Below are positions 1 to 64,000 of a stretch of 64,000 nt of DNA, one piece after another; the first letter of the stretch is position 1; every line of letters starts with the position of its first letter. Where the stretch lies: positions 1-64,000 of the forward strand of contig NZ_LVVY01000130.1 of the NCBI RefSeq assembly GCF_001650025.1. Direction: 5' to 3'. The DNA is from Devosia elaeis. Lineage in GTDB: Bacteria; Pseudomonadota; Alphaproteobacteria; Rhizobiales; Devosiaceae. The translations under genes and the position numbers were made by a program. The notes under the pieces were generated by a model, which saw only the letters and a list, made by a program, of their open reading frames with translations, did no database searches and was not told where the DNA came from.

Positions 1-17
1 GATTGACGCTGAGGCTC

Positions 18-1195
18 ACCCTGTTTGACGCGCAGCAGATCATGGAGCGCCATCATGGACCCGCATTCCCTTTTCAGCCTGAACGATCATCTTGAAGCCC
101 TCAGCGAGCATGGCGATCCGCTCGAGATTTTGGAGCAGACGGTGGATTTCGAGTATTTTCGATCCTGGCTGGTCGAGGGGCTGGGTTATGGCGACGGCAG
201 CAAGGGTGGCCGGCCGCCGTTCGATCCGGTGGCCATGTTTAAGATCCTGATCCTGCAGGCCCAGCACAACCTGTCCGATGCCCGCACCGAGTTCATGATC
301 CGCGATCGCCTGAGTTGGATGCGCTTCCTGGGTTTCTCGCTCGGCGATCGCACGCCCGATGAGAACACCATCCGCCATTTCCGCAACCGCATGACCGAGA
401 CCGGCACGCTCAAGCGGGTGATGAAGGCCTTCGACTGGCAACTGCACAAGAAGGGCTACATCCCGATGTCGGGCCAGATCGTGGATGCATCGCTGGTGCC
501 GGCGCCCAAGCAGCGCAATACCGACGGCGAGCGGGACGCCATCAAGGCTGGCAAGTCAGCCAAGCAGATCTGGCCAAACGAACCGGCCAAAGCCGCACAG
601 AAGGATACCGACGCGCGCTGGACCCTCAAGATCGGCGGCAAGGTGCGCTACCGACCCGACGGCACGCCACTGCCCATGATCGCCATCCCGGTGTTCGGCT
701 ACAAAAGCCATATCAGCATCGACCGGCGCTATGGCTTCATCCGGGCCGCAGCGGTGACCTCGGCCAACCATCCCGATGGCCGGATGCTGCGCCAGGTCAT
801 TGACCGGGAAAACACCAGCAGCGAGGTCTGGGCCGATAGTGCCTACCGCTCGCAAAGCAACGAGGCCTGGCTGGCCGATCGCATGCTGACCAGCCGCATC
901 CATCGGCGCAAGCCCAAGGGGAAATCAATGCCGATCGCGACCGCGCGGGCCAATGCGGTCAAATCCTCGATCCGCGCCCGGATCGAGCACGTGTTTGCTC
1001 ACCAGAAAAACCGGTTCGGCCTGTTCATCCGCACCATCGGCGTCGCGCGGGCCGAGGCGAAACTGACGCTGGCCAATCTGGCCTACAACTTCGATCGCTT
1101 GGTCTTCCACGAAAAGCGCGCGGTCACGGCATGAGTCTGCCCGGGAACGGGGAAAATGCCCTTTGTGGGGCACCACAGGCGGTCAAAAACAGGGT
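18..1195 (+). mobile_element. IS5-family insertion sequence (approximate ends)
   Basis: This span holds one transposase gene. Imperfect terminal inverted repeats are suggested by ACCCTGTTTGAC at 18-29 and GTCAAAAACAGGGT at 1182-1195, which pair except for two extra bases. The true outer ends may lie a few bases beyond these, and the left one may be outside the window. No target duplication can be seen because the left flank is cut by the window edge. The element lies against a truncated istA, so the two insertion sequences may be nested. Confidence 0.5.
55..1134 (+). CDS. IS5-family DDE transposase
   Basis: A 359-residue transposase of the IS5 family that would cut and join the ends of its own element. 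The N-terminal part contains the family segment GGRPPFDPVAMFKILILQ (about residues 51-68). The catalytic triad can be placed at D144 (IVDASLVPAP), D261 (WADSAYR) and E311 (ARIEHVFAHQKNRFG). Length is normal for IS5 transposases and the frame is intact, so it could be active. The ATG at 55 is preferred over an upstream TTG at 25 because the family usually begins shortly before the D.LFS.NDHLEAL-like region. Confidence 0.9.
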   Translation: MDPHSLFSLNDHLEALSEHGDPLEILEQTVDFEYFRSWLVEGLGYGDGSKGGRPPFDPVAMFKILILQAQHNLSDARTEFMIRDRLSWMRFLGFSLGDRTPDENTIRHFRNRMTETGTLKRVMKAFDWQLHKKGYIPMSGQIVDASLVPAPKQRNTDGERDAIKAGKSAKQIWPNEPAKAAQKDTDARWTLKIGGKVRYRPDGTPLPMIAIPVFGYKSHISIDRRYGFIRAAAVTSANHPDGRMLRQVIDRENTSSEVWADSAYRSQSNEAWLADRMLTSRIHRRKPKGKSMPIATARANAVKSSIRARIEHVFAHQKNRFGLFIRTIGVARAEAKLTLANLAYNFDRLVFHEKRAVTA

Positions 1196-1228
1196 CAAAT
1201 AACGCCCAAATATGCCAAAGCGCTGAAA

Positions 1229-2083
1229 TCAGCCGGCCATCACGGCATCATCGATCCTGAAGACACGGTTTTTGCGGGTCTCCAGCTCATCATAACTGCG
1301 GAACCGAAGACGCGGCGTGAAGAAGCGTTCCCGCACCAGGCCCACCTGGTTCTCGACCTGACCCTTCTCCCAGCCGGAGGCCGGCGTGCAGGCGACGGGG
1401 TCAACCAGATGATGGCCGCACATCTGCAGGAAGCGCCGATTATAGGCCCGCTCTTTGCCCACGAAGATGGTCTCGACCGCTGTCTTCATGTTGTCGTAGA
1501 TGCCGCGCGTGCAGGCGCCCTTGAAGAACGCGAAGGCCCGATCATGAGCATCGAACACCATCTCCTGGGTCTCGCGTGGATAGGCCCGAACGAACATCAT
1601 CCGGCTATGGCACAGCCTCACATGGGCAACCTTGACCGTTACCGTCGTGCCGTTGAGCAGCACGATCTCGTGGCTCCAGTCGAACTGGTACGCTTCTCCG
1701 GGCGCAAAGCTCAACGGCACAAACGCCGAAGCCACATTGGACGAGCGATCCCGGCTCCAGTTCCGGGCATAGCGCCGGACCGCATCATAGCTCCCCTCGT
1801 AACCGAGGCCCGCCAGTTCCTCGAACACCCGGATCAGCGTCAGCCGCTCGCGTGCCGCCTTCCCTTCGTTGGCCAGCAGCAGTCGGTCCAGCTCAGCTTG
1901 CCATGGGCCGATCCGCGGCAGCGGCTGCTTCTCGCGTTCATAGGAAAAGCTCGTCTCGCCCGAACGGATGATCTTGCGCACCGTATTGCGCGCAACATGC
2001 AGTTCCCGCTCGATCTGCTTGATGGACTTGCCTTGCACGAAATATGCCCGACGAACCCGTGCAATCGTATCCACGCCCTTCAT
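1229..2083 (-). pseudogene. istA: Truncated IS21-family transposase IstA
   Basis: The product starts MKGVDTIARVRRAYFVQGKS, with an N-terminal helix-turn-helix (KSIKQIERELHVARNTVRK) and then an integrase core. The DDE residues are visible: D in YQFDWSHE, D in GIYDNMKTAV, E in EKGQVENQVG. Full IstA proteins are about 400-500 residues. Here the frame diverges after RFRSYDELE and stops at 284 residues, and no istB helper gene follows. The gene is therefore a 3'-truncated remnant, probably cut when the neighbouring IS5-family element arrived or by a deletion. An upstream TTG would add 15 residues that look like IS-end sequence, so ATG at 2083 is chosen. Confidence 0.85.
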
Positions 2084-2130
2084 CCCCCAACCGCCCGTCA
2101 AATCCAAAACAGGCAGTCTGCTCAACAAAT

Positions 2131-2183
2131 CCAGGGGGTCAAAATTAGATGCCGATTACCCCCATAACGGGGTCAATTTTGCA
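2131..2183. repeat. IS21-family terminal repeat (end of the istA element)
   Basis: Upstream of istA the sequence contains two tandem copies of a GGGGTCAA(A)ATT-type motif around GATGCCGATTACCCCC and ends in TTTTGCA at 2183. IS21-family elements carry such short multiple terminal repeats and end in TG...CA. Read from outside, the end begins TGCAAAATTGACCCC. It marks the boundary between the IS and the interrupted KfrA-like gene. Confidence 0.75.
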
Positions 2184-2753
2184 CGCCGAAACACAGCCGT
2201 CGCGCAGCTTCATCTGAACAACCAACGCGCCACCGCCGACGCGGTGATCGCCGCGATCGGCGGTGGCTCGAAACCAACGGTATTGAAGCATCTTAAAACA
2301 TTGCGTGAGGAGCCGCCGCAAGCGGTGGACGACCTTCCGGCGGGTATCCTCGATCTGGTCCGGCCAGTCGTCGCGCAGATCTTTGCCGAGGGCCGAAAAG
2401 CTGAAGCGGTGCGAACCCGCGATCAGATTGAGCGGCTGCACCGGATGCTCGGTGACCTGGAGGCCGAGGTGGAAACGCTAGGGGCGGTCAATGCTGCGCT
2501 GGACGAGCAAGTCGTCGACTTGGGTCGGGAGCTCGATAAGTCCAGCAAGGCTCTGTCGAGCGCCGAAGCGCAGATCGTGGCTAGGGATCGCAAGATCGAG
2601 AAACTGACAGCACAGCTCAGCGAAAAGGAAATGGTCGCCCAGCGCCAACTCGCCGCGGCCATGAAGGGGTTTGAGCAGAAACTGTCGCTTCTGGCCGAGA
2701 ACATGCTCTCTGCAAAGACCGCCCGGGTGAACACTACAGGCGATTCAACCTGA
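2184..2753 (+). pseudogene. KfrA-like DNA-binding coiled-coil protein, 5' end removed by IS21
   Basis: The reading frame continues from IS sequence into a protein with the second half of a KfrA-type N-terminal DNA-binding domain (IGGGSKPTVLKHLKTLREE) followed by about 120 residues of heptad-rich coiled coil (from roughly EAVRTRDQIERLHRML to EKEMVAQRQLAAAM). KfrA-family proteins are plasmid or integrative-element regulators and stability factors. The normal first 20-30 residues and start codon are missing exactly at the IS21 end. The fragment is therefore inactive or depends on a start inside the IS. It suggests plasmid- or ICE-derived DNA. Confidence 0.75.
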
Positions 2754-2778
2754 TTGCGAAATCGAGCAGTCGAACGCC

Positions 2779-3075
2779 TCAGTCTGAGCGCCGGCCCAGG
2801 GCGGCCTCTATCCAATCCTCGCTCAAATCGACTGCAAACTGATCGCTCTTCAAGGCAATGCGTTTGACTGCCTGTTCAAGGCTGGTTGCGTCAATGGCCG
2901 TTTTCTCGGCCAACAGCGATAGCGTTGCCTCAGCGATCAACTGTCGCGCTCGGCTGACCGTCCGGCCCGACGCCGCCCAGGCCCGACGCTCCAAGTCCTT
3001 CTTAAGCCGAGACGCGTCCTGCAATGCGCCCTCAACAGACGTCAGGTCCTGGAGCGATTGGATAAGGCGAGACAT
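2779..3075 (-). CDS. Small hypothetical protein paired with relaxase
   Basis: A 98-residue, largely helical protein (MSRLIQSLQDL... to ...EAALGRRSD). I recognise no family. Its ATG overlaps the stop codon of the upstream relaxase-like gene in a TGATG arrangement, so the two are translationally coupled and probably work together in mobilisation. A TTG one codon upstream is an alternative start. Composition and length would suit a relaxosome accessory or conjugation-linked protein, but this is only context. Confidence 0.6.
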   Translation of the reverse strand: MSRLIQSLQDLTSVEGALQDASRLKKDLERRAWAASGRTVSRARQLIAEATLSLLAEKTAIDATSLEQAVKRIALKSDQFAVDLSEDWIEAALGRRSD

Positions 3076-4628
3076 CAAACGGCCCCTTCCCTTTCATCGT
3101 CCATGAAAATCGATCTCGTTTCCTCACCATGTCCATAGTAGTCAAGGTGGCGTGGATGAGGTCGGAACGGTCGGGACAAGGCGTTACCAGGAACGGTCAT
3201 CGCAACAAGATCCTGCTCGAGCTGAAATATGCTCAAAAGGTCGGATCGACCAGCCAATGCGTGCATAGTCATCTGCTTTATGGTTCGGGCAGGAACCTGG
3301 CTCTCAGTTTCCGACTGCGCATAAGCCACCAATTGCGCGACCATCCGGATCAAATGCGGGTTCTGCCAACGACTGACGCGGCCTAACGTGTTGGCGCGCT
3401 CCTCCGGCCCTGCGGATTTCAACAGGCCGACTATGGCGTTAACGGCCTGAACGACGTGGTGCTTACCAAGTCGTTCCAGTCGAGACCAGTCAGGACCCGG
3501 CGAGGCAAGCGAAAACACGACACCCGGATCGGTGGGCACCGGCATAGGCATGCCGGAGGAGTCCATCAAAGTCAGATCTCGCCAACCTTTGCAGCGCGCC
3601 AGACTGTGCATGGCGCGAGCGCCTCGTTCTCGTATGGGCTCCTCAAGGAGTATCCTATCGCCTCGATCGACAATGAAGGCATCGCCGATCACCAGAACCA
3701 AACCAACGTTCTCGATAGGAATGTTCTGCTCGACACTTATCCCGCGCTCCATGAGCGCGGCCATGGCACTCTCGACGGAAAGCGGAGCCAACTCATCTGT
3801 GCTCGCCTGCAACGATGTGAGGACCGAAAGGTCGGCAAAGGCCTGCTCCAACGCGTCCAGCGCCGCCTGCCTGTCGGCGTTGAGCGCCTCGATCCGTTTT
3901 TTGATTTTCTGATGCTCGTCACGCAACTGGCGTTGTGCATCGCGTCGTTTCAAAATTGGCGAACCGCCTCCCGCCCGGCGGCCACCCAAAACTCTTTTTG
4001 GCAGTTTATCCTCGGGGGGCAGTGTGCCGTCACGCTCGACATTGGGGCGCGGATCGAAGCTTATTTCTAAACCCTGCCTTTTCGCCAGAGAATTGAACCC
4101 TTCAGCGACGCGAACGCGCACGTCAAAACGAAACCAGACATCGAGCTCGCGACATTTCCGTCTCGCGAATCCATCATTGGACAAAGCTCGCGTCGAAATC
4201 AGGCCGTGAAGATGATCGTTCGGCAATCCATCTTTGGCCGGCGATCTCTCCCAGTCGACCTGGACGGCCAACCCCATATCCACCAGTGGTCGAAAAAGCT
4301 CCTCTACGCAGCTTTCGGCCCATTCGGTGTTCAGCTGCCTGGGCCAGACAATATCGAAATACCGCGCCTCTCTGGAATCCCTGCGGCGCTCCGCCTCTCC
4401 GGCCGCCTGCCATATCCGATCACGGCTCCATGTCCCTGGATCGACGTCCTGGGGCACAAGAAGCCACTGGCGGACATGCGTCACGATGTGTCCACCGCGT
4501 TCTTTCTGAAGCGAAAGACCGTCGTGCCGTTCCCTGCCCATCTGGTATTCAGACCGCCCACTTGCGCTCCATCCGTCGCCTCTGGACACGCCGCCGAAAC
4601 TCACACCGGGCAATTCAACCATCTGCAT
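3075..4628 (-). CDS. MobA/MobL-like relaxase
   Basis: About 517 residues resembling MobA/MobL-family relaxases, which nick the transfer origin of mobilisable plasmids and elements. The N-terminal half has a SRGDGWSASGRSEYQMG block, then RIWQAAGEAERRRDSREAR...WPRQLN, then NDHLHGLISTRALSNDGFARRKCREL. These match the order of the family's first motif, the AAE-RK-DAR helix and the histidine motif. The histidine motif reads DHLHG rather than HAHI, so catalytic competence is uncertain. The C-terminal half has a coiled-coil stretch and no recognised helicase. ATG at 4628 is chosen for the GGAG just upstream; ATG at 4679 would add 17 residues. It faces away from the integrase. Confidence 0.65.
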   Translation of the reverse strand: MQMVELPGVSFGGVSRGDGWSASGRSEYQMGRERHDGLSLQKERGGHIVTHVRQWLLVPQDVDPGTWSRDRIWQAAGEAERRRDSREARYFDIVWPRQLNTEWAESCVEELFRPLVDMGLAVQVDWERSPAKDGLPNDHLHGLISTRALSNDGFARRKCRELDVWFRFDVRVRVAEGFNSLAKRQGLEISFDPRPNVERDGTLPPEDKLPKRVLGGRRAGGGSPILKRRDAQRQLRDEHQKIKKRIEALNADRQAALDALEQAFADLSVLTSLQASTDELAPLSVESAMAALMERGISVEQNIPIENVGLVLVIGDAFIVDRGDRILLEEPIRERGARAMHSLARCKGWRDLTLMDSSGMPMPVPTDPGVVFSLASPGPDWSRLERLGKHHVVQAVNAIVGLLKSAGPEERANTLGRVSRWQNPHLIRMVAQLVAYAQSETESQVPARTIKQMTMHALAGRSDLLSIFQLEQDLVAMTVPGNALSRPFRPHPRHLDYYGHGEETRSIFMDDEREGAV

Positions 4629-4754
4629 GTCCTGCTCCAATGTGTTAGTGAATGAACACGTCGCGAATGATCGAGCCAAACCCTGAAAGGCAGGCCATCA
4701 CGAATGCGTCACCGCCTTAGCGTTGCGGACCATCACGATATCTTCCGGCCAACT

Positions 4755-6689
4755 CTATGGACGCGGCGCGGCCTTGGCTGCCTTCGACCACGGCGCAACC
4801 TGCTTGGCTTCCACCCAGGGCACCAACCGGATCGGCTGCGGCTCAAGATGCGCCGTCACCACCGGCAGCTTCAGCAAATGCTCCATTTGCTTGGCGATGC
4901 TGATTGGGCTGCAATAGCGCTCGGTCGTCTCGGAATCCCCTCCATGGCCAAGCAAATCTGCTCGGAACTCCTTCATGACTTCGTTCTGCTTGAGCTCGTC
5001 GCCGAAGAAGTGACGCACCTGATGTGGCGTGAAACCAACCGCGCGCAGCGATGAAAGCATCTGCTTGTAAAGTCGGTCTCCCAATAGCGAGCGCGAGGAC
5101 GGCGAATAGAGATCTGGAAACAGGCGCTGGTAGCCCAGGGCCCTGATGGCTTCGACATACTCAAGAAAACCGAGCCGGATGATTTCGGGATGGAGCGCCA
5201 GGTTACGCACCGATTGCAGATTCTTGATGCGGCGGAATGCATTGGGCGCGATATGGATATAGGGAATATCGCCATTGTCCTGGATGACATCGTCCACCGC
5301 CAGCCCGCAATACTCCTCGCGGCGCGCTCCCTCATAGGCGGCCAGAATGGTGCAGTAATATTCGGCGCGGTGAAAGAACTCTGTCCCGGGCGTGTCGATA
5401 TCGTCCCAATGCGCATAGCCGATGAAGACCGGCCTTTGGAACAGTCTCTGCACATCCGCTTTGTCCGGGATTGACCGCTGATCGCGGCCACGCTTGTTCT
5501 TCTTGGCGCGAAACGCCGTGGTCGACAGCTCCGGATCGAGAGCAACACCAAGACCGCTGCGGGCATATTTGAGAAGCTGCCCCAGGAATGTGAGGTGGCG
5601 GTTGCGCGTTGCACCTTGTAGCGTTCCGCACTCGGGTATCTTGTCTTGGGCGATGATACGGATTTCGGCAATGGAGCGCTTCTTGTCATCGGGGCTTTTG
5701 CCGAAACTCATATGCAACGAACGGAGGAAACCGTCGAAATCGGCGAGGTGGTCTTGGTGCACACTAGACAGATCGGCGATGCCGAACTCTTCTGCCATGT
5801 AGCGACCAAACAGGTCGAAAATGAACTTGGCCTGTCGAGCTGTCTTTTTGTCCCACTCACCGTCCTGAACGCGTTTGCTCTCCAGCGCCATTGCCACCTC
5901 GGCGATACCACCTGCTTTGCCCTGCGGCTTTGGTCGCACAGCAGCAACGTCCTTGGTGGCCAAGTCATTGTTAGCAATTGCAGCGGTCGGCGCGGGGGTT
6001 TGCGACGACCCTCCCCTCGCCTCCTCCATCAGCGTGACGAAATCCAGCTCGGAAACCGGCCGGTTTCCATAGCGCTGTTCGGCGCCCAGCAGGGCTTCGC
6101 CCAAAGCCCTGAGATAAACCGGCTGGGCCCGGGTCAGGCTGATCGCATTCACCTCGGCGCCCGCATCCCGGATATACCGCGCCAGACGCTGCCGGGAAAT
6201 CTTGATTTCATCCCCGTCATGAAGCCGCGCGATGTGTTCAATCACCTTGACGATAAAATCGGCGCCACGCCCTTCCTCCAGCAGCCGCTGCTGTTCCTCT
6301 TCATGGATATGGGCATTGGCGCCCTGCTCCGACAGCAGCCTATAAGCTAGGCCCTGTGCCAGCTCCGTCTCCAGCAATTCGGCGCGCTCGGCCGTTGGAT
6401 TGGCCCGCTCGAGATCGGCCAACAGGCCGAGCTTCTGCTGGTGCTCCACCAGCACCGCCTTGAACAGGGAACCGAGCTGTTCCCGGCTGATCTCTGCGCT
6501 CTTATCCACAAACACCTCCATTGCCCGCGCATCGAGTGGCGGGACCAGGCGACGGGCAACGGCCACGTCCTTGGTTCTGAGGTTCACCTTGACATGAGAG
6601 ATTCGCAAGCGTGTTGCGATGTGAGTCGGCAACCGCCGCTGCCAGTAATAGACGGCGCCTCGACGAAGAAGATGGGGTCCGCGTGCCAT
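4755..6689 (-). CDS. int: Tyrosine site-specific integrase (large, ICE type)
   Basis: A 644-residue tyrosine recombinase that would integrate and excise the element at the neighbouring tRNA-Gln. The N-terminus (RGAVYYWQRRLPTHIA...) resembles the DUF6538-type arm domain of large integrases, followed by a helical core-binding region near residues 270-380. Catalytic residues are visible: R in YEGARREE, H556 and R559 in PHQVRH, H582 in LLGHGG, and Y592 in TTERYCSP. The set is complete and the frame intact. The gene's 5' end lies 120 bases from the 3' end of the tRNA gene, the usual layout for tRNA-borne islands. Confidence 0.9.
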   Translation of the reverse strand: MARGPHLLRRGAVYYWQRRLPTHIATRLRISHVKVNLRTKDVAVARRLVPPLDARAMEVFVDKSAEISREQLGSLFKAVLVEHQQKLGLLADLERANPTAERAELLETELAQGLAYRLLSEQGANAHIHEEEQQRLLEEGRGADFIVKVIEHIARLHDGDEIKISRQRLARYIRDAGAEVNAISLTRAQPVYLRALGEALLGAEQRYGNRPVSELDFVTLMEEARGGSSQTPAPTAAIANNDLATKDVAAVRPKPQGKAGGIAEVAMALESKRVQDGEWDKKTARQAKFIFDLFGRYMAEEFGIADLSSVHQDHLADFDGFLRSLHMSFGKSPDDKKRSIAEIRIIAQDKIPECGTLQGATRNRHLTFLGQLLKYARSGLGVALDPELSTTAFRAKKNKRGRDQRSIPDKADVQRLFQRPVFIGYAHWDDIDTPGTEFFHRAEYYCTILAAYEGARREEYCGLAVDDVIQDNGDIPYIHIAPNAFRRIKNLQSVRNLALHPEIIRLGFLEYVEAIRALGYQRLFPDLYSPSSRSLLGDRLYKQMLSSLRAVGFTPHQVRHFFGDELKQNEVMKEFRADLLGHGGDSETTERYCSPISIAKQMEHLLKLPVVTAHLEPQPIRLVPWVEAKQVAPWSKAAKAAPRP

Positions 6690-6743
6690 ATGTACCTGCC
6701 TTATGTATCACAGGCATGTACCCCAGTTACTGCGACTCGACCC

Positions 6744-6763
6744 CCAGAACACGATTGTTCTGG
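6744..6763. other. Inverted repeat upstream of integrase
   Basis: CCAGAAC (6744-6750) and GTTCTGG (6757-6763) form a perfect 7-bp inverted repeat with a 6-base spacer, between the integrase start and the tRNA-Gln 3' end. It has no adjacent T-run, so it is unlikely to be a terminator. It may be an operator or recombination-protein site controlling the integrase. Confidence 0.35.
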
Positions 6764-6812
6764 ATAACTCGAAGTCCGTAACGCAAGGGATATTGACAGA
6801 CATGCAGAATCA

Positions 6813-6887
<75 letters not shown>

Positions 6888-7057
6888 ACTGGCGCGGTTC
6901 CTACACGGTTTGACCGTGCTTCGCAACACGATGTCGAGGCCTGCGGAAAAGGTTGTGGGAAGCGCTTGAACAGAGGCGGGCGCGAGGCTATAACGCCGCC
7001 ACGTCGTGACGCGCCCGGAGCTTTCCGGGCAGGAATTTCCCGAGGTCACACGCCTGA

Positions 7058-7134
7058 CGGAGTATAGCGCAGCCTGGTAGCGCACCTGCTTCGGGAGCAG
7101 GGGGTCGCGTGTTCGAATCACGCTACTCCGACCA
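7058..7134 (+). tRNA. tRNA-Pro (anticodon CGG)
   Basis: The gene starts CGGAGTATAGCGCAGCCTGG and ends CTACTCCGACCA, with a 7-bp acceptor stem and encoded CCA. The anticodon loop CTTCGGGA in CCTGCTTCGGGAGCAGG gives CGG, for proline. The T-loop GTTCGAATC is canonical. A terminator hairpin follows directly. Confidence 0.95.
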
Positions 7135-7138
7135 ATGG

Positions 7139-7168
7139 AACCGGGCCTCTTCGGAGGTCCGGTTTTTT
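7139..7168 (+). terminator. Rho-independent terminator of tRNA-Pro
   Basis: AACCGGGCCTC, loop TTCG, then GAGGTCCGGTT followed by a T-run (7163-7168). One G-T wobble in the stem. It lies five bases after the tRNA CCA end. Confidence 0.85.
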
Positions 7169-7311
7169 GTTTCCGGCACAGTTCCCGCCAAGGCCGGCGG
7201 CAAGGCCATACCGACGCGGCGGCCGCGATCGCCGCTTCCAGCGCCCCGGCATCGCCATGATGCCGGGACGGCGTGCGCCGGCCTGCCCTTTGTGCTCACT
7301 GCCGCGCCGGC

Positions 7312-7345
7312 AAAACAAAACCCCGCGGGACCCGGTCCCGCGGGG
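7312..7345 (-). terminator. Rho-independent terminator of the ABC transporter operon
   Basis: A perfect 10-bp stem (7321-7330 with 7336-7345) with a 5-base loop. On the minus strand it is followed by TTTTGTTTT. It ends the ATPase-permease transcript, whose last gene stops 28 bases upstream. Confidence 0.85.
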
Positions 7346-7372
7346 TGAGATGGCTTGCCGATTGCGCCTGGG

Positions 7373-9016
7373 CTAGAGCAGCGCCTGCTCGTTGCGGCCC
7401 ATGAGGCGGAAGGCGATATAGACCGCGATGCCGCTGAGCACGAGCAGGATGGTGGACATGGCCGCCGCCGTGCCGAAATCGCCGTCCAGGATCAGCAGGT
7501 AGATGCGCACCGGCATGGTGATGGTGGAACCCACATAGAGCACCAGCGAGGAGGAGAGCTCGTTGATGGCGGTGACGAAGCTCAGCATGCCGCCGGCGAT
7601 GATGCCGGGCACGATCAGCGGCACGGTGATGCGCAGGAAGGCCTGGAAGGGGCTGTAGCCGAGGGAGATCGCCGCCTCCTCCAGCGAGGGCGATATCTGC
7701 CGCAGGGCCGAGGACGTGGTGCGCACCGTATAGGGCAGGCGGCGGATGAAGATCGACAGCACGATGATCGACGCCGTGCCGGTCAGCACCAGCGGCCCGG
7801 TATTGAAGGCGGCGATATAGGCGATGCCGATGACGATGCCGGGCATGACATAGGGGATCATGAAGGCGCCATCGAGCAGCGAGGTGTTGAGCGTGGTCCG
7901 CCGGGCCACCAGCACGCCGACAATGGTGCCGACGATGACGATCATCACCACGGCCGAGGCCGAGAAGGTGAGCGAATTGCGCACCACGTCGCCCAAGTTG
8001 AACAGGATGCGTTCATAGCTCTGCAACGCGAAGCCGTCCTGGAACACCGGGCCATTGGTGCGGCGCAGCGAATAGATGACCGAGATGATCACCGGCATGG
8101 CCCCGCACAGGCCGATGAAATAGACCGCGAAATGCGCCAGCACGTTGCGCCAGCCCTTGAGCTTTATCTTGGTCGGCTTGTTGATCATGTTGCCGTGATA
8201 GACATTGCGGCGCGACATGAAGCGCTGCAGCAGCACGAAGACCAGGGAGACCGCGATCAGCACCACGCTGATCGTGGTGGCCATGGACATGTTCGAGCCC
8301 ACTTCGGCCGAATAGAGCGTATAGGCCTCGGTCGCCAGCACGTTATAGCCCCGGCCCAACAGGCGCGGCGTGCCGAAATCGGCGATGGACTGGATCAGCG
8401 CCAGCAGCCCTCCCGCGGTGAGCGCGGGAAACACCATGGGGAAGGAAATCTTGAAGGTGCGCTGCAGGGGCGTGAGGCCCAGGCCCTCCGCCGCTTCCTC
8501 GAGCGAGCGGTTCACGTTGGACAGCGCGCCCGACACCATCAGATAGACGAAGGGATAGAATTTCAGCGCGAAGACGACGAGGATGCCGCCGACGCCATAG
8601 ATGGGCGGCATCATGATGCCGAAATCGCGCAGCCAGGCCCGCACCACCCCGCCCGCGCCGAACAGCACGATCCAGGAATAGGCGCCGATAAAGGGCGGCG
8701 AGACCAGCGCCAGGATGGCGAGCAGCGAGACGAAACGGCTGCCCTTGATCTGGAAGCGCGAAATGCAGAAGGCCATGATCGAGCCCAGCAGCAATGCGCC
8801 GGCCAGCCCGCCGAAGCCGACCACCAGCGTATTGATGAAGGCCCGCTGGAAGCGCGGCTCGGCGAAGAACCGCAGGTAATTCTCGATCGTGGCATTGCCG
8901 GACGTGTCGAAGAAGCTCGACAGCAGCACCGAGCCGACCGGGATGAACAGCAGAAGCAGCAGGATGCCCCAGGTGCCGATCATCACCAGGGTCCAGAAAT
9001 CGAATTTGCGGGACAT
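7373..9016 (-). CDS. ABC transporter permease, fused two-domain (iron(III)/phosphonate-type)
   Basis: A 547-residue inner-membrane permease made of two binding-protein-dependent transport domains in one chain, about twelve membrane segments. Two EAA loops are visible: EEAAEGLGLTPLQ in the first half and EEAAISLGYSPFQ in the second, which dock the ATPase. Length and duplication match FbpB/AfuB-like permeases for ferric iron and the related 2-aminoethylphosphonate permeases. It begins 3 bases after the ATPase gene's stop, so the two are one operon, divergent from the binding-protein gene. Substrate cannot be fixed from sequence alone. Confidence 0.9.
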   Translation of the reverse strand: MSRKFDFWTLVMIGTWGILLLLLFIPVGSVLLSSFFDTSGNATIENYLRFFAEPRFQRAFINTLVVGFGGLAGALLLGSIMAFCISRFQIKGSRFVSLLAILALVSPPFIGAYSWIVLFGAGGVVRAWLRDFGIMMPPIYGVGGILVVFALKFYPFVYLMVSGALSNVNRSLEEAAEGLGLTPLQRTFKISFPMVFPALTAGGLLALIQSIADFGTPRLLGRGYNVLATEAYTLYSAEVGSNMSMATTISVVLIAVSLVFVLLQRFMSRRNVYHGNMINKPTKIKLKGWRNVLAHFAVYFIGLCGAMPVIISVIYSLRRTNGPVFQDGFALQSYERILFNLGDVVRNSLTFSASAVVMIVIVGTIVGVLVARRTTLNTSLLDGAFMIPYVMPGIVIGIAYIAAFNTGPLVLTGTASIIVLSIFIRRLPYTVRTTSSALRQISPSLEEAAISLGYSPFQAFLRITVPLIVPGIIAGGMLSFVTAINELSSSLVLYVGSTITMPVRIYLLILDGDFGTAAAMSTILLVLSGIAVYIAFRLMGRNEQALL

Positions 9017-9019
9017 GGC

Positions 9020-10078
9020 CTAGCCCTCCAGGGACAGACGTTTGCTGTCGGCGTCGAAAGCCATCAGCGCGCTGCGCTCGACCAGGACGGAGACCGCCTC
9101 GCCAGGGGTCCGGACGGCGCCGAGCGCGGGATTGGAGACCTGCACCACCAGGGCGCCGGCAGGCGTGTCGACCAGGACATGGGCCTCGCGGCCGAGATAG
9201 GTGAACTTGCTGATCGTGCCGGCCAGGGCGACCGCGCCGGAAGGCGCGCCCTGCCCCGCCTCGAGCAGGGACAGCCGTTCCGGCCGGATCGTCCAATGCG
9301 CCGCATTGGCGGAAATGCCCAGTTCGGCGAGCAGCTTGGCGCGCCCTTCCCCATCGGCGAGCGTGTTCAGCGTGCCCACGAAATTGGCGACGAACAGGGT
9401 CTGCGGATTGCCGTAGATTTCCTGCGGCGTGCCGATCTGCTCGATATGGCCGGCGCTCATGACGCAGATGCGGTCGGAAATGGCCAGCGCCTCTTCCTGG
9501 TCATGCGTCACATAGATGGTGGCGATGTCGACGCGCTTCTGGATGTCGCGGATTTCCTCGCGCAGTTCGATCCTCAGCTTGGCGTCGAGATTGGACAGCG
9601 GCTCATCCATGAGCAGCAGGCGCGGATTGATGACCATGGCGCGCGCCAGCCCGATGCGCTGCTGCTGGCCGCCGGACATGGCGGCGGGTAGCCGCTCGGC
9701 CAGGGCCTGCAGATGCACGGCGGAGAGGGCTTCGGCCACGCGGGTCTTAATCTGTTCGGCAGGCACCTTGCGCGGCTTGAGGCCGAAGGCGACGTTGTCG
9801 AACACCGACAGATGCGGAAACACCGCATAATCCTGGAACACCATGCCGATATCGCGCTTGTGCGGCGGGATGGCGCGCAGGTCCTGCCCGTCGAGCATGA
9901 TGCTGCCGCTGGTCAGGTCGTTGAAGCCGGCAATGGCGCGCAACAAGGTGGTCTTGCCGCAGCCGGACGGCCCCAGCAGGGTGAAGAATTCCCCACGCTC
10001 CACGGAAATGGAGACGCCGTTCAGCGCCCGGAAGCCGGTGAACTGCTTCACGCCGTCGGTAACGGTCAGATAGGCCAT
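9020..10078 (-). CDS. ABC transporter ATP-binding protein (FbpC/PotA-like)
   Basis: A 352-residue nucleotide-binding subunit that energises the partner permease. Walker A is GPSGCGKTT (about residues 37-45), the signature is MSGGQQQRIGLARAM, Walker B is LLLMDEPLSNLD, and the switch histidine is in YVTHDQEEA. The C-terminal third, from about residue 240, looks like a TOBE-type regulatory domain. Order ATPase then permease with 3-base spacing indicates strict co-expression. Confidence 0.93.
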   Translation of the reverse strand: MAYLTVTDGVKQFTGFRALNGVSISVERGEFFTLLGPSGCGKTTLLRAIAGFNDLTSGSIMLDGQDLRAIPPHKRDIGMVFQDYAVFPHLSVFDNVAFGLKPRKVPAEQIKTRVAEALSAVHLQALAERLPAAMSGGQQQRIGLARAMVINPRLLLMDEPLSNLDAKLRIELREEIRDIQKRVDIATIYVTHDQEEALAISDRICVMSAGHIEQIGTPQEIYGNPQTLFVANFVGTLNTLADGEGRAKLLAELGISANAAHWTIRPERLSLLEAGQGAPSGAVALAGTISKFTYLGREAHVLVDTPAGALVVQVSNPALGAVRTPGEAVSVLVERSALMAFDADSKRLSLEG

Positions 10079-10207
10079 GCAAGCCCTCCCCTAGCCTGTT
10101 CTCATTGTGTCAAAATTGTAACCACGATTTTCGCCTTGCAACAAGTGGAATGTCGTTTCATGATCGTGGCGGATCAATTTTTGATCACGGGAGAACAGGA
10201 GGAAATC
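10079..10207. promoter_or_regulatory. Divergent promoter region with a dyad operator
   Basis: This 129-base AT-richer gap separates the divergent ATPase and binding-protein genes and must contain both promoters. GATCAA (10172-10177) and TTGATC (10181-10186) form a perfect dyad around TTT, about 20 bases before the binding-protein start and just ahead of its GGAGAACAGGAGG ribosome site. The nearby DeoR-type regulator is the obvious candidate to bind it, by position only. Confidence 0.5.
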
Positions 10208-11197
10208 ATGCGTGTTGCAAAACGAACATTCCTAGGCATGGCACTGGCGCTGGCGGTAACCACGGCCCTGAGCCCGGCTCTGCAGGCCCAGGAAGGCCCG
10301 GTGGTGATCTATACCGCCCATAAATCCTCGATCGTGGACCGGCTCCTGCCGGTGTTCGAAGCGGATACCGGCCTCAAGGCCGAAGTGGTGCAGCTCGGTT
10401 CGGGCGATGTCGCCCGCCGCGCCCGCGCCGAAGCCGGCGCGCCAGCGGCCGACGTCATCTGGTCCATCTCGGGCAGCCAATTGTCCGAACTGGCCGATAT
10501 TCTCGAGCCCTACAACCCGCCCGAATTCGACACGATCGACCCCCAATTCGTCACCGATGTCGCCTGGACCCCCTATACCTCGGTGGTCTATGTGCTGGCG
10601 GTCAATACCGACATGCTCTCGCTGGACGATGCGCCCAAGAGCTGGGCGGAGCTTGCCGATCCCAAGTGGCAGGGCCAGATCGCTTCGGCCCGCGCCGACA
10701 ATTCCGGCTCGGCCATGCAGCAGCTCCAGGCGGTGCTCACCATTTTCGGCGATGAAGGCTGGGACACCTATGCCGAAATCGCCAAGAATTTCGTGCTCAC
10801 CGATTCCTCGGGTTCGGTGCCGCGTTTCGTCGCCGACGGCGAAACCTCGATGGGCCTGACGCTGGAAGACAATGCGCTCGAATATGTGCATGGCGGCGCG
10901 CCCATGGGCGTGATTCTGCTCTCCGACGGCACGGTGGCGACGCCCGATGGCGTGGCGCTGGTCCGTGGCGGACCAAATCCGGAAGGCGGCAAGGCCTTCA
11001 TCGATTGGGCCCTGTCCAAGTCCACCCAGGAATTGCTGGCCAACGAGATCGGCCGCCGCTCGGTGCGCACCGACGTGGCTCCTCCTCCGGGCACGCCCAA
11101 TCTGAGCGACGTCAATGTCGTCCGGCCCAAGCCCCTGATCGATCTGGGCGGCGCCGAAGGCGTGCTCGGTCTGTGGCGCGTGGCCATCGGCGAATAA
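10208..11197 (+). CDS. Periplasmic ABC transporter substrate-binding protein (FbpA-like)
   Basis: A 329-residue secreted binding protein. Residues 1-26 form a signal peptide (RVAKRTFLGMALALAV... cleaved near LQAQEG). The mature start GPVVIYTAHKSSIVDRLLPVFE matches the class of iron(III) and 2-aminoethylphosphonate binding proteins, and IWSISGSQLSELAD follows in the first lobe. ATG at 10208 is chosen for the strong upstream AGGAGG-type site and because the signal peptide begins there. It delivers substrate to the divergent permease-ATPase pair. Confidence 0.9.
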   Translation: MRVAKRTFLGMALALAVTTALSPALQAQEGPVVIYTAHKSSIVDRLLPVFEADTGLKAEVVQLGSGDVARRARAEAGAPAADVIWSISGSQLSELADILEPYNPPEFDTIDPQFVTDVAWTPYTSVVYVLAVNTDMLSLDDAPKSWAELADPKWQGQIASARADNSGSAMQQLQAVLTIFGDEGWDTYAEIAKNFVLTDSSGSVPRFVADGETSMGLTLEDNALEYVHGGAPMGVILLSDGTVATPDGVALVRGGPNPEGGKAFIDWALSKSTQELLANEIGRRSVRTDVAPPPGTPNLSDVNVVRPKPLIDLGGAEGVLGLWRVAIGE

Positions 11198-11236
11198 GCC
11201 TCCGACAACCTGGTATTATGACGGGACCATATCCGA

Positions 11237-12253
11237 ATGCAGCAATTGGAAGCCTTCACGCTGGGCAAGAAGTTCAGCGCTCCACACGCCAATGAGGACT
11301 CTCTCGTCATCATGCCCAATCGTGGTTACGCCGTCATCGACGGCGTAACCGACCGCAACGGCACCCGCTACAACGGCATGCTCTCGGGGCAGTTCGCCTC
11401 GCGCATCGTCCAGGGCGCCATCGAGAAATTCATCCTGGCGCAGGGCGATGCCAGCCAGCCCGACCTGCAATATGCCGGCGGCATGCACTTCATCGATTAT
11501 CTCGGCCGGGCCATCCATGCCGGCTATGTCGCCAACGACGCGCTCGATGCCGTCACGGCCGACTGGAAGCTGCGCGGCGGCTGCACGGTCATGGCCGCCA
11601 TGATCATCGGCGACCGGCTCGAAGTGGTGGCGCTCGGCGACAGCGGGTTGCGCATCAACGGTAATGACGTGTTGCAGGTCCTCAAGCCGCTGGACGACGT
11701 TACCGCCATCATGCGCCGCGAAACCTGGCGCTATTTCGAGGCGCTGGACCGCGATACCGAAACCTGCGACCGCCTCGCCGCCGCCATCACCTGGCTGGGC
11801 ACGCGCCACCAGGCCGCCGGGTCCGAAACCGCCGATGCTGGCGTCCTGGCGGAACTGGAAAGCCGCTCGCTCGCGGCTTGCCGGGCACATCTGCCGGCCG
11901 TTCCCGCCGCCGAGATCGAGGCTTTGGTGCATGGCGGCATCTGCCATGCGCAGGGCGATTTTCAGAACGTCACCGGGCCCGTCCTGGGCTATGGCGGGCT
12001 CGATGGCTTCGCCGTGCCGGAACGATATGTGGAGACACGTTCCTACCCACTGGCCGAAGTGGAAACGATCGAGCTATTTTCCGATGGCTATTTCAAGCTG
12101 GGAGAGGGCTTCGGCGTGGCCGCCTGGGAACAGGCGTTCCGCGAGGTGGAGGCCGAGGACTTGCACAAGATCGGCCGCTATATGAGCACCAAGGGCACCA
12201 CCGACATTGCCTTGACCGATGACCGCACCTATCTGGGCGTGCGGTTGAAATGA
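11237..12253 (+). CDS. PP2C-like protein phosphatase
   Basis: A 338-residue cytoplasmic protein with the metal-binding motif pattern of PP2C-type serine/threonine phosphatases: NEDS (D21), AVIDGVTD (D35-G36), ALGDSG (134-137), FSDGYFKL, and TDDRTYLGVR near the end. These are the acidic residues that hold the two metal ions. It follows the binding-protein gene by 39 bases and overlaps the regulator gene by ATGA, so it belongs to the transporter operon. A phosphatase in such an operon suggests either substrate dephosphorylation after uptake or regulation; the sequence does not decide. Confidence 0.75.
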   Translation: MQQLEAFTLGKKFSAPHANEDSLVIMPNRGYAVIDGVTDRNGTRYNGMLSGQFASRIVQGAIEKFILAQGDASQPDLQYAGGMHFIDYLGRAIHAGYVANDALDAVTADWKLRGGCTVMAAMIIGDRLEVVALGDSGLRINGNDVLQVLKPLDDVTAIMRRETWRYFEALDRDTETCDRLAAAITWLGTRHQAAGSETADAGVLAELESRSLAACRAHLPAVPAAEIEALVHGGICHAQGDFQNVTGPVLGYGGLDGFAVPERYVETRSYPLAEVETIELFSDGYFKLGEGFGVAAWEQAFREVEAEDLHKIGRYMSTKGTTDIALTDDRTYLGVRLK

Positions 12254-13083
12254 GCGGTCATGCGCGGATGGATTCGCCCTATTCCGCGCCGGACACGCCC
12301 GAAAGCGGCATGGCCGATCTCAACCAGCGCCAGGCGCAGATCCTGGAGGCGGTGCGCGCCAATGGCGCGGCCGCCGTCTCCGAACTGGCGGCGCAATTCT
12401 CCGTCACCACCCAGACCATCCGCCGCGACCTCAAGGTGCTGGGCGAGCGCGGCCTTCTGGTCAAGGGATTCGGCGGCGCCTTCGCGGCGCCTGGCGTCGC
12501 CCGCTATACCTATAGCGAACGGCACAGCACCGAGATCGAGATCAAGCGGCAGCTTGTCGAGGCGCTGCGCCCCTTCCTATTCAACGGCGCCACGATCTTC
12601 GTGGGCCTGGGCACCACCTTCCACCACCTGCACAATGTGATTGCCGATTTTCCCGGCGTGCTGATCGCCACGCCCAATCTCGAGGTGATCTATACCTGCG
12701 CCCTGCACACCGATGCCACCGTCTATGCCTATGGCGGCTATGTGCGCAACAAGGACACCTCCATCCTCACCCTGGGCGGCGGCAGCCGGCAGAAATTCAA
12801 GTTCGACATCGCCCTGATCGGCGCCAGCGCCATTGACCGGGATGGCGCCGTGCTCGAATTCGACCCCATGGAAGTCGAGCTCACCCGCGAAATTCTCACC
12901 CAGAGCCGCAAGGTGATCCTCGTCGCCCATGAGGGCAAGTTCGACCGCAAGGCTCCCCACCAGGTCACCCATCTCGACGATATCGACGTCATCGTCACCA
13001 ATAGCGATCTGCGCTCGCACCTCGACAATGCCACGGCCCTCGCCCGGCTCCAGGTGGTGACAGTAGCGCCGGACGGCACCTGA
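12250..13083 (+). CDS. DeoR/GlpR-family transcriptional regulator
   Basis: A 277-residue regulator. An N-terminal DeoR helix-turn-helix (NQRQAQILEAVRANG...VTTQTIRRDLKVLGERGLL, residues about 24-65) precedes a sugar-phosphate-sensor-like domain with the family blocks FVGLGTTFHHL, IATPNLEV and LIGASAIDRDG. Such proteins usually respond to a phosphorylated metabolite and repress nearby genes. The ATG overlaps the upstream stop; an internal ATG at 12310 fits the family's N-terminus better and is a real alternative. It probably controls this transporter locus. Confidence 0.88.
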   Translation: MSGHARMDSPYSAPDTPESGMADLNQRQAQILEAVRANGAAAVSELAAQFSVTTQTIRRDLKVLGERGLLVKGFGGAFAAPGVARYTYSERHSTEIEIKRQLVEALRPFLFNGATIFVGLGTTFHHLHNVIADFPGVLIATPNLEVIYTCALHTDATVYAYGGYVRNKDTSILTLGGGSRQKFKFDIALIGASAIDRDGAVLEFDPMEVELTREILTQSRKVILVAHEGKFDRKAPHQVTHLDDIDVIVTNSDLRSHLDNATALARLQVVTVAPDGT

Positions 13084-13132
13084 CGGCATTTCACGTTCAA
13101 GCGGAAGCGGTTCTATCCCCCCACCCACCGCT

Positions 13133-13163
13133 CGTCACCCTCGGGTCAGGCCCGAGGGTGACG
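13133..13163. repeat. REP-like palindrome
   Basis: CGTCACCCTCGGG, spacer TCAGG, CCCGAGGGTGACG: a perfect 13-bp inverted repeat. Close relatives occur at 55093-55118 and 55153-55177, all in host intergenic DNA, so this is a dispersed chromosomal repeat family. Confidence 0.85.
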
Positions 13164-13252
13164 ATCCGGATTGGGCTGGAATCGCGGCTCTTGCCTCTCA
13201 CCCCTTAAGAGAGAGAGAGCGATTAGAACCGTGTCCGCTTAAACCTGAAGGC

Positions 13253-13260
13253 GCTAAAAG
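13253..13260. repeat. Left copy of prophage target-site duplication
   Basis: GCTAAAAG directly before the prophage terminal TG. The identical 8 bases occur at 52410-52417 directly after the terminal CA. Confidence 0.85.
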
Positions 13261-13440
13261 TGTTGACGGACACGAGGTTTGCACATTCCGGGATAATGCG
13301 GGATGGTAAGGGACATAACGGCACAAACGCCGGGAAATCATGGCCTTACGGGCCGACAGAAGGATGACGCGACCAAGGGGGAAGGTTTGCGCACATCGGG
13401 AGTAGCGGGCGGTTTGCGACACGAGGTTTGCGCAACCGCC
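13261..13440. repeat. Left-end transposase (MuA-type) binding sites
   Basis: Three copies of a GAGGTTTGCGCACATT-like motif: ACGAGGTTTGCACATTCC at about 13272-13289, AAGGTTTGCGCACATCGGG at 13382-13400, and ACGAGGTTTGCGCAAC at 13421-13436, with an extra GGTTTGCG at 13411. The same motif occurs inverted at the right end. Arrangement as end-proximal plus internal sites resembles Mu attL. Confidence 0.8.
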
Positions 13441-13468
13441 TGTAAATTCAAATACATTGAAACCCACC

Positions 13469-13498
13469 TTTCAACGGCATTTAAAAACCGTTCAAACC
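13469..13498. repeat. Dispersed TTTAAA repeat, copy A
   Basis: TTTCAACGG then CATTTAAAAA then CCGTTCAAACC, between the left-end transposase sites and the repressor gene. Related to copies at 20136-20168, 31686-31713 (inverted) and 52319-52348 (inverted). It contains TTAA-N7-TCAA, one base from a CtrA-type box. Confidence 0.6.
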
Positions 13499-13520
13499 GG
13501 CTCGTCGTGACTGACCACGA

Positions 13521-14027
13521 TCAGGCCGATTGTTTACCAGACGCCGCCCGTCTGCCTTTTTCGAGCAACTCTCGCTCCAGCTGATCGAGCGCCATCAGCA
13601 AAGCCCCGCGCTGTTCATCCTGGGTCTCGGCGACGGCCACGATCCGGTGATACATCTCCAAGCCCAGCTCGACCTCGTTGACGGTCTGGAGCCTGCCGCC
13701 GACCTTTTCATAGGTGCGGCGAATGCCGTCAATCACGCGGGAAAACAACCACTTATCCAATTCGTGCGCACCATCATCATCCGCAGCGCGGGGCTCGGCG
13801 CTCATCTCCCCCTTGCCGGTTGCGAGCCAGGCTACCGATACAGGCCCAGCGCCCGCCAGGGCGACCAGGCGCGGGCGTGACGGCTCTGATGCACCTTGAA
13901 GATATTTGTCGATAACGCTCCTTGATAGGCCGGACTTGGCTGCAAGCTGTCCGCGCCCTCCGGCCATTTCAACAAGCTGCTCCATCCTGCGTACAAACGT
14001 GTGATCTGCGTCAGACTTCACGTTCAT
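13521..14027 (-). CDS. Phage repressor, HTH type (Mu c-like)
   Basis: A 168-residue regulator transcribed toward the left end, as Mu repressor c is. The N-terminus holds a helix-turn-helix, FVRRMEQLVEMAGGRGQLAAKSG...VIDKYLQGASEPS (about residues 9-50), followed by a short linker and a helical C-terminal part likely for oligomerisation. No protease-type catalytic serine is evident. ATG at 14027 is chosen; a further-upstream start would add 7 residues overlapping operator motifs. Three ACAAACGT boxes lie in and upstream of its 5' end and are its probable operators. Confidence 0.85.
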   Translation of the reverse strand: MNVKSDADHTFVRRMEQLVEMAGGRGQLAAKSGLSRSVIDKYLQGASEPSRPRLVALAGAGPVSVAWLATGKGEMSAEPRAADDDGAHELDKWLFSRVIDGIRRTYEKVGGRLQTVNEVELGLEMYHRIVAVAETQDEQRGALLMALDQLERELLEKGRRAASGKQSA

Positions 14028-14153
14028 AACTCTGACATTGCCGCACACAAACGTCTGCGCGTGTCAGAGTTTGCGATAATCTTTGAAATACAATGATTTA
14101 GAAGCCTAACTGCGGACGCTCTCCGCCATTCGAACTCTGACGCGTACAAACGT
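13993..14153. promoter_or_regulatory. Repressor operator array / divergent early promoters
   Basis: ACAAACGT occurs three times: 13993-14000, 14047-14054 and 14146-14153. A second motif ACTCTGAC occurs at 14029-14036 and 14134-14141 and inverted as GTCAGAGT at 14063-14070, with GTCAGACT at 14010-14017. The two boxes are paired in both orientations at short spacing, as expected for cooperative repressor binding over divergent promoters for repressor and ner. The first box lies inside the repressor coding region. Confidence 0.65.
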
Positions 14154-14272
14154 GGTTGCAAATCGCGTAAGTTCATGTGAATGTATATCTCGAACGTGTC
14201 CATTTTACACCGCACTTATCGCCCCTCGGACAGCACTCCTGGAGGCGATGAAAACGAAAGCGAAGGCTCTTG

Positions 14273-14593
14273 ATGGCGAGACCCGCGCGCATTGCCCGCA
14301 AAGGCAAAGGCTGGCACCCCGAAGAGATCAAGGCCGCGATCCGCATGCGCGGCAAGACCATGAGCGAGCTGTCTATCGCGAACGGGTATCACGAAAGCGC
14401 GCTACGCCAGGTCCTGCGCAAGCCGTGGCCTGCGATCGAACGCCTTGTCGCCGACTTCCTGGGTGTGGACCCCCAGGAAATCTGGCCCGACCGATACGGG
14501 CCGGACGGGATGCCAAACCGCCCCTTATTCGGACGTGTGAAGTTTATCCCGAATGCGCACGTTCGTCAGCGTAAAAATTCACGGGCGGCATAA
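14273..14593 (+). CDS. ner: Ner-like DNA-binding regulator
   Basis: A 106-residue protein with the Ner/Nlp winged-helix pattern: KGWHPEEIKAAIRMRGKTMSELS...HESALRQVLRKPWPAIERLVADFLGVDPQEIWPDRY. In Mu, Ner is the first early gene and turns down repressor and early transcription. It is the first rightward gene here too, next to the operator array. ATG at 14273 is chosen; a TTG one codon upstream is possible. The C-terminal 30 residues beyond the domain are unassigned. Confidence 0.88.
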   Translation: MARPARIARKGKGWHPEEIKAAIRMRGKTMSELSIANGYHESALRQVLRKPWPAIERLVADFLGVDPQEIWPDRYGPDGMPNRPLFGRVKFIPNAHVRQRKNSRAA

Positions 14594-14595
14594 AC

Positions 14596-14814
14596 ATGCG
14601 CGCCCCGACCAATATGGGCATAGCGCCTTGGAATGAGCGCGGCCTGACCAACCTCGAACGCGATCGCATCAGGGCGGCCTGGGCCGTCAAGATGAACTAT
14701 CGCGCCGACCATTATCGGCGCGAGGTTGAGCGCCTCGACGTGCTCATGCAGGCCGAAGGTAATCGCGGACGCTCCCGTCATACGGATCAGCAGGGTTCGG
14801 AGGTGGAGCAGTGA
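14596..14814 (+). CDS. Small early phage protein, unknown
   Basis: A 72-residue hypothetical protein starting 2 bases after ner. The segment NERGLTNLERDRIRAAWAVKMNY...REVERLDVLMQ is helical and charged. I recognise no family. Its 3' end overlaps, on the opposite strand, the 3' end of the leftward gene at 14744-15040. Confidence 0.6.
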   Translation: MRAPTNMGIAPWNERGLTNLERDRIRAAWAVKMNYRADHYRREVERLDVLMQAEGNRGRSRHTDQQGSEVEQ

Positions 14815-15040
14815 GCCATTGGTCCGCCAGCAAAAGCGGCACGGCGATGCGCAGGTCAGCGTTGTGGTGCGCCAGCCAGCTGACCTTTTCGCGGATCACC
14901 TGCTGGAATGCGTCCCGGTCGAGCGCCCCGCTGCGCTCCAGGGCCGACGCCAGCGCGCAAATCAGGTGCGCTTGGCCTTGCAGGGTCCAGTCCATTTCCT
15001 CGCGCAGGTCGGCGTCCCGACCGATATCAGTTTCTCCCAT
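14744..15040 (-). CDS. Leftward hypothetical protein within the early region
   Basis: A 98-residue acidic protein (MGETDIGRDADLREEMDWTL... to ...YDGSVRDYLRPA) encoded against the early operon. A good ribosome site, AAGGAGAGGG, lies 3-4 bases before the ATG, and composition is protein-like throughout, so I treat it as real. It converges on the 72-residue gene with a 71-base tail-to-tail overlap. Unknown function; leftward genes in an early operon are often lysogeny-expressed accessory genes. Confidence 0.6.
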   Translation of the reverse strand: MGETDIGRDADLREEMDWTLQGQAHLICALASALERSGALDRDAFQQVIREKVSWLAHHNADLRIAVPLLLADQWLTAPPPNPADPYDGSVRDYLRPA

Positions 15041-15136
15041 TTCCCTCTCCTTGGGTTTGTTGAGCCATCCGAAGGTAGGGAAAGGCGGGCGCGGTGTCAC
15101 CGCCGCGTCCGCCATCTCGATCCGGGAGGCGCTGGC

Positions 15137-15712
15137 ATGACGCGCGCGACCCCGATCAGCGACACCCTTTTCCCGCCGGCCGAGCAGATCATCGCCATGG
15201 CGACCGACGCCGAGCGCGCCGGCCTGATCCTGCGCCTGCCCGACGCGATCGTTCACGAGAAGATCGCCGAGCTTTGTGAGGCGTGCGTGGCGGTCGGATT
15301 TACGGTCGGTGCAGCGTTCCTGACGGCTCGCGCCGCATCATTCAGTTCAGCGCGCAGGATCGATGGTGGCCTGGCGCTCGATGTCATGGCGCATCTGGAA
15401 GATTTGCGCCACGCGATGATGGTGATCGCATTTGCGTGCGCCATCAGTCCGCAAAAGGTCTCCTCCCCAACTGGCCGGACAAACCGTGCTTCGCGCGCGG
15501 CGCGTCCGGCCGCTTCTTTTTCGGGGGGGGGGGGCATGACTGATCTTTCCATGAAGAAAATCGGCAAAACCGCCGGTCGTATCGAGGATCGCGCCGAGCT
15601 TATCGGCGAGTTCGAGTTTCCGATCGAGATGACCGAGGTCGGGCCGCAGTTCGTCATCCCCGGATGCGAGCGGCCGACCGACGCCGATGCAACCGATGGT
15701 GGCAAGGCATGA
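15137..15712 (+). CDS. Early protein read through a 12-G run (possible fusion)
   Basis: From ATG at 15137 the frame gives MTRATPISDTLFPPAEQII... with a plausible helical domain to about residue 115, then a low-complexity stretch, then a run of twelve G (15523-15534) encoding glycines, and finally the 58-residue protein listed separately. A one-base change in the G run would instead end the first protein at the TGA at 15541-15543, overlapping the next ATG. The two may therefore be separate genes joined by homopolymer length, natural or from sequencing error. No family recognised. Confidence 0.4.
   Translation: MTRATPISDTLFPPAEQIIAMATDAERAGLILRLPDAIVHEKIAELCEACVAVGFTVGAAFLTARAASFSSARRIDGGLALDVMAHLEDLRHAMMVIAFACAISPQKVSSPTGRTNRASRAARPAASFSGGGGMTDLSMKKIGKTAGRIEDRAELIGEFEFPIEMTEVGPQFVIPGCERPTDADATDGGKA
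15536..15712 (+). CDS. Small early phage protein, unknown
   Basis: A 58-residue protein (MTDLSMKKIGKTAGRIEDRA... ending ATDGGKA). The G-rich run directly before its ATG could act as a ribosome site. Its stop overlaps the next start (ATGA), so it is coupled to the following gene. It may be the C-terminal part of a longer product if the upstream frame is read through. No family recognised. Confidence 0.55.
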   Translation: MTDLSMKKIGKTAGRIEDRAELIGEFEFPIEMTEVGPQFVIPGCERPTDADATDGGKA

Positions 15713-16188
15713 GTGGCCGCAAAAGCTATCGCAACCGCGATGACCGGCAGATGTCGTTCGATGAATATTTCGTGGTTCCGACGCCGACCGAGGTCCGTCC
15801 CGGATCGATCGCCGGTCTCGACCAAGAGCTGCGCCAGGCGTTGAGCCGCAGCCTCAAGGGTCAATCGCTTTCCCGATACGAGGTCGCCGCCAAGATGAGC
15901 GAGATGCTCGGCGACGACATCTCCAAGAACATGCTCGACGCCTATACGGCCGAGAGCCGCGAGACGCATCAGATTTCGGTGGTGCGGCTGGTCGCCATGA
16001 TCCTTGCGACCAAGGATTACGACCTGCTCGCCATGATCGCCGAGAAGGTCGGGTGCCGGCTCCTGGTGGGCGAGGAGGCGATCGGTGCCGAGATCGGCTT
16101 CATCGATCAGGAGATCGAGGAGCTGCGCAACCGGCGCAACCAGCTCAAGCGCATGTCTCCGGTCACGATCAAGCGGGGGCGCACATGA
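15709..16188 (+). CDS. Early phage protein upstream of transposase A
   Basis: A 159-residue protein (MSGRKSYRNRDDRQMSFDEYF...). Its central part, LDQELRQALSRSLKGQSLSRYEVAAKMSEMLGD...MLDAYTAES, reads like a helix-turn-helix domain, and the C-terminus is a coiled coil (IGFIDQEIEELRNRRNQLKRM). It overlaps both neighbours by ATGA and so is translated with transposase A. Genes of this kind precede A in many alphaproteobacterial Mu-like phages; I infer a DNA-binding or regulatory role. Confidence 0.65.
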   Translation: MSGRKSYRNRDDRQMSFDEYFVVPTPTEVRPGSIAGLDQELRQALSRSLKGQSLSRYEVAAKMSEMLGDDISKNMLDAYTAESRETHQISVVRLVAMILATKDYDLLAMIAEKVGCRLLVGEEAIGAEIGFIDQEIEELRNRRNQLKRMSPVTIKRGRT

Positions 16189-18149
16189 TGGAGTGGCGCA
16201 CCGCAGCCGAGTGGGCCGAGCTGGGCCTGCCCGATTTGCCATCGACCCCCAGCGCGCTGATCCGCCGCGCCGCCCGCGAGGGCTGGCAGCGCCGCGATCG
16301 CGCCGGCCGTGGCGGCGGCTTCGAATACCACTTTTCCAGCCTGCCCGACAAAGCGCGCGCAGCCTATATCCTGCGCAGCGCCCCGAAGAAGCCGGTGCGC
16401 GGCAAGGGTTACGACCAGGACGGATTGTGGGCGCGCTTCGAGCGGCTCACCGATGCTCACCACCAGGAGGCCAATCGCCGCCTCAAGGCCCTGGAGGCGG
16501 TCGCCGATCTGACGGCGGCCGGCCTCAAGAAGCTCACGGCTATCGCTCATGTTGCGAGCCAGGCGGAGGTCAACCCGGCCACGATCCGGCGCTGGTTCGC
16601 CATGGTGAAGGGGATCGAGCGGCAGGACTGGCTCGCCGCCCTTGCCCCGAGATACGCCGGAAACACGGAAGCCAAGGCCGAGTGCGATCCGCGCGCCTGG
16701 GACTGGTATGCCGGTCACTATCTGACCCGCCGCCAGCCATCCCATGCCGACACCTATCGCCGCCTGCAAGAAGTCGCGGCGGTTGAGGGCTGGACGATCC
16801 CGTCCGAGCGCACGATGGCGCGGCGGATCGAGACCGATGTGGACCGGCTGACCCTTACCCTGATGCGCGAGGGCGAGGAGGCCATGGCCGCCCTGTTCCC
16901 GCGCCAGCAGCGGGACGCTACCGTGTTCGCCGCTGGCGAGGCGGTCAATGGCGACGGCTTGAAATTCGATCGGCTCTGGGTCCGCTTCCCCGATGGCGAG
17001 ATCATCAACACCGCTACGGCATGGCTCTATCAGGACCTGCGTACCCGCAAAATCCTCGCATGGCGTCTGGGAAAGACGGAAAACACGGACCTGTTCCGGC
17101 TCGCCACCTATGACCTGACCGGCGTCTGCGCGCCCCAGTTCGTATGGCTCGACAACACCCGCGTTGCCGCCAACAAGACGATGACGGCGGGCGCGCCCGG
17201 CCGCCATCGCTTCAAGGACAAGGACTTCGACGGGCTGGGCCTTCTGCCGGCCCTGGGGATGACGCCGAAGTGGACCAATCCCGACAGGGTGACAGGCACG
17301 CCCGGCGCAAAGCCGATCGAGCGCGCCTTCGGCATCGGCGGCATCCACGAGAAGGTCGCCACGCATCCCGCCTTTATCGAGCGCGGCTACAGCAAGGCCA
17401 CCGCGATCGACGCGGAAGAATTGCGGGCGGTGCTCGATCAGGAGATCGCCCGCCATAACAGCCAGAAGGGCCGCCAGACAGAAGCCTGTCGGGGCCTGTT
17501 GAGCTTCGATGAGGCGTGGGAAGAGGCAACCCGCTCGATCGTCTTCCGCAAGTTCTCGCAGCGCCAGCGCAACATGCTGCTGATGGTGCGCGAGGTGGTC
17601 CGCGTCGATCAGACCGGCATGGTGTCGATCAAGGCCGGCCAAAGCACCCATGGCCGCAACCGTTACTGGAGCGAGGCCAGCGCGCGGCTTTCGGGCAAGC
17701 GCATCGTGGCGCATTTCGATCCCGACAATCTGCACGCTGGTATCTTCATCTATTCGCTGGCCGGCGACTATCTGTGCCAGGCCGAGCACCGCCCGAGCGT
17801 TGCCTTCAACGACACCACGACGAGCCGCGAGCTGAAGAAGTTCCGCGAGCAGGCGGCCAAGGCGGCCAAGCGGGAAGCGGCCGCCGTGTCGCGCATGAGC
17901 GCCCTGGAGCGCGCTGCCCTTTACGAAAACGCCACCAAGCCCGCGCCGGACGATCCCGCGCCATCGGTCGATCACAAGGTGATCGCCGCGCACTGGGCCA
18001 AGCCCTTCGATCCGCAGAGCGAGGCCAAGCGCACCGGCACCGATGATGTGCCGTTCGATCTGCCGGAAGACCGGGATGATGAGCTTACCGAGCGCTTCTC
18101 GGCCAACGTGCGCGCGCTGCACCAGAAGTTTCTCAAGGAGCAGCTTTAG
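16185..18149 (+). CDS. Mu-type DDE transposase A
   Basis: A 654-residue transposase catalysing strand transfer for integration and replicative transposition. Residues 1-70 resemble the Mu end-binding/enhancer-type winged helix (WRTAAEWAELGLPDLPSTP). The catalytic triad is D257 (AVNGDGLKFD), D323 (VWLDNTRVAANK) and E379 (GAKPIERAFG), with nearly Mu spacing (66 and 56 residues, against 67 and 56). The C-terminal basic region (ELKKFREQAAKAAKREAAA) should contact DNA and the B protein. Length is close to MuA (663). The start overlaps the upstream stop. Confidence 0.96.
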   Translation: MMEWRTAAEWAELGLPDLPSTPSALIRRAAREGWQRRDRAGRGGGFEYHFSSLPDKARAAYILRSAPKKPVRGKGYDQDGLWARFERLTDAHHQEANRRLKALEAVADLTAAGLKKLTAIAHVASQAEVNPATIRRWFAMVKGIERQDWLAALAPRYAGNTEAKAECDPRAWDWYAGHYLTRRQPSHADTYRRLQEVAAVEGWTIPSERTMARRIETDVDRLTLTLMREGEEAMAALFPRQQRDATVFAAGEAVNGDGLKFDRLWVRFPDGEIINTATAWLYQDLRTRKILAWRLGKTENTDLFRLATYDLTGVCAPQFVWLDNTRVAANKTMTAGAPGRHRFKDKDFDGLGLLPALGMTPKWTNPDRVTGTPGAKPIERAFGIGGIHEKVATHPAFIERGYSKATAIDAEELRAVLDQEIARHNSQKGRQTEACRGLLSFDEAWEEATRSIVFRKFSQRQRNMLLMVREVVRVDQTGMVSIKAGQSTHGRNRYWSEASARLSGKRIVAHFDPDNLHAGIFIYSLAGDYLCQAEHRPSVAFNDTTTSRELKKFREQAAKAAKREAAAVSRMSALERAALYENATKPAPDDPAPSVDHKVIAAHWAKPFDPQSEAKRTGTDDVPFDLPEDRDDELTERFSANVRALHQKFLKEQL

Positions 18150-18226
18150 GGCGGCCCCTTGGAAAAGCGGCCGGCGGCGATAGTACCGCCAACCGGCCAT
18201 CCCCTGAACGAAAGGAGACCCAATAA

Positions 18227-19219
18227 ATGACCGAAGAAACCAACATTGTCCATATCGAGCGTCCGGTGCCCACCGAAAGCGACATGGACACGCTGGTGAG
18301 CGTCCCGACCGATGCTCGCGAGCGCATGCGTGAGGCGATGCGCCAGGCCGGCCTTTCGCAGGCCGCCGCCGCCCGCGAGATCAGCATCTCACCTTCGGCC
18401 CTCAACCAGTGGCTCCAGGGCAAATACGCCGGCTCGAACGAGGAGATCGAGGGTAAGGTCGAAAACTGGCTCTCGGCGCGCGGCCGAAAAGATGATGTCG
18501 CGGGCGCATTGCCGGCCATTCCGACATTCTTTCGCTCGCCGTCGAGCCTGAAAATCATCGACACCCTCGCCTATGGCCAGATGGCCGGCGATATCGTCTG
18601 CATCTATGGCGGTCCCGGCGTTGGCAAGACGGTCAGCCTGCGCCAGTACCGTGACACGAACCCGTCTGTCTGGATCGCCACCATGGCACCGGACAGCGCC
18701 CCGGTGGTCCCCGCGCTTGAGGAGGTCGCCGAGGCGGTCGGCATCAGGGATGCAGCCGGCGGCGCGCGCAAGATCGCTCGCGCCATCCGCCGCCGCGTCG
18801 AGGGCACGCGGGGCCTGCTCATCATTGATGAGGCCCAGCACCTTTCGGTCGCCGCGCTTGAGCAGATGCGCTCGATCCACGACGCCACCGGCATCGGCCT
18901 CGCCCTTGTCGGTAACGAGGCAGTCTATGCCCGTCTCACCGGCGGCACCCGCGCCAGCCATTTCGCCCAGCTCTTCTCCCGCATCGGATCGCGCCTGTTC
19001 ATCTCGCGCCCGACGATCGGCGACGTGCGGGCGCTGGCGGCCGCCTGGAATGTCAAAGGCAAGGCCGAGCTGGACCTGCTCCAGCAGATCGCCAGCAAGC
19101 CCGGCGCGCTGCGCGGGGTCAGCAAGGTGCTTGCCTATGCCGCAATGAGCGGCGGCGGTGCCGAGATCACGGTCTCGGCCCTTCGCCATGCCTGGTCAAA
19201 CCTCGGCGCACAGGAGTGA
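18227..19219 (+). CDS. Mu-type transposition ATPase B
   Basis: A 330-residue AAA+ ATPase that selects target DNA and delivers it to transposase A. Residues 34-70 form a helix-turn-helix (AGLSQAAAAREISISPSALNQW), as in MuB's N-terminal domain. Walker A is GGPGVGKT (128-135) and Walker B is LLIIDEAQH (197-205). A strong ribosome site, GAAAGGAGA, precedes the ATG. It follows transposase A by 77 bases in the same operon. Confidence 0.95.
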   Translation: MTEETNIVHIERPVPTESDMDTLVSVPTDARERMREAMRQAGLSQAAAAREISISPSALNQWLQGKYAGSNEEIEGKVENWLSARGRKDDVAGALPAIPTFFRSPSSLKIIDTLAYGQMAGDIVCIYGGPGVGKTVSLRQYRDTNPSVWIATMAPDSAPVVPALEEVAEAVGIRDAAGGARKIARAIRRRVEGTRGLLIIDEAQHLSVAALEQMRSIHDATGIGLALVGNEAVYARLTGGTRASHFAQLFSRIGSRLFISRPTIGDVRALAAAWNVKGKAELDLLQQIASKPGALRGVSKVLAYAAMSGGGAEITVSALRHAWSNLGAQE

Positions 19220-19224
19220 ACGCC

Positions 19225-19488
19225 ATGCTCGCCAACGAAATCCGCACCCTCATTTCGCAGGTCAACGGGCTGATGCTGACGCGCAGCCTCAACAACACCA
19301 ATCTGCGCCTGGCCGGCGCATCCCTGCTCGACATCGCCGATCGGGTCGAGTGCCTGGAGCGCGCCATTGTCCCGGCCACGCACCGCATCCCCGAGCGCTC
19401 GATCCAGGGCGACAAGGTGGTGCGGCTCGACCAGCATCGCCGCGCCCGCCCGCACGCGGTCCCGGCCGACAATGGAGCGCCGGCATGA
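19225..19488 (+). CDS. Small early phage protein, unknown
   Basis: An 87-residue protein (MLANEIRTLISQVNGLMLTR...). The middle, NLRLAGASLLDIADRVECLERAI, is helical. ATG at 19225 has CAGGAG eight bases upstream; a GTG at 19216 overlapping the ATPase stop is possible. No family recognised. It overlaps the next gene by ATGA. Confidence 0.6.
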   Translation: MLANEIRTLISQVNGLMLTRSLNNTNLRLAGASLLDIADRVECLERAIVPATHRIPERSIQGDKVVRLDQHRRARPHAVPADNGAPA

Positions 19489-20201
19489 GACCCGCGCCCC
19501 TGACCGTTCGCTCGATCGCCAAGGCGGTGAGCGAATATTACCGCATCGACTGGAACGACCTCGCCTCGCCGCGCCGGACATCGAACATCGTCCGCGCCCG
19601 GCAGGTCCTGATCTTCCTTGCCCGCGAGCACACCACGCTCTCGCTGCCCCAGATCGGCCGCCGCGTTGGCGGCCGGGATCACACCACCGTCCTGCATTCG
19701 TGCCGCAAGATCGGCCACCTGCGCGATGTCGATCCCGAGATGCGCCAGGAGCTGCGCGATATCGAGGAGATCATCTACGAGCAGGCCGAGGAAAACGCGC
19801 ACTACCAGGTCGCGCCGGACCCCGACACCGATCCTTTCGAGATCGCCGATCGCATCATGAGTGAGCCGCAGGACGATTGGCGGCTGACCGCCTCCGAGCT
19901 GCGCACGCTCGCCGAGGCCGTCATCATGCGCAAGCCGATCGATGAGCCGGACCCAGACCCGGTTCCGCTGCCCACGCCGGAGCCGGTCGAGGTCAAGCCG
20001 ACCCTGCCGGTCCCGGCACCTGCGGCCCAGCCGATCCGGCCTCTCGTCCCGACGCCCATCGCCAGCGTGCTCAAGGCATTCCGCAACCTTGAAAACGCCC
20101 GCTTCACGCCCCGCGAGCGCGGCGAGCGAGAGGCGTTTGAGCGCGCTTTAAACACCCTTTCAAACCACCTGAACACGGAGAGCAATCATGTCAGGCACTG
20201 A
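19485..20201 (+). CDS. DnaA domain IV-like DNA-binding phage protein
   Basis: A 238-residue protein whose N-terminal 100 residues match the DNA-binding domain IV of DnaA: SLPQIGRRVGGRDHTTVLHS (residues 53-72) holds the signature GGRDHTTVLH, and the helices before it fit. It lacks the DnaA AAA+ domain. It could bind DnaA-box-like sites to steer host replication proteins to the phage or block initiation. A proline-rich linker (about 150-190) leads to a basic C-terminus. The 3' end contains copy B of a dispersed repeat. Start overlaps the upstream stop. Confidence 0.85.
   Translation: MRPAPLTVRSIAKAVSEYYRIDWNDLASPRRTSNIVRARQVLIFLAREHTTLSLPQIGRRVGGRDHTTVLHSCRKIGHLRDVDPEMRQELRDIEEIIYEQAEENAHYQVAPDPDTDPFEIADRIMSEPQDDWRLTASELRTLAEAVIMRKPIDEPDPDPVPLPTPEPVEVKPTLPVPAPAAQPIRPLVPTPIASVLKAFRNLENARFTPRERGEREAFERALNTLSNHLNTESNHVRH
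20136..20168. repeat. Dispersed TTTAAA repeat, copy B
   Basis: TTTGAGCGC then GCTTTAAACACCC then TTTCAAACC, inside the 3' end of the DnaA-domain gene. It matches inverted copy D near the right end over most of its 30 bases. Confidence 0.55.
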
Positions 20202-20859
20202 AACGATCGCCGCCATGGAGGCGGATAACTACGCCCAGACCGGCCAGATCGAGCTGATGGGCGACCAGTACATGAAGGATGCGGGCGGCCGCCTCGTCCC
20301 CGTCGAAGTGGTCAAGCCCGAGCACCGTCTCGAAGATCAGACCGTGCGCAAGATGATCGGCTATGCCGAGGAGCTGTCCGCGCGCATCGCCCGGTTTCGC
20401 GGCCACACATTCGATGACATCGCCAGCACCCTCGACCTCATGGCCGAGAAGTACGGCACCAAAAAGGGTGGCACCAAGGGCAACGTCACGCTCACCAGCT
20501 ATGACGGCCTGCTCAAGGTCACCGTCCAGGTGCAGGAGCAGCTGACCTTCGGGCCGGAATTGCAGATCGCCAAGAACCTGGTCGATCAGTGCATCGGCTC
20601 CTGGGCCGAGGGCGCGAACGATAAAATCCGGGCGCTGGTCGAGCACGCCTTCCAGGTGGACAAGGAGGGCCGGATCAACCGCGCCGCGCTCTTCCAGCTG
20701 CGCCGCCTCAACATTGATGATGCCGACTGGAAGGCCGCCATGGAGGCGCTGGGCGATGCCATCCGCGTCATCGGCTCCAAGGAATATGTGCGCTTCTACC
20801 GCCGCCCGGATGCCCGCGCCCGGTGGGAGCCAATCACCATCGATCTAGCGGCCGCGTGA
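20188..20859 (+). CDS. DUF3164 family phage protein
   Basis: A 223-residue protein with the DUF3164 pattern seen in Mu-like phages: YMKDAGGRLVPVEVVKPEH near the N-terminus, then FRGHTFDDIASTLDLMAEKYG, KGGTKGNVTLTSYDG and a C-terminal KEYVRFYRR. Function is unknown in the family, but it is a constant member of early operons next to transposition genes. Its start lies inside the upstream gene's last codons, preceded by CGGAGAG. Confidence 0.85.
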   Translation: MSGTETIAAMEADNYAQTGQIELMGDQYMKDAGGRLVPVEVVKPEHRLEDQTVRKMIGYAEELSARIARFRGHTFDDIASTLDLMAEKYGTKKGGTKGNVTLTSYDGLLKVTVQVQEQLTFGPELQIAKNLVDQCIGSWAEGANDKIRALVEHAFQVDKEGRINRAALFQLRRLNIDDADWKAAMEALGDAIRVIGSKEYVRFYRRPDARARWEPITIDLAAA

Positions 20860-21128
20860 TGATTTCCCCGCGCGCCTATGAGCTGCACGCCCAGCTCGGC
20901 CTCCTGCTGTCCGGCGCGCGGCTCGGCGACAGCGTTCATGCGGCCACCCTGACGCTTGCCGGCATGGCCATCGTTGCCGCCGACACGCCCGAGGAAGCCG
21001 AAATCTTCTTGCGCAAGGTCGCCGCCGATGCCGCCCGCGTGGTGGCCAGCAATTGGGCGATGAAGCCGACCATCGACGCCCAGGTCGCGGCGGCCACCGC
21101 CGCCGCCAATTCTGAAAAACCCAACTGA
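20859..21128 (+). CDS. Small early phage protein, unknown
   Basis: An 89-residue protein (MISPRAYELHAQLGLLLSGA...) that is alanine-rich and helical, with LTLAGMAIVAADTPEEAEIFLRKV in the middle. TGATG overlap with the upstream stop. No family recognised; no clear membrane segment. Confidence 0.6.
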   Translation: MISPRAYELHAQLGLLLSGARLGDSVHAATLTLAGMAIVAADTPEEAEIFLRKVAADAARVVASNWAMKPTIDAQVAAATAAANSEKPN

Positions 21129-21142
21129 ACAGGAGAACGGAC

Positions 21143-22267
21143 ATGCTTACGAACGAAATGCAGATGCGTGCCGAGCTGCTCGGCAAGGTCCTTGAAACCG
21201 GCGTCCCGCCGATGGAGGCGCTCGACCATGCGCGCCAGCTCTGGGACTTCATCGACTGCGGCAACAATGTGATTGAGGAGTGCGGCGTCTGCTCGGCCGA
21301 CAACGTGATCGGCGTGATGCTCTCCATGGACGGCAGCTGGCAGCGCTTCGACGGCAGCGGCCGTGAGCTGGACTGGCTCGACTTTGATCGCCACCCGATC
21401 TATTCGCGCATCCGCCCCGTCGAGCAGGACGGCCAGGCCATGGTGGAAATCCCCGCCTTCTATGTCCGGGTCGATCATGATGGCGGCCTTCTGACCTGGG
21501 CGGTGTCCGATCAGCCGATGGGCGGCTTTATCTTGCACCCGGCCTTCCGTCGCCCGGACGGCACCGAGGCCAGCGCCATTCGCATCGGGGCCTATGCCGC
21601 CGCGCGCCGCGACGGGAACGCGGCGGTGGCCGCCGGCCTCAAACCGTGGACCTCGATCAACTTCACCTCCGCGCAGGAGCAATGCCTGGCGCTGGGGCCG
21701 GGCTGGCGCATGTGGTCGATCTACGACCTCTCGGCCATCCAGATTTTGATGATGATCGAGAAGGGTGGCGCGGACATGCAGACCCTGATCGCGCGCGGCA
21801 ATGTCGATGGCGGCGGCCCGCTCGGCGGCGGCGAGAGCAGCGCCAGTTGGCGCGGCCTGCATGAGCTTTGGGGCAATGTCTGGCAGATGGTCGATGGCCT
21901 CACCATCGCGGGCGACGAGACGATCAATGTCTGGAGCACCGAGCGGCCGGGTAGCGGCGAGTGGGTCTCGACGGGCGTCAAGTATGGCCCCGGCAGCGAT
22001 GACGGCTTCCCGACGAGCTTCCATGTCGAGGCCGGCGACGGCTTCGACCTTTCGCTCCTGTTCCTGCCCAGCGCGGTGACCGACGACAGCGACGACGCGG
22101 TGATCCCGGACTGGACCTGGGGTCATTGGGGCGACGGCGAAACCGTCCCTTATTGTGGGGGCGACTGGAACAGCGGCGTCAATGCCGGGGCGTTCGCTCT
22201 GAACCTCGGGAACGGGCGGTCGGACGTGAGCACGAATGTCGGCTTCCGGCCCGCTTTCGTCATCTGA
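21143..22267 (+). CDS. DGR target protein 1 (C-type-lectin/FGE-like fold), early-operon copy
   Basis: A 374-residue protein in which the last 35 residues are a DGR variable region. Residues 1-60 are unique. From about VEIPAFYVRVDHDG onward it shows the formylglycine-generating-enzyme-like C-type lectin pattern of DGR targets (ILHPAF, WRMWSIYDLSAIQI, LHELWGNVWQMVDG), ending VGFRPAFVI. The 3' end is VR1, matching the template repeat 27 kb away. No signal peptide is seen. It sits in the early operon, well away from tail genes, so it may act in the lysogen or early infection, not on the virion. A normal ribosome site (AACAGGAGAAC) precedes the ATG. Confidence 0.9.
   Translation: MLTNEMQMRAELLGKVLETGVPPMEALDHARQLWDFIDCGNNVIEECGVCSADNVIGVMLSMDGSWQRFDGSGRELDWLDFDRHPIYSRIRPVEQDGQAMVEIPAFYVRVDHDGGLLTWAVSDQPMGGFILHPAFRRPDGTEASAIRIGAYAAARRDGNAAVAAGLKPWTSINFTSAQEQCLALGPGWRMWSIYDLSAIQILMMIEKGGADMQTLIARGNVDGGGPLGGGESSASWRGLHELWGNVWQMVDGLTIAGDETINVWSTERPGSGEWVSTGVKYGPGSDDGFPTSFHVEAGDGFDLSLLFLPSAVTDDSDDAVIPDWTWGHWGDGETVPYCGGDWNSGVNAGAFALNLGNGRSDVSTNVGFRPAFVI
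22161..22259 (+). repeat. DGR variable repeat 1 (VR1)
   Basis: Aligned without gaps to the template repeat at offset 27,746. In the 3' 75 bases (22181-22255) six positions differ, five at template adenines (all A to G). In the 5' 20 bases another eight differ, six not at adenines. The 3' part therefore looks overwritten by this template and the 5' part looks older. The 3' segment CGGCCCGCTTTCGT is shared with VR2. Confidence 0.88.
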
Positions 22268-22291
22268 AATCTGCGCTCCTGCAATCAGGCG

Positions 22292-22309
22292 GCCCGCCGG
22301 AAGGCGGGC
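22292..22309. other. DGR target hairpin downstream of VR1 (GGAA tetraloop)
   Basis: GCCCGCC, loop GGAA, GGCGGGC: a perfect 7-bp stem 36 bases after the VR1 homology ends. Known DGR targets carry a hairpin or cruciform with a GRNA-type tetraloop just past the VR that promotes homing. The loop fits that rule. No T-run follows, so it is not a typical terminator. Confidence 0.7.
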
Positions 22310-22396
22310 TGTCACCCCGGCGAAACCGCGAAGGCGGTCTGCGGATACGGGCAACCCGCACTGATGAGCCAGCCCAGCGAGAGAGGAGAGTTTGCC

Positions 22397-22702
22397 ATGC
22401 AACGGCAGATGCAGTTCTCTGATGTATATCCCGCCGCGCGCGACACCGAGACCAGCCGCGCGGCCGCCGCGTCCGTCGCACCCAGCGCGGCCCGCGTGCG
22501 CTCCATGGTGATGAACGCCATCCGCGCCTCGGCCCATGATGGTCTCACAGCCGACGAGGTGGCCGGCCGCATCGGCATGTCGATCCTCACCGTCCGGCCT
22601 CGGGTGTCCGAGCTGGGCAAGGCCGGCGCGATCGTGGACGCCGGCATCCGTCGCCCCAACCAGTCCGGCCGCCGCGCCATCGTCTGGAGGGCGCGGGCAT
22701 GA
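22397..22702 (+). CDS. Winged-helix early protein
   Basis: A 101-residue protein. Its C-terminal part, MNAIRASAHDGLTADEVAGRIGMSILTVRPRVSELGKAGAIVDAG, is a standard winged helix for DNA binding. ATG at 22397 has AGAGGAGAG just upstream and is preferred to ATG at 22364. ATGA overlap with the next gene. Likely an early regulatory or DNA-metabolism protein. Confidence 0.75.
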   Translation: MQRQMQFSDVYPAARDTETSRAAAASVAPSAARVRSMVMNAIRASAHDGLTADEVAGRIGMSILTVRPRVSELGKAGAIVDAGIRRPNQSGRRAIVWRARA

Positions 22703-22923
22703 AGAAGGTCTCGATCGGTGCCCAGATCATGGAGGTCGAGTACGAGCTGGCCATGCGCCGCTCCGTCTACCAGCGCCAGGTCAGCACCGGAAAGATGAAG
22801 CGCGCCGAGGCGACGCTTCACACCGAGCAGATGGAGGCGGTGCTCGCCACCCTCAAATTCGTTCGCGACAACGAGGATGACTTCCGCGCCTTCATGGCGG
22901 CAAAGCGGGAGGTTGCAGCATGA
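22699..22923 (+). CDS. Small early phage protein, unknown
   Basis: A 74-residue, mostly helical protein (MKKVSIGAQIMEVEYELAMR...). The central part, GKMKRAEATLHTEQMEAVLATLKFVRDNE, recurs in small early proteins of Mu-like phages of alphaproteobacteria, but I cannot name a function. ATGA overlaps on both sides couple it to the winged-helix gene and gemA. Confidence 0.65.
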   Translation: MKKVSIGAQIMEVEYELAMRRSVYQRQVSTGKMKRAEATLHTEQMEAVLATLKFVRDNEDDFRAFMAAKREVAA

Positions 22924-23354
22924 GCCAGTCCATAAAGGCGATCCATGTCTGCCGCCGCCAGGTGGTCGGGCTGGAGGATGAGGCCGTCTGGCGCGACTTC
23001 CTTGAGAACGTCTCCGGCTCCCGATCCGTCAAGGAGATGAGCGAGCGCCAGCGCGAGGAGGTGATCGCCGAGCTGCGCAAGCGCGGCGCGAAGGCGGCCC
23101 GGCCGTTCCGCAAGTCCGACAAGCCGCACGTCCGCAAGGTCTTCGCGATCTGGGGCGATATGTGCCGCGAAGGCATCCCCGACAAGGCGAACCGGGACGG
23201 CCTCCGCGCCTTCGTCGCTCGGGTCACCCGGCGCGATGACCGACCGGATGGTGTCGGCGATCCCGAATGGCTCGACCCCGCCGATGCGCGGATGGTCACC
23301 GAGGCCCTCAAATCGTGGCGCGGCCGCGAGATGGCAAAGAGAAAGGCAGGATGA
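22920..23354 (+). CDS. gemA: GemA-like regulatory protein (Mu gp16)
   Basis: A 144-residue protein with the GemA pattern: IKAIHVCRRQVVGLEDEAVWRDFL near the N-terminus, FAIWGDMCREG in the middle, and a C-terminal DARMVTEALKSW helix. In Mu, GemA changes host gene expression, DNA supercoiling and division during development. It lies late in the early operon, before the Mor-type activator, as in Mu. Confidence 0.85.
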   Translation: MSQSIKAIHVCRRQVVGLEDEAVWRDFLENVSGSRSVKEMSERQREEVIAELRKRGAKAARPFRKSDKPHVRKVFAIWGDMCREGIPDKANRDGLRAFVARVTRRDDRPDGVGDPEWLDPADARMVTEALKSWRGREMAKRKAG

Positions 23355-23530
23355 TGAGCGAAGTTGCGGAGCTGAATATCGAGGTTTCATCCGGTGCCGA
23401 TCACGTCGCCATGAGTGTCCGCTCGGGCGGCGTCGCCATCCAGGTGGTGATGACGCTGGAGACGGCCGGCGCTCTGGCCGAGGTCCTCGCCCGCGCCGCC
23501 AGCGGGCAGGAGGTGGACGATGAAGAGTGA
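23351..23530 (+). CDS. Small early phage protein, unknown
   Basis: A 59-residue acidic protein (MMSEVAELNIEVSSGADHVA...). It looks like a single small beta-alpha fold. ATG at 23351 overlaps the gemA stop; the second ATG at 23354 is equally possible. No family recognised. Confidence 0.55.
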   Translation: MMSEVAELNIEVSSGADHVAMSVRSGGVAIQVVMTLETAGALAEVLARAASGQEVDDEE

Positions 23531-23708
23531 TCTTGTCGATATCGACGTTCAAATCCATGCGCGCACCGAGCGGGCGATCCTCGTTTCGGATGATGGCGAG
23601 CGCGAGGGCGCCGTCTGGCTTCCGCTCGCCGTCGAGGTGGCGGCCCAGGGCAAGCATCATGTCGTGACGATGCCGGAATGGCTGGCCGTGGACCGGGGGC
23701 TGATCTGA
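23520..23708 (+). CDS. Small early phage protein, unknown
   Basis: A 62-residue protein (MKSDLVDIDVQIHARTERAI...). The text DDGEREGAVWLPLAVEV...VVTMPEWLAVDRGL suggests a small beta-rich domain. It starts 11 bases inside the upstream gene and overlaps the next by TGATG. Unknown function. Confidence 0.6.
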   Translation: MKSDLVDIDVQIHARTERAILVSDDGEREGAVWLPLAVEVAAQGKHHVVTMPEWLAVDRGLI

Positions 23709-23956
23709 TGGCCCGCCGCAAGAACAGGTCCTGGCGCGTCAAGATCGACAAGGCCGGCCTCGCCCGCCTCGGTAGCGCGCTTGTCCACGACCACGACGAC
23801 ATGATGGCGCGTGGATATGTCATGTGCGGCTCGTCCGGCCTCTGGCGGACCCGGCGCGGCACCTTCACGGCCCGGCTTGCCTATCGGTGCAGCGATCGCA
23901 CCGTGAGCATCGTGCATACCATTCGCGGCATCCAGCTGGGGGCCGGCGATGTCTGA
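23708..23956 (+). CDS. Small early phage protein, unknown
   Basis: An 82-residue basic protein (MARRKNRSWRVKIDKAGLAR...). One region has YVMCGSSGLWRTRRGTF with a single cysteine, not a zinc finger. It overlaps the activator gene by 8 bases. Unknown function. Confidence 0.55.
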   Translation: MARRKNRSWRVKIDKAGLARLGSALVHDHDDMMARGYVMCGSSGLWRTRRGTFTARLAYRCSDRTVSIVHTIRGIQLGAGDV

Positions 23957-24344
23957 CGATCCGGTCCTGGACGAGCTGGACGATCTGCCTCCGACCCTTC
24001 GGCGCATTGCCGAGGTGGCCGGGATGACGGCGGCCGTCCAGCTTGCCCATGACCATGGAGGCACCGAAATCTATATCCGCAAGAAACTCGACGGCGACCA
24101 TATCCTCGTGCGCTCGGTCGGGATGCGCGCCGCCGCCCTGATCCTCGACGCCCTCGGCGCTGGGGCGCTTGAGGTTCCGCTGGGGCCGAGCTGCTATGGC
24201 CGCCAGCTCTCCCGTTCGATCGCTGCGCGTCTCGCGGCCGGTCATTCCGAAAGCCAGATCGCCCGCGCCCTCGGTTGCCATATCCGCACCGTGCGCCGCC
24301 ACCGCGCCAACCTACCGACATCGCAGCTCGACCTGTTCGAGTGA
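23949..24344 (+). CDS. mor: Mor/C-type late transcription activator
   Basis: A 131-residue DNA-binding protein of the Mor/C family. The N-terminal dimerisation part is LPPTLRRIAEVAGMTAAVQLAHDHGG and the C-terminal helix-turn-helix is GHSESQIARALGCHIRTVRR. In Mu, Mor activates the middle promoter and the related C activates late promoters. Only one such gene is seen here, last in the early operon and 130 bases before the lysis gene. Three matching 22-base motifs before late operons are its probable targets. Confidence 0.9.
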   Translation: MSDDPVLDELDDLPPTLRRIAEVAGMTAAVQLAHDHGGTEIYIRKKLDGDHILVRSVGMRAAALILDALGAGALEVPLGPSCYGRQLSRSIAARLAAGHSESQIARALGCHIRTVRRHRANLPTSQLDLFE

Positions 24345-24395
24345 TCTTGCGCGGCCGCGCTTTTCCGTACATCGTAAGCAAGGATTGCCGGAACC

Positions 24396-24417
24396 CCGGA
24401 ACGCTGTCCGGGTGTGA
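24396..24417 (+). promoter_or_regulatory. Late-promoter activator motif 1 (lysis operon)
   Basis: CCGGAACGCTGTCCGG followed by GTGTGA, 58 bases before the endolysin ATG. It matches the two later copies at 19 of 22 positions. A short GC palindrome (24349-24360) with TTTT just after mor may end early transcription here. By position it corresponds to Mu Plys. Confidence 0.65.
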
Positions 24418-24475
24418 GCTGGCCGCCGCATTGGGCACGCTGATTTGCGAATGAGTGCAAATCGAGCCGGGACCA

Positions 24476-25216
24476 ATGACCACCATCGAAATCCAGAGAC
24501 AGCTCGCTGCCCTCGGCTTTGATCCGGGACCGATCGACGGCATCATGGGGCCGCGCACCCGCGCCGCCATCCGCGCCTTCCAGACCTCTCGCCGCCTACT
24601 CGTGGACGGGATCGTCGGGCCGCAGACGCGCGCCGCCTTCGCTGCCACCGCGCCCGCACCCTCGACGCCATCCGCGCCATCCTCGTCTCCGGCCGCTTCG
24701 ATCGTGCCGGCGGCCTGGATGCCGCGCGCCGCCATGCGCCGGGTGCATCTGCACTGGACGGCGGGCGCGTACAACGCCAACGGCCTCGACCAGAACGCCT
24801 ATCACCTCCTGATCGACGGGACGCCGAAGCTGGTTCGCGGCAAGTGGCCGATCAGCGCCAACGTCACCTGTCCGCGCGGGGCCTATGCCGCCCATACGCT
24901 CAACGCCAACACCGGCGCGATCGGCATCTCGATCTGCTGCATGGGCGGGCCGGGTGTGACGATGGCGAACCACGGCAAATATCCGATGAAGCGCGAGCAG
25001 TGGGAGATGGCTGTCCAGGCCATCGCCGAGCTTTGCCGCTTCTATTCCATCCCCGTCACCGACAAGACGGTGCTGACCCACGCCGAGGTGCAGCCGAACC
25101 TCGGCATCCGCCAGAACGGCAAGTGGGACATCGCCACCCTGTCCTTCGACCGCTCTTTCGACACCGCGCGCAAGGTGGGTGACCGCCTGCGCCGCGAGGT
25201 CGCCGCCCGCCTTTGA
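24476..25216 (+). CDS. Endolysin: peptidoglycan-binding plus N-acetylmuramoyl-L-alanine amidase
   Basis: A 246-residue enzyme that cuts the amide bond between muramic acid and the stem peptide for lysis. Residues 1-57 are a peptidoglycan-binding repeat pair (LGFDPGPIDGIMGPRTRAAI and LLVDGIVGPQTRAAF). A proline/serine linker (58-80) leads to an amidase-2 domain with zinc ligands in RVHLHWTAG and VLTHAEV. No signal peptide, so release needs the holin. ATG at 24476 is chosen for domain fit; GTG at 24455 is possible. Confidence 0.9.
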   Translation: MTTIEIQRQLAALGFDPGPIDGIMGPRTRAAIRAFQTSRRLLVDGIVGPQTRAAFAATAPAPSTPSAPSSSPAASIVPAAWMPRAAMRRVHLHWTAGAYNANGLDQNAYHLLIDGTPKLVRGKWPISANVTCPRGAYAAHTLNANTGAIGISICCMGGPGVTMANHGKYPMKREQWEMAVQAIAELCRFYSIPVTDKTVLTHAEVQPNLGIRQNGKWDIATLSFDRSFDTARKVGDRLRREVAARL

Positions 25217-25232
25217 ACCGGAGAAACCACCG

Positions 25233-25691
25233 ATGCCCCTCAAGCTGCCTTTCGCCCTGATGATCCTGATCGTGGCGATCCTCGCGTTCCTTGCCTTCTC
25301 GCCGACCCTGGCCCTGGCGGCCGACAGCACCGTGTCGCTCGCCCCGGCCGTCGATCTGGTCGGGCCTTATATCGTCTCGATCCTGGCGGCACTCTTTGCT
25401 GCCTTACTCGGCTGGCTGTCCAAGCGGCTCAATGACTGGCTCGGTTTCGAGATCGACGGGCGCAGCCGCGAGGCCCTCCATAGCGCCGCCGTCACCGGCC
25501 TCGACCATGCAATCGCCCTTCTGCGATCGCGCGGCGAGGAGGTGAAGTTCGATGTCCGCGCGCCCGTTGTCGCCGAGGCCGTCGATTGGGTGCTGACCAA
25601 GGGTGCGCCCGGCGCGGTCCAGCGCTTCAACCTCACGCCGGCCGATGTCGAGGCGATCGTCACGGCCAAGCTCAACCAGGTCCTCAAATGA
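25233..25691 (+). CDS. Putative holin (LL-H type)
   Basis: A 152-residue membrane protein. Residues 6-30 form a hydrophobic segment (FALMILIVAILAFLAF...), and a second segment lies near YIVSILAALFAALLGWL (about 48-64). The rest is soluble and helical, ending LTPADVEAIVTAKLNQVLK. This layout and its place after the endolysin fit LL-H-type holins. Direct homology cannot be shown here. Confidence 0.65.
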   Translation: MPLKLPFALMILIVAILAFLAFSPTLALAADSTVSLAPAVDLVGPYIVSILAALFAALLGWLSKRLNDWLGFEIDGRSREALHSAAVTGLDHAIALLRSRGEEVKFDVRAPVVAEAVDWVLTKGAPGAVQRFNLTPADVEAIVTAKLNQVLK

Positions 25692-25879
25692 TCGAGGGCA
25701 TCGTCGCCTTCCTGGTCGGCCTGCTGGCCCGGATCGCGCAGGATTTCATCACCGATTATCGCCGCGCACGGGCCGACGAATGGCAAGGGGAAGTCAATGA
25801 CAGGATGCTTGAGGCCGGGACCGATCGCCCTCGTGATCGTGGCGAGCTTGTTGGCCGGATGCGCGACGGGACCTTCTAG
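25688..25879 (+). CDS. Small lysis-region protein (possible i-spanin)
   Basis: A 63-residue protein with one N-terminal hydrophobic segment (IEGIVAFLVGLLARIAQ) and a charged tail. ATGA overlap with the holin-like gene, and its 3' half overlaps the lipoprotein gene in another frame. The overlapping pair of anchored protein plus lipoprotein resembles spanin pairs, but this protein is short for an i-spanin. Confidence 0.55.
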   Translation: MIEGIVAFLVGLLARIAQDFITDYRRARADEWQGEVNDRMLEAGTDRPRDRGELVGRMRDGTF

Positions 25880-26036
25880 CGTGGCGTGCGTTCCGGTGGC
25901 GGCCTATCCCGCCACCTTCCTCGATCGCGCCGCCGATGAGGTCGAGCACCTGCCCGATGGCAGTGCGGTCGAGCAGATGCTGGCCGACTACCAGGTGATG
26001 CGCGCCCAGGCGCGCGCCTGCGCGGCCAGCCGATAA
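25797..26036 (+). CDS. Small phage lipoprotein (o-spanin/Rz1-like)
   Basis: A 79-residue protein with a signal peptide and lipobox, IVASLLAGC (Cys22), so it should be lipid-anchored in the outer membrane. The mature part ends QMLADYQVMRAQARAC, a pattern seen in phage lysis lipoproteins. Overlap with the upstream small membrane gene supports a spanin-type role in the last lysis step. Confidence 0.65.
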   Translation: MTGCLRPGPIALVIVASLLAGCATGPSSVACVPVAAYPATFLDRAADEVEHLPDGSAVEQMLADYQVMRAQARACAASR

Positions 26037-26046
26037 GGAGTGCGGG

Positions 26047-26184
26047 ATGCACGATCGATACTATAAAGAGCGGCGGCGCTGGCTGGTCATCAACTGGTGC
26101 CTTGCCGTGCTCATCATTACAGCGGTCATTGCGCTGATCGCCCTCGACGCCAGTCTCGCGCCGGTCGCAGGAGGCAGGTCATGA
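26047..26184 (+). CDS. Tiny single-span membrane protein
   Basis: 45 residues: a basic start (MHDRYYKERRR) then WLVINWCLAVLIITAVIAL, one membrane helix. It begins 10 bases after the lipoprotein stop, with AAGGAGTGCGGG upstream, and overlaps the next ATG by ATGA. It may be a second holin or antiholin; the family is not recognised. Confidence 0.6.
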   Translation: MHDRYYKERRRWLVINWCLAVLIITAVIALIALDASLAPVAGGRS

Positions 26185-26510
26185 CGCTTGTCGATATCAT
26201 TCTGCCGTACCTGCCGCTGCTCAACGTGGTCATCATTCCGGTGGCCGGGTATCTCCTCCAAACCTTCAAGCGCGATCTGGTGTCCAAGGAGGAAATGAGC
26301 GCGCACACCAATCGCCTCGCGGCGCTGGAGCGACGTACCGACCTGATCGATCGCGACCTCAAGCACCTGCCTGACCAGAACGACCTGTCCAGGCTCAAGG
26401 AGGCGATCGCCGCGCTGGCCGGCGACAGCAAGGCCCAGACCCAGCAGCTCCGGGCGGTATCCACCTCGCTCTCGCGGATCGAGGACTATTTGTTGAAGGC
26501 TGGAAAATGA
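26181..26510 (+). CDS. DUF2730-like phage membrane/coiled-coil protein
   Basis: A 109-residue protein: an N-terminal membrane segment (IILPYLPLLNVVIIPVAGYLL), then a coiled coil (EMSAHTNRLAALERR... to ...SLSRIEDYLLK). This matches the DUF2730 proteins found between lysis and DNA-packaging genes in Mu-like phages. A structural or lysis-linked role is possible. ATGA overlap on both sides. Confidence 0.75.
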   Translation: MTLVDIILPYLPLLNVVIIPVAGYLLQTFKRDLVSKEEMSAHTNRLAALERRTDLIDRDLKHLPDQNDLSRLKEAIAALAGDSKAQTQQLRAVSTSLSRIEDYLLKAGK

Positions 26511-26809
26511 GCTTCAAGGATTTCGTTACCGAGGACCGGCGTCTTTTCATCCTGCGCCTGCTCGCCGATATCGGCGGCAGTGCCAACGAGAGTGTCGTCT
26601 ATGACGGATGCCGGGCGGCCGGCCACCGGCGCGGCGTCACCCGCGACGTGGTGCGGGCCGATCTGGAATGGCTGCGCACGCGCCACCTGGTCATCTTCGA
26701 GTGGTACGAAGATACGGTCCTGGTCGCGGTCCTGACCTCGCGCGGCGCTGATGTCGCCAGTGGCGATGTCGAGGTCGAGGGTGTCAAACGCCCGACTTCC
26801 TTCCGGTGA
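26507..26809 (+). CDS. Winged-helix phage protein (Mu gp26-like)
   Basis: A 100-residue protein with a winged-helix pattern: RRLFILRLLADIGGSANESVVYDG...RDVVRADLEWLRTRHLV. It sits where Mu has gp26, just before the small terminase. Probable packaging or regulatory DNA-binding protein. Overlaps neighbours by 4 bases. Confidence 0.75.
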   Translation: MSFKDFVTEDRRLFILRLLADIGGSANESVVYDGCRAAGHRRGVTRDVVRADLEWLRTRHLVIFEWYEDTVLVAVLTSRGADVASGDVEVEGVKRPTSFR

Positions 26810-26814
26810 CCGGC

Positions 26815-27366
26815 ATGGGTCGCCAGTCTTCCATCCGCCGCCTTCCCGCCGAGGTCCGCGAACTGATCGGCGATCTGCGCGAGCGCGGCCGCACGATCGA
26901 TGAGGTGCTCGACAAGCTGCGCGAGCTGGACGTTGAGGTCTCGCGCTCGGCGCTCGGCCGTCACGTCAAGCAGCTCGACGCGATCGGCGCGGAGATCAGG
27001 CGGTCCCGCACCATCGCCGAGGCGCTTGTCCGACGCTATGGCGAGGCCCCGGAAAGCCGCACGGCACGGCTCAACATCGAGCTGATGCACGCCTTCATCA
27101 ACAAGCTGATGATTTCCGAGGATGGCGAGATCGTCTCGCTCGACGCCAAGGAGGCCATGTTCGTGGCCACCGCGCTCCAGAAGCTCGCCCAGGCGTCCAA
27201 GCAGGACCTCGACCGCGAGGCGGTGCTGCGCCAGGAGTTCGCCCAGAAGATCGACCGCAAGCTTGCCGAGGCCGAGGCCGAGCTGGCCGATGGCGAAGCC
27301 GGCAGCGCCGATCCCAAGGCGGTGCTGCGCCGTATCCGCGAAGACGTGTATGGGATTTTCTCATGA
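26815..27366 (+). CDS. Terminase small subunit (DUF3486, Mu gp27-like)
   Basis: A 183-residue protein. MGRQSSIRRLPAEVRELIGD and RTIDEVLDKLRE...SRSALGRHVKQLD give the DUF3486 helix-turn-helix; a long helical C-terminus follows. It should recognise the phage end for packaging and hand it to the large subunit. ATG at 26815 fits the family start; GTG at 26806 overlaps the upstream stop and is possible. Confidence 0.88.
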   Translation: MGRQSSIRRLPAEVRELIGDLRERGRTIDEVLDKLRELDVEVSRSALGRHVKQLDAIGAEIRRSRTIAEALVRRYGEAPESRTARLNIELMHAFINKLMISEDGEIVSLDAKEAMFVATALQKLAQASKQDLDREAVLRQEFAQKIDRKLAEAEAELADGEAGSADPKAVLRRIREDVYGIFS

Positions 27367-28730
27367 ACGGCCCCGCTGTCCCGCTGCACGGCTTCCAGCG
27401 CCGGTGGTTCCTTGATCGGTCTCGCTTCAAGATCGGTATGTTCGCCCGCCAGACCGGCAAGACCTTCACCACCACGCTGGAGATCGTGGACGATTGCTTC
27501 GAGGCGTTCACGCTGAACCAGCGCCGCCGCTGGGTGATCCTTTCGCGTGGCGAGCGCCAGGCCAAAGAGGCGATGGACGAGGGTGTGAAGGTCCACGCAA
27601 AGGCATATCAAATGGCCTTTGAAGAAAATGAGTACGAGGTCGAGGGGTCGGGTGACGTGCGTTACAAGGCGCTGGAGGTCACCCTGCCGGGTGGCTCGCG
27701 CATCACGGCGCTGCCCGCCAATCCTGATACGGCGCGCGGCTTTTCCGCCTCGGTGTTTCTCGATGAGTTCGCCTTCCACCATGACAGCCGGGCGATCTGG
27801 AAGGCGCTCTTTCCGGTCATCTCGGCCGGCCATCGCATCCGCGTGGTCTCAACGCCGAACGGCAAGGGCAACAAGTTCTACGAGCTGATGACGGCCGACG
27901 ACGCCGAGGCGTGGTCGCGTCACATTGTCGATATCCACCAGGCCGTCGCCGATGGCCTTCCGCGCGACATAGATGAGCTGCGCGCCGGTATAGCCGACGA
28001 GGATGCCTGGGCGCAGGAATACGAGTTGCAGTGGCTGGACGAGGCCAGTTCCTGGCTTCCATACGATCTGATCCTCGGCGTCGAGAGCGAGATGGCCGGC
28101 GACCCCGATGGCTATCAGGGCGGGCCGTGCTTCATCGGCAATGACATCGCCCGGCGCAATGACCTCTGGGTCGCCTGGGTCTGGGAGCAGGTCGGCGACA
28201 CCTTCTGGGCGCGCGAGATCGTGACGCTCAAGAACGCCAGCTTCTCCGAGCAGGAAGATCGCCTGAACGAGCTGATGGTCCGCTACAATCCGGTGCGGCT
28301 TGTCATGGATCAGACCGGCATGGGCGAGAAGCCAGTCGAGGATGCGCAGCGCCGCTATGGCGATCTGCGCGTCGAGGGTGTCATCATGACGCCGGCCCGC
28401 CAGCTCGACATGGCCACCAACGCCAAGCAGCTATTCGAGGACAAGCGGGTCCGCATCCCGGCCGGCGACCCGGTGCTGCGCGCGGACCTGCACAAGCTCA
28501 AGAAGACGGTCGGGCCGACCGGCCATCCGCGCCTTGTCGCCGATCGGGACGCCGCCGGCCACGCCGACCGGACCTGGGCGGCGTTCATGGGCCTGGCGGG
28601 CGCGTCCGATGGCGTCATCGAATACGGCTACCAGCCCGCGCCGAGGCTGCGAAAGCTGTCCGGGTACGGCGAGGACGATGATCGCGCCATGCAGGTCGGG
28701 CCGAGGTTTGGAAGAAGGGGTGCATGGTAA
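27363..28730 (+). CDS. Terminase large subunit (Mu gp28-like)
   Basis: A 455-residue packaging motor. The ATPase half has a Walker A-like ARQTGKT (28-34) and Walker B VFLDEF (131-136), with VVSTPNGKGNKFYE as the coupling motif. The nuclease half contains GNDIARRND, VRLVMDQTGMG and a terminal D-rich KSLSGYGED-like region. Headful packaging of DNA flanked by host sequence is expected for a Mu-like phage. ATGA overlap with the small subunit. Confidence 0.93.
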   Translation: MNGPAVPLHGFQRRWFLDRSRFKIGMFARQTGKTFTTTLEIVDDCFEAFTLNQRRRWVILSRGERQAKEAMDEGVKVHAKAYQMAFEENEYEVEGSGDVRYKALEVTLPGGSRITALPANPDTARGFSASVFLDEFAFHHDSRAIWKALFPVISAGHRIRVVSTPNGKGNKFYELMTADDAEAWSRHIVDIHQAVADGLPRDIDELRAGIADEDAWAQEYELQWLDEASSWLPYDLILGVESEMAGDPDGYQGGPCFIGNDIARRNDLWVAWVWEQVGDTFWAREIVTLKNASFSEQEDRLNELMVRYNPVRLVMDQTGMGEKPVEDAQRRYGDLRVEGVIMTPARQLDMATNAKQLFEDKRVRIPAGDPVLRADLHKLKKTVGPTGHPRLVADRDAAGHADRTWAAFMGLAGASDGVIEYGYQPAPRLRKLSGYGEDDDRAMQVGPRFGRRGAW

Positions 28731-30283
28731 TGGCGCAGCTGCTCGATCAGTGGGGCCGGCCGGTCCAGCTCAACAAGCTCCGCGAGGAACAGGCCGCGCC
28801 GTCCCTCGCCAGCGTCCGCCAGGTTGTCGGCGGCCATCCCGCCCAGGGCCTGACGCCGGCCAGGCTCACCGGCCTCCTGCGCGATGCCGAGCAGGGTGAC
28901 GCGATCGCCTATCTGGAGCTGGCCGAGGAGATGGAGGAAAAGGACCTCCATTATCTCTCGGTGCTCGGCACCCGCAAGCGCGCCGTCGCCCAGCTCGAAA
29001 TCACCGTCGAGAGCGCCTCGGACGATAAGGTCGATGTCGATAATGCCGACCTCGTGCGCGACTGGCTGCGCCGCGAGGAGCTTGAGGACGAGCTGTTCGA
29101 TATCCTCGACGCGATCGGCAAGGGCTTCTCGGTGACCGAGATCATCTGGGAAACCTCGGCCAGGCAATGGTGGCCGGCGCTGCTCAAGCGGCGCGACCAG
29201 CGGTGGTTCGAGTTCGACCGCGAGGATGGCGAGACGCTCTATCTGCGCGGCCCTGGCGAGCTGGAGGCGCTCCGGCCGTTCAAGTATATCCAGCATGTCA
29301 GCAAGGCGAAGTCCGGCATTCCGATCCGGGGTGGCATCGCGCGCGCGGCCGCCTGGGCGTACCTGTTCAAGAATTACGACCTCAAGGATTGGGTGACCTA
29401 TATCGAGGTCCATGGTCAGCCGTTGCGCGTCGGCAAATACCATACGGGCGCGACCGAGGCCGACAAGGAAGTGCTCCTGCGCGCCGTCGCCAATATCGGC
29501 TCGGACGCCGCCGCCATCATCCCGCAGAACATGCTGATCGAGTTTGTCGAGGCGGCCAAGCAGGGCGGCGCGACCGACCTATATGAAAAGCTCGCCGACT
29601 GGCTCGATCGCCAGGTGTCCAAGGCCGTTCTCGGCCAGACGCTGACCACCGAGGTCTCGTCCGGTTCGCTGGCGGCCGCCAAGGTCCATGAGGACGTGCG
29701 CCGCGACATCATGCGATCGGACGCCCGCCAGTTGGCCGCCACCATCAACCGCGATCTGGTCAGGCCCCTGATCGACCTCAATCGGGGGCCGCAGGAAAAC
29801 TATCCCCGCATCGTCATCGGCCTGCCGTCCAACATCGACATGAAGCAATATGCCGAGGCGGTGGGTCAGTTGGTCGATCGCGGCATGAAGGTCGAGCAGT
29901 CCGTGGTGCGCGACAAGCTGGGCCTGCCAGAGCCGGAACCCGATGCCGACCTGCTGACGCCGCCGGGACAGGCTGCGCCCGAGGCGCTGCCCTCATTCCA
30001 TTCCGCCCGGCCGGCGCGGGTCGCCCGTCACTCGGCCGACCAGATCGACCGCCTGGTCGATGAGGTGTCCGGTGAATGGGAGGAGGTCATCGGCCCGATG
30101 GTCGCGCCGGTGCGCGAACTTCTGGCCGACGCCGGCTCGCTTGAAGAGGCGCGCGATCGCCTGGCCGAGCTGATCGCCACCATGGACACCTCGGCCCTTG
30201 AGGACGTGCTGTTGCGTGCCGGCTTCCCGGCGCGCCTGGCAGGCAGGCTGGAGGTTGAACTTGGCAGACGAAATCGAACTTGA
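28730..30283 (+). CDS. Portal protein (DUF935, Mu gp29-like)
   Basis: A 517-residue portal protein forming the DNA channel at the head vertex. DUF935 features are LTPARLTGLLRDAEQGDAIA, KGFSVTEIIWE, WVTYIEVHGQPLRVGKY and SNIDMKQYAEAVGQLVDRG. ATG at 28730 overlaps the terminase TAA and has AGAAGGGG nine bases upstream; ATG at 28724 is the alternative. Its 3' end overlaps the next gene. Confidence 0.93.
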   Translation: MAQLLDQWGRPVQLNKLREEQAAPSLASVRQVVGGHPAQGLTPARLTGLLRDAEQGDAIAYLELAEEMEEKDLHYLSVLGTRKRAVAQLEITVESASDDKVDVDNADLVRDWLRREELEDELFDILDAIGKGFSVTEIIWETSARQWWPALLKRRDQRWFEFDREDGETLYLRGPGELEALRPFKYIQHVSKAKSGIPIRGGIARAAAWAYLFKNYDLKDWVTYIEVHGQPLRVGKYHTGATEADKEVLLRAVANIGSDAAAIIPQNMLIEFVEAAKQGGATDLYEKLADWLDRQVSKAVLGQTLTTEVSSGSLAAAKVHEDVRRDIMRSDARQLAATINRDLVRPLIDLNRGPQENYPRIVIGLPSNIDMKQYAEAVGQLVDRGMKVEQSVVRDKLGLPEPEPDADLLTPPGQAAPEALPSFHSARPARVARHSADQIDRLVDEVSGEWEEVIGPMVAPVRELLADAGSLEEARDRLAELIATMDTSALEDVLLRAGFPARLAGRLEVELGRRNRT

Positions 30284-31379
30284 GCCGCTCGCGCCCCAGG
30301 AGGCGATCGACGCCTTCCGCCGCAAGGGCCATGCGATCACCTTCTCCTGGCAGGACATGGAGCGCGACGAACACTCGCGCGACTTCACAGTCGCCAAGGT
30401 GGCGAGCCTCGATATCCTGGCCGACATTCGCGCGGCCATGGACGCGGCGATCGCCGAGGGCACCACGCTGCGCGAGTTCGAGCGCCAGCTCACGCCGCTG
30501 TTGCAGGAAAAGGGATGGTGGGGCCGCGACGTGATGACGGACCCGCTGACCGGCGAGGCGCGCGAGGTGCAGCTGGGCAGTCCGCGCCGGCTCCAGATCA
30601 TCTACGACACCAATCTGCGCATGTCCTATGCCGCCGGGCGCTGGGAGCGGATCGAGGGCGTGGCGGCCGCGCGCCCCTGGCTGCGCTATGTGGCGATCCT
30701 TGACGATCGCACCCGCGACCAGCACCGCGACTGGCACAACACCGTGCTGCGCTGGGATGATCCGTGGTGGGATCAGCACGCGCCGCCCAATGGATGGAAT
30801 TGCCGCTGCACCGTCCAGCAGCTCGGCGACCGCGACCTGGAGCGCATGGGGCTTTCGCCCAGCTCGCCGCCCTCGTCGCCGCCGCGCACCTGGGTGAACA
30901 ACCGAACCGGCGAAGTGCGCCAGGTGCCGGGCGGCGTCGATCCGGGCTTCGATTACAATGTCGGCCGCGCGAACATGGCGCACATGCTCGATGTCGCCAC
31001 CGGCAAGCTCGACCTGACCGACGACGATCTGGCCCGCGCCACGATCCAGGCGATGGTGGCCGGCCGATCCTTCTCCAGCTTCCTGCGCTCGCCCGGTACC
31101 GGGGCCGGGCATCCGGTCGCCACTGGCGCGGTGCGGGTCGGCGGCACGCGGCCGACCGTGGTGTTGCCGGCCGAGACCGTGCGCCGCCAGGCGGCCGATG
31201 GCACACTGCCGCAGGCGGCCGACTGGATGCGCGTGCAGGCGATGATCGACGCCGGCCAGGCCAGCGCCCAGGGCAATGTCCGCCACATCACGCTTGAGGG
31301 CGAGCCATATGTGATGGAGGTCGAGCGCGGCGAAGACGGGCGCATCAAGGTCACCAGCCTGCGCCGGGTCGGGTCATGA
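30261..31379 (+). CDS. Phage head morphogenesis protein (Mu F-like, gp30)
   Basis: A 372-residue minor head protein. The SPP1-gp7/Mu-F core is visible: RLQIIYDTNLRMSYAAGRWER, RYVAILDDRTRDQHRDWHN and APPNGWNCRCTV with its paired cysteines. The start is a TTG at 30261 with GGAGG six bases upstream, inside the portal gene. No ATG fits before the conserved region. Confidence 0.9.
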   Translation: MADEIELEPLAPQEAIDAFRRKGHAITFSWQDMERDEHSRDFTVAKVASLDILADIRAAMDAAIAEGTTLREFERQLTPLLQEKGWWGRDVMTDPLTGEAREVQLGSPRRLQIIYDTNLRMSYAAGRWERIEGVAAARPWLRYVAILDDRTRDQHRDWHNTVLRWDDPWWDQHAPPNGWNCRCTVQQLGDRDLERMGLSPSSPPSSPPRTWVNNRTGEVRQVPGGVDPGFDYNVGRANMAHMLDVATGKLDLTDDDLARATIQAMVAGRSFSSFLRSPGTGAGHPVATGAVRVGGTRPTVVLPAETVRRQAADGTLPQAADWMRVQAMIDAGQASAQGNVRHITLEGEPYVMEVERGEDGRIKVTSLRRVGS

Positions 31380-31594
31380 GCGAGCGGGTCGAAGATCTAT
31401 CCCGCCGCCTGGCGGAAGTGACCGATGGCGAGCTGGACGCCTTTCTGGCCTGGCTGGCCCAGCACTGGACCGTCGCCCCGCACGAGGTGACGGCCGCCGA
31501 GATGACGCCCGAGCAGATCGAGGGATGGAACCGATGCGTTGACAGCATCCCGGCCGCGATCGCGCTCTGGCTTGAGGACGAAACCCGGCTCTGA
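31376..31594 (+). CDS. Small phage protein, unknown
   Basis: A 72-residue acidic helical protein (MSERVEDLSRRLAEVTDGEL...). ATGA overlap with the F-like gene. It is the last gene before the central gap. No family recognised. Confidence 0.6.
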   Translation: MSERVEDLSRRLAEVTDGELDAFLAWLAQHWTVAPHEVTAAEMTPEQIEGWNRCVDSIPAAIALWLEDETRL

Positions 31595-31685
31595 TCGGCC
31601 GATTTTTCCGCAGCTTTCCCAAAATCGCCACAGAGGCCCGCTGGCGGCCGTTGTGTCTTTCTGGCCCTACGATGCCCGGAAAGTT

Positions 31686-31713
31686 TTTAAACGCTTGTTA
31701 AATGCGTTTAAGG
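31686..31713. repeat. Dispersed TTTAAA repeat, copy C (inverted)
   Basis: On the minus strand CTTAAACG then CATTTAACAA then GCGTTTAAA, aligning with copy A. Contains TTAA-N7-TTAA, the CtrA consensus of alphaproteobacteria. Confidence 0.55.
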
Positions 31714-31787
31714 GGGTGCCACGGCGATATTTAAAGCCGCCCTCGCACGTCACTGTCATCTGCCGGGGAATTGGCCCGAAACTGGCC

Positions 31788-31809
31788 CCGGACACCTGTC
31801 CGGGTGTGA
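31788..31809 (+). promoter_or_regulatory. Late-promoter activator motif 2 (head operon)
   Basis: CCGGACACCTGTCCGG followed by GTGTGA; identical to the copy at 44077-44098. It contains the dyad CCGGACA/TGTCCGG and the overlapping dyad ACACC/GGTGT. CATAAA at 31825-31830 is a possible -10 element. It precedes the protease gene by 84 bases, matching Mu PI. Confidence 0.75.
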
Positions 31810-31893
31810 TGGCTGGAGCCTGCCCATAAAACTTGCCCAGAACGAGCCGGCAATCAAGCCGCTCATTTCAGGAAAAGGGCAAGGGCCTCGAAT

Positions 31894-32949
31894 ATGGACG
31901 TGCTGCTGGCGACACACTCGATCGCGCTGCCCGGTGATGGCCAGGCTCCCGATTGGGTGCACCTGATCCCCGCCGGGCGCTTTGCCGGCCGGGATGGTCG
32001 CGGTCCCTACAAGCTCAATGACGCGGCGGCCGTGCTCGCCGCCAGCGGCCAGGCCGGCCTCGACCCGGTGATCGATTACGATCACCAGACGGACCTGGCG
32101 GCGGTGAAGGGCGTCGGCGGCACTGCGCCGGCGGCCGGCTGGGTGAAAGAGCTTGAGGCGCGCGCCGATGGCATCTGGGGTCGGGTCGAATGGACCGCCC
32201 GCGCCGCCTCGGCGATCGCGGCCCGCGAGTATCGCTACGTCTCCCCCGTTTTCCAGCACACCAAATCCGGCGAGGTCCTCAAGGTCCTGCGCGCCGGCCT
32301 CACCAATAATCCGAACCTCCAGCTGACGGCGCTCGCCAGCCAGGAGACCGATCCGACCAAGCTCCAACCCGAGGGAGAAACCATGGAAGAGCTTCTTAAG
32401 GAGCTGGCAGGCGCATTCGGCCTGCCGGAAGACAGCGACCGGAAGGCCGTTGTCGCTCATGCGACCCAGCTTGTTGCCGGGTCGAGTGCGCAGGCCACCG
32501 CGATCGCCGCCATGGCGAAGGCGGCCGGCGCGAAGGAAGACGATGCACCTGACGCCGTTGTCACGGCCGTCCAGGCCGCCATCGAAAAGGCTCCGGCCGC
32601 GACCGAGCCGGACCCGGAGAAGTACGTGCCGGCCGAGCTGGTCACCAGCCTCCAGGCCCAGGTCAAGGAGCTGATGGGCGACAAGACCACCCAGGTGGTC
32701 GATCAGGCCATCAAGGACGGCAAGGTGCCGCCCGCCAATCGCGATTGGGCAGTCGCCTACCACAGCAAGGACCCCGAGGGCTTCGCCAAGTTCCTGGGCG
32801 GCCAGCCGGCCATCCTGACGGCGGGTGCCGCGCCCGGCGGCAAGGTCGAGGGCGACGGCGCGCTCGATGCCGATGACCTGGCCATGTGCTCGGCGATGGG
32901 CATCGACCCCGAGGAGTTCAAGAAAACCCGCCAGAAGGAGGCCCAGTAA
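31894..32949 (+). CDS. Prohead protease with C-terminal scaffold (Mu I-like)
   Basis: A 351-residue maturation protease. The N-terminal half matches Mu gpI: DWVHLIPAGRFAGRDGRGPY, DPVIDYDHQTD, REYRYVSPVFQH and LRAGLTNNPNLQLTALAS. The C-terminal half, from about residue 164, is a helical scaffold expressed also from an internal start. It processes and assembles the prohead with the downstream capsid proteins. First gene after the late-promoter motif. Confidence 0.92.
   Translation: MDVLLATHSIALPGDGQAPDWVHLIPAGRFAGRDGRGPYKLNDAAAVLAASGQAGLDPVIDYDHQTDLAAVKGVGGTAPAAGWVKELEARADGIWGRVEWTARAASAIAAREYRYVSPVFQHTKSGEVLKVLRAGLTNNPNLQLTALASQETDPTKLQPEGETMEELLKELAGAFGLPEDSDRKAVVAHATQLVAGSSAQATAIAAMAKAAGAKEDDAPDAVVTAVQAAIEKAPAATEPDPEKYVPAELVTSLQAQVKELMGDKTTQVVDQAIKDGKVPPANRDWAVAYHSKDPEGFAKFLGGQPAILTAGAAPGGKVEGDGALDADDLAMCSAMGIDPEEFKKTRQKEAQ
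32383..32949 (+). CDS. Scaffold protein from an in-frame internal start (Mu Z-like)
   Basis: An in-frame ATG at 32383 (codon 164 of the protease gene) has GAGGGAG five bases upstream and would yield a 188-residue protein starting MEELLKELAGAF. In Mu, gene Z is likewise the 3' part of gene I, making free scaffold. The ribosome site and position are seen; expression is inferred. Confidence 0.65.
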   Translation: MEELLKELAGAFGLPEDSDRKAVVAHATQLVAGSSAQATAIAAMAKAAGAKEDDAPDAVVTAVQAAIEKAPAATEPDPEKYVPAELVTSLQAQVKELMGDKTTQVVDQAIKDGKVPPANRDWAVAYHSKDPEGFAKFLGGQPAILTAGAAPGGKVEGDGALDADDLAMCSAMGIDPEEFKKTRQKEAQ

Positions 32950-33357
32950 ATGGCCGCGCTCACCAAGGACCGCAACACGCCGGAGCGCACCGGCAAGGAT
33001 TTCAGCTTTCCGGTGAAGGCATCGACCCGGATTTTCGCCGGCTCCATCGTGGTGCTCGCCTCGGGTAATGCCGAGCCGGGCAAGACCGGGACGGGCCTTG
33101 TCGTGGTCGGCCGGGCCGATGCCCATGCCGATAACCGCAACGGGGCGGCCGGTGAGATCGACGTGCCGGTGCGCGCCGGTGTGTTCCGCTTCGAAAACTC
33201 GGCCAGCACCGACCTCATCACCCGCTCGGACATCGGGTCGGATGCCTGGATCGTGGACGATCAGACGGTCGCCAAGACGGACGGCAGCGCCAGCCGCTCG
33301 AAGGCCGGCCGGATTGTCGATGTCGATGACCTCGGCGTCTGGGTCCAGCTCGGCTAA
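32950..33357 (+). CDS. Capsid decoration-type protein
   Basis: A 135-residue beta-rich protein (KDFSFPVKASTRIFAGSIVV, GLVVVGRADAHADN, IDVPVRAGVFRF) that starts right after the protease stop. Position between protease/scaffold and major capsid and the DUF2190-like pattern suggest a head decoration or minor capsid role. Confidence 0.75.
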   Translation: MAALTKDRNTPERTGKDFSFPVKASTRIFAGSIVVLASGNAEPGKTGTGLVVVGRADAHADNRNGAAGEIDVPVRAGVFRFENSASTDLITRSDIGSDAWIVDDQTVAKTDGSASRSKAGRIVDVDDLGVWVQLG

Positions 33358-33372
33358 CAGGAGAACCGCTCA

Positions 33373-34266
33373 ATGATTATCAACCAAGCCAATCTCGGCC
33401 GCCTTTATACCGGCTTCAAGACCTCGTTCAGTCGGGGTCTGGGGCAGGCCGATCCGCAGTGGCAGCGCCTCGCCACCCGCGTTCCCTCGACCACGCGCGA
33501 GGAAAAGTACGGCTGGCTCGGGAAGCTCCCGAACCTGCGCGAGTGGATCGGCGATCGCGTCGTTCACGGCATCCAGCTCCATGACTACGCCATCAAGAAC
33601 AAGACCTGGGAAGGCACCATCGCTGTCCCGCGCGAGGACATTGATGACGATCAGTACGGCGTCTATGCGCCGCTGTTCGAGGAAATGGGCCGCTCGGTCG
33701 CCGCGCATCCCAACCAGCTCGTGTTCGAGCTGCTCAAGGCCGGCTTCACCTCGCCCTGCTACGACGGGCAGAATTTCTTCGACACCGATCACCCGGTGCT
33801 CGACGCCGATGGCAAGACGGTTTCCGTCTCCAACACCGGCGGCGGCTCGGGTGCGCCGTGGTTCCTGATCGATGATAGCCGCACGCTCAAGCCGATCATC
33901 TACCAGGTGCGCAAGGACTACGACATGGTGCGCCAGGATGCGCCGACCGACGACAATGTGTTCAACCGCAAGGAGTTCGTCTACGGCGTCGATGGCCGGT
34001 CCAATGTCGGCTTCGGCTTCTGGCAGTTCGCCTACGGCTCGAAACAGACCCTCGACAAGGCGGCCTACAAGACCGCCCGCGAGGCGCTGTCCGGCATGAA
34101 GGGCGATTACGGCCGCCCGCTGGGCCTCACGCCCAAGCTGCTGGTGGTTCCGCCCTCGCTCGAAGGGGCCGGCCTCGAAATCCTCAATGCCGAACGCGAT
34201 GCGGCCGGTGCGACCAACGTCTACAAGGGCACGGCCGAGCTGCTCGTTGCTCCCTGGCTGGCGTAA
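33373..34266 (+). CDS. Major capsid protein (Mu T-like)
   Basis: A 297-residue HK97-fold capsid protein of the Mu gpT family: MIINQANLGRLYTGFKTSFS at the start, YGWLGKLPNLREWIGDRVVH, AVPREDIDDDQYGVY, NFFDTDHPVL and GRPLGLTPKLLVVPPSLE near the end. Strong ribosome site (AACAGGAGAAC) before ATG. Forms the head shell. Confidence 0.95.
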   Translation: MIINQANLGRLYTGFKTSFSRGLGQADPQWQRLATRVPSTTREEKYGWLGKLPNLREWIGDRVVHGIQLHDYAIKNKTWEGTIAVPREDIDDDQYGVYAPLFEEMGRSVAAHPNQLVFELLKAGFTSPCYDGQNFFDTDHPVLDADGKTVSVSNTGGGSGAPWFLIDDSRTLKPIIYQVRKDYDMVRQDAPTDDNVFNRKEFVYGVDGRSNVGFGFWQFAYGSKQTLDKAAYKTAREALSGMKGDYGRPLGLTPKLLVVPPSLEGAGLEILNAERDAAGATNVYKGTAELLVAPWLA

Positions 34267-34280
34267 GGGAGGGCTGATCC

Positions 34281-34505
34281 ATGGCAAAGCTGAAAGTTCT
34301 TCGCATCACCGCCAAGCGCGACGGCCGCCGCCGCGCTGGCATCAACCATCCGTCCAGCCCGGTCGATCATCCGCTCGACGCCTTCTCGAAAGCGCAGCTC
34401 GCGCAGCTCATGGCCGACGATCAGCTCGTCGTTCAGGAGACCGAGATCGACGTGCCGGATGAAAAGCCGGCTGGCGGCGGCCGTGGCGGAAAGGCTGCGA
34501 GCTGA
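34281..34505 (+). CDS. Mu gp35-like small structural protein
   Basis: A 74-residue basic protein (MAKLKVLRITAKRDGRRRAG...HPLDAFSKAQLAQLMAD). Its place directly after the major capsid and the LKVLRITAKRDGRRRAGI start fit the Mu gp35/HI1506 family. Role unknown, possibly head completion. Confidence 0.75.
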   Translation: MAKLKVLRITAKRDGRRRAGINHPSSPVDHPLDAFSKAQLAQLMADDQLVVQETEIDVPDEKPAGGGRGGKAAS

Positions 34506-34508
34506 CCG

Positions 34509-34937
34509 ATGGCCTATGCGACCGCCCAGGACATGATCGACCGCTTCTCCGAGCAACAGCTCAAGGAGGTCACCGATCCCGATGTCGAAAGCATCAGGAC
34601 CGAGGCGCTCGATCGTGCGCTTGAGGACGCATCGGACGAGATCGACGGCTATCTGGAGGGGCGGTATCGCCTGCCCCTCCCGAACCCGCCGCGCTCGCTG
34701 CGCATCATTGCGTGCAACATCGCAATGTATCGCCTGCTCTCGCTGCGCCAGATCGACGTGATGGAAGACCAGCGCAAGCGCTACGAGGACGCGATCAAGT
34801 TCCTGCGCGCCGTCTCGACCGGCGACATCAATCTGGGCCTTACGCCCGCCAATGAGACCGTCCAGCCCGCTGGCGGTCCGACCATGCGCGAGGGGCCGGT
34901 GCGCACCTTCTCGCGTGACAGGTTGCGGGGGTACTGA
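34509..34937 (+). CDS. Head-tail adaptor (DUF1320, Mu gp36-like)
   Basis: A 142-residue protein with the DUF1320 pattern: YATAQDMIDRFSEQQLKEVTD, ASDEIDGYLEGRYRLPLPNPP, IACNIAMYRLL and a Tyr/Lys-rich helix after it. Such proteins form part of the connector between portal and tail. TGATG overlap with the next gene. Confidence 0.88.
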   Translation: MAYATAQDMIDRFSEQQLKEVTDPDVESIRTEALDRALEDASDEIDGYLEGRYRLPLPNPPRSLRIIACNIAMYRLLSLRQIDVMEDQRKRYEDAIKFLRAVSTGDINLGLTPANETVQPAGGPTMREGPVRTFSRDRLRGY

Positions 34938-35395
34938 TGGCTGGCGTCAAGGTTTCCATCACGATCCAGGATGACGGCTTCCGCGATGCGCTGACGCGCC
35001 TCTTGGATCGCACCGCCAACCTCAAGCCGGTGTTCGATGAGATCGGCTCGGCCCTGCTCGCCACCACCGAGCAGCGCTTCGAGAGCGAGAGCGGGCCGGA
35101 TGGCTCGCCCTGGGCAGCGCACTCGCCCGCGACCCTGTTGCGGCGCGGCTCGAACGCCAGGAAGCTGCGCGACAGGGGTCACCTTTACCAGTCGCTCACC
35201 TATGCTTCGGGCCGGCTCAAGGCCGAAGTCGGCACCAACCGCATCTATGCGCGCATCCACCAGCTCGGCGGCCAGGCCGGGCGCGGGCGCAAGGTCACCA
35301 TTCCGGCCCGGCCCTATCTCGGGGTCTCGACCGATGACCGGCGCATGATCGGCGAAATCCTGACAGACCACCTGGCCATGGCGGTGCGGCGATGA
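34937..35395 (+). CDS. Virion morphogenesis / tail completion protein (Mu G-like)
   Basis: A 152-residue protein of the phage virion morphogenesis family: DGFRDALTRLLDR near the N-terminus, GSALLATTEQRFESESGPDG, LRDRGHLYQSLTY and IPARPYLGVS near the end. It is needed for joining heads and tails in Mu and P2-like phages. ATGA overlap downstream. Confidence 0.9.
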   Translation: MAGVKVSITIQDDGFRDALTRLLDRTANLKPVFDEIGSALLATTEQRFESESGPDGSPWAAHSPATLLRRGSNARKLRDRGHLYQSLTYASGRLKAEVGTNRIYARIHQLGGQAGRGRKVTIPARPYLGVSTDDRRMIGEILTDHLAMAVRR

Positions 35396-35889
35396 TCGGC
35401 GAAGTCGAAGCGGCCATTGTCGAGCGCCTGACCGGCCAGCTCACCGGGGTGAAGGTCGAAGCCTTTCCCGACAAGCCCGACACCTACAACATGCACCACC
35501 CGAAAGGGACGGTGCTGGTCGCCTTCGGCCGCTCGACCTATTCGGCCCCGCGCTCGATCGACCTGGTTGTCCAGGAGCGCCGGGTCGAGTGGGACATCAC
35601 GCTCCTGATGCGCAACCTGCGCGACCACGCCGGAGCCTATGACGTGCTCGACGCCATCCGGCTCGTGCTCACCGGCTGGCGCACGTCCGGCTGCGGCAAG
35701 CTCATGCCGGTGCGCGAGCAGTTCCTCGACCAGCGCCAGGGCGTGTGGACGTTCGTCCTGACCATGGCGCACTCGGTCACTGTGGTCGAATGCGCCGAGG
35801 AAGAGGACCTGCCGCTCCTCAAGCGCGTCAACACCGAAGACGATTACGGCACCACCCAGGCCCCGCCTGGTGAGCCTGATGACGACTGA
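35392..35889 (+). CDS. Gp37-family tail completion protein
   Basis: A 165-residue protein matching Mu gp37-type proteins: MIGEVEAAIVERLTGQLTG, HPKGTVLVAFGRSTY, RRVEWDITLLMRNLRDH, GAYDVLDAIRLVLTGW. Position before the sheath operon fits a tail terminator. Acidic C-terminal tail. Confidence 0.85.
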   Translation: MIGEVEAAIVERLTGQLTGVKVEAFPDKPDTYNMHHPKGTVLVAFGRSTYSAPRSIDLVVQERRVEWDITLLMRNLRDHAGAYDVLDAIRLVLTGWRTSGCGKLMPVREQFLDQRQGVWTFVLTMAHSVTVVECAEEEDLPLLKRVNTEDDYGTTQAPPGEPDDD

Positions 35890-35918
35890 AACCCGGCACA
35901 ACGGAGGTTCGAAAGCCA

Positions 35919-36140
35919 ATGGGTAAGTTCATCTACAAGGGTCCGATGTCCGCCGCCACGCTGCGCGATGGCACGGACGTGATCCTCATGAACGGCCGGG
36001 AAGTCACCCTGCCGGACAACAACGAATGGGTGCAGAGCCTTGTGGCCCAGAAGCGGCTCGTCCCGGTGACGGCCCAGCGCTCCGCGCCCAAGGCGCAGGG
36101 CAAGACCGCTCCCCAGCCCGCTGACAAGGAGACCAAGTAA
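35919..36140 (+). CDS. Small phage protein (Mu gp38 position)
   Basis: A 73-residue protein (MGKFIYKGPMSAATLRDGTD...) with a small beta domain and a Lys/Pro-rich tail. It occupies the place of Mu gp38 directly before the sheath gene. Unknown function. Good ribosome site ACGGAGG. Confidence 0.7.
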   Translation: MGKFIYKGPMSAATLRDGTDVILMNGREVTLPDNNEWVQSLVAQKRLVPVTAQRSAPKAQGKTAPQPADKETK

Positions 36141-37591
36141 TGGCTGCGAACTTCCTTCATGGCGTCGAGACGATCGAGATCGACAAGGGGCCGCGCCCGA
36201 TCCGGGGCGTGAAGACCGCCGTGGTCGGCCTTGTCGGCACCGCGCCGATCTTTGCGGTCGATGGCACGCTCGCCACCGTCAACGAGCCGGTGCTCGTCCT
36301 GTCCGATCGTGACGCGGCGCAGTATTTCGGGCCGCAGATGGAGGGCTTCACCATCCCCCAGGCGCTCGATGCGATCTTCGACCAGGGGCGCGGCATCGCC
36401 ATCGTCGTCAACGTCTTCGACCCCGACGAGCATTCGACGGCCCAGCCGGAGGCGGCCAAGAGCTTTGCGTCCAATGATCGGCTCACCCTCGACCACCAGG
36501 GCGTGTTCAATCTCGTCGTCAAATCCTCGGACGGCAACACCACCCACGAGCTGGGCGTCGATTACGAGATCGATCCCGTCGCCGGCATCGTCACGCGCCT
36601 CGTCGGCGGCGCGATCGCGGCCTCGGCCTCGGTGCTGGTCGCCTACGACTATGCCGACCTCGAAAAGGTCCAGCCCTCGGACATCATCGGCACGGTCGAT
36701 GTGGCGGGCAACCGCACCGGCCTCCAGGCGTTCCAGGACACCTATAATGACATGGGCTTTTTCGCGAAAATCCTGATCGCCCCTGTCTATGGCACGCTCA
36801 ACGCGGTTGCGACCGAGCTGAACGTGATGGCGTCCAAGCTGCGCGCCGTCGCCCTGGTCGATGCGCCGATCGGCACCACCTTCGCCGAGGCCATCGCCGG
36901 TCGCGGCCCGAACGGCTCGATCAACTTCAACTATTCGGGCGAGCGGATGGTGCTCTGCTATCCGCACCTCAAGGTCTATGACATCGCGACCGACGAGGAG
37001 CGCCTGGAGCCGTTCAGCCAGCGCCTGGCCGGCGTCATCTGCGCGGTGGACAATGATCGCGGCTATTGGTGGTCGCCCTCGAACAACGAGATCAAGGGCA
37101 TCACCGGCGTCGAGCGCAAGCTCTCGGCCATGATTAACGACCCCACCACCGAGGTGAACCTCTTGAACGAGAACGGCATCGTCACGCTGTTCAATTCGTT
37201 CGGGACGGGCCTGCGCACCTGGGGCAACCGCTCGGCCGCCTGGCCGACCGTCACGCACCCGAAGAACTTCATCAACGTGCGCCGCACGGCGGACGTGATC
37301 CATGAGAGCATCGAATATTCCATGCTCCAGTTCATCGACCGGCCGATCAACCAGGCGCTGATCGATGACATCAAGGAGAGCGTCAACGCCTTCATGCGCA
37401 CGCTGATCGGGCGCGGCGCGCTGATCGACGGCAAGTGCATCTACGATCCGGCCAAGAACGAGCCGACCCAGCTGGCGCTCGGGCATCTGGTGTTCGACAT
37501 CGAGTTCATGCCGCCCACGCCGGCCGAGCGGATCACGTTCGAGAGCTTCATCAACATCGAGATGCTGCGCCAGCTCGGCGGCGGCCAGTAA
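36140..37591 (+). CDS. Contractile tail sheath protein (Mu L-like)
   Basis: A 483-residue sheath protein: FLHGVETIEIDKGPRPIRGV at the start, AVVGLVGTAP, FTIPQALDAIFDQG, GVICAVDNDRGYWWSPSNN and the C-terminal RRTADVIHESIEYSMLQFID...EFMPPTPAERITFE typical of P2/Mu sheaths. It marks this as a myovirus-type tail. TAATG overlap with the upstream gene. Confidence 0.95.
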   Translation: MAANFLHGVETIEIDKGPRPIRGVKTAVVGLVGTAPIFAVDGTLATVNEPVLVLSDRDAAQYFGPQMEGFTIPQALDAIFDQGRGIAIVVNVFDPDEHSTAQPEAAKSFASNDRLTLDHQGVFNLVVKSSDGNTTHELGVDYEIDPVAGIVTRLVGGAIAASASVLVAYDYADLEKVQPSDIIGTVDVAGNRTGLQAFQDTYNDMGFFAKILIAPVYGTLNAVATELNVMASKLRAVALVDAPIGTTFAEAIAGRGPNGSINFNYSGERMVLCYPHLKVYDIATDEERLEPFSQRLAGVICAVDNDRGYWWSPSNNEIKGITGVERKLSAMINDPTTEVNLLNENGIVTLFNSFGTGLRTWGNRSAAWPTVTHPKNFINVRRTADVIHESIEYSMLQFIDRPINQALIDDIKESVNAFMRTLIGRGALIDGKCIYDPAKNEPTQLALGHLVFDIEFMPPTPAERITFESFINIEMLRQLGGGQ

Positions 37592-37604
37592 GGAGGTTTG
37601 ACCC

Positions 37605-38129
37605 ATGGTCAACAAGATCGCCATCAACCGCGTGACGAACGCGAACATCTATCTGGACGGCAACTCCCTCCTCGGTCGCGCCGAGGAGCTGGAGCTGCCC
37701 CAGATCAAGCACAAGATGGCCGAGCACAAGGCGCTCGGCATGGTCGGCACGGCCGAGTTCTTCTCGGGCATCGAGAAGATGGAGGCCAAGGTCAAATGGG
37801 CGTCCTTCTACCAGGAGGTGATGCGCGAGGCGGTGAACCCATTCAAGACGGTGCGCCTCCAGGCGCGGGCCAGCCTTGAGACCTATACCGGCCAGGGCCG
37901 CACCGCCGAGGTTCCGGTGGTCATGATGCTGACGGCCGCCTTCAAGGAGTTCCCGCTCGGCACCTTCAAGCAGCACGAGCCGGCAGTCGTGGATACCGTC
38001 CTTTCGGTCTACTACGCCTCCATGCAGATCGACGGAAACGAGATCTTCGAAATCGACGTGCTGGAGAACATCTACAAGGTCGCCGGAGAGGACGTACTGG
38101 CTACCTATCGCCTCAACATCGGGGCGTAG
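37605..38129 (+). CDS. Tail tube protein (Mu M / P2 FII-like)
   Basis: A 174-residue tube protein: NKIAINRVTNANIYLDGNSL, GRAEELELPQIKHKMAEHKA and GTAEFFSGIEKMEAKVKW match the P2 FII/Mu M family. Preceded by AAGGAGG. Forms the inner tube inside the sheath. Confidence 0.93.
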   Translation: MVNKIAINRVTNANIYLDGNSLLGRAEELELPQIKHKMAEHKALGMVGTAEFFSGIEKMEAKVKWASFYQEVMREAVNPFKTVRLQARASLETYTGQGRTAEVPVVMMLTAAFKEFPLGTFKQHEPAVVDTVLSVYYASMQIDGNEIFEIDVLENIYKVAGEDVLATYRLNIGA

Positions 38130-38210
38130 GCAGGGGCGGCGGGCGCTGACCGGCCTGACCAGCGCCCGCCGCTTTCATCGTGATGTCAGGCCAGCCAGGA
38201 GACAGGCCAA

Positions 38211-38531
38211 ATGACTGACAAGACCGAAGACAAGACCGCCCCCGCCAGCGCCGCGCCCGCAGGCGTCAAGACCGTGACGCTGCCCAGCTCGGGCAAGGTT
38301 GCGACCATCCGCAAGGGGAAGGGCAAGGACATGCGGCTTGCCGCGCGTCACGTCAATCCCGCCCAGGACCCGATCGGCTATGCGATGGCGCTGGCCGCCC
38401 AGCTCACCGAGATCGACGGCAATCCGGTGCTGCCCGAGGAGCTGGACGAGATGGAGATGGATGACGTGGGGGCGATCATGAGCGCGCTGCCGGGAAAGTC
38501 CCTACCCCAAGAGATGCTTTCGCGCTCGTAA
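38211..38531 (+). CDS. Tail assembly chaperone (short form; P2 E / Mu gp41-like)
   Basis: A 106-residue protein between tube and tape measure, the constant site of tail chaperones. It contains VKTVTLPSSGKVATIRKGKG and ALAAQLTEIDGNPVLPEELDEM. Near the end, G GGA AAG (38492-38498) lies in phase for -1 slippage, giving the extended form described separately. Confidence 0.88.
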   Translation: MTDKTEDKTAPASAAPAGVKTVTLPSSGKVATIRKGKGKDMRLAARHVNPAQDPIGYAMALAAQLTEIDGNPVLPEELDEMEMDDVGAIMSALPGKSLPQEMLSRS

Positions 38532-38659
38532 CGGTGACGGGATGGTCGGCGGCCGAGATCGATGGAATGGACATCACCGATCTTGCCGATTGGCTCGAAG
38601 AGGCCGCCGATCACGCCAAGGCCGTCAAGGCTGCGCGCGAAGCCGCTCTTTCTTCTTGA
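38211..38659 (+). CDS. Tail assembly chaperone extended form by -1 frameshift (G-T type)
   Basis: If the ribosome slips -1 on GGGAAAG at 38492-38498, the open frame continues from base 38498 to the TGA at 38657-38659, adding 53 residues (VPTPRDAFALVTVTGW... then EIDGMDITDLADWLEE...). The added part is protein-like, with no in-frame stop. The heptamer is the same as the lambda G/GT site. The product is about 149 residues. Slippage itself is inferred. Confidence 0.8.
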
Positions 38660-38840
38660 GCTGGGCGGCTTCGTGCTCGGCCTTCGCCTGCGCCCAGCCC
38701 TGCCGCAGCCCGCCGCCGACCGTCTTAGTCAGCGCTGCCGAGCCGCGCGTGGCCATGATGATGGCTTTGATCCCGACATAGGCCAGCCCGAGGATCGCGC
38801 CGACGCCGAAGAGAATGAAGAAGAGAAACAGAAATTCCAT
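38625..38840 (-). CDS. Leftward small membrane protein inside tail operon
   Basis: 71 residues encoded against the tail genes: an N-terminal hydrophobic span (FLFLFFILFGVGAILGLAYV), then a glycine-rich and basic tail (GGGLRQGWAQAKAEHEAAQL). It fills the otherwise empty 226 bases between chaperone and tape measure. Its 3' end overlaps the frameshift extension by 35 bases on the opposite strand. Upstream AGGG is a weak ribosome site. Could be a lysogeny-expressed moron, for example superinfection exclusion; inference only. Confidence 0.55.
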   Translation of the reverse strand: MEFLFLFFILFGVGAILGLAYVGIKAIIMATRGSAALTKTVGGGLRQGWAQAKAEHEAAQLKKKERLRAQP

Positions 38841-38885
38841 GGCCTGACCCTTTTCGCTTCTGCCAATCCGAAAGTCTAACTCGAT

Positions 38886-41819
38886 ATGGACAGCATTTTC
38901 AATCTTGCGGTGATTATCCAGGCGGTCGATCAACTGACCGGACCTGCCCGCGAGATGGCTCGGGCGATCGGAGACCTCGACGCGATGGCCGATCGCGGCC
39001 GCGCGATGCAGGCATGGGGCAACCAGATGTCGGTCTCGGGCGCGCTGACGCAGGGGGCCGCGAACCAAATCTGGGGGGCGCTGCAAGGGCCGATCGATGC
39101 GGCGGCGCAGTTCGAGGAAAGCATGGCGCTGGTCCGCGCCGTCACCAACAACATCACCGGCGAAGAGTTCGAGATGCTCTCGGCCCAGGCGCGCGAGCTG
39201 GGGGCGACCACCACCTTCACCGCCACCCAGGCCGCCGATGGCATGGCCTTCCTCGCCAAGGCGGGGTTTGACGCCAATGAGCAGTTCGCCGCCATGCCGT
39301 CCATGCTGGCACTGGCGCGGGCCGGCTCGACCGATCTGGGCCAGGCCGCCGATATCGCCTCGAACATCCTTTCGGGCTTCGGGCTTGAGGCCGAGGAGAT
39401 GACGCGCGTGGCGGACGTGATGGTGCAGACCTTCACCACCGCCAACACCGATATCCCGATGCTCGGCGACACCATGAAGTATATCGCGCCGGTGGCGCGG
39501 GCGGCGGGCATGAGCCTGGAAGAGAGCGCCGCCATGGCGGGCCTGCTCGGCAATGCCGGTATCCAGGCGTCGATGGCCGGCACCACCTTGCGCTCGATGC
39601 TCCAGCGGCTGGCCGCGCCGGGCGGGGCGGCCGCCACCATGCTCGAAGAGCTGGGCATCTCGGTCGCCGACAGCGACGGCAACATGCGCTCGATGGTCGA
39701 TCTGCTCGCCGATGTCGGCCATGCGATCGATGATCTGGGCACGCAAGAACAGCTCCAGATCATCTCGACCATCTTCGGGCAGCGCGCGGCGGCCGGCGCA
39801 GCCGAGATGCTGGCGCAGGGAACCTCGGTCGCCGAATATGTCGATCTGATTACCGACAGCGGAGGCCGCGCCGCCCAGGTCGCCGCCGACATGGCCGACA
39901 ATTACCGGGGCGCGCAGGTCGAGTTCGCCTCGGCGATCGAGGGCTTGCAGATCACGTTGGGCTATCTGCTCCTGCCAACGCTCACCGAGGTGGCGCGGGT
40001 GGCGGCCGGCGTGGTGCAAGTCCTGATGGGATGGGCCGAGGCCAATCCCTGGCTTGCCGAGATCGCGCTCAAGATCGCGCTGATCGCAGCCGGGGCGCTG
40101 CTGGTGATCGCGCCGATCCTTTCAATCATCGGCGGCTTCGCCACCATGGCCGGCGTCGGACTGATCGCGCTGTCCAAGATCGGCGTGGCGTTCGTCTGGC
40201 TTCTCCCGAAGATTGGTGCCGCGTCCGTCGCGATCGGTCTTTTTGTCGGGCGCATGGTCATGGGGGCGGCGACGGCCGTCCCGGCCTTCCTGTCCGGCCT
40301 GGCGTCCATGGGTGCGGCGCTGGGCGGGGCGCTGCTCACCGGCCTGCGCGCGGTCACCGGCGCGGCCCGCGCCATGGGCCTGGCGTTCCTCATGAACCCG
40401 GTGGTGCTGATCGCGCTGGCGATCGCGGCGGCCGCCTTCCTCATCTGGCAATATTGGGAGCCGATTTCCGCGTTCTTCGTCTCGCTCTGGGGCGACGTTC
40501 AAACGGCGTTTGAAGGCTTTTCGAGCTGGCTTTCGGGGTGGTGGGAGACCGTCGCCGCCGCCTGGGGCGCGATCACCTGGGACGGGATCATTCCAGATTT
40601 CGACTGGTCGGTGCTGATCCCGCCGATCACCTGGGAAGGCTTCCTCACCGCGCTTGACTGGCTGACCTGGCTGACGCCGATCCGGTGGCTGGACTTCATT
40701 CCCGGCTTTTCCTGGGCCGAGGTGCTGGAGGGCGTTGCCGAGTTCGACTGGTCAACGCTGATCCCGAACGCCCCAGAGATCGACTGGTCGGCCGTCACGC
40801 AAGCGATCGCCGCCCCGATCGAGGCCGCCTTCGGGCTGGTCGATGCCGTCTGGGGGCGCTTGCAGGCGCTGTTCGAGTGGTCGCCGATCGAAGCCATCAC
40901 CGGCGCATTCGGCGGGATCGGCGAAACGCTCGTCGGCTTCATCTCCGACGCTGCCGACATGGCCGGCGCGGCGTGGAACCGGGTGACCTCGCTGTTCTCC
41001 AGCGCCGATGCCGTCGATCTGGCCGCCCGCGATCCCGCCTCCATCGAGCGCGCCACGGCGGCCGCAAACGATCTGGCGACGGCTCTGGAGGGTGTCGCGG
41101 TCCTCGACATGAGCGCCGCCCAGGCCGGCGTCAACGCGGTCTCCGATGCCGCTGCCAACGCCATCAATCAGGCGGCCGGCATTCCGCGCGCGGCCGACGA
41201 CGCGGTGCGGGCGGCCCGTTCGATCGTGGCACAGGCTTCGTTCCACAATGAGGGCGTCTCGCTGATGGCAACGCTCGCGGCCGGCATTCGCGCCGGGGCG
41301 GCCCAGGCGGTCGAGGCCGTGCGCGATACCGTCCAGGTCATGCGTGACCACCTGCCGCATTCGCCCGCCAAGGTCGGCCCGCTCTCGGACCTGCATCGCG
41401 TCCAGTTCGCTGAAACGCTGGCCGATGCCGTCCGCCCTGCGCCCGCGATCGAGGCGGTGCGGCGCATGACGGCGGGCATGGCGGCCGCGCTGGCCGGGGC
41501 CACGCTGTCCATGCCTGCCGCCGCCAGCCAGCTCCCGGCCATCAACCCGATCAACCTGCCGGCCGTCTCGCTGGCCATGCCCCAGGTGGGCCTTGGCGCG
41601 GATGCGGCCGGCCCGGCCGGCGCGATCGGCGCGGCCCAGCCGGGCGTCCAGGTCTCGATCGATTTCAGCCCGAACATCACCATGCCGGGCGCCGGGGGCG
41701 GCGAAGGCGGCAGCGCGCAATCGCGCGAGCAGATGCGCGAGCTTCTGCGCTCGATGAGCTACGAGATGGTGCAGCTGATCCAGGATGAATTGAAGCGCCA
41801 ACAGCGTCAGGAGTATTAA
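38886..41819 (+). CDS. Tape measure protein
   Basis: A 977-residue tail length protein. The N-terminal TP901-type core has ALVRAVTNNITGEEFEMLSAQ, ARELGATTTFTATQAADGMA, ILSGFGLEAEEMTRVADVM and YRGAQVEFASAIEGLQ. Several hydrophobic segments (about residues 370-540) could span the membrane during DNA entry. Trp-rich EFDW/PITWEGF-like repeats follow (about 560-640). Largest gene of the phage; its length sets the tail length. Confidence 0.93.
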   Translation: MDSIFNLAVIIQAVDQLTGPAREMARAIGDLDAMADRGRAMQAWGNQMSVSGALTQGAANQIWGALQGPIDAAAQFEESMALVRAVTNNITGEEFEMLSAQARELGATTTFTATQAADGMAFLAKAGFDANEQFAAMPSMLALARAGSTDLGQAADIASNILSGFGLEAEEMTRVADVMVQTFTTANTDIPMLGDTMKYIAPVARAAGMSLEESAAMAGLLGNAGIQASMAGTTLRSMLQRLAAPGGAAATMLEELGISVADSDGNMRSMVDLLADVGHAIDDLGTQEQLQIISTIFGQRAAAGAAEMLAQGTSVAEYVDLITDSGGRAAQVAADMADNYRGAQVEFASAIEGLQITLGYLLLPTLTEVARVAAGVVQVLMGWAEANPWLAEIALKIALIAAGALLVIAPILSIIGGFATMAGVGLIALSKIGVAFVWLLPKIGAASVAIGLFVGRMVMGAATAVPAFLSGLASMGAALGGALLTGLRAVTGAARAMGLAFLMNPVVLIALAIAAAAFLIWQYWEPISAFFVSLWGDVQTAFEGFSSWLSGWWETVAAAWGAITWDGIIPDFDWSVLIPPITWEGFLTALDWLTWLTPIRWLDFIPGFSWAEVLEGVAEFDWSTLIPNAPEIDWSAVTQAIAAPIEAAFGLVDAVWGRLQALFEWSPIEAITGAFGGIGETLVGFISDAADMAGAAWNRVTSLFSSADAVDLAARDPASIERATAAANDLATALEGVAVLDMSAAQAGVNAVSDAAANAINQAAGIPRAADDAVRAARSIVAQASFHNEGVSLMATLAAGIRAGAAQAVEAVRDTVQVMRDHLPHSPAKVGPLSDLHRVQFAETLADAVRPAPAIEAVRRMTAGMAAALAGATLSMPAAASQLPAINPINLPAVSLAMPQVGLGADAAGPAGAIGAAQPGVQVSIDFSPNITMPGAGGGEGGSAQSREQMRELLRSMSYEMVQLIQDELKRQQRQEY

Positions 41820-41821
41820 CG

Positions 41822-42352
41822 ATGTTCGCCATGCTCGGCCCGATCAGCTTCCGGCTCATCACCTATTTCGAGGGAGTGACGAACAAGCGCGGCTATGACT
41901 ATGCCCGCCATGACGTGATCGAGGGAAAGCCGCGCCTGCAATGGATCGGCGACGATCTGGAGGAGGTGGACATCGACCTGATGTTCCATGTCTCCTACTG
42001 CAACCCCGAGGCCGAGCTGGCCAAGCTCAAGGTCGCCGGCTCCATGCACACCGCGCTGCCCTTCATCTACGGCTCGGGCCAGTATGTCGGCATGTTCGTC
42101 ATCAAGTCGATCCGCTCGACGGCGCGCCAGACCAACAGCCGGGGCGCGCTGGTCGCGGTCACCGCCCGCGTGTCGCTGGTCGAGCATGGCGGGTTTGGCG
42201 GTCTCGGCGGCCTGCTGGGCGCGGTGATTTCGGTGGTCAACAATGTGGCCCGCGCCAGCGGTGCCGGTGGCAATGCCCGCTCTGGCCCGCCGCCGGCCGC
42301 GCCCTCGGGCGATCCTGGCGGGGTCTCGTCCGGCTCCATCGTGAGGCAGTGA
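41822..42352 (+). CDS. Tail protein GpU-like
   Basis: A 176-residue protein of the P2 GpU family: MFAMLGPISFRLITYFEGV, YDYARHDVIEGKPRLQWIGDDLEE, LMFHVSYCNP and PFIYGSGQYVGMFVI. In P2-like tails U acts in tail completion or around the tape measure. A proline/serine/glycine-rich C-terminus follows a hydrophobic stretch near residue 130. Starts 2 bases after the tape-measure stop. Confidence 0.88.
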   Translation: MFAMLGPISFRLITYFEGVTNKRGYDYARHDVIEGKPRLQWIGDDLEEVDIDLMFHVSYCNPEAELAKLKVAGSMHTALPFIYGSGQYVGMFVIKSIRSTARQTNSRGALVAVTARVSLVEHGGFGGLGGLLGAVISVVNNVARASGAGGNARSGPPPAAPSGDPGGVSSGSIVRQ

Positions 42353-42354
42353 CC

Positions 42355-42582
42355 ATGCAGCAATATGTCGAGCACATCACCACCGAGGGCGACCGCTGGG
42401 ACCTGCTGGCCTGGCGCTACTATGGCGACCCGCACCTTTATGAGCCGATCATCGCCGCCAACACTGCGGTGCCGATCCGTCCGCTCATCGCCTCGGGCAT
42501 CAAGCTGCGCATTCCGGTGCTGCCTGACGAGGTGGTTCTCGACCGCGACCTGCCGCCCTGGAAGCGGGGCCGCCAGTCATGA
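42355..42582 (+). CDS. Tail protein X (LysM-like)
   Basis: A 75-residue GpX-family protein: YVEHITTEGDRWDLLAWRYYGDPHLYEPIIAAN is a short LysM-like module. It is a conserved small tail component between U and D. Overlaps the next gene by ATGA. Confidence 0.9.
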   Translation: MQQYVEHITTEGDRWDLLAWRYYGDPHLYEPIIAANTAVPIRPLIASGIKLRIPVLPDEVVLDRDLPPWKRGRQS

Positions 42583-43547
42583 TGGTCCCGCAGGCGACGT
42601 GGGTGCTGATCTATCAGGGCGCGAATATCGGCTCGGACGCGCTCATGGTGGTCTATACCGATTTCGACCACGGCAAGTCCGACGAGATCGAGGCGCGGTT
42701 CGAGGACAAGCTCCATCGCTGGAAAGGTAGCTGGTATCCAGAGAAGGGCGACGTGATCGACCTCTCGATCGGCTGGCTCGGTCAGGGCCTCCTGCCGTGC
42801 GGCAAGTTCGAGGTCGATGAGATCGACTTTACCGGCCCGCCCGATACCGTCATCATTCGCGGCCTGGCCGCGCCGGTGACCGACAGCCTGCGCACCAAGA
42901 AGACAAGGAGCTTTGAGAACAAGACGCTGCGCGAGATTGCAGAGCAGATCGCAGGCGAGCATGGAATGTCGGTCGATGGCGAGATCGAGGACATCACCAT
43001 CAAGCGGGTGACCCAGAACGACGAGCGCGACCTGGAGTTCCTCAAGCGCATCGCCGAAGAGTACGCCCACGTCTTTGCGGTGCGCGAGAAGGTGATCTTC
43101 TTTTCGACCATCAAGAGCCTGGAGGAGCAAGAACCGGTGGCGATTGTGCCGCGCACCGAGATGAAGAGCTTCGACTTCAACGACAAGACCCACGAGGTCT
43201 ACAAGGCCTGCACGCTATCTTACCACGATCCCGAAACCGCCAAGCTGATCGAGGTGACGGTCGAGGACCCGGACGTAAAGACCGGCGACACCCTCAAGGT
43301 CAAGGCGCGCGTCGAGAGTGAGGGGCAGGCCAGGACCCGCGCCGAGGCGGAGCTGAAAAAGGCCAATGCCAAGAAGCTCACCGGCCGGATCGAGATCGTC
43401 GGCGACCACCGGATGATCGCGGGCAACAACATCCAGGTTACTGGCCTGGGCAAGCTCTCGGGCAAATACTACGTCGAGACCTCGCGCCATCGCATCGAGC
43501 GCAGCGCGGGCTACACCACCGAGATCGAGGTGCGCCGTGTCCCTTAG
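42579..43547 (+). CDS. Baseplate hub protein (late control gene D-like)
   Basis: A 322-residue hub of the P2 D/Mu gp44 type: DFDHGKSDEIEARFEDKLHRW, GDVIDLSIGWLG, NKTLREIAEQIAGEHGM, RDLEFLKRIAEEYAHVFAV and YYVETSRHRIERSAGYTTEI. It sits at the centre of the baseplate and docks the spike. Confidence 0.92.
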   Translation: MMVPQATWVLIYQGANIGSDALMVVYTDFDHGKSDEIEARFEDKLHRWKGSWYPEKGDVIDLSIGWLGQGLLPCGKFEVDEIDFTGPPDTVIIRGLAAPVTDSLRTKKTRSFENKTLREIAEQIAGEHGMSVDGEIEDITIKRVTQNDERDLEFLKRIAEEYAHVFAVREKVIFFSTIKSLEEQEPVAIVPRTEMKSFDFNDKTHEVYKACTLSYHDPETAKLIEVTVEDPDVKTGDTLKVKARVESEGQARTRAEAELKKANAKKLTGRIEIVGDHRMIAGNNIQVTGLGKLSGKYYVETSRHRIERSAGYTTEIEVRRVP

Positions 43548-44007
43548 AATTGGCATCGTGACAGAGACCGACCCGGCCACCGCCAAGGCCCGCGTCCAGT
43601 TCCCCGACCACGACAATGTGCAGAGCTTCTGGCTTCAGGTCCTTCAAGGCAAGACCAAGAGCGACAAGACATACTGGATGCCGGTAACCGGCGAGCATGT
43701 CGTCGTCATCATGGACAAGGGCGAGGAGGCCGGCGTCATTGCGGGCGCGATCTATTCGGAAGCCGATGCGCCACCTTCATCGGACCCGAACGTGCATACG
43801 ATCGTCTATGGCGACGGAGCCTCGCTCACCTATGACAAGGGCAGCCAGACGTTCATGCTCTCGGTGGGCGGCGTCAAGGTCGATATCTCGCCGGCAGGAG
43901 TGGCAATCACCGGCGGCATGGTCACGCATAACGGGGTCAATATCGGCGACACCCATGTGCATGGCGGCATTCTTCCCGGCCCCGCGAAAACCGACGTTCC
44001 GCAATAG
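43537..44007 (+). CDS. Baseplate assembly protein V (spike)
   Basis: A 156-residue spike protein: an OB-fold start (LRIGIVTETDPATAKARVQF), EHVVVIMDKGEEAGVIAGAI, then a beta-helical C-terminus ending GDTHVHGGILPGPAKTDVPQ, whose HVHGG pattern is typical of the metal-binding tip of P2 V/Mu gp45. It pierces the outer membrane. Confidence 0.92.
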   Translation: MSLRIGIVTETDPATAKARVQFPDHDNVQSFWLQVLQGKTKSDKTYWMPVTGEHVVVIMDKGEEAGVIAGAIYSEADAPPSSDPNVHTIVYGDGASLTYDKGSQTFMLSVGGVKVDISPAGVAITGGMVTHNGVNIGDTHVHGGILPGPAKTDVPQ

Positions 44008-44076
44008 CCAGGTTGGCGAGCGCGGCCGTTCCGGTGTAGCATTGCTCATCCCTTCGCATCGCCATCCCGCTTTGGC

Positions 44077-44098
44077 CCGGACACCTGTCCGGGTGTGA
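44077..44098 (+). promoter_or_regulatory. Late-promoter activator motif 3 (baseplate operon)
   Basis: CCGGACACCTGTCCGG followed by GTGTGA, identical to the head-operon copy and preceded by TGG. It lies 30 bases before the gpW-like ATG, the shortest distance of the three. It corresponds in order to Mu PP, though placed slightly later in the baseplate genes. Confidence 0.75.
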
Positions 44099-44128
44099 GG
44101 GTTTCCGCCTGCGCGCGATCATCGCGCC

Positions 44129-44503
44129 ATGGTTCAGGATGTTCGACAGATTACGGCTGCTCATTGGCAACCCCGGCTCGGCTCGCATGGCGAGATTGTC
44201 GAGGGTCTCGATGACATTCACCAGTGCATCCGCATCATCCTCCTGACGCCCAAGGGGTCCGATCCGCACCGGCCCGAGTTCGGGTCCGACCTTTGGCACT
44301 ATCTCGATCATCCGATGGAAGAGGCCGTGCCCCATGTGGTGCGCGAGGGCGTCGATGCGCTCCGGCGCTGGGAGCAACGCATTGAGGTGGTGCGCCTCGT
44401 GCCCGTCCAACTCGGCCGCGCCCACATGCACATCACCGTCGAATGGCGGCTCGACGGACAGGGCGAGCTGATCGCAACGGAGGTCCGCGATGCCGTTGCC
44501 TGA
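44129..44503 (+). CDS. Baseplate wedge protein W (gp25-like)
   Basis: A 124-residue protein of the GPW/gp25 family: GEIVEGLDDIHQCIRIILLTPKG and RPEFGSDLWHYLDHPM are the conserved blocks, with an EWRLDGQGELIATEV end. A wedge component of the baseplate. Its stop overlaps the next start. Confidence 0.92.
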   Translation: MVQDVRQITAAHWQPRLGSHGEIVEGLDDIHQCIRIILLTPKGSDPHRPEFGSDLWHYLDHPMEEAVPHVVREGVDALRRWEQRIEVVRLVPVQLGRAHMHITVEWRLDGQGELIATEVRDAVA

Positions 44504-45593
44504 ACCCAGCTTTGTCGAGCGCGATCCGGCCGCCCTCACGGCCCAGATGATCGCCGACTACGAGACCTATACCGGGCGCAAGCTCCAGCCCGCGCAGGTC
44601 GAGCGGCTTATCATCGACATCATCTCGTACCGCGAGAGCTTGGTGCGCGTGGCCATTCAGGAGGCCGCAAAGCAGAACCTCTTGGCCTTCGCCGCCTTCC
44701 CGATGATCGACTATCTCGGCGAGCTGCTCGGCGTCACCCGCTTGCCCGAGGCGGCCGCCCAGACCACGCTGCGCTTTACCCTTTCGGCCGTCCAGCCCGG
44801 TTCGGTCATCGTCCCGGCAGGAACGCGCGTGCGCTCGGCCGATGGTCAGGTGGTCTTTGCCACCCTTGCCGACCGCGAGATCAAGGCCGGGGAGCTGGCG
44901 GCCGAGGCGACCGCGCAGGCCCAGACGCCCGGCGAGATCGCCAACGGCTATGTGCAGGGCCAGATCGCCGCGCTGCTCGATCCGATCCCGCACGTCTCCG
45001 GCGCGGTCAACGTCTCGACCTCGTTTGGCGGCCGGGCGCGGGAAACCGACAACCGGCTGCGCGAGCGCATCCGCGAGGCCCCGGAACGCTTCTCGGTCGC
45101 CGGGCCGGTCGGGGCCTATCGCTGGCACGCGGTCAGCACCCATCAGTCCATCATGGACGCGGCGGTGCTTAGCCCGCGCCCCGGCCTCGTGCGCATCCAC
45201 GTCCTCACCGATACCGGCCTGCCCAGCGCCGAACTGCTCGAAGCCGTCACCGCGCAGGTATCCGACGACAGGGTGCGCCCGCTCACCGATACGGTGCAGG
45301 TTGCCCCGCCCGTGCGCGTGCCCTACGACATCACGGCCGCGATCACGCTGTTCCGCGACGTTGATCCCGAGACCGCGATCACGGCGGTCCATGCGGCCGC
45401 GCAGTCATTCGCCGCCGAGCGTCGGCGGGGTCTCGGCCGCGACCTCGTGCCCAGCCAGATCATTTCCGCGCTCTCGGTGGCCGGGGTCTATCGCGTCCAG
45501 CTCACCACCCCCGAATGGCGCGAGCTTGATCCTTCCGAATGGGCCGATTGCGAAAATATCGTCCTGACCATCGCGGGGGTGGCCGATGGCTGA
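44490..45593 (+). CDS. Baseplate protein J
   Basis: A 367-residue P2 J/Mu gp47-like wedge protein: MPLPEPSFVERDPAALTAQM, FPMIDYLGELLGVTRLPEAA, GSVIVPAGTRVRSADGQVVF, ETDNRLRERIREAPERFSVA and VLTDTGLPSAELLEAV. It links wedges to the hub. Overlaps gene I by 8 bases. Confidence 0.94.
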   Translation: MPLPEPSFVERDPAALTAQMIADYETYTGRKLQPAQVERLIIDIISYRESLVRVAIQEAAKQNLLAFAAFPMIDYLGELLGVTRLPEAAAQTTLRFTLSAVQPGSVIVPAGTRVRSADGQVVFATLADREIKAGELAAEATAQAQTPGEIANGYVQGQIAALLDPIPHVSGAVNVSTSFGGRARETDNRLRERIREAPERFSVAGPVGAYRWHAVSTHQSIMDAAVLSPRPGLVRIHVLTDTGLPSAELLEAVTAQVSDDRVRPLTDTVQVAPPVRVPYDITAAITLFRDVDPETAITAVHAAAQSFAAERRRGLGRDLVPSQIISALSVAGVYRVQLTTPEWRELDPSEWADCENIVLTIAGVADG

Positions 45594-46614
45594 CGACGAT
45601 CTGCGCCTCCTCCCGGCCGGGATCAACGATGAGCGCAGCCGCGCGCTGCTCAAGCTGATCGGCCGCCTCGGCGACATCGACCTGACCCCGCTGCTGGTTT
45701 ACCGGATCGATGAGCTGCCCGACGACGCGCTCCACCTTCTGGGCTGGCAGTTCCACATCATGGGCGCGGAAGGCTGGGACCTTGCCGAGACGCCCACCGA
45801 GCGCCGGGCGCTGATCCGCCGCGCCATCGAGCTGCACCGCCACCGGGGCACGCCTTGGTCGATCCGCGAGGCGATCCGCTCGCTCGGCTATGCCGATGCC
45901 GAGATTGTCGAGGGGCTTCCCGTCACCCTCTATGACGGCGAGCGCAACCACTCGGGCGCGGAGACCTATGGTGGCGGCACCCGCTGGGCCATGTTCCGCG
46001 TTCTGCTCGATCTGGGCGAGGACAAGGGCGTTGACGCGACCCGCATCCGCCAGCTCGTTGACCTGATCGAGATATGGAAGAACGCCCGCTCGCATCTGGT
46101 CGATGTCGGGTTCCGCGCCAACACCGAGGACGCCATCGACGTTCACGATGAGATGGACGCGCTGGCGCGCTACATCGGCGAGGACGTGTATCCTTGGGGC
46201 CGCCGCTATGACGGCTCGATCGTCCACGATCACGGTGTCCGCCACCTCCATGACGGCGCGCTCCTCCATGACGGCGTGCCCGACCATGCCGGCTGGGGCG
46301 AGACGGGCGAGCTTTACGCCAACCGGCAGGTCACCCTGACCACCGGTATCGCCATGTCGATGGAGGATCGGGCCGAGGTCATCCCGCTTTACGATGGCCG
46401 GTATCTGCACGCGGGCATCACATACGGCGAAGGCCAGCCCTCGGCCGCCGACCCGGCCATGCCGATCATCCTCACCCGCCATTTCCGCCATGACGGCAAG
46501 CACCGGCACGCGGGCGACATCTATGACGGCGAGACCGATCACGATGGCGGCCGCCCCTACTTCGCCGGGATTTACCACGGCGGTCCCGTCAACACCCAGC
46601 TAACAGCACTTTGA
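45586..46614 (+). CDS. Tail protein I with repeat-rich C-terminus
   Basis: A 342-residue protein. The first 180 residues match P2 I (SRALLKLIGRLGDIDLTPLL, YRIDELPDDALHLLGWQFH, RRAIELHRHRGTPWSIREAI). The C-terminal 150 residues are unusual: repeated H-x-DG and YDG units such as RYDGSIVHDHGVRHLHDG, LYDGRYLHAG and RHDGKHRHAGDIYDG. These may form a short beta-repeat anchoring the fibres. Full-length family members are often 200 residues, so the extension is notable. Confidence 0.9.
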   Translation: MADDDLRLLPAGINDERSRALLKLIGRLGDIDLTPLLVYRIDELPDDALHLLGWQFHIMGAEGWDLAETPTERRALIRRAIELHRHRGTPWSIREAIRSLGYADAEIVEGLPVTLYDGERNHSGAETYGGGTRWAMFRVLLDLGEDKGVDATRIRQLVDLIEIWKNARSHLVDVGFRANTEDAIDVHDEMDALARYIGEDVYPWGRRYDGSIVHDHGVRHLHDGALLHDGVPDHAGWGETGELYANRQVTLTTGIAMSMEDRAEVIPLYDGRYLHAGITYGEGQPSAADPAMPIILTRHFRHDGKHRHAGDIYDGETDHDGGRPYFAGIYHGGPVNTQLTAL

Positions 46615-46621
46615 GGCCCCG

Positions 46622-47059
46622 ATGAAAGCCACCGAAACGCTTAGCCTGCGCGGCTCCCTGCTCGTGAACGTCCGAAGGGCGGGCGTGCTGGTCGAGAGCT
46701 GGCGCGACGACAACATGATTATGGTCGGCGCGCGCAACGCGCTTGCCCAGCTCATTGCCGGTGAAGGCGCGGGCAAGATCATCACCCGCATCGGCGTCGG
46801 CACCAACGGCAACGGCCCGACCCCCGACGACACCGGCCTGACGGGCGGTTTCATCAAGCCCGTGCAGGGCCATGAGTACCCGGCTCCCGGCCGCGTCCAG
46901 TTCAACTGGCGGCTTGAGACGGCCGAGGCCAACGGGATGGTCATTCGTGAGTTCGGCCTGATCGCGGCCGACGACACCCTTTTCGCCCGCAAGACCCGTG
47001 CTCCGATCGAGAAGGCCGATGACATCAGCCTCGACGGCGCGTGGACCATCATCTTCTAG
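46622..47059 (+). CDS. Tail fibre-region protein, unknown
   Basis: A 145-residue beta-rich protein (LSLRGSLLVNVRRAGVLVES, NMIMVGARNALAQLIAGEG, ITRIGVGTNGNGPTPDD, VIREFGLIAADDTLFARK). It recurs after gene I in Mu-like phages and probably joins fibre to baseplate. Not a recognised enzyme. Confidence 0.75.
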   Translation: MKATETLSLRGSLLVNVRRAGVLVESWRDDNMIMVGARNALAQLIAGEGAGKIITRIGVGTNGNGPTPDDTGLTGGFIKPVQGHEYPAPGRVQFNWRLETAEANGMVIREFGLIAADDTLFARKTRAPIEKADDISLDGAWTIIF

Positions 47060-47076
47060 CAAAGGAGCCTCAAGGA

Positions 47077-48000
47077 ATGGCGAACCTTCCAGAACAGAAC
47101 ACTTATCCCTCGGGGATTTACCAGATCGAGCTGACTGATCCGGTTGTCGGCGGCCCCGATGGTATCTCCAACGTGCAGGCCCGCCAGCTCGCCAACCGCA
47201 CGCGCTGGCTGAAACAGATCGCCGATGAGGTGGTCGAGGCGCGCGGCGAAGGCGGGTCCAGCCTCGCCGCCCGGCTGGCCGGGTATGACGCCTTCTCGCC
47301 CGAACAGCAGGTCTCGATCCTCGCGGGCGTTCAAGAGGCGCTCGGGCTGGGCGGCCTTCTGGCGCGGGAACTGGCGAACCTGCGCGGCCGCGTGCTGGCG
47401 CAGGGCACCGTCACCATCAAGAACAAGCACGTCATCACCGGCATGGTGCTCACCAAGACCGAAATCCGCGCCTTGCACCTGTCCCAGACCGGCGATGTCG
47501 GCACCGGCATATCCCGCGCCCAGATCGACGGCATGATCGTGAGCCTGCCCGATGACGATTACCACGTCTCGGTGCCCTCGAACGAAAGCGATGAGGCGCG
47601 GACCTATTTCGCCTATCTGGTCAACACCGGGGGCGTTTCCTACGGCGTCCAGATCGACCAGCAGGTGCCCGACACCGGCCTGCCGCTCTACCGGATCGAG
47701 GTCCCGGCCAACAACACCGGCAACAGCCTCTCGGCCGTCACGCTCACCGATCTGCGCGTCATTCAGGCAACCAATTCGTGGGTGGCCTCCTATGAGCCGT
47801 TCGCGTCCGTCGCCTTCCCCGACACGCTCCCGGCCGCCGATTACGGCGTGGAGCTGGAAGTCGAGGACGCCACCAACATCGCGGCGGTCGGCACGCTCGA
47901 AGCGTACGACAAGATGCGCAACGGCTTCAAAATCCGGCAGACGGGCAGCGCGGACAACGTGCGCATCCGCTGGACCCTTCTCAATCTCCGTTACCAGTGA
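47077..48000 (+). CDS. Tail fibre protein
   Basis: A 307-residue protein. The N-terminus YPSGIYQIELTDPVVGGPDGISNVQARQLANRTRWLK is the phage tail-collar/fibre attachment type; the middle GLGGLLARELANLRGRV is helical; the C-terminus is beta-rich and would meet the host. ATG at 47077 has AAAGGAG and AAGGA upstream. Likely receptor-binding shaft or adaptor for the DGR target. Confidence 0.8.
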   Translation: MANLPEQNTYPSGIYQIELTDPVVGGPDGISNVQARQLANRTRWLKQIADEVVEARGEGGSSLAARLAGYDAFSPEQQVSILAGVQEALGLGGLLARELANLRGRVLAQGTVTIKNKHVITGMVLTKTEIRALHLSQTGDVGTGISRAQIDGMIVSLPDDDYHVSVPSNESDEARTYFAYLVNTGGVSYGVQIDQQVPDTGLPLYRIEVPANNTGNSLSAVTLTDLRVIQATNSWVASYEPFASVAFPDTLPAADYGVELEVEDATNIAAVGTLEAYDKMRNGFKIRQTGSADNVRIRWTLLNLRYQ

Positions 48001-48008
48001 GGGCGGCC

Positions 48009-48365
48009 ATGAACATCGAACATATGAACGAAGGCACCAAGGTCGAGGCCGAGCTTGTCGAGTGCGTCCTTAGCCTCGGCGACGGCGAGATCATCATCGA
48101 TCTGGCCGAAGAGCAGCGCGACATCGAGCGCGTGATTTCCGTGTTCGTGGACACGGCAGGAGACCTTCACCTGACGGGCGATGCCTATGCGGCCGTCATC
48201 ATCATTCCTCCCCGTCGCTACACCGATGAGGAGGTCACCGTCGAGATCGATGGCGAGGAAGTCATCGAGATCGTGCCGGTGCCGCAGCCCTGCACGGCCG
48301 AGGCCGTGACGCTGCGCCTTTGGGCTTTGCCCGAACATCCCGACGAAACCGAAAACGAGGAGTAA
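48009..48365 (+). CDS. Fibre-associated small acidic protein
   Basis: A 118-residue acidic protein (MNIEHMNEGTKVEAELVECV...RYTDEEVTVEIDGEEVIEIV). It lies between fibre and DGR target and may be a chaperone or linker for them. ATG at 48009 is preferred; GTG at 47997 overlaps the fibre stop. No family recognised. Confidence 0.6.
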   Translation: MNIEHMNEGTKVEAELVECVLSLGDGEIIIDLAEEQRDIERVISVFVDTAGDLHLTGDAYAAVIIIPPRRYTDEEVTVEIDGEEVIEIVPVPQPCTAEAVTLRLWALPEHPDETENEE

Positions 48366-48371
48366 GAACCT

Positions 48372-49448
48372 ATGGGTGTCACCATTTCCACCCCGGACGC
48401 CTTGCGTCAGTCCGTCGAGGCCGCCAGCGGCGGCGTCAACACGGTGCTCTATGACGCAAAGGGCTATCCGTCGATCATGTGCGTTGTCCCGCGCTTCAAT
48501 GTCGAGGACATCGATCCCGGTCTCGGGTCGGGCGTGCATCCCGCCTTCGTGGTGGGCGGCGTCCAGAAGAGCGAAATCTTCATCGGCAAATTCCAGGCGG
48601 TTCTGCATGACGATCATGCGCTCTCGCTGCCCGGTCAGGACCCGCAGGCCAACATCAATTTTACGGCCTCGGACGCGGCCTGCGCGATTAAGGGGCCGGG
48701 CTGGCACATGATGACGAATGCCGAGTTCGTGGCGGTCGCGTTGTGGTGCTGGAAGAACGGCTTCCAGCCGCGCGGCAACACCAATTGGGGGCGGCATCAT
48801 GACCAGACCTATGAGGTCGGCCGCCGCACCGATGGCCATGCGCCGGGCGTGTCCGAGGGGCATGGGCGTGTCCTGACCGGCTCGGGGCCGGTGAGCTGGT
48901 TCCACGACAACAGCCCGGCAGGCATTGCCGATCTTTGCGGCAACGTCTGGGAATGGGTTCGCGGCCTTCGCCTCGTTGATGGCGAAATCCAGATCATCCC
49001 CGACAACAACGCCGCCGTGACGGACATCGACCATAGCCCCGGCTCGGACCTTTGGCGGGCGATCCTGCAAGACGGCACGCTGGTGAACCCCGGCACGGCC
49101 AACACGCTCAAGTATGACGCCTCGAACGCGAACGGCTCGGGCAATCCGATCCTCTCGACCAGCGTCACCAACCAGTCGGACGGCGACACCAGCACCTCGC
49201 AGCCGTTCAGCGCGATGGCCACCGCCAGCGGGGTTTCGGCACCGAACCTTGCCAAGCTGCTCGGCCTCTTCCCGCATGATGGCGATGTCGAGGGCCGCCA
49301 CTATGCCCGCAACGTGGGCGAGCGCGTGCCGCTACGTGGCGGCGGTCGGGCCGATGGCGCGTATGCCGGGGCGTTCGCTCTGCACCTCAGCAACGAGCGG
49401 TCGAGCGTGAGCACGGCTGTCGGCATCCGGCCCGCTTTCGTGCTCTGA
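48372..49448 (+). CDS. DGR target protein 2 (C-type-lectin/FGE-like), tail-region copy
   Basis: A 358-residue protein next to the fibre genes, so probably the receptor-binding tip. The FGE-like lectin pattern is FIGKFQAVLHDDHALSLPGQ, AACAIKGPGWHMMTNAEFVA, ADLCGNVWEWVRGLRLVDGE and the C-terminal GIRPAFVL. Residues 317-358 are encoded by VR2. Template AAY codons fall at solvent-type positions: in VR2 they read Ala, Asp, Tyr, His, Ser, Ser, Ser and Ala, the classic DGR diversified set. Followed by the VR2 hairpin, avd, TR and RT. Confidence 0.93.
   Translation: MGVTISTPDALRQSVEAASGGVNTVLYDAKGYPSIMCVVPRFNVEDIDPGLGSGVHPAFVVGGVQKSEIFIGKFQAVLHDDHALSLPGQDPQANINFTASDAACAIKGPGWHMMTNAEFVAVALWCWKNGFQPRGNTNWGRHHDQTYEVGRRTDGHAPGVSEGHGRVLTGSGPVSWFHDNSPAGIADLCGNVWEWVRGLRLVDGEIQIIPDNNAAVTDIDHSPGSDLWRAILQDGTLVNPGTANTLKYDASNANGSGNPILSTSVTNQSDGDTSTSQPFSAMATASGVSAPNLAKLLGLFPHDGDVEGRHYARNVGERVPLRGGGRADGAYAGAFALHLSNERSSVSTAVGIRPAFVL
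49320..49436 (+). repeat. DGR variable repeat 2 (VR2)
   Basis: 117 bases aligning to the template repeat at offset 565 without gaps. Twelve positions differ, eleven at template adenines (7 A to G, 3 A to C, 1 A to T) and one T to A at 49425. This adenine bias is the mark of DGR mutagenic homing. It ends at the target's stop region. Confidence 0.96.
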
Positions 49449-49470
49449 AATCTGACCGCCTGACATCTGT

Positions 49471-49492
49471 GGGACGGGCGATAGCCCGTCCC
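49471..49492. other. DGR target hairpin downstream of VR2 (GATA tetraloop)
   Basis: GGGACGGGC, loop GATA, GCCCGTCCC: a perfect 9-bp stem 34 bases after VR2. The loop fits the GRNA rule of DGR target hairpins. TTCTCTT follows, so a terminator role is possible as well. Confidence 0.75.
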
Positions 49493-49528
49493 TTCTCTTG
49501 AACACCATTGCGTATATCGGGGGCTGCG

Positions 49529-49876
49529 GTGGACGATCTTAAAATCCGTCGCAAGTGCGAGGACATGATTGCTTACGGCTATGTGGTGCTGAAACAGTTT
49601 CCGAAGGCCGAGCGGCATGTGCTCTCGCAGGAAATCCGCACCACCATGTGGGCGCTGCTCCGGCTCATAATCATCTGCAATCGCCGGTACTTCAAAAAGA
49701 CCACGATGCAGGACCTTGACGCCGAGCTGGACCTGTTGCGCAGCCAGATCAGGATGGCCCAGAAGCTGGGGCATCTCTCCTTCAAAAGTTACGAGGTATG
49801 GAGCCGCCATCTCGATGAGATCGGCCGGATGATCGGTGGGTGGTTCAAGAGCCTGCAAGAACAGGGGCGCGGGTAA
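49529..49876 (+). CDS. avd: Avd: DGR accessory variability determinant
   Basis: A 115-residue all-helical basic protein: KIRRKCEDMIAYGYVVLKQF, KAERHVLSQEIRTTMWALLR, MQDLDAELDLLRSQIRMAQ and YEVWSRHLDEIGRMIGGWFK. These are the four helices of the Avd bundle, which forms a pentamer that binds RT and template RNA and is needed for mutagenic copying. GTG at 49529 with a GGGGG upstream is chosen; TTG at 49508 would add seven residues. It ends 8 bases before TR. Confidence 0.88.
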   Translation: MDDLKIRRKCEDMIAYGYVVLKQFPKAERHVLSQEIRTTMWALLRLIIICNRRYFKKTTMQDLDAELDLLRSQIRMAQKLGHLSFKSYEVWSRHLDEIGRMIGGWFKSLQEQGRG

Positions 49877-50161
49877 TGTGGCTTGAGCGCGTGCCGCTAC
49901 GTGGCGGCAGTCGGAACAATGGCGCGAATGCCGGGGCGTTCGCTCTGAACCTCAACAACGAGCGGTCGAACGTGAACACGAATGTCGGCTTCCGGCCCGC
50001 TCTCGGAGATCGCCAGAAGTTGAAGCCTCACGGGGCTTCTCCCAGAGCACCATCCGAAAGGCCCTGCGATCCTCGGCCAAGTGCCGAAAAACTGAACAGG
50101 TCGGAGCGGGACAGTAGCCGCCGCATGCCGGCGACCCCTTGCTCCGGCCGCCCTCGGGGGA
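49877..50161 (+). ncRNA. DGR template RNA region (TR plus spacer)
   Basis: The 285-base gap between avd and RT. In studied DGRs the RT primes on and copies an RNA containing the TR, the end of avd and the spacer before rt. Here TR occupies 49885-50001 and the spacer 50002-50161. The spacer contains GC-rich stem candidates (for example CCGCCGCATGCCGGCG). RNA ends are not visible in sequence. Confidence 0.75.
49885..50001 (+). repeat. DGR template repeat (TR)
   Basis: 117 bases with 23 adenines, most in AAC/AAT codon positions of the target frame (AAC AAT, AAT, AAC, AAC AAC, AAC, AAC, AAT). Aligns with VR2 over its full length and VR1 over its 3' part. After CCGGCCCGCT the TR reads CTCGGAG while both VRs read TTCGT, the IMH*/IMH type difference that sets direction of homing. 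Confidence 0.96.
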
Positions 50162-51238
50162 ATGATGGCCAAGACCTATAGCGACCTCTATGGATCGTTC
50201 ACCACGTTCGAGGCGCTGCACCGCGCTTGGGGCCGGGTCATCAAGGGCCGCCGCGCCCAGCAGGACGTGCTGCAATTCGAGCGCGACCTCGAACCCAACC
50301 TGATCGACATCCAGAACAGCCTGATCTGGAAAACCTATCGCACCGGCCCGTATCGCCACTTCAAGGTGTTCGAGCCGAAGGAGCGCGGCATCGCTGCCCT
50401 GCCGCTCAAGGACCGCATCGTCCAGCACGCCCTGATCGAGACCATCGACCCGATCTGGGGCAAACGCTTCATCTTCGACACCTATGCGTGCCGCCCCGGC
50501 AAGGGCACCCATGCCGGTGCCGATCGTGCGCAGGCGTTCCTGCGCGAAGCCCTGCGCGAGCAAGGCTCGATCTATGTGCTCAAGGCCGATGTCTCGAAGT
50601 ATTTCCCGAGCGTCTGCCATGACGTGCTCAAGCGGCTGATCCGCAAGCGCATCGCCTGCCCGGACACGCTCTGGCTGATCGAGGGCATCATCGACAGCGC
50701 CGCCGATCCCGGCGCGATCATGCCGCGCGGCATCCCGATCGGAAACCTCACCTCCCAGCTCTTCGCCAACGTCTATCTGCACGAGCTGGATGAGTTCGTG
50801 AAATACGAGCTGCGCGAGAAGCGATACCTTCGCTACATGGACGATTTCGCCATCATCGGCGGGACCAAGGCCCACCTCCATGACGTGCGGCGCACGATCG
50901 AGGATTTCCTCCACGCCCAGCTCGGCCTGCGCCTCAACCACAAAACGCAGGTGTTCCCCGTCTCGACCAAGAACGGCCGCCCGCTCGACTTCCTCGGCTA
51001 TCGCATCTGGGCGACCCACCGGAAGATCAGAAAGGACAGCGCCGGCCGGATGCGCCGCAAGATGAAGCGCATGGCGCGCCAATATCACGAGGGCAAGATC
51101 AGCCTCGATCAGGTCAGTCAGGTGGTGATGAGCTGGGTCGGCCATGCCGGCCATGCAGACACATTCAGGTTGCGCAGCCGGGTGCTGGGCGATGTCGCCT
51201 TCATCCCGCCGCCGCGTGGAAGGAGGAGCCATGACTGA
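50162..51238 (+). CDS. DGR reverse transcriptase
   Basis: A 358-residue RT. The fingers/palm motifs are KADVSKYF (141-148, catalytic D143), the DGR-type motif 4 IPIGNLTSQ (191-199), where other RTs usually have a Q-G sequence, and YMDD (225-228). SLIWKTYRTGPYRHF and PLKDRIVQHAL lie before them. Size matches Bordetella phage Brt (about 330). It copies TR RNA with errors at adenines. Starts at ATG 50162 or 50165; overlaps the methylase start by 8 bases. Confidence 0.95.
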   Translation: MMAKTYSDLYGSFTTFEALHRAWGRVIKGRRAQQDVLQFERDLEPNLIDIQNSLIWKTYRTGPYRHFKVFEPKERGIAALPLKDRIVQHALIETIDPIWGKRFIFDTYACRPGKGTHAGADRAQAFLREALREQGSIYVLKADVSKYFPSVCHDVLKRLIRKRIACPDTLWLIEGIIDSAADPGAIMPRGIPIGNLTSQLFANVYLHELDEFVKYELREKRYLRYMDDFAIIGGTKAHLHDVRRTIEDFLHAQLGLRLNHKTQVFPVSTKNGRPLDFLGYRIWATHRKIRKDSAGRMRRKMKRMARQYHEGKISLDQVSQVVMSWVGHAGHADTFRLRSRVLGDVAFIPPPRGRRSHD

Positions 51239-52043
51239 TCGGATCATTGTAAAGCCCCTTGCGCCGCTCGCGCCCTATATCGGCGGGAAACGCAACCTGG
51301 CGAAGGTCATCATCAAGCGGATCGATGCGACCCCGCACGATTGCTACGCGGAGGTTTTCGTCGGCATGGCGGGCGTGTTCCTGCGCCGCCAGCACGCACC
51401 CAAGGCCGAGGTCATCAACGATTACAGCCAGGACGTGGCCACCTTCTTCCGGGTGCTCCAGCGGCACTATGTGGCCTTCATCGACATGATGCGCTTCCAG
51501 CTGACAACCCGCGCCGAGTTCGAGCGACTGGCCCGGACGGACCCGGCCACGCTGACCGACCTGGAGCGCTCGGCGCGCTTCCTCTACCTCCAGAACACCG
51601 CCTTCGGCGGCAAGGTGGCGGGGCGCAATTTCGGGGTGGCGGTCGATCGGCCGGCCCGCTTCGATATCACCCGTCTGGGGCCGATGCTGGAGGAGGTTCA
51701 TGCTCGGCTGGCGCGCGTGGTGATCGAGCGCCTGCCATATGATGAGTTCATTTCCCGCTACGATCGGCCGGGCACGCTTTTCTATCTGGACCCGCCATAT
51801 TGGGGCAATGAGGGCGACTACGGGCCGGGCATGTTCGAGCGGAAAGACTTCATGCGGATGGCCGCTCTCCTGCATCAGGTGCAGGGCCGCTTCATCCTCT
51901 CGATCAACGACCGCGAGGAGGTCCGGGACCTGTTCGCGGGCTTCCACCTGGAGCCGGTCGAGACAACCTACACGCTGTCCAGCAAGGGTGCGAAAAAGGT
52001 GGGTGAGCTGATTATCAGCGGGGGCGGCAATGGAGATCGTTGA
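51231..52043 (+). CDS. DNA adenine methylase (D12 class)
   Basis: A 270-residue N6-adenine methyltransferase. YIGGKRNLAK (16-25) is the SAM-binding FxGxK-type motif and DPPY (187-190) is the catalytic motif, in the D12/Dam order. VINDYSQD (about 62-69) is the acidic loop. It may protect phage DNA from restriction or change regulation, taking the place of Mu mom at the right end. Strong ribosome site AAGGAGG. Confidence 0.9.
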   Translation: MTDRIIVKPLAPLAPYIGGKRNLAKVIIKRIDATPHDCYAEVFVGMAGVFLRRQHAPKAEVINDYSQDVATFFRVLQRHYVAFIDMMRFQLTTRAEFERLARTDPATLTDLERSARFLYLQNTAFGGKVAGRNFGVAVDRPARFDITRLGPMLEEVHARLARVVIERLPYDEFISRYDRPGTLFYLDPPYWGNEGDYGPGMFERKDFMRMAALLHQVQGRFILSINDREEVRDLFAGFHLEPVETTYTLSSKGAKKVGELIISGGGNGDR

Positions 52044-52290
52044 CCTCGGCGAGGTGCGCTCCAGGCGCGCGCTGGCGGCCAATGCGCCGGACCCTGACTG
52101 CATCGTTTACGATGGCGACGGCAGGGCCATGGGCATCTTCGCTGTCGATTGGGAGCATGGCGGCCGACGCTGGACGGTCCAGATAGCCGCCTACGATTGG
52201 GCCGACGCCGAGGCCCGCGTGGCCTCTATGAGGGTCGGGCTGCACGTCACTGGGCAGGTGGTTGCGAAGGGGGATGCGCCGGCCTGTTGA
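52030..52290 (+). CDS. Small right-end phage protein, unknown
   Basis: An 86-residue protein (MEIVDLGEVRSRRALAANAP...) with a beta-rich middle (AMGIFAVDWEHGGRRWTVQI) resembling a small single-domain fold. It overlaps the methylase gene by 14 bases and is the last gene of the phage. No family recognised. Confidence 0.65.
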   Translation: MEIVDLGEVRSRRALAANAPDPDCIVYDGDGRAMGIFAVDWEHGGRRWTVQIAAYDWADAEARVASMRVGLHVTGQVVAKGDAPAC

Positions 52291-52318
52291 GGGCGCTATA
52301 AGCGGCGTTTAAACGAGG

Positions 52319-52348
52319 TGTTTGAGAGTGTTTAAATGGCGCTCAAAT
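52319..52348. repeat. Dispersed TTTAAA repeat, copy D (inverted)
   Basis: Minus strand ATTTGAGCGC then CATTTAAACAC then TCTCAAACA, matching copies A and B. A perfect palindrome CGTTTAAACG (52306-52315) lies just to its left. Confidence 0.55.
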
Positions 52349-52359
52349 GGAGGCCCGGC

Positions 52360-52409
52360 GATTGCGCAAACCTCTTGTCGAATGTGCGCAAACCTCTTGG
52401 CGCGCTACA
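52360..52409. repeat. Right-end transposase binding sites
   Basis: Two inverted copies of the end motif: GATTGCGCAAACCTCTTGT (52360-52378) and AATGTGCGCAAACCTCTTGG (52381-52400). The phage ends CTACA at 52409. The spacing from terminal CA to the core is the same as at the left end. Confidence 0.85.
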
Positions 52410-52417
52410 GCTAAAAG
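52410..52417. repeat. Right copy of target-site duplication
   Basis: GCTAAAAG directly after the phage end, identical to 13253-13260. The ligD stop codon lies six bases further. Confidence 0.85.
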
Positions 52418-52422
52418 CCGCC

Positions 52423-54984
52423 CTATTTCCCCACCTCCGCCCCCACGGCCTTGAGCATCTTGTCGGTCAGCTTCTGGCGCTGCTTGAAATAGTCGGGCCA
52501 GGCATCCTTGCCCTTGGCCCGCACAGCCGCGTCTTGCAGCGAAAAGCCGTTGGCCTGCTTGAGCCCGGGCACTTCGTCCCAGCCCAGTGGCACGGCCACC
52601 GGCGCGCCGTCCCTTGACCGGACCGACCAGGGGGAGATCGCCGTCGAGCCGCGTTCATTGCGCAGATAATCGATGAACAGCCGCCCCTTGCGCTTCGCCT
52701 TGGAGAGATTGGCCGTGAAACGATCCGGCTCGTCCTCGGCCATGCCGGCCGCCAGCGCCCGGCAGAAGGCCTTGATCTCGGGCCATTCCTTGTCGGGTTT
52801 CAGCGGCACGATCACATGGATGCCCTTGCCGCCCGAAACCATGGGATAGCTCTTGAGCCCGATATCCTCCAGCCGGTCGCGGATATCGGTAGCCGCGCCG
52901 GTAATAGCGGAAAAATCCAGCCCCTCGTCCGGATCGATGTCGAAGACCAGCCGGTCGGGCTTTTCCACCGCCGCCAGGCGCGAACCCCAGATATGCCATT
53001 CGAGCGTGTTCATCTGCGTGCCGGCCACCAGCCCCGCCAGCTCGGTGATGTAGAAATAATCCTTCTTCTCCCCGTCCTTTTCCGCGATCGGGGATGAGCG
53101 CAATTGCTCGGGAAAGCCGCCGGTATCGTGCTTCTGGAAGAAGCATTGCTTGGCCCGGCCCTGCGGGCAGCGCACCAGGCTCAGCGGACGGTTTTCGATA
53201 TGGGGCAGCATGGCGGCGGCCACGTCCTCGTAATAGGCCACCAATTGCGCCTTGGTGATCCCCTGCCCGGGATAGACCACGCGGTCGGGCGAGGTGAGCC
53301 GCACGCCGAGCCGTTCGGCCACCGCCTCGCCATCGTCCAGGCTAATGGCTTTTTCCATGCGAACCTCCTTGGCGGGCTTGTCGCCGCGCAATCCGATGAA
53401 GCTGGGGTGGCGCAGGATGTCATCGGCCGTGAGTTCGGTATAGGCGATCTCGGCCACCAGCTCCGGCTTGACCCAATGCACGCCCCGCGCCCGTTCCCGC
53501 GGCACCGCCTCGAACGGGTTTTTCCGGCTGGCGAGCTTTTGCAGCCTGGCATCCATTTCCATCAGCAAATCCTGCGAAAAGCCGGTGCCGACACGCCCGC
53601 GATAGAGCAGCCTGTCGCCGTCCCAGGCGCCCAGCAGCAGCGAGGCGAAACCCTTGCGCTTGGTGGAGGGCGACCAGCCGCCGATGACGAATTCCTGGCG
53701 CTTGAGGCATTTGATCTTGAGCCAGCTCCTGGTGCGCTCGCCGCGATAGGCGTCGTCGGCCCGCTTGGCGATGATGCCCTCATGGCCCTCGCGACACAGC
53801 GCATCCAGCACTTTCTGGCCATGGCCGGTGACATGGGAGGAATATTGCACCGGGTCCCGCCGCGCCGATTTGCCCAGCAGCTCCTGCAACAAGGCCTTGC
53901 GCTCGATCAGCGGTTTCTTGCTCAGGTCCTTGCCGTCCAGTTGCAGCAGGTCGAAGGCGAAATATTCCAGCCGCCCGCCATTGGAGAGCACATTCTTGAG
54001 GGTGGTGAAATCAGTCCGCCCCCTGGCGTCGAAGGCGCAGATCTCCCCATCGATCAGCGCCGAACCCAGCTCGAGTTTCTGCAGCGGCTCTACCAGGGCG
54101 GAGAATTGCTCGGTCCAGTCCAGCCCGCTGCGCGTATAGAGCCGCACGCTGTCGCCATTGATGGCGGCCAGGCACCGGTAGCCGTCATATTTCATCTCGA
54201 ACAGCCAACCTTCGCCCGCTGGCACGCTATCCACCAGGGTGGCCAATTGCACCGGCCGGAAGGCCGGCGCCTTGCCCTTCTTCGCCTTGGCAAGGTTCCG
54301 GGATGTCTCGTAGGCTTGGTCCGCCTTCTCGCTGTCGGAATGCCAGACGGCCTCGGCCGGCACGTCGGTCTTCTTCGCCGGCGCGGCGCCGGCGGCGATG
54401 CCCTTGAAATCGCGCCCGCTCGCCACCGAGCGGGTGAACCGCGTCGTCAGCGCGTCCTTGTCGCGGGCATAGGAATCGCGATGCTTGATCAGCAGCCAGT
54501 TTTCCCGGTCGGGGCCGGAGCGGCGCTTGGTGTCGCGCCCCTTCATATGCACCAGCACCCATTCGCCCTTCATCCGCTCGCCGAACAGGCGGATTTTGAG
54601 GTCGCCGCTGTCCAGTCCCTCATGCGGGTCGCCGATCGGCTCCCAGGTGCCGCGATCCCACAGCATCACCGTGCCGCCGCCATATTCGCCTTCGGGAATC
54701 GTGCCTTCGAACCCGCCATATTCGAGCGGATGGTCCTCGACCCGCACCGCCAGGCGCTTGTCGCCGGGATTGTTGGACGGCCCCTTGGTCACCGCCCAGC
54801 TTTTCAGCACCCCGTCGAGCTCGATGCGGAAATCGTAATGCAGCCGCGTGGCGTCATGCTTCTGCACTACGAAAGCGCCCCGCCCCGCCTTGCCCGCCCG
54901 GGGCGCGGCCCCGGCCGGCTCCTGCGTCTTGGTGAAATTGCGCTTGGCCTTGTAATCCTTGAGCAGGTCCTGGGGAGATTTCAT
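52423..54984 (-). CDS. ligD: ATP-dependent DNA ligase D (NHEJ)
   Basis: An 853-residue multidomain repair enzyme. Domain order is phosphoesterase (HDATRLHYDFRIELDGVLKS, about 45-65), ligase (active lysine in FEMKYDGYRC, near residue 265), OB fold, then primase-polymerase (ENRPLSLVRCPQGR, and IDPDEGLDFS with the catalytic aspartates). It fills and seals double-strand breaks with Ku. TTG 6 bases upstream is less likely than ATG at 54984. The prophage is inserted just past its stop. Confidence 0.95.
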   Translation of the reverse strand: MKSPQDLLKDYKAKRNFTKTQEPAGAAPRAGKAGRGAFVVQKHDATRLHYDFRIELDGVLKSWAVTKGPSNNPGDKRLAVRVEDHPLEYGGFEGTIPEGEYGGGTVMLWDRGTWEPIGDPHEGLDSGDLKIRLFGERMKGEWVLVHMKGRDTKRRSGPDRENWLLIKHRDSYARDKDALTTRFTRSVASGRDFKGIAAGAAPAKKTDVPAEAVWHSDSEKADQAYETSRNLAKAKKGKAPAFRPVQLATLVDSVPAGEGWLFEMKYDGYRCLAAINGDSVRLYTRSGLDWTEQFSALVEPLQKLELGSALIDGEICAFDARGRTDFTTLKNVLSNGGRLEYFAFDLLQLDGKDLSKKPLIERKALLQELLGKSARRDPVQYSSHVTGHGQKVLDALCREGHEGIIAKRADDAYRGERTRSWLKIKCLKRQEFVIGGWSPSTKRKGFASLLLGAWDGDRLLYRGRVGTGFSQDLLMEMDARLQKLASRKNPFEAVPRERARGVHWVKPELVAEIAYTELTADDILRHPSFIGLRGDKPAKEVRMEKAISLDDGEAVAERLGVRLTSPDRVVYPGQGITKAQLVAYYEDVAAAMLPHIENRPLSLVRCPQGRAKQCFFQKHDTGGFPEQLRSSPIAEKDGEKKDYFYITELAGLVAGTQMNTLEWHIWGSRLAAVEKPDRLVFDIDPDEGLDFSAITGAATDIRDRLEDIGLKSYPMVSGGKGIHVIVPLKPDKEWPEIKAFCRALAAGMAEDEPDRFTANLSKAKRKGRLFIDYLRNERGSTAISPWSVRSRDGAPVAVPLGWDEVPGLKQANGFSLQDAAVRAKGKDAWPDYFKQRQKLTDKMLKAVGAEVGK

Positions 54985-55092
54985 GGACAACGCTCCACGA
55001 AGGTCACCGCCCTCGGCCTATCCATCCCGCAGATCGCAACCCTTGGCCTCTCCTCCCAGATCGCAGCCTTTGGCCCCTCCTCCCCACAAATC

Positions 55093-55177
55093 GTCACCCT
55101 CGGGCTTGACCCGAGGGTCCTGTCCTTTCGACGCATCAGCAACGTAAAGACCCCTCGGGTCAGGCCCGAGGGTGACG
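55093..55177. repeat. Pair of REP-like palindromes
   Basis: ACCCTCGGG-CTTGA-CCCGAGGGT at 55096-55118 and CCTCGGG-TCAGG-CCCGAGG at 55153-55171, in opposite orientation. Same family as 13133-13163. They lie between ku and ligD and may modulate the shared transcript or serve as protein sites. Confidence 0.8.
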
Positions 55178-55210
55178 ACCGGGAACGGAAACTGCTGGCG
55201 CGCATCATCG

Positions 55211-56053
55211 TCAGCTCGCCTTCTTCCGCGCCGGCGTCTTCTTGCCCGTCGCCTTCTTTCCACCCTCCAGGCTTTCCTTGAGCGCCGCCATCAGGTCCAC
55301 CACGTTCTCCCCGCTCGGCCGTTCCGGCGCCTCGTCCTCTTTGGCTTTGATCTTGCGGCCCTTGGCCTTCATCTTGCGCGCAATCAGCTCGCGCAGCGCA
55401 TTCTGGTAATGGTCCTTGAAGGCGCCGGCATCGAAGGGCGCCGTTTTCTTCTCGATCAGCGCCGTCGCCACCTCGAGCAGGTCGGCCTCGGCCTTCTTGC
55501 CCGAGATTTGCGAGAAGAAGGGGTCCGCCTTGCGGATTTCGTCCTCGTAATGCAGCGTTTCCAGCATAAGCCCGGTGCCGCTGGGTTTGATGGCCGCCAG
55601 ATATTCCTTGCCGCGCATGGAGAGCTGGCCCAGCCCGACCTTCTCGGTCTTGCGCAGGGCGTCGCGGATGACCCGGAAGGCGTCCTCGGCCAGTTCGTCC
55701 GTCGGCACGACGAAATAGGATTTGTCGTAATAGATCGGGTCGATCTCGCAGGCGCCGACGAACTGGGTCAGCTCCAGCGTCTTGCGCGTCTCCAGCTTGA
55801 CCGCGTCGATCTCGTCGTCGGTGAGCAGGACATAATCGCCCTTCTCATATTCAAAACCCTTGATGATCTCGTCCTTGTCCACCGGCCCGACGCCGGCCAC
55901 CACTTTTTCATAATGGATCGGCTTGCCGGTTGGCTCGTGGATTTGCCGGAAACTCGGCTTGGCGCCGGTCTTGGCGGCGCTGAACAATTCGACGGGGATG
56001 GCGACCAGCGACAGGCGGAGCTGGCCTTTCCAGATCGGGCGGGAGGCGGGCAT
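55211..56053 (-). CDS. ku: Ku protein (NHEJ)
   Basis: A 280-residue bacterial Ku: PIWKGQLRLSLVAIPVELFS at the start, FRQIHEPTGKPIHYEKV, EYEKGDYVLLTDDEID and YYLDKSYFV-like residues form the DNA-end ring. The C-terminus is lysine-rich (EGGKKATGKKTPARKKA), which in bacterial Ku helps bind DNA and LigD. Same strand and just upstream of ligD, so the two are likely co-transcribed. Confidence 0.95.
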   Translation of the reverse strand: MPASRPIWKGQLRLSLVAIPVELFSAAKTGAKPSFRQIHEPTGKPIHYEKVVAGVGPVDKDEIIKGFEYEKGDYVLLTDDEIDAVKLETRKTLELTQFVGACEIDPIYYDKSYFVVPTDELAEDAFRVIRDALRKTEKVGLGQLSMRGKEYLAAIKPSGTGLMLETLHYEDEIRKADPFFSQISGKKAEADLLEVATALIEKKTAPFDAGAFKDHYQNALRELIARKMKAKGRKIKAKEDEAPERPSGENVVDLMAALKESLEGGKKATGKKTPARKKAS

Positions 56054-56182
56054 GGCAAAGTCCTGATGACGACACTTGCCTGTTCAACGCCCCATGCGTC
56101 CCCGCGTTCCGGCCTTCACCTTTGTGCGCATGGGGGAACGCATCGCCCGTCCTCCTCATTTCGGGAGCAAAGGGAGCGCTCC

Positions 56183-57226
56183 ATGCGACTGGCACGGCAG
56201 GTTCTGGACCGGATGCGGACCGAGGAGATCGGGCCGGCCCCGGCATTGGCCTTTTCCTCTGACGAAGATTCCGGCTGGCGCCGCCAGAAGCGGGGCGCCG
56301 GCTTTTCCTATGCCGATGCGCAGGGCAATCGCCCCTCGGGAGAGGACCTGGCGCGCATCCGCGCCCTCGCCATTCCCCCCGCCTGGCGGGAGGTATGGAT
56401 TTGCAAGGACGCCAACGGCCATATCCAGGCCACCGGCCGCGACGAGAAGGGCCGCAAGCAATATCGCTATCACCCCGGCTGGACCGAGCATCGCAGCACC
56501 ACCAAGTTCCATACGCTCACCGATTTCGCCCGCGCCCTGCCCGGCCTGCGCGCGCAGGTGGACAGCGATCTGCGCCGCCGCACGCTGGATTATGAGCGCG
56601 TCGTCGCCTCGGTGGTCTGGCTGCTCGACAACAGCCTGATCCGCGTCGGCAATCCCGCCTATGCCCGCGACAACAAGAGCTTCGGGCTGACCACACTGCG
56701 CAATCGCCATGTGGAGATCACCGGCGCCAATCTGCATTTCCACTTCAAGGGAAAGTCGGGCAAGCAATGGAAGCTGCAATTGGCCGATCGGCGCATCGCC
56801 AACCTGCTCAAGAGCCTGCAGGACATGCCGGGCCAGCACCTGTTCCAATATGAAGACGAAGCCGGCCGGTCGGCGATTTCCTCGCGCGACGTCAACGATT
56901 ACATCGCCGCCTTTGCCGGGCCCGATTTCACCTCCAAGCATTTCCGCACCTGGGCCGCGAGCGTGCGCGCCTTCGGGCTGTTCACCGCCACCGAGTTGCC
57001 CGAGACCAGGACCACCCAGACCCGCACCGTCAACGCCCTCATCGACCAGGTCGCGGCGCGGCTGGGCAATACGAGAGCCGTATGCCGGCAATGCTACATC
57101 CACCCGGCCATTCCCGAAGCCTGGCAGAACGGCGAATTGCGGCGCTCGGGCCGGCTGAAGCCGGTGCCCGGGCTGGACGAGGACGAGGTGGAAACCGCCG
57201 CCTTCCTGCGGCGGCTGGGGAAATAG
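56183..57226 (+). CDS. DNA topoisomerase IB
   Basis: A 347-residue eukaryote-like type IB topoisomerase that relaxes supercoils through a 3'-phosphotyrosine. Visible catalytic parts: SLIRVGNPAYA (R154), FHFKGKSGKQW (K189/K191), SKHFRTWAAS (H253, R255) and CRQCYIHP (Y305). Length is normal for bacterial forms. It is divergent from ku with 129 bases between. Such genes often neighbour NHEJ genes in Hyphomicrobiales, which suggests a shared DNA-damage role. Confidence 0.93.
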   Translation: MRLARQVLDRMRTEEIGPAPALAFSSDEDSGWRRQKRGAGFSYADAQGNRPSGEDLARIRALAIPPAWREVWICKDANGHIQATGRDEKGRKQYRYHPGWTEHRSTTKFHTLTDFARALPGLRAQVDSDLRRRTLDYERVVASVVWLLDNSLIRVGNPAYARDNKSFGLTTLRNRHVEITGANLHFHFKGKSGKQWKLQLADRRIANLLKSLQDMPGQHLFQYEDEAGRSAISSRDVNDYIAAFAGPDFTSKHFRTWAASVRAFGLFTATELPETRTTQTRTVNALIDQVAARLGNTRAVCRQCYIHPAIPEAWQNGELRRSGRLKPVPGLDEDEVETAAFLRRLGK

Positions 57227-57249
57227 CCTTTGAGGCTTTCAAGAAAAGC

Positions 57250-57282
57250 AAAAAGAAAAAGGCCGGTGTCGCCACCGGCCTT
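57250..57282 (-). terminator. Rho-independent terminator of bioY
   Basis: AAGGCCGGT (57259-57267), loop, ACCGGCCTT (57274-57282): a 9-bp stem. On the minus strand it is followed by TTTTTCTTTTT. It lies 25 bases after the bioY stop and may serve topoisomerase transcription from the other side too. Confidence 0.85.
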
Positions 57283-57306
57283 CTGCAATCTCCAGGCTCG
57301 AAACGC

Positions 57307-57921
57307 TCAGCGCTTGGCCGAGAACAGTCCCCAGAGCCCGGTCACCGTCAGCGCAGCGAAGGCCATCTTCAGGACATCCCAGACGATGAAGGGCTGCACG
57401 GCACGGGCAAAGGCCGAGCCGACGACATTGGACTGGTCCACCCATTGGGCAGCGCCGGCCATGGACATCAGCCAGACGAAGCCGAAGGCATAGAGTACGA
57501 CAGTGGCGCCGAGCATAACGGCGAAAAGCGTCAGCGGACGAGCCGAAGCGCCGCGATCGGCGGCATGGCCGATAATGGCGGCCTGGGCCAGGAAGCCGAG
57601 CAGGAAACCGCCCGAGGGGCCGAGCAGATAGGCAGCGCCGCCGCCGACGGCAAAGACCGGCAGGCCGAAAGCGCCCTGGGCCAGGTAGAGGGCCACGGTG
57701 GCGACCGCGATGCGCATGCCGAAGGCCGCGGCCAGCGCCGCGATGGCGAAGCTCTGCAGCGTCACCGGAACCGGCCAGACCGGCACGTTGATCTTGGCGG
57801 CGGCAGTGATGAGCAGGGTGCCCAGCACGACGATCGCACCATTGATCGCCAGCTTGGCGACATCACCCTTGGGCTGGAATACGCCGAGCAGCGTATTGGG
57901 CGTGGTCAAAGTCACGGCCAT
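57307..57921 (-). CDS. bioY: Biotin transporter BioY
   Basis: A 204-residue membrane S-component for biotin uptake with six predicted spans. Family features: KINVPVWPVPVTLQSFAIA, LYLAQGAFGLPVFAVGGG, LLGPSGGFLLGFLAQAAIIG. It works with an ECF module or alone. ATG at 57921 has GGAAGGT upstream; earlier ATGs do not fit the family. Ends at a clear terminator. Confidence 0.93.
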   Translation of the reverse strand: MAVTLTTPNTLLGVFQPKGDVAKLAINGAIVVLGTLLITAAAKINVPVWPVPVTLQSFAIAALAAAFGMRIAVATVALYLAQGAFGLPVFAVGGGAAYLLGPSGGFLLGFLAQAAIIGHAADRGASARPLTLFAVMLGATVVLYAFGFVWLMSMAGAAQWVDQSNVVGSAFARAVQPFIVWDVLKMAFAALTVTGLWGLFSAKR

Positions 57922-58015
57922 TTCGTACCTTCCATGCGTAAAGTGAATGCCTGCCCCGATCGGAGCCAGGATCATTCCGTCCCTGGCTTCTTACTTTCTC
58001 GTTATCGTTCGTGCA

Positions 58016-58927
58016 ATGGCAAGCTCCGCTCCGGCCCTCCACTTCGACACAGACTTTCGTCCCCATGTCGGGCAAGCCGTGCCCCAGGCGCCGGGCGTCG
58101 TCCGCGTCACCGCGCCCAATGCCTCGCCCTACACGTTCACCGGCACCAACAGCTTCCTCATCGGCCGGGAAAAACTGGCGCTGATCGATCCCGGCCCCGA
58201 GGACGAGCGCCACGAATCCGCCCTCAGGGCCGCCATGGCCGGCCGTCCGCTCACCGCCATAATCCTCACCCATACCCATCGCGATCACAGCGCCGCCGCC
58301 GCCAGATGGCGCCGCGACACCGGCGCCCCGCTCTGGTTCGGCGGGCCACACCGGCTGTCCCGCCCCCTGCGCCGATTCGAGCGCAACGCCCTGCGCAATT
58401 CCGCCGATTGGGATCTGGTGCCGGACCGCACTTTGCTCGATGGCGAAACCGTCGTAGCGGGCGATCTCGGCCTCGTCGTCCACGCCACGCCGGGTCATTG
58501 CGCCAATCACCTCGCCTTCGGCCTCGCCGGCACCGACATCCTGCTCTCGGGCGACCATGTCATGGGCTGGAATTCCACCCTGGTCTCGGCGCCCGACGGC
58601 TCGATGGCCGATTATTTCGCCTCGCTCGACAAGCTCATCGCCCTGCCCTACCGGCTTTATCTCCCCGCCCATGGCGGCCCCATCGCCGACGGCCCAGCCC
58701 ACGCCACCGCCCTCAAGGCCCATCGACAGATGCGCAACGAACAGGTGATCGCCGCAGTGCGAAACGGCGCAAGGACCATCGGGGCCGTCGTCGACGCCAT
58801 CTACCCCACCCAGCCGGCCAAAGTCCGGCGCGCCGCGGCCATGACCATCGGCGCGCATATGGAATATCTGGAAGCGCGGGGAGAGTTGCGGGTAAAGCGG
58901 GGACTGTTCGGGTTTCGTTTGGGCTGA
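58016..58927 (+). CDS. MBL-fold metallo-hydrolase
   Basis: A 303-residue metallo-beta-lactamase-fold enzyme. The metal motif is THTHRDHS (86-91 hold HTHRDH); further ligands are in VHATPGHCAN, LLSGDHVMGWNSTL and LPAHGGP. The C-terminus (about 250-303) has a winged-helix tail, as in LACTB2-like proteins. Substrate unknown. Divergent from bioY; ATG at 58016 chosen because the upstream extension is not conserved-looking. Confidence 0.88.
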   Translation: MASSAPALHFDTDFRPHVGQAVPQAPGVVRVTAPNASPYTFTGTNSFLIGREKLALIDPGPEDERHESALRAAMAGRPLTAIILTHTHRDHSAAAARWRRDTGAPLWFGGPHRLSRPLRRFERNALRNSADWDLVPDRTLLDGETVVAGDLGLVVHATPGHCANHLAFGLAGTDILLSGDHVMGWNSTLVSAPDGSMADYFASLDKLIALPYRLYLPAHGGPIADGPAHATALKAHRQMRNEQVIAAVRNGARTIGAVVDAIYPTQPAKVRRAAAMTIGAHMEYLEARGELRVKRGLFGFRLG

Positions 58928-58981
58928 GCTGACGCCATTCATCGACTGAAACGGCAGTCACCGTCACTCAATTTTTTCGTC

Positions 58982-59047
58982 ATTGCCGGGCTTGTCCCGG
59001 CAATCCATCTTACCGTGTGTATGGACCACCGGGACAAGCCCGGTGGT
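58982..59047. repeat. Two GC-rich palindromes between MBL gene and aroC
   Basis: ATTGCCGGG-CTTGT-CCCGGCAAT (58982-59004) and ACCACCGGG-ACAAG-CCCGGTGGT (59025-59047), sharing the core CCGGG...CCCGG and complementary loops, so the second is in reverse orientation. A different type from the CCCTCGGG family. Convergent gene ends on both sides suggest a bidirectional terminator or REP role. Confidence 0.8.
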
Positions 59048-59094
59048 GACGGTGGTGGGGATATGTCGCCATCTTGGCTCGGCAGTGAACGCCC

Positions 59095-60210
59095 CTAGTT
59101 CCGCTGAAACCCCACGCCGCCTTCGCGCCCGGTCTGTCCCCGGTGCCGCAGCATGTGGTCGGCCAGCACCAGCGCCATCATCGCCTCGCCCACCGGCACG
59201 GCGCGAATGCCCACGCAGGGGTCGTGACGGCCCTTGGTGATGATATCGGTGTCCTCGTTGGCCGTGGTCACGGTCTGGCGCGGCGTCAGAATGGAGGATG
59301 TCGGCTTGACGGCGAAGCGGCAGACCACCGGGTCGCCATTGCTCACCCCGCCCAGAATGCCGCCGGCATGGTTGGAGAGGAAATAGGGCCGCTCGGCCCC
59401 TGCCCGCATCTGGTCGGCATTTTCCACGCCGGTCAGGCCCGCCGCTTCGAAGCCGGCGCCGATTTCCACCGCCTTGACCGCGTTGATGCTCATCATCGCC
59501 GAGGCCAGATCGGCGCTGAGCTTGCCATAGATCGGCGCGCCCCAGCCGGCCGGCACGCCCTCGGCCACCACCTCGATCACCGCCCCGGCCGAATTGCCGT
59601 TCTTGCGCAAGCCGTCGAGATAATCGGCCCAGAGTTCGGCCGCCTTGGCATCGGCGCAGAAGAACGGGTTTTCGCCCACCTGGTCCCAGTCGAAATTGGC
59701 ATAATCGATCTTGTGCGGCCCCATCTGCACCAGGCTCGCCCTTATCGTCACGCCCTTGAGCACCTGCCGCGCCACCGCGCCGGCGGCCACCCGCGCCGCC
59801 GTCTCGCGCGCCGAGGTGCGTCCGCCGCCGCGATAATCGCGGATGCCGTATTTCTGGTCATAGGTGTAATCGGCGTGGCCGGGCCGATATTTGTCGCGGA
59901 TGTCCGAATAATCCTTGGAGCGCTGGTCGGTATTCTCGATCAGCAGCGAAATCGGCGTACCGGTGGTGCGCGGCCCGTCGGTGCGCTCATCCTCGAACAC
60001 GCCGGAGAGGATTTTGACTTCGTCCGCCTCGCGGCGCTGGGTCGTATATTTGCTCTGCCCCGGCTTGCGGCGGTCGAGATCGGCCTGGATCATCTCCGGC
60101 GTCAGCGCGATGCCCGGCGGGCAGCCATCCACCACCACGCCCAAGGCCGGCCCATGGCTCTCGCCCCAGGTGGTGAAACGGAAAAGATGCCCGAACGTAT
60201 TGAAAGACAT
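59095..60210 (-). CDS. aroC: Chorismate synthase
   Basis: A 371-residue enzyme converting EPSP to chorismate, the last shared step of aromatic amino acid synthesis, using reduced FMN. Signatures: [18 protein letters not shown] (residues 17-34), [36 protein letters not shown] and [16 protein letters not shown]. Full length. It reads leftward toward the palindromes. Confidence 0.97.
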
Positions 60211-60259
60211 GGCGCAGCCCCTTGGATTGTGCGCTTTCTAGGCAGCGCCCGGCCCGAGG

Positions 60260-60667
60260 TCAATCGAGCCAGTTCTCGACGCGAAGACCGGGCACGCGGG
60301 AAAATTCACGGATATTGTCGGTGGCGAGCGGCAAATCCAGGGCAAGAGCGTGCGCCGCAATGAGCAAATCGTTCGCCCCTATCGGCGTGCCTTGTCGCTC
60401 CAGATAGGCGCGAATATCGGCATAGGCCGCGTCCACCGGTGCGTCGAGGGCCAACACCGTCATCCGGGTCAATACCCATTCGATCTGGTCATGCAGCCTG
60501 GCGGAGCCAATCTTGGCCGCTCCGAAGCGCAGCTCGCTCACCGCGATGATCGAGATTCCCACACTGCGTACGCTTTGGCTCCGCATCCTTTGCGCGGTTT
60601 TACCCTCTGGATACCGCATGAAATGCGACGCGATATTGGTATCCACCATAATCTCGACGTCGCTCAA
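60260..60667 (-). CDS. vapC: VapC-like PIN-domain toxin
   Basis: A 135-residue PIN-domain ribonuclease toxin. The acidic set is D9 (MVDTNIASHF), E45 (AVSELRFG), D100 (GANDLLIAAHA) and D117 (LATDNIREF). These hold the metal for RNA cutting in VapC toxins. It overlaps the antitoxin gene stop by ATGA. Intact. Confidence 0.92.
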   Translation of the reverse strand: MSDVEIMVDTNIASHFMRYPEGKTAQRMRSQSVRSVGISIIAVSELRFGAAKIGSARLHDQIEWVLTRMTVLALDAPVDAAYADIRAYLERQGTPIGANDLLIAAHALALDLPLATDNIREFSRVPGLRVENWLD

Positions 60668-60936
60668 AGTTCGATGTCGTCCAGCGGTAGCAGCCCTTCA
60701 TCGACATCGGGCCATTCCACGTCGATCGTCTCCATCTGATCGAACAATTCGGCCCAGGTTTGTGGTGCCTTTCGTTCGGCGACGGCCGGCTCGATAATCA
60801 ACCGGTCGCCATCCTTGCGAATGGTGACTTCGCCCCTGGGAAACTCAAAGCCGGCCGGCACGACAAAAACCTGTGCGCCATCCTCTTCCTCGCGCAACTG
60901 GACTGTCGTGCCCTCAATCACTCTGATCTCGTTCAC
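60664..60936 (-). CDS. vapB: VapB-like antitoxin
   Basis: A 90-residue antitoxin. The N-terminal region EIRVIEGTTVQLREEEDGAQ with VTIRKDGDRLIIEPA is an AbrB-like DNA-binding pattern, and the acidic tail (EWPDVDEGLLPLDD) should wrap the toxin. GTG at 60936 has GGAGG six bases upstream; ATG at 60951 would put that sequence in the gene. It would also repress the operon. Confidence 0.85.
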   Translation of the reverse strand: MNEIRVIEGTTVQLREEEDGAQVFVVPAGFEFPRGEVTIRKDGDRLIIEPAVAERKAPQTWAELFDQMETIDVEWPDVDEGLLPLDDIEL

Positions 60937-60995
60937 AGGCGCCTCCATCGGCTCATGTCCCCACAAGATAAGCCCGATCCGACCCCGCAACAAGT

Positions 60996-61616
60996 TTACA
61001 CGTCGCCGGCGCCGATCAGTTCCATCCGGCCAGGCGTGAAATGCATGATCACGTCCTGGGGCGGGGCCCAGTTGATAACGTCGACGATCGGCGCCCTTTC
61101 GATCAGCACGCGCAGCGTCCGGGCGATGCCGCCATGGGCCACCACCACCGAGGGGCCGTTGAGCACGCCGGCAAATTCGACCAGCCGGGCTTCGACATCG
61201 CGATAATTCTCGCCGTTTTCGGGCCGGAAATCCCAATAGGTTTCGTCCCGCTCGCCCGGCGCGCGCGCCAGGTTGGCCGGCAATTCCTCGTGCAGGCTCC
61301 CCTCCAGCACGCCGAAGCTGATTTCCATCAGCCGCACGTCATATTGCACCTCCGGCAGGTGCTGGGAAAATCCCAGCCGCACCCGATCCATGGTCTCGCG
61401 CGTACGGCCCAGCGGGGAGGCGTGCCATTCGAAATCCTGTGGCTTCAGTCCGCGCGCCTTGAACAGGGCCGCCAATGTCCGGCCGTTCTGGCTGGCCTGG
61501 CCCCGGCCCTTTTCATTGAGCGGAATGTCCTTGCGGCCCTGATAACGGCGTTCTGCGTTCCATGGCGTTTCGCCATGCCGGATGAAATAGATTTCCGGCC
61601 AGACCAGGGAAGTCAT
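60996..61616 (-). CDS. Histidine phosphatase family protein
   Basis: A 206-residue phosphoglycerate-mutase-like phosphatase. The RHGE motif (13-16) carries the phospho-histidine H14; R in SPLGRTRET, E in SFGVLEGS, and the second histidine in VVVAHGGIAR complete the site. The substrate may be a sugar phosphate, but is not fixed by sequence. Adjacent to the vapBC genes, same strand, but separated by 59 bases. Confidence 0.9.
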   Translation of the reverse strand: MTSLVWPEIYFIRHGETPWNAERRYQGRKDIPLNEKGRGQASQNGRTLAALFKARGLKPQDFEWHASPLGRTRETMDRVRLGFSQHLPEVQYDVRLMEISFGVLEGSLHEELPANLARAPGERDETYWDFRPENGENYRDVEARLVEFAGVLNGPSVVVAHGGIARTLRVLIERAPIVDVINWAPPQDVIMHFTPGRMELIGAGDV

Positions 61617-61733
61617 GTCATCTCGCGCGAGCGCGCGTCCTCAATGCTGGAGTCGTCCGCCTGCTTGTGGCACATGGGATCGGGGGCGGACAAGCGCGCC
61701 GCCCGCTTATCTGTTGTGCCTCCCGGATTTGTC

Positions 61734-63149
61734 ATGTCCCTGCCCGCCAATGAGATCGTTTCCGCCCTTTCCGCCCTTGTCGGGGGCGACAATGTCGTCG
61801 GCGATGTCGCCAGGATGGGTGCCTGGCTCAGCGAGCCGCGCAAGCGGTTCCACATCGCAGCCGCCGCCGTTGTCACGCCACCCGATGTCGCCGCCGTGCA
61901 GGCCGTCATGCGCTGGGCGCACGAAAACAATGTCGGCATCGTGCCCCAAGGCGGCAATACCGGCCTGGTCGGGGCGCAGGTGCCGCGGCGGGGTGACGAG
62001 GTGATCCTCAGCCTTCAAAAGCTCGACCGCATCCGCTCGATCGATGCCGCGGCGGGCGTCATGGTGGCCGAGGCCGGCACCATTCTCGAAAATGCCCATC
62101 GCGCGGTCGAGGCGGAGGGCGCGATGTTTCCGCTCTGGCTCGCCTCGCAGGGTTCTGCCCGCATTGGCGGCGTCCTCTCCTCCAATGCCGGCGGCGTCAA
62201 CGTGCTGGCCTATGGCAATGCGCGCGAATTGACCATGGGTGTCGAGGCGGTTTTGGCCGATGGCAGGCTCTACAACGGCCTCAATGCGCTCAAGAAGGAC
62301 AATACCGGCTACGATCTCAAGGACCTGCTGGTCGGTGCCGAAGGCACTTTGGGCATCATCACCGCCGCCAGTTTGAAACTCTATCCCCTGCCCGAGGATT
62401 ACGAGACCGCGCTGGTCAATATCGCCTCGCCCGAGGCCGCGTTCGAGCTGTTCGGGCTCATGCGCGAACGCGCCGGCTCCCGGCTCAATGCTTTCGAGCT
62501 CATCCCCTGGATCGGCCTCGACATCCAGCTGCGCCACCAGATGCTCGATGCCGACCCCACCGCCAGCGCCTCGCCCTGGTATGCGCTGATCGAATTGACC
62601 CGCATGGCCGGCACCGCGCCCGGCTCGCTGCAATCGGCGCTTGAAGCAGCCTTCGAGGCCACGCTGATTTCCGACGCCACCATGGCGGAATCCTTGGCCG
62701 ACCGCACCCGCATGTGGGCCTTCCGCGAGCAGATGAGCGAGTGCCAGTCGCGCGAAGGCGCCTCGATCAAGCACGACGTCTCCGTGCCCATCGCCGCCGT
62801 GCCGCGCCTCATCGCCGAGGGCTCCGCCGCCGTCGAAAAACGCGTGCCCGGCATCCGCCCCGTGCCCTTCGGCCATATGGGCGACGGCAATATCCACTTC
62901 AATTTCAGCCAGCCCGTCGGCGCCGATCCCAAGGCCTTCATGGCCGAATATGACGAGGCCGTGCACGAGATCATCTACGATGTCGTCCTCAAGCTCGGCG
63001 GTTCCGTCTCCGCCGAACACGGCATCGGCCAGCTCAAGGTGGACCTGCTGAAACAGGTGAAGGACCCGGTAGCGCTGGAGATGATGCGCGCGATCAAGAA
63101 TGCGCTCGATCCCAAGGGGATTCTGAACCCCGGAAAAATGCTGGGCTAG
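61734..63149 (+). CDS. FAD-binding dehydrogenase (D-2-hydroxyglutarate/glycolate oxidase type)
   Basis: A 471-residue FAD-linked 2-hydroxyacid dehydrogenase. FAD-binding blocks: GIVPQGGNTGLVGAQVP, VAEAGTILENAHRAVEAEG, IGGVLSSNAGGVNVLAYGN and LLVGAEGTLGIITAASLKL. The C-terminal cap has PFGHMGDGNIHFNF, a metal site, and GSVSAEHGIGQLK. These features match D-2-hydroxyglutarate and D-lactate dehydrogenases. ATG at 61734 chosen from domain start. Confidence 0.93.
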   Translation: MSLPANEIVSALSALVGGDNVVGDVARMGAWLSEPRKRFHIAAAAVVTPPDVAAVQAVMRWAHENNVGIVPQGGNTGLVGAQVPRRGDEVILSLQKLDRIRSIDAAAGVMVAEAGTILENAHRAVEAEGAMFPLWLASQGSARIGGVLSSNAGGVNVLAYGNARELTMGVEAVLADGRLYNGLNALKKDNTGYDLKDLLVGAEGTLGIITAASLKLYPLPEDYETALVNIASPEAAFELFGLMRERAGSRLNAFELIPWIGLDIQLRHQMLDADPTASASPWYALIELTRMAGTAPGSLQSALEAAFEATLISDATMAESLADRTRMWAFREQMSECQSREGASIKHDVSVPIAAVPRLIAEGSAAVEKRVPGIRPVPFGHMGDGNIHFNFSQPVGADPKAFMAEYDEAVHEIIYDVVLKLGGSVSAEHGIGQLKVDLLKQVKDPVALEMMRAIKNALDPKGILNPGKMLG

Positions 63150-63235
63150 GCCCGAAGCCATCCCTCACTGGATGTCACCCGGTCACCCCGATGTGCCTTC
63201 TTGCACGGCGCGCGGCATCGTCCCATCTCTCCCCC

Positions 63236-63796
63236 ATGCTGCTCAAAGACATTCAATTCCTCGACGACGCCACCCGTCCGGCCATTCCCGAACTGCCCGC
63301 CCTCACTGCGGCGCAGAAGGCGCCCGGCGAGCACCTCAAGATGATCCACGACCACCTGCGCGACAACATGGTCGTGCTGGGGCGGCTCATCGAGCGCGCC
63401 GCCGAGGGCAAGGCCAGCGTCGACGATATCAAGGCCGAGACCGCCGATCTGGTCATGGTCTCGAACTATCGCCGCTTCGGCACCTTGTGCGGGCAATATT
63501 GCCAGTTCGTGCATGGCCATCATTCCATCGAGGACCAGGCGATTTTCCCCTCGATCGCCGCACAGGGCCCCGCCTTCAAGGCCATTGCCGACCGCCTCCA
63601 GGCGGAACACGTGGTCGTGCATCACCTGCTCGAAAAGTTGATCGATGCCCTGATCGCCCTCGCCGACGCGCCGGGCCGGGAGCATTTCGAGGATGCGGTG
63701 GAAGTCTTCCGCGCGCTGGAAAAGGTCCTGCTCAGCCATCTCGGCTATGAGGAAGAGGCCATCGGCGACGCGCTGGGCTATTTCGAGATCATCTAG
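63236..63796 (+). CDS. Hemerythrin HHE-domain protein
   Basis: A 186-residue four-helix protein. HLKMIHDHLRDNM, QYCQFVHGHHSIEDQAIFP, HVVVHHLLEKLI and LSHLGYEEEAIG supply the His/Glu set of a di-iron hemerythrin-like site. Such proteins sense or bind oxygen, NO or iron. Starts 87 bases after the dehydrogenase stop. Confidence 0.88.
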   Translation: MLLKDIQFLDDATRPAIPELPALTAAQKAPGEHLKMIHDHLRDNMVVLGRLIERAAEGKASVDDIKAETADLVMVSNYRRFGTLCGQYCQFVHGHHSIEDQAIFPSIAAQGPAFKAIADRLQAEHVVVHHLLEKLIDALIALADAPGREHFEDAVEVFRALEKVLLSHLGYEEEAIGDALGYFEII

Positions 63797-63797
63797 C

Positions 63798-64000
63798 TCA
63801 GAACAGGTCCATCTGCCGGCCGGTTGCGGCCTGCTTCACCGCAGGCTGCGGCTTTTCCTCGGCCACCGGCTCGATCAGGCCCGGATCATCGTCGCGCGCC
63901 GAATTGACCCGCGTGGAGACCGGGTGGAATTGCAGCACTCCATCCTCGAGCGGCAACGCCATCTGCGCCGCGTCCCGCGCTCGCACCTCGCGGACATTGA
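63798..64000 (-). CDS. C-terminal fragment of a gene running off the window
   Basis: The frame is open from the window edge to the stop at 63798, giving the last 66 or so residues: VREVRARDAAQMALPLEDGV... then FHPVSTRVNSARDDDPG, ending ATGRQMDLF. The region is proline-rich and low in structure. The family cannot be named from this tail; a QMDLF-like end can bind the replication clamp, as in several DNA repair proteins, but this is a weak hint. Confidence 0.6.
   Translation of the reverse strand, partial: NVREVRARDAAQMALPLEDGVLQFHPVSTRVNSARDDDPGLIEPVAEEKPQPAVKQAATGRQMDLF

What the first reader, a model, noticed from the sequence alone, without database searches (positions are those of the whole stretch)
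21143..22309. A second DGR target 27 kb away, inside the early operon
The gene at 21143-22267 ends in VR1, with the same 3' CGGCCCGCTTTCGT segment, the same post-stop TCTGAAATCTG, and its own tetraloop hairpin. The gene lies among transposition-phase genes, not tail genes. This suggests diversified protein made early or in the lysogen, so the function may be other than receptor binding. I know of no described early-operon DGR target.
Basis: partly seen in the sequence, partly recalled or inferred. Interest (0 to 1): 0.92.

Follow-up and report, generated by a model that had tools for sequence, protein, structure and literature searches.

The report
Early phage gene diversified by retroelement
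A bacterial virus hidden in this genome carries a mutation machine known for varying tail proteins, and the sequence says it also varies a second protein encoded among genes used right after infection, which points to a changeable protein acting inside the host cell.

Summary
Gene 21143-22267 of a Mu-like prophage ends in a second variable repeat (VR1) of the diversity-generating retroelement (DGR) whose template and reverse transcriptase lie 27 kb away. VR1 keeps the DGR landing signals. Only its 3' part (22167-22259) fits the present template; its 5' part fits relatives' templates better, so the last copying looks partial.

The gene belongs to a conserved family. Relatives occur in phages of Alpha-, Beta- and Gammaproteobacteria, mostly in early operons or beside recombination or DNA-methylase genes; of 20 compared, 18 had readable surroundings and none sat in a tail module. 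In 16 of 17 other sources with a reverse transcriptase the early VR matches a template of that source, 182 of 210 mismatches (15 tabulated) falling on template A. Gene bodies are under purifying selection and separate from the tail targets on a tree. Three genomes have a second template-transcriptase pair that fits the remote early gene and no local one.

Best reading: a cytoplasmic C-type-lectin-fold binder, rewritten late and expressed early in the next host, against a variable host factor. That function is inferred. A distal second VR near methyltransferase genes was reported in gut prophages in 2025, so this is a new variant.

The parts
16053..18149 (+). MuA-type transposase (ORF limits)
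   Evidence: Pfam DDE_2, HTH_Tnp_Mu_1, HTH_Tnp_Mu_2, Mu-transpos_C
18227..19219 (+). MuB-type ATPase
   Evidence: Pfam Phage-MuB_C 5e-21, AAA_22
20188..20859 (+). DUF3164 early gene
   Evidence: Pfam PF11363 2e-75
20859..21128 (+). small gene overlapping the DUF3164 stop and ending 14 nt before the target gene
   Evidence: sequence; no PHROG
21143..22267 (+). early DGR target gene (374 aa, C-type-lectin/FGE-like fold)
   Evidence: ORF; Foldseek best hit DGR variable protein TaqVP 5vf4, E 1e-14; profile of the early family vs PDB sequences 5vf4, 5e-21
21143..21265 (+). N-terminal helical segment of the target, shared with L006, L079-L082 and L105
   Evidence: alignment A6; helices 4-17 and 23-46 in the model
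22167..22259 (+). VR1, part that matches the present TR (88%)
22139..22166 (+). VR1, 5' part that fits the present TR poorly
   Evidence: identical in L006; 22155-22185 fits relatives' TRs better than its own
22247..22260 (+). 3' VR segment CGGCCCGCTTTCGT, identical to VR2 and different from TR (IMH-like)
22290..22311 (+). hairpin, 9 bp stem, loop GGAA (GRNA type)
   Evidence: rule from PMC3240598 (passages)
22364..22702 (+). small winged-helix-like gene after the target
   Evidence: Pfam RPA_C 2e-5, weak HTH hits; PHROG 1123
22920..23354 (+). GemA
   Evidence: Pfam PF06252 3.5e-22
23949..24344 (+). Mor-like activator of the next transcription phase
   Evidence: PHROG 836 late transcriptional activator 9e-24
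48372..49448 (+). second (late, tail-side) DGR target gene
   Evidence: Pfam FGE-sulfatase 1.7e-5; PHROG 2889 2.7e-141
49320..49440 (+). VR2
   Evidence: 11 of 13 mismatches to TR at A, p=6.7e-8
49471..49492 (+). hairpin after VR2, 9 bp stem, loop GATA
49508..49876 (+). accessory protein Avd (ORF limits)
   Evidence: Pfam bAvd 2.4e-31
49885..50005 (+). template repeat TR
50162..51238 (+). DGR reverse transcriptase (YMDD)
   Evidence: Pfam RVT_1 2e-18; PHROG 1423 4e-142; YMDD read

Best explanation
VR1 is a remote second target of the prophage's DGR. Shown by sequence: the gene, placed in the early operon, ends in a VR with the landing sequence and hairpin of a DGR target; its orthologues in other phages carry VRs that differ from a template of their own genome mainly at template A; these VRs change fast while gene bodies are conserved; the early proteins form a lineage apart from the tail targets. 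Inferred: the reverse transcriptase, encoded at the end of the late region, rewrites VR1 and VR2 in progeny DNA; the new tail protein is tested outside the next cell and the new early protein is made at once inside it. The early protein has a C-type-lectin-like binding domain and no evident export signal, so it most likely binds, in the cytoplasm, a host factor that varies between hosts, such as a defence or take-over target.
For: Window: VR1 match, landing segment, hairpin. Early VR vs TR of the same genome or record: 16 of 17 match with A-bias, p 4.9e-13 to 4.9e-5 (15; G163, 3.8e-7); in the 15 tabulated 182 of 210 mismatches are at A, with all three substitute bases. Five pairs of close relatives: VR 16-24% diverged against 3-9% in the body; body dN/dS 0.08-0.22, VR mostly amino-acid changes. 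Early position. Early and late proteins separate on the tree with 2 label changes, shuffled mean 13.4. Tandem TR2-RT2 fitting the remote early gene in three genomes, with no local match to TR2 beyond a weak one to TR1. Fold TaqVP-like. 19 of 20 early proteins stay under 1.6 in 19-residue hydropathy.
Against: No expression, proteomic or read data. The window's own VR1 is the weakest case: mosaic, all 6 A-changes in its matching part are A to G (pooled elsewhere 109 of 220; chance about 0.015), and 5 non-A mismatches there. One of 17, G177, shows no match between early VR and the region around its RTs. The early gene is accessory: 4 of 25 records of 30 kb or more among the RT relatives carry it, own phage included (records may be fragments). 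L084 and L096 are not in a clear early operon. Absence of a tail-attachment part does not set it apart in this phage, whose tail-side target is itself only 358 aa. The best PHROG is named 'tail protein'. PADLOC finds nothing in the 3 early proteins tested.
Confidence: 0.48

Rival explanations
1. The early-operon gene makes a virion protein after all, for example a tail-tip or head decoration that helps adsorption, and its place among early genes is incidental.
For: Same fold and VR type as tail targets; PHROG 5302 'tail protein' is the best family hit. The window's tail-side target is of like size and also lacks a long N-terminal part. DGR targets of phages are mostly taken as host-attachment proteins (PMC8144416, passages).
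Against: None of the 18 of 20 early-type genes with readable surroundings is in a tail module by the tests used. Outside the Rhodobacterales-like group the tail targets have about 500 more N-terminal residues than the early proteins (846-945 aa, one of 409, against 314-399). Three early proteins carry a GPVGCGKS motif instead (L106-L108). The gene follows its neighbour by 14-15 nt or overlaps it by 4 nt in the window, G163, G164 and L105 (98 and 220 nt in L106 and L108).
Confidence: 0.22
2. VR1 of this particular prophage is a relic: a target in the past, no longer rewritten.
For: 5' part does not fit the present TR; only A to G changes; extra non-A mismatches.
Against: Landing segment and hairpin intact; the 3' part carries bases of its own TR that the 90% identical relative L006 lacks; VR1 differs from that of L006 at 23.9% against 8.8% in the body.
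Confidence: 0.15
3. The protein acts against rival phages or incoming copies, as superinfection exclusion or receptor masking in the lysogen, and is diversified to follow changing rivals.
For: Stand-alone binding domain homologous to the tail target; in L080 the gene follows an S24 repressor on the other strand (L079 alike by eye); L084 and L096 lie near a contig or prophage end.
Against: No signal peptide or membrane segment seen in the window protein; no promoter-like site in 14500-26500 (weak test); in Mu-like phages the operon should be silent in the lysogen (recalled).
Confidence: 0.1
4. The repeat reflects ordinary recombination or gene conversion between two paralogous genes, not DGR copying.
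For: Both genes are paralogues and share their 3' ends.
Against: A-biased mismatches to TR in 16 of 17 other sources, transversions from A included; of 20 TR A sites VR1 changed 6, VR2 10, both 2; TR2 between two RTs fits the remote early gene.
Confidence: 0.02

Closest known systems
[quoted passage not shown] passages read)
   Same: One DGR with a second VR far from the RT, near genes of the phage-host arms race.
   Different: Four gut prophage species; no family, tree, template test or operon placement in the passages read. Here a family in Proteobacteria phages, many Mu-like, some with a second TR-RT pair for it.
BPP-1 DGR and Mtd (PMC3240598; passages read)
   Same: RT, Avd, TR, VR, landing sequence, GC-rich hairpin with GRNA loop, FGE-type lectin fold.
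   Different: BPP-1 varies one tail protein; here a second, non-tail target 27 kb away.
TaqVP of the Thermus aquaticus prophage DGR (PMC6328139, PMC4605624; passages read)
   Same: Single-domain, monomeric FGE-type variable protein; best structural match.
   Different: Its VR is about 0.5 kb from TR beside the RT; role unknown.
Multiple-VR DGRs (DiGReF, PMC3521204; tentaclins, PMC10743442; Faecalibacterium prophages, PMC11792537; passages read)
   Same: One template serves two or more paralogous or different targets.
   Different: Mostly within one cassette or of unknown role; remote ORFs were noted but not linked to early phage operons in the passages read.

Membership tests
Diversity-generating retroelement (the element) | DGR-type RT with YxDD next to a TR and an Avd | tested here: met
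   RVT_1, bAvd, PHROG 1423, YMDD
DGR target, VR2 | VR differs from TR at A | tested here: met
   11 of 13 mismatches at A, p=6.7e-8
DGR target, VR1 (window) | VR differs from TR at A | tested here: inconclusive
   22191-22250: 5 of 14 A against 1 of 46 others; 105 nt aligned: 7 of 16 mismatches at A, p=0.017
DGR target, early family elsewhere | VR differs from a TR of the same genome at A | tested here: met
   16 of 17; G177 fails; L006, L009, L092, L108 not testable for want of a convincing RT
DGR target, VR1 | landing sequence differing from TR, plus GC-rich hairpin with GRNA loop downstream | tested here: met
   rule in PMC3240598. In the beta-type members the script found shorter stems with 3-nt loops or other hairpins
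DGR target, VR1 | C-type-lectin fold with VR at the C-terminus | tested here: met
   5vf4 E 1e-14, Mtd and TvpA next; model pLDDT 74.5
DGR target, VR1 | retrohoming observed | not testable with these tools
   needs reads or a homing assay
Mu-like prophage | MuA, MuB, GemA, Mor-like order | tested here: met
Phage tail or receptor-binding protein | gene in the tail module | tested here: not met
   between DUF3164 and GemA; alike in relatives
Phage tail or receptor-binding protein | N-terminal virion-attachment part | tested here: inconclusive
   early proteins match PHROG 5302 only at 228-542 of 548, but so does the 855-aa tail target L087, at 226-541; the window's tail-side target is itself 358 aa
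Anti-defence protein | inhibits a host defence | not testable with these tools
   no assay; PADLOC, a defence library, gives no hit for 3 early proteins

The most novel reading that the evidence does not exclude
Temperate phages of Proteobacteria carry an old, separate lineage of hypervariable intracellular binders, a phage counterpart of antibodies: a DGR, in some phages a second one that serves this gene alone, pre-diversifies an early protein in progeny so that each virion brings a different binder against the next host's internal factors, alongside its different tail protein.
Probability: 0.34. Interest if true: 0.92.

Novelty: new variant of a known kind. Interest (0 to 1): 0.75.

Why it matters
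DGR targets in phages are mostly taken to be adsorption proteins. A non-tail family under purifying selection that keeps its variable end, sometimes with a template and RT of its own, would mean that phages pre-adapt to what happens after entry. It also says where to look: a screen that searches only near the RT misses such targets (stated for its own screen in PMC8144416, passages). Named strains with both targets make it testable.

Tried and rejected
Chance repeat: rejected. Gene conversion between paralogues: rejected by the A-bias in other genomes. A recent duplication of the tail target in each phage: not supported, since early and late labels need 2 changes on the tree. The labels came from gene surroundings, except L092 and L093, which I labelled early by form alone. 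The tree core leaves out the last 45 residues; some branches are long, and the root is a midpoint.

Led nowhere: P-loop idea for the N-terminus of L106-L108 (motif GPVGCGKS read by eye; no Pfam hit; no phage record; only the same three contigs; model weak there). Stand-alone copies of the window's N-terminal segment could not be sought. Promoter scan: 0 sites, uninformative in this organism. Named phages of the INPHARED set: the window protein matches 21 of 50,697 records at E 1e-3, none over 80% of its length; I opened 4 of the 21: three are tail-side or beside the RT, one unclear, none early. A beta-type early protein has no match at 1e-10. The family is rare: besides the own genome 1 of 135 in the family (E 1e-3) and 0 of 288 in the class sample (E 1e-30). 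I took L084 6056-7162 for an integrase by eye; Pfam gives nothing, so I do not rely on it. The second structure was not searched for folds. A sixth gene pair, L085/L086, gave VR 33.7% against body 5.1%, but the stretch after the stop differs as much (38.8%), so I left it out of the pair count. In one search the anchor for G163 was not found, so G163 is not in that comparison.

I lowered the main reading from 0.50 to 0.48, raised the virion rival from 0.20 to 0.22 and lowered the novel case from 0.35 to 0.34. Searches were run for this check.

Rows dropped: L025 from the RT alignment because its match holds stop codons; Avd from the PHROG call for a wrong frame. The RT of G141 has one internal TGA and was used only to locate the TR.

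Full report
What is there. The window holds a Mu-like prophage: MuA, MuB, DUF3164, GemA and a Mor-like activator, genes that read by eye as head and tail genes, and at its end a DGR made of a target gene (48372-49448), Avd, TR and RT. Its genome is in the same genus as G063, whose contig is identical to a record titled Devosia sp.. IMG/VR holds the same phage as 2841880164 (100% over 15,149 bases). The gene at 21143-22267 starts 14 nt after a small gene that overlaps the DUF3164 stop, and lies before a small winged-helix-like gene and GemA.

VR1. In the template register VR1 matches 96 of 121, VR2 108, the next place in the window 57. VR1 has the 3' segment that VR2 has and TR lacks, and a hairpin at the same distance with a GGAA loop; VR2 has GATA. 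PMC3240598 (passages read) gives 7-10 bp GC-rich stems and GRNA loops as the rule for phage DGRs. VR1 is a mosaic. In 22191-22250 it differs from TR at 5 of 14 A and 1 of 46 other bases; in 22152-22190 at 3 of 8 A and 9 of 31 others. Over 22155-22185 (31 nt) it differs from its own TR at 9 bases, 2 of them at A, but from the TRs of G138, G140 and G141 at 3 and of G139 at 5, again 2 at A in each. The 90% identical relative L006 shares the 5' part and differs there only at sites where one of the two has A. I infer that the last copying event reached only part of the way from the 3' end. All 6 A-changes in the matching part are A to G, against 109 of 220 in the other VRs tabulated, a mild oddity.

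The family. Scans with an alignment of three early proteins found relatives in named genomes and viral contigs. I compared 20 early-type proteins. In eight of them the gene lies inside the transposition operon, between MuA or MuB and GemA or Mor: window, L006, L081, L082, L105-L108; so it does in G163 and in G164, which repeats L082, outside the 20. L086 lies between a MuB-like ATPase and the packaging genes. In L079 and L080 it lies before ParB-like and MuA genes, in L080 after an S24 repressor. L098 has it before ERF, YqaJ and SSB genes, L095 before YqaJ, L088 before a SNF2 helicase, L085 before a nucleotide pyrophosphohydrolase. L009 has it between a DNA methylase and a primase, L084 before a C5 methylase. 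L096 lies by eye at a prophage edge. For L092 and L093 I read no surroundings. So of 20, 18 had readable surroundings and none lay among tail genes by these tests; for L084 and L096 a place next to the late genes in a circular form is not excluded.

Template test. For 17 other early genes an RT is held in the same genome or record. In 15 the early VR matches a TR near that RT with A-bias (p 4.9e-13 to 4.9e-5), and in G163 too (10 of 11 mismatches at A). In the 15, 182 of 210 mismatches are at A: 92 to G, 46 to T, 44 to C. G177 fails; it has two RTs in tandem, the second lacking about its first 65 residues, and no fitting TR. L006, L009, L092 and L108 could not be tested for want of a convincing RT (L092's genome has one weak hit). 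For G140, G144 and G150 the RT lies on another contig than the early gene, so one and the same prophage is likely but not shown.

Rapid change in the VR only. In five pairs of close relatives the VR differs at 16.3-23.9% of bases and the gene body at 2.8-8.8%. Body dN/dS is 0.08-0.22; in the VR amino-acid changes dominate, though the sites are few and L081/L082 has no silent change there.

Separate lineage. On a tree of 39 protein cores without the variable end, early and late labels need 2 changes, shuffled mean 13.4, 0 of 500 as low. The window's early protein groups with early proteins of other phages, not with its own tail-side target, while the 3' part of its VR fits its own template. Body history and VR history differ, as copying from a template would give.

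Two layouts. In several phages one TR serves both targets, for example Bordetella hinzii (early 9 of 9, late 7 of 7 mismatches at A) and Gulbenkiania (12 of 16, 12 of 15). In G144, G150 and G154 two RTs stand in tandem with a second TR between them. In a 98-nt core this TR2 differs from the remote early VR by 12, 17 and 16 bases, of which 10, 15 and 15 at A. In the 15-20 kb held around each, TR2 matches nothing else at 60%, apart in G150 and G154 from one weak match (67 of 110, 68 of 102) at or next to the first TR. The first TR and the tail-side VR differ by 11 bases, all at A, in each of the three. So a TR-RT pair without a local target appears to serve the early gene. The rest of those genomes was not searched with TR2.

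The protein. Model mean pLDDT 74.5, pTM 0.76, weak at 38-51, 283-300 and 310-330. Foldseek: TaqVP 5vf4 E 1e-14, then Mtd and TvpA. PHROG 5302 'tail protein' matches at 234-542 of 548, but the long tail target L087 matches over the same stretch, so this does not separate them. The tail targets outside the Rhodobacterales-like group are 846-945 aa (one of 409), the early proteins 314-399; the window's tail-side target is 358. No Pfam hit for the early protein, no PADLOC hit in three early proteins. Hydropathy over 19 residues stays under 1.6 in 19 of 20 early proteins (L092 1.69); L085, L086 and L093 have a hydrophobic start (11-residue mean 2.09) that I read as the first strand.

How it may work. 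The RT lies at the end of the late region, so rewriting should happen when progeny genomes are made (inferred). A rewritten VR2 is displayed on that virion and tested at adsorption; a rewritten VR1 is expressed first in the next cell. Early accessory slots of temperate phages often hold host take-over and anti-defence genes (recalled). A binder of a variable host protein fits. Absence from most relatives (4 of 25 records of 30 kb or more; in G166 the slot between DUF3164 and GemA holds an HU-like gene and others, read by eye) fits an accessory gene.

Literature. In the rows listed by searches (12 of 12; 25 of 36; 25 of 58; 14 of 14; 12 of 474; 15 of 47; 10 of 160; 10 of 897) I saw no title or abstract start on a DGR target in a transposition or early operon; of the papers found I read passages only. 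[quoted passage not shown] PMC3521204 noted remote target ORFs and VRs on the opposite strand. PMC8144416 states that its screen would not detect remote targets. Most subscription papers are not in the library.

Verdict. The second target is real as a sequence feature, and the family makes it more than a curiosity of one prophage. Early expression and intracellular function remain inferred. Confidence that VR1 is, or recently was, a DGR target in an early operon: about 0.93; that the protein acts inside the cell on a host factor: about 0.48.

Noticed in passing
G144:C7 11340-14084; G150:C95 6704-9448; G154:C43 198891-201643: Two DGR reverse transcriptases in tandem, with a second template repeat between them that fits a remote early gene.
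   Followed up: partly
G177:C1 72211-74378: Tandem RTs in which the second is short at its start and no second template was found, while an early-type target remains on the record.
   Followed up: partly
22167-22259: All six A-changes of VR1 in the matching part are A to G, unlike the mixed changes in most other VRs.
   Followed up: partly
49901-49931: The template's own 5' part differs from relatives' templates (a Trp codon of the variable motif reads as Arg), so the template itself has drifted.
   Followed up: no
L106 8664-8861; L107; L108: Early targets with a different N-terminus holding GPVGCGKS, a Walker A-like motif, instead of the helical segment.
   Followed up: partly
51230-52043: DNA adenine methylase-like gene next to the RT, read by eye.
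   Followed up: no
G141:C14 1357-2412: RT with one internal TGA in an otherwise matching frame.
   Followed up: no
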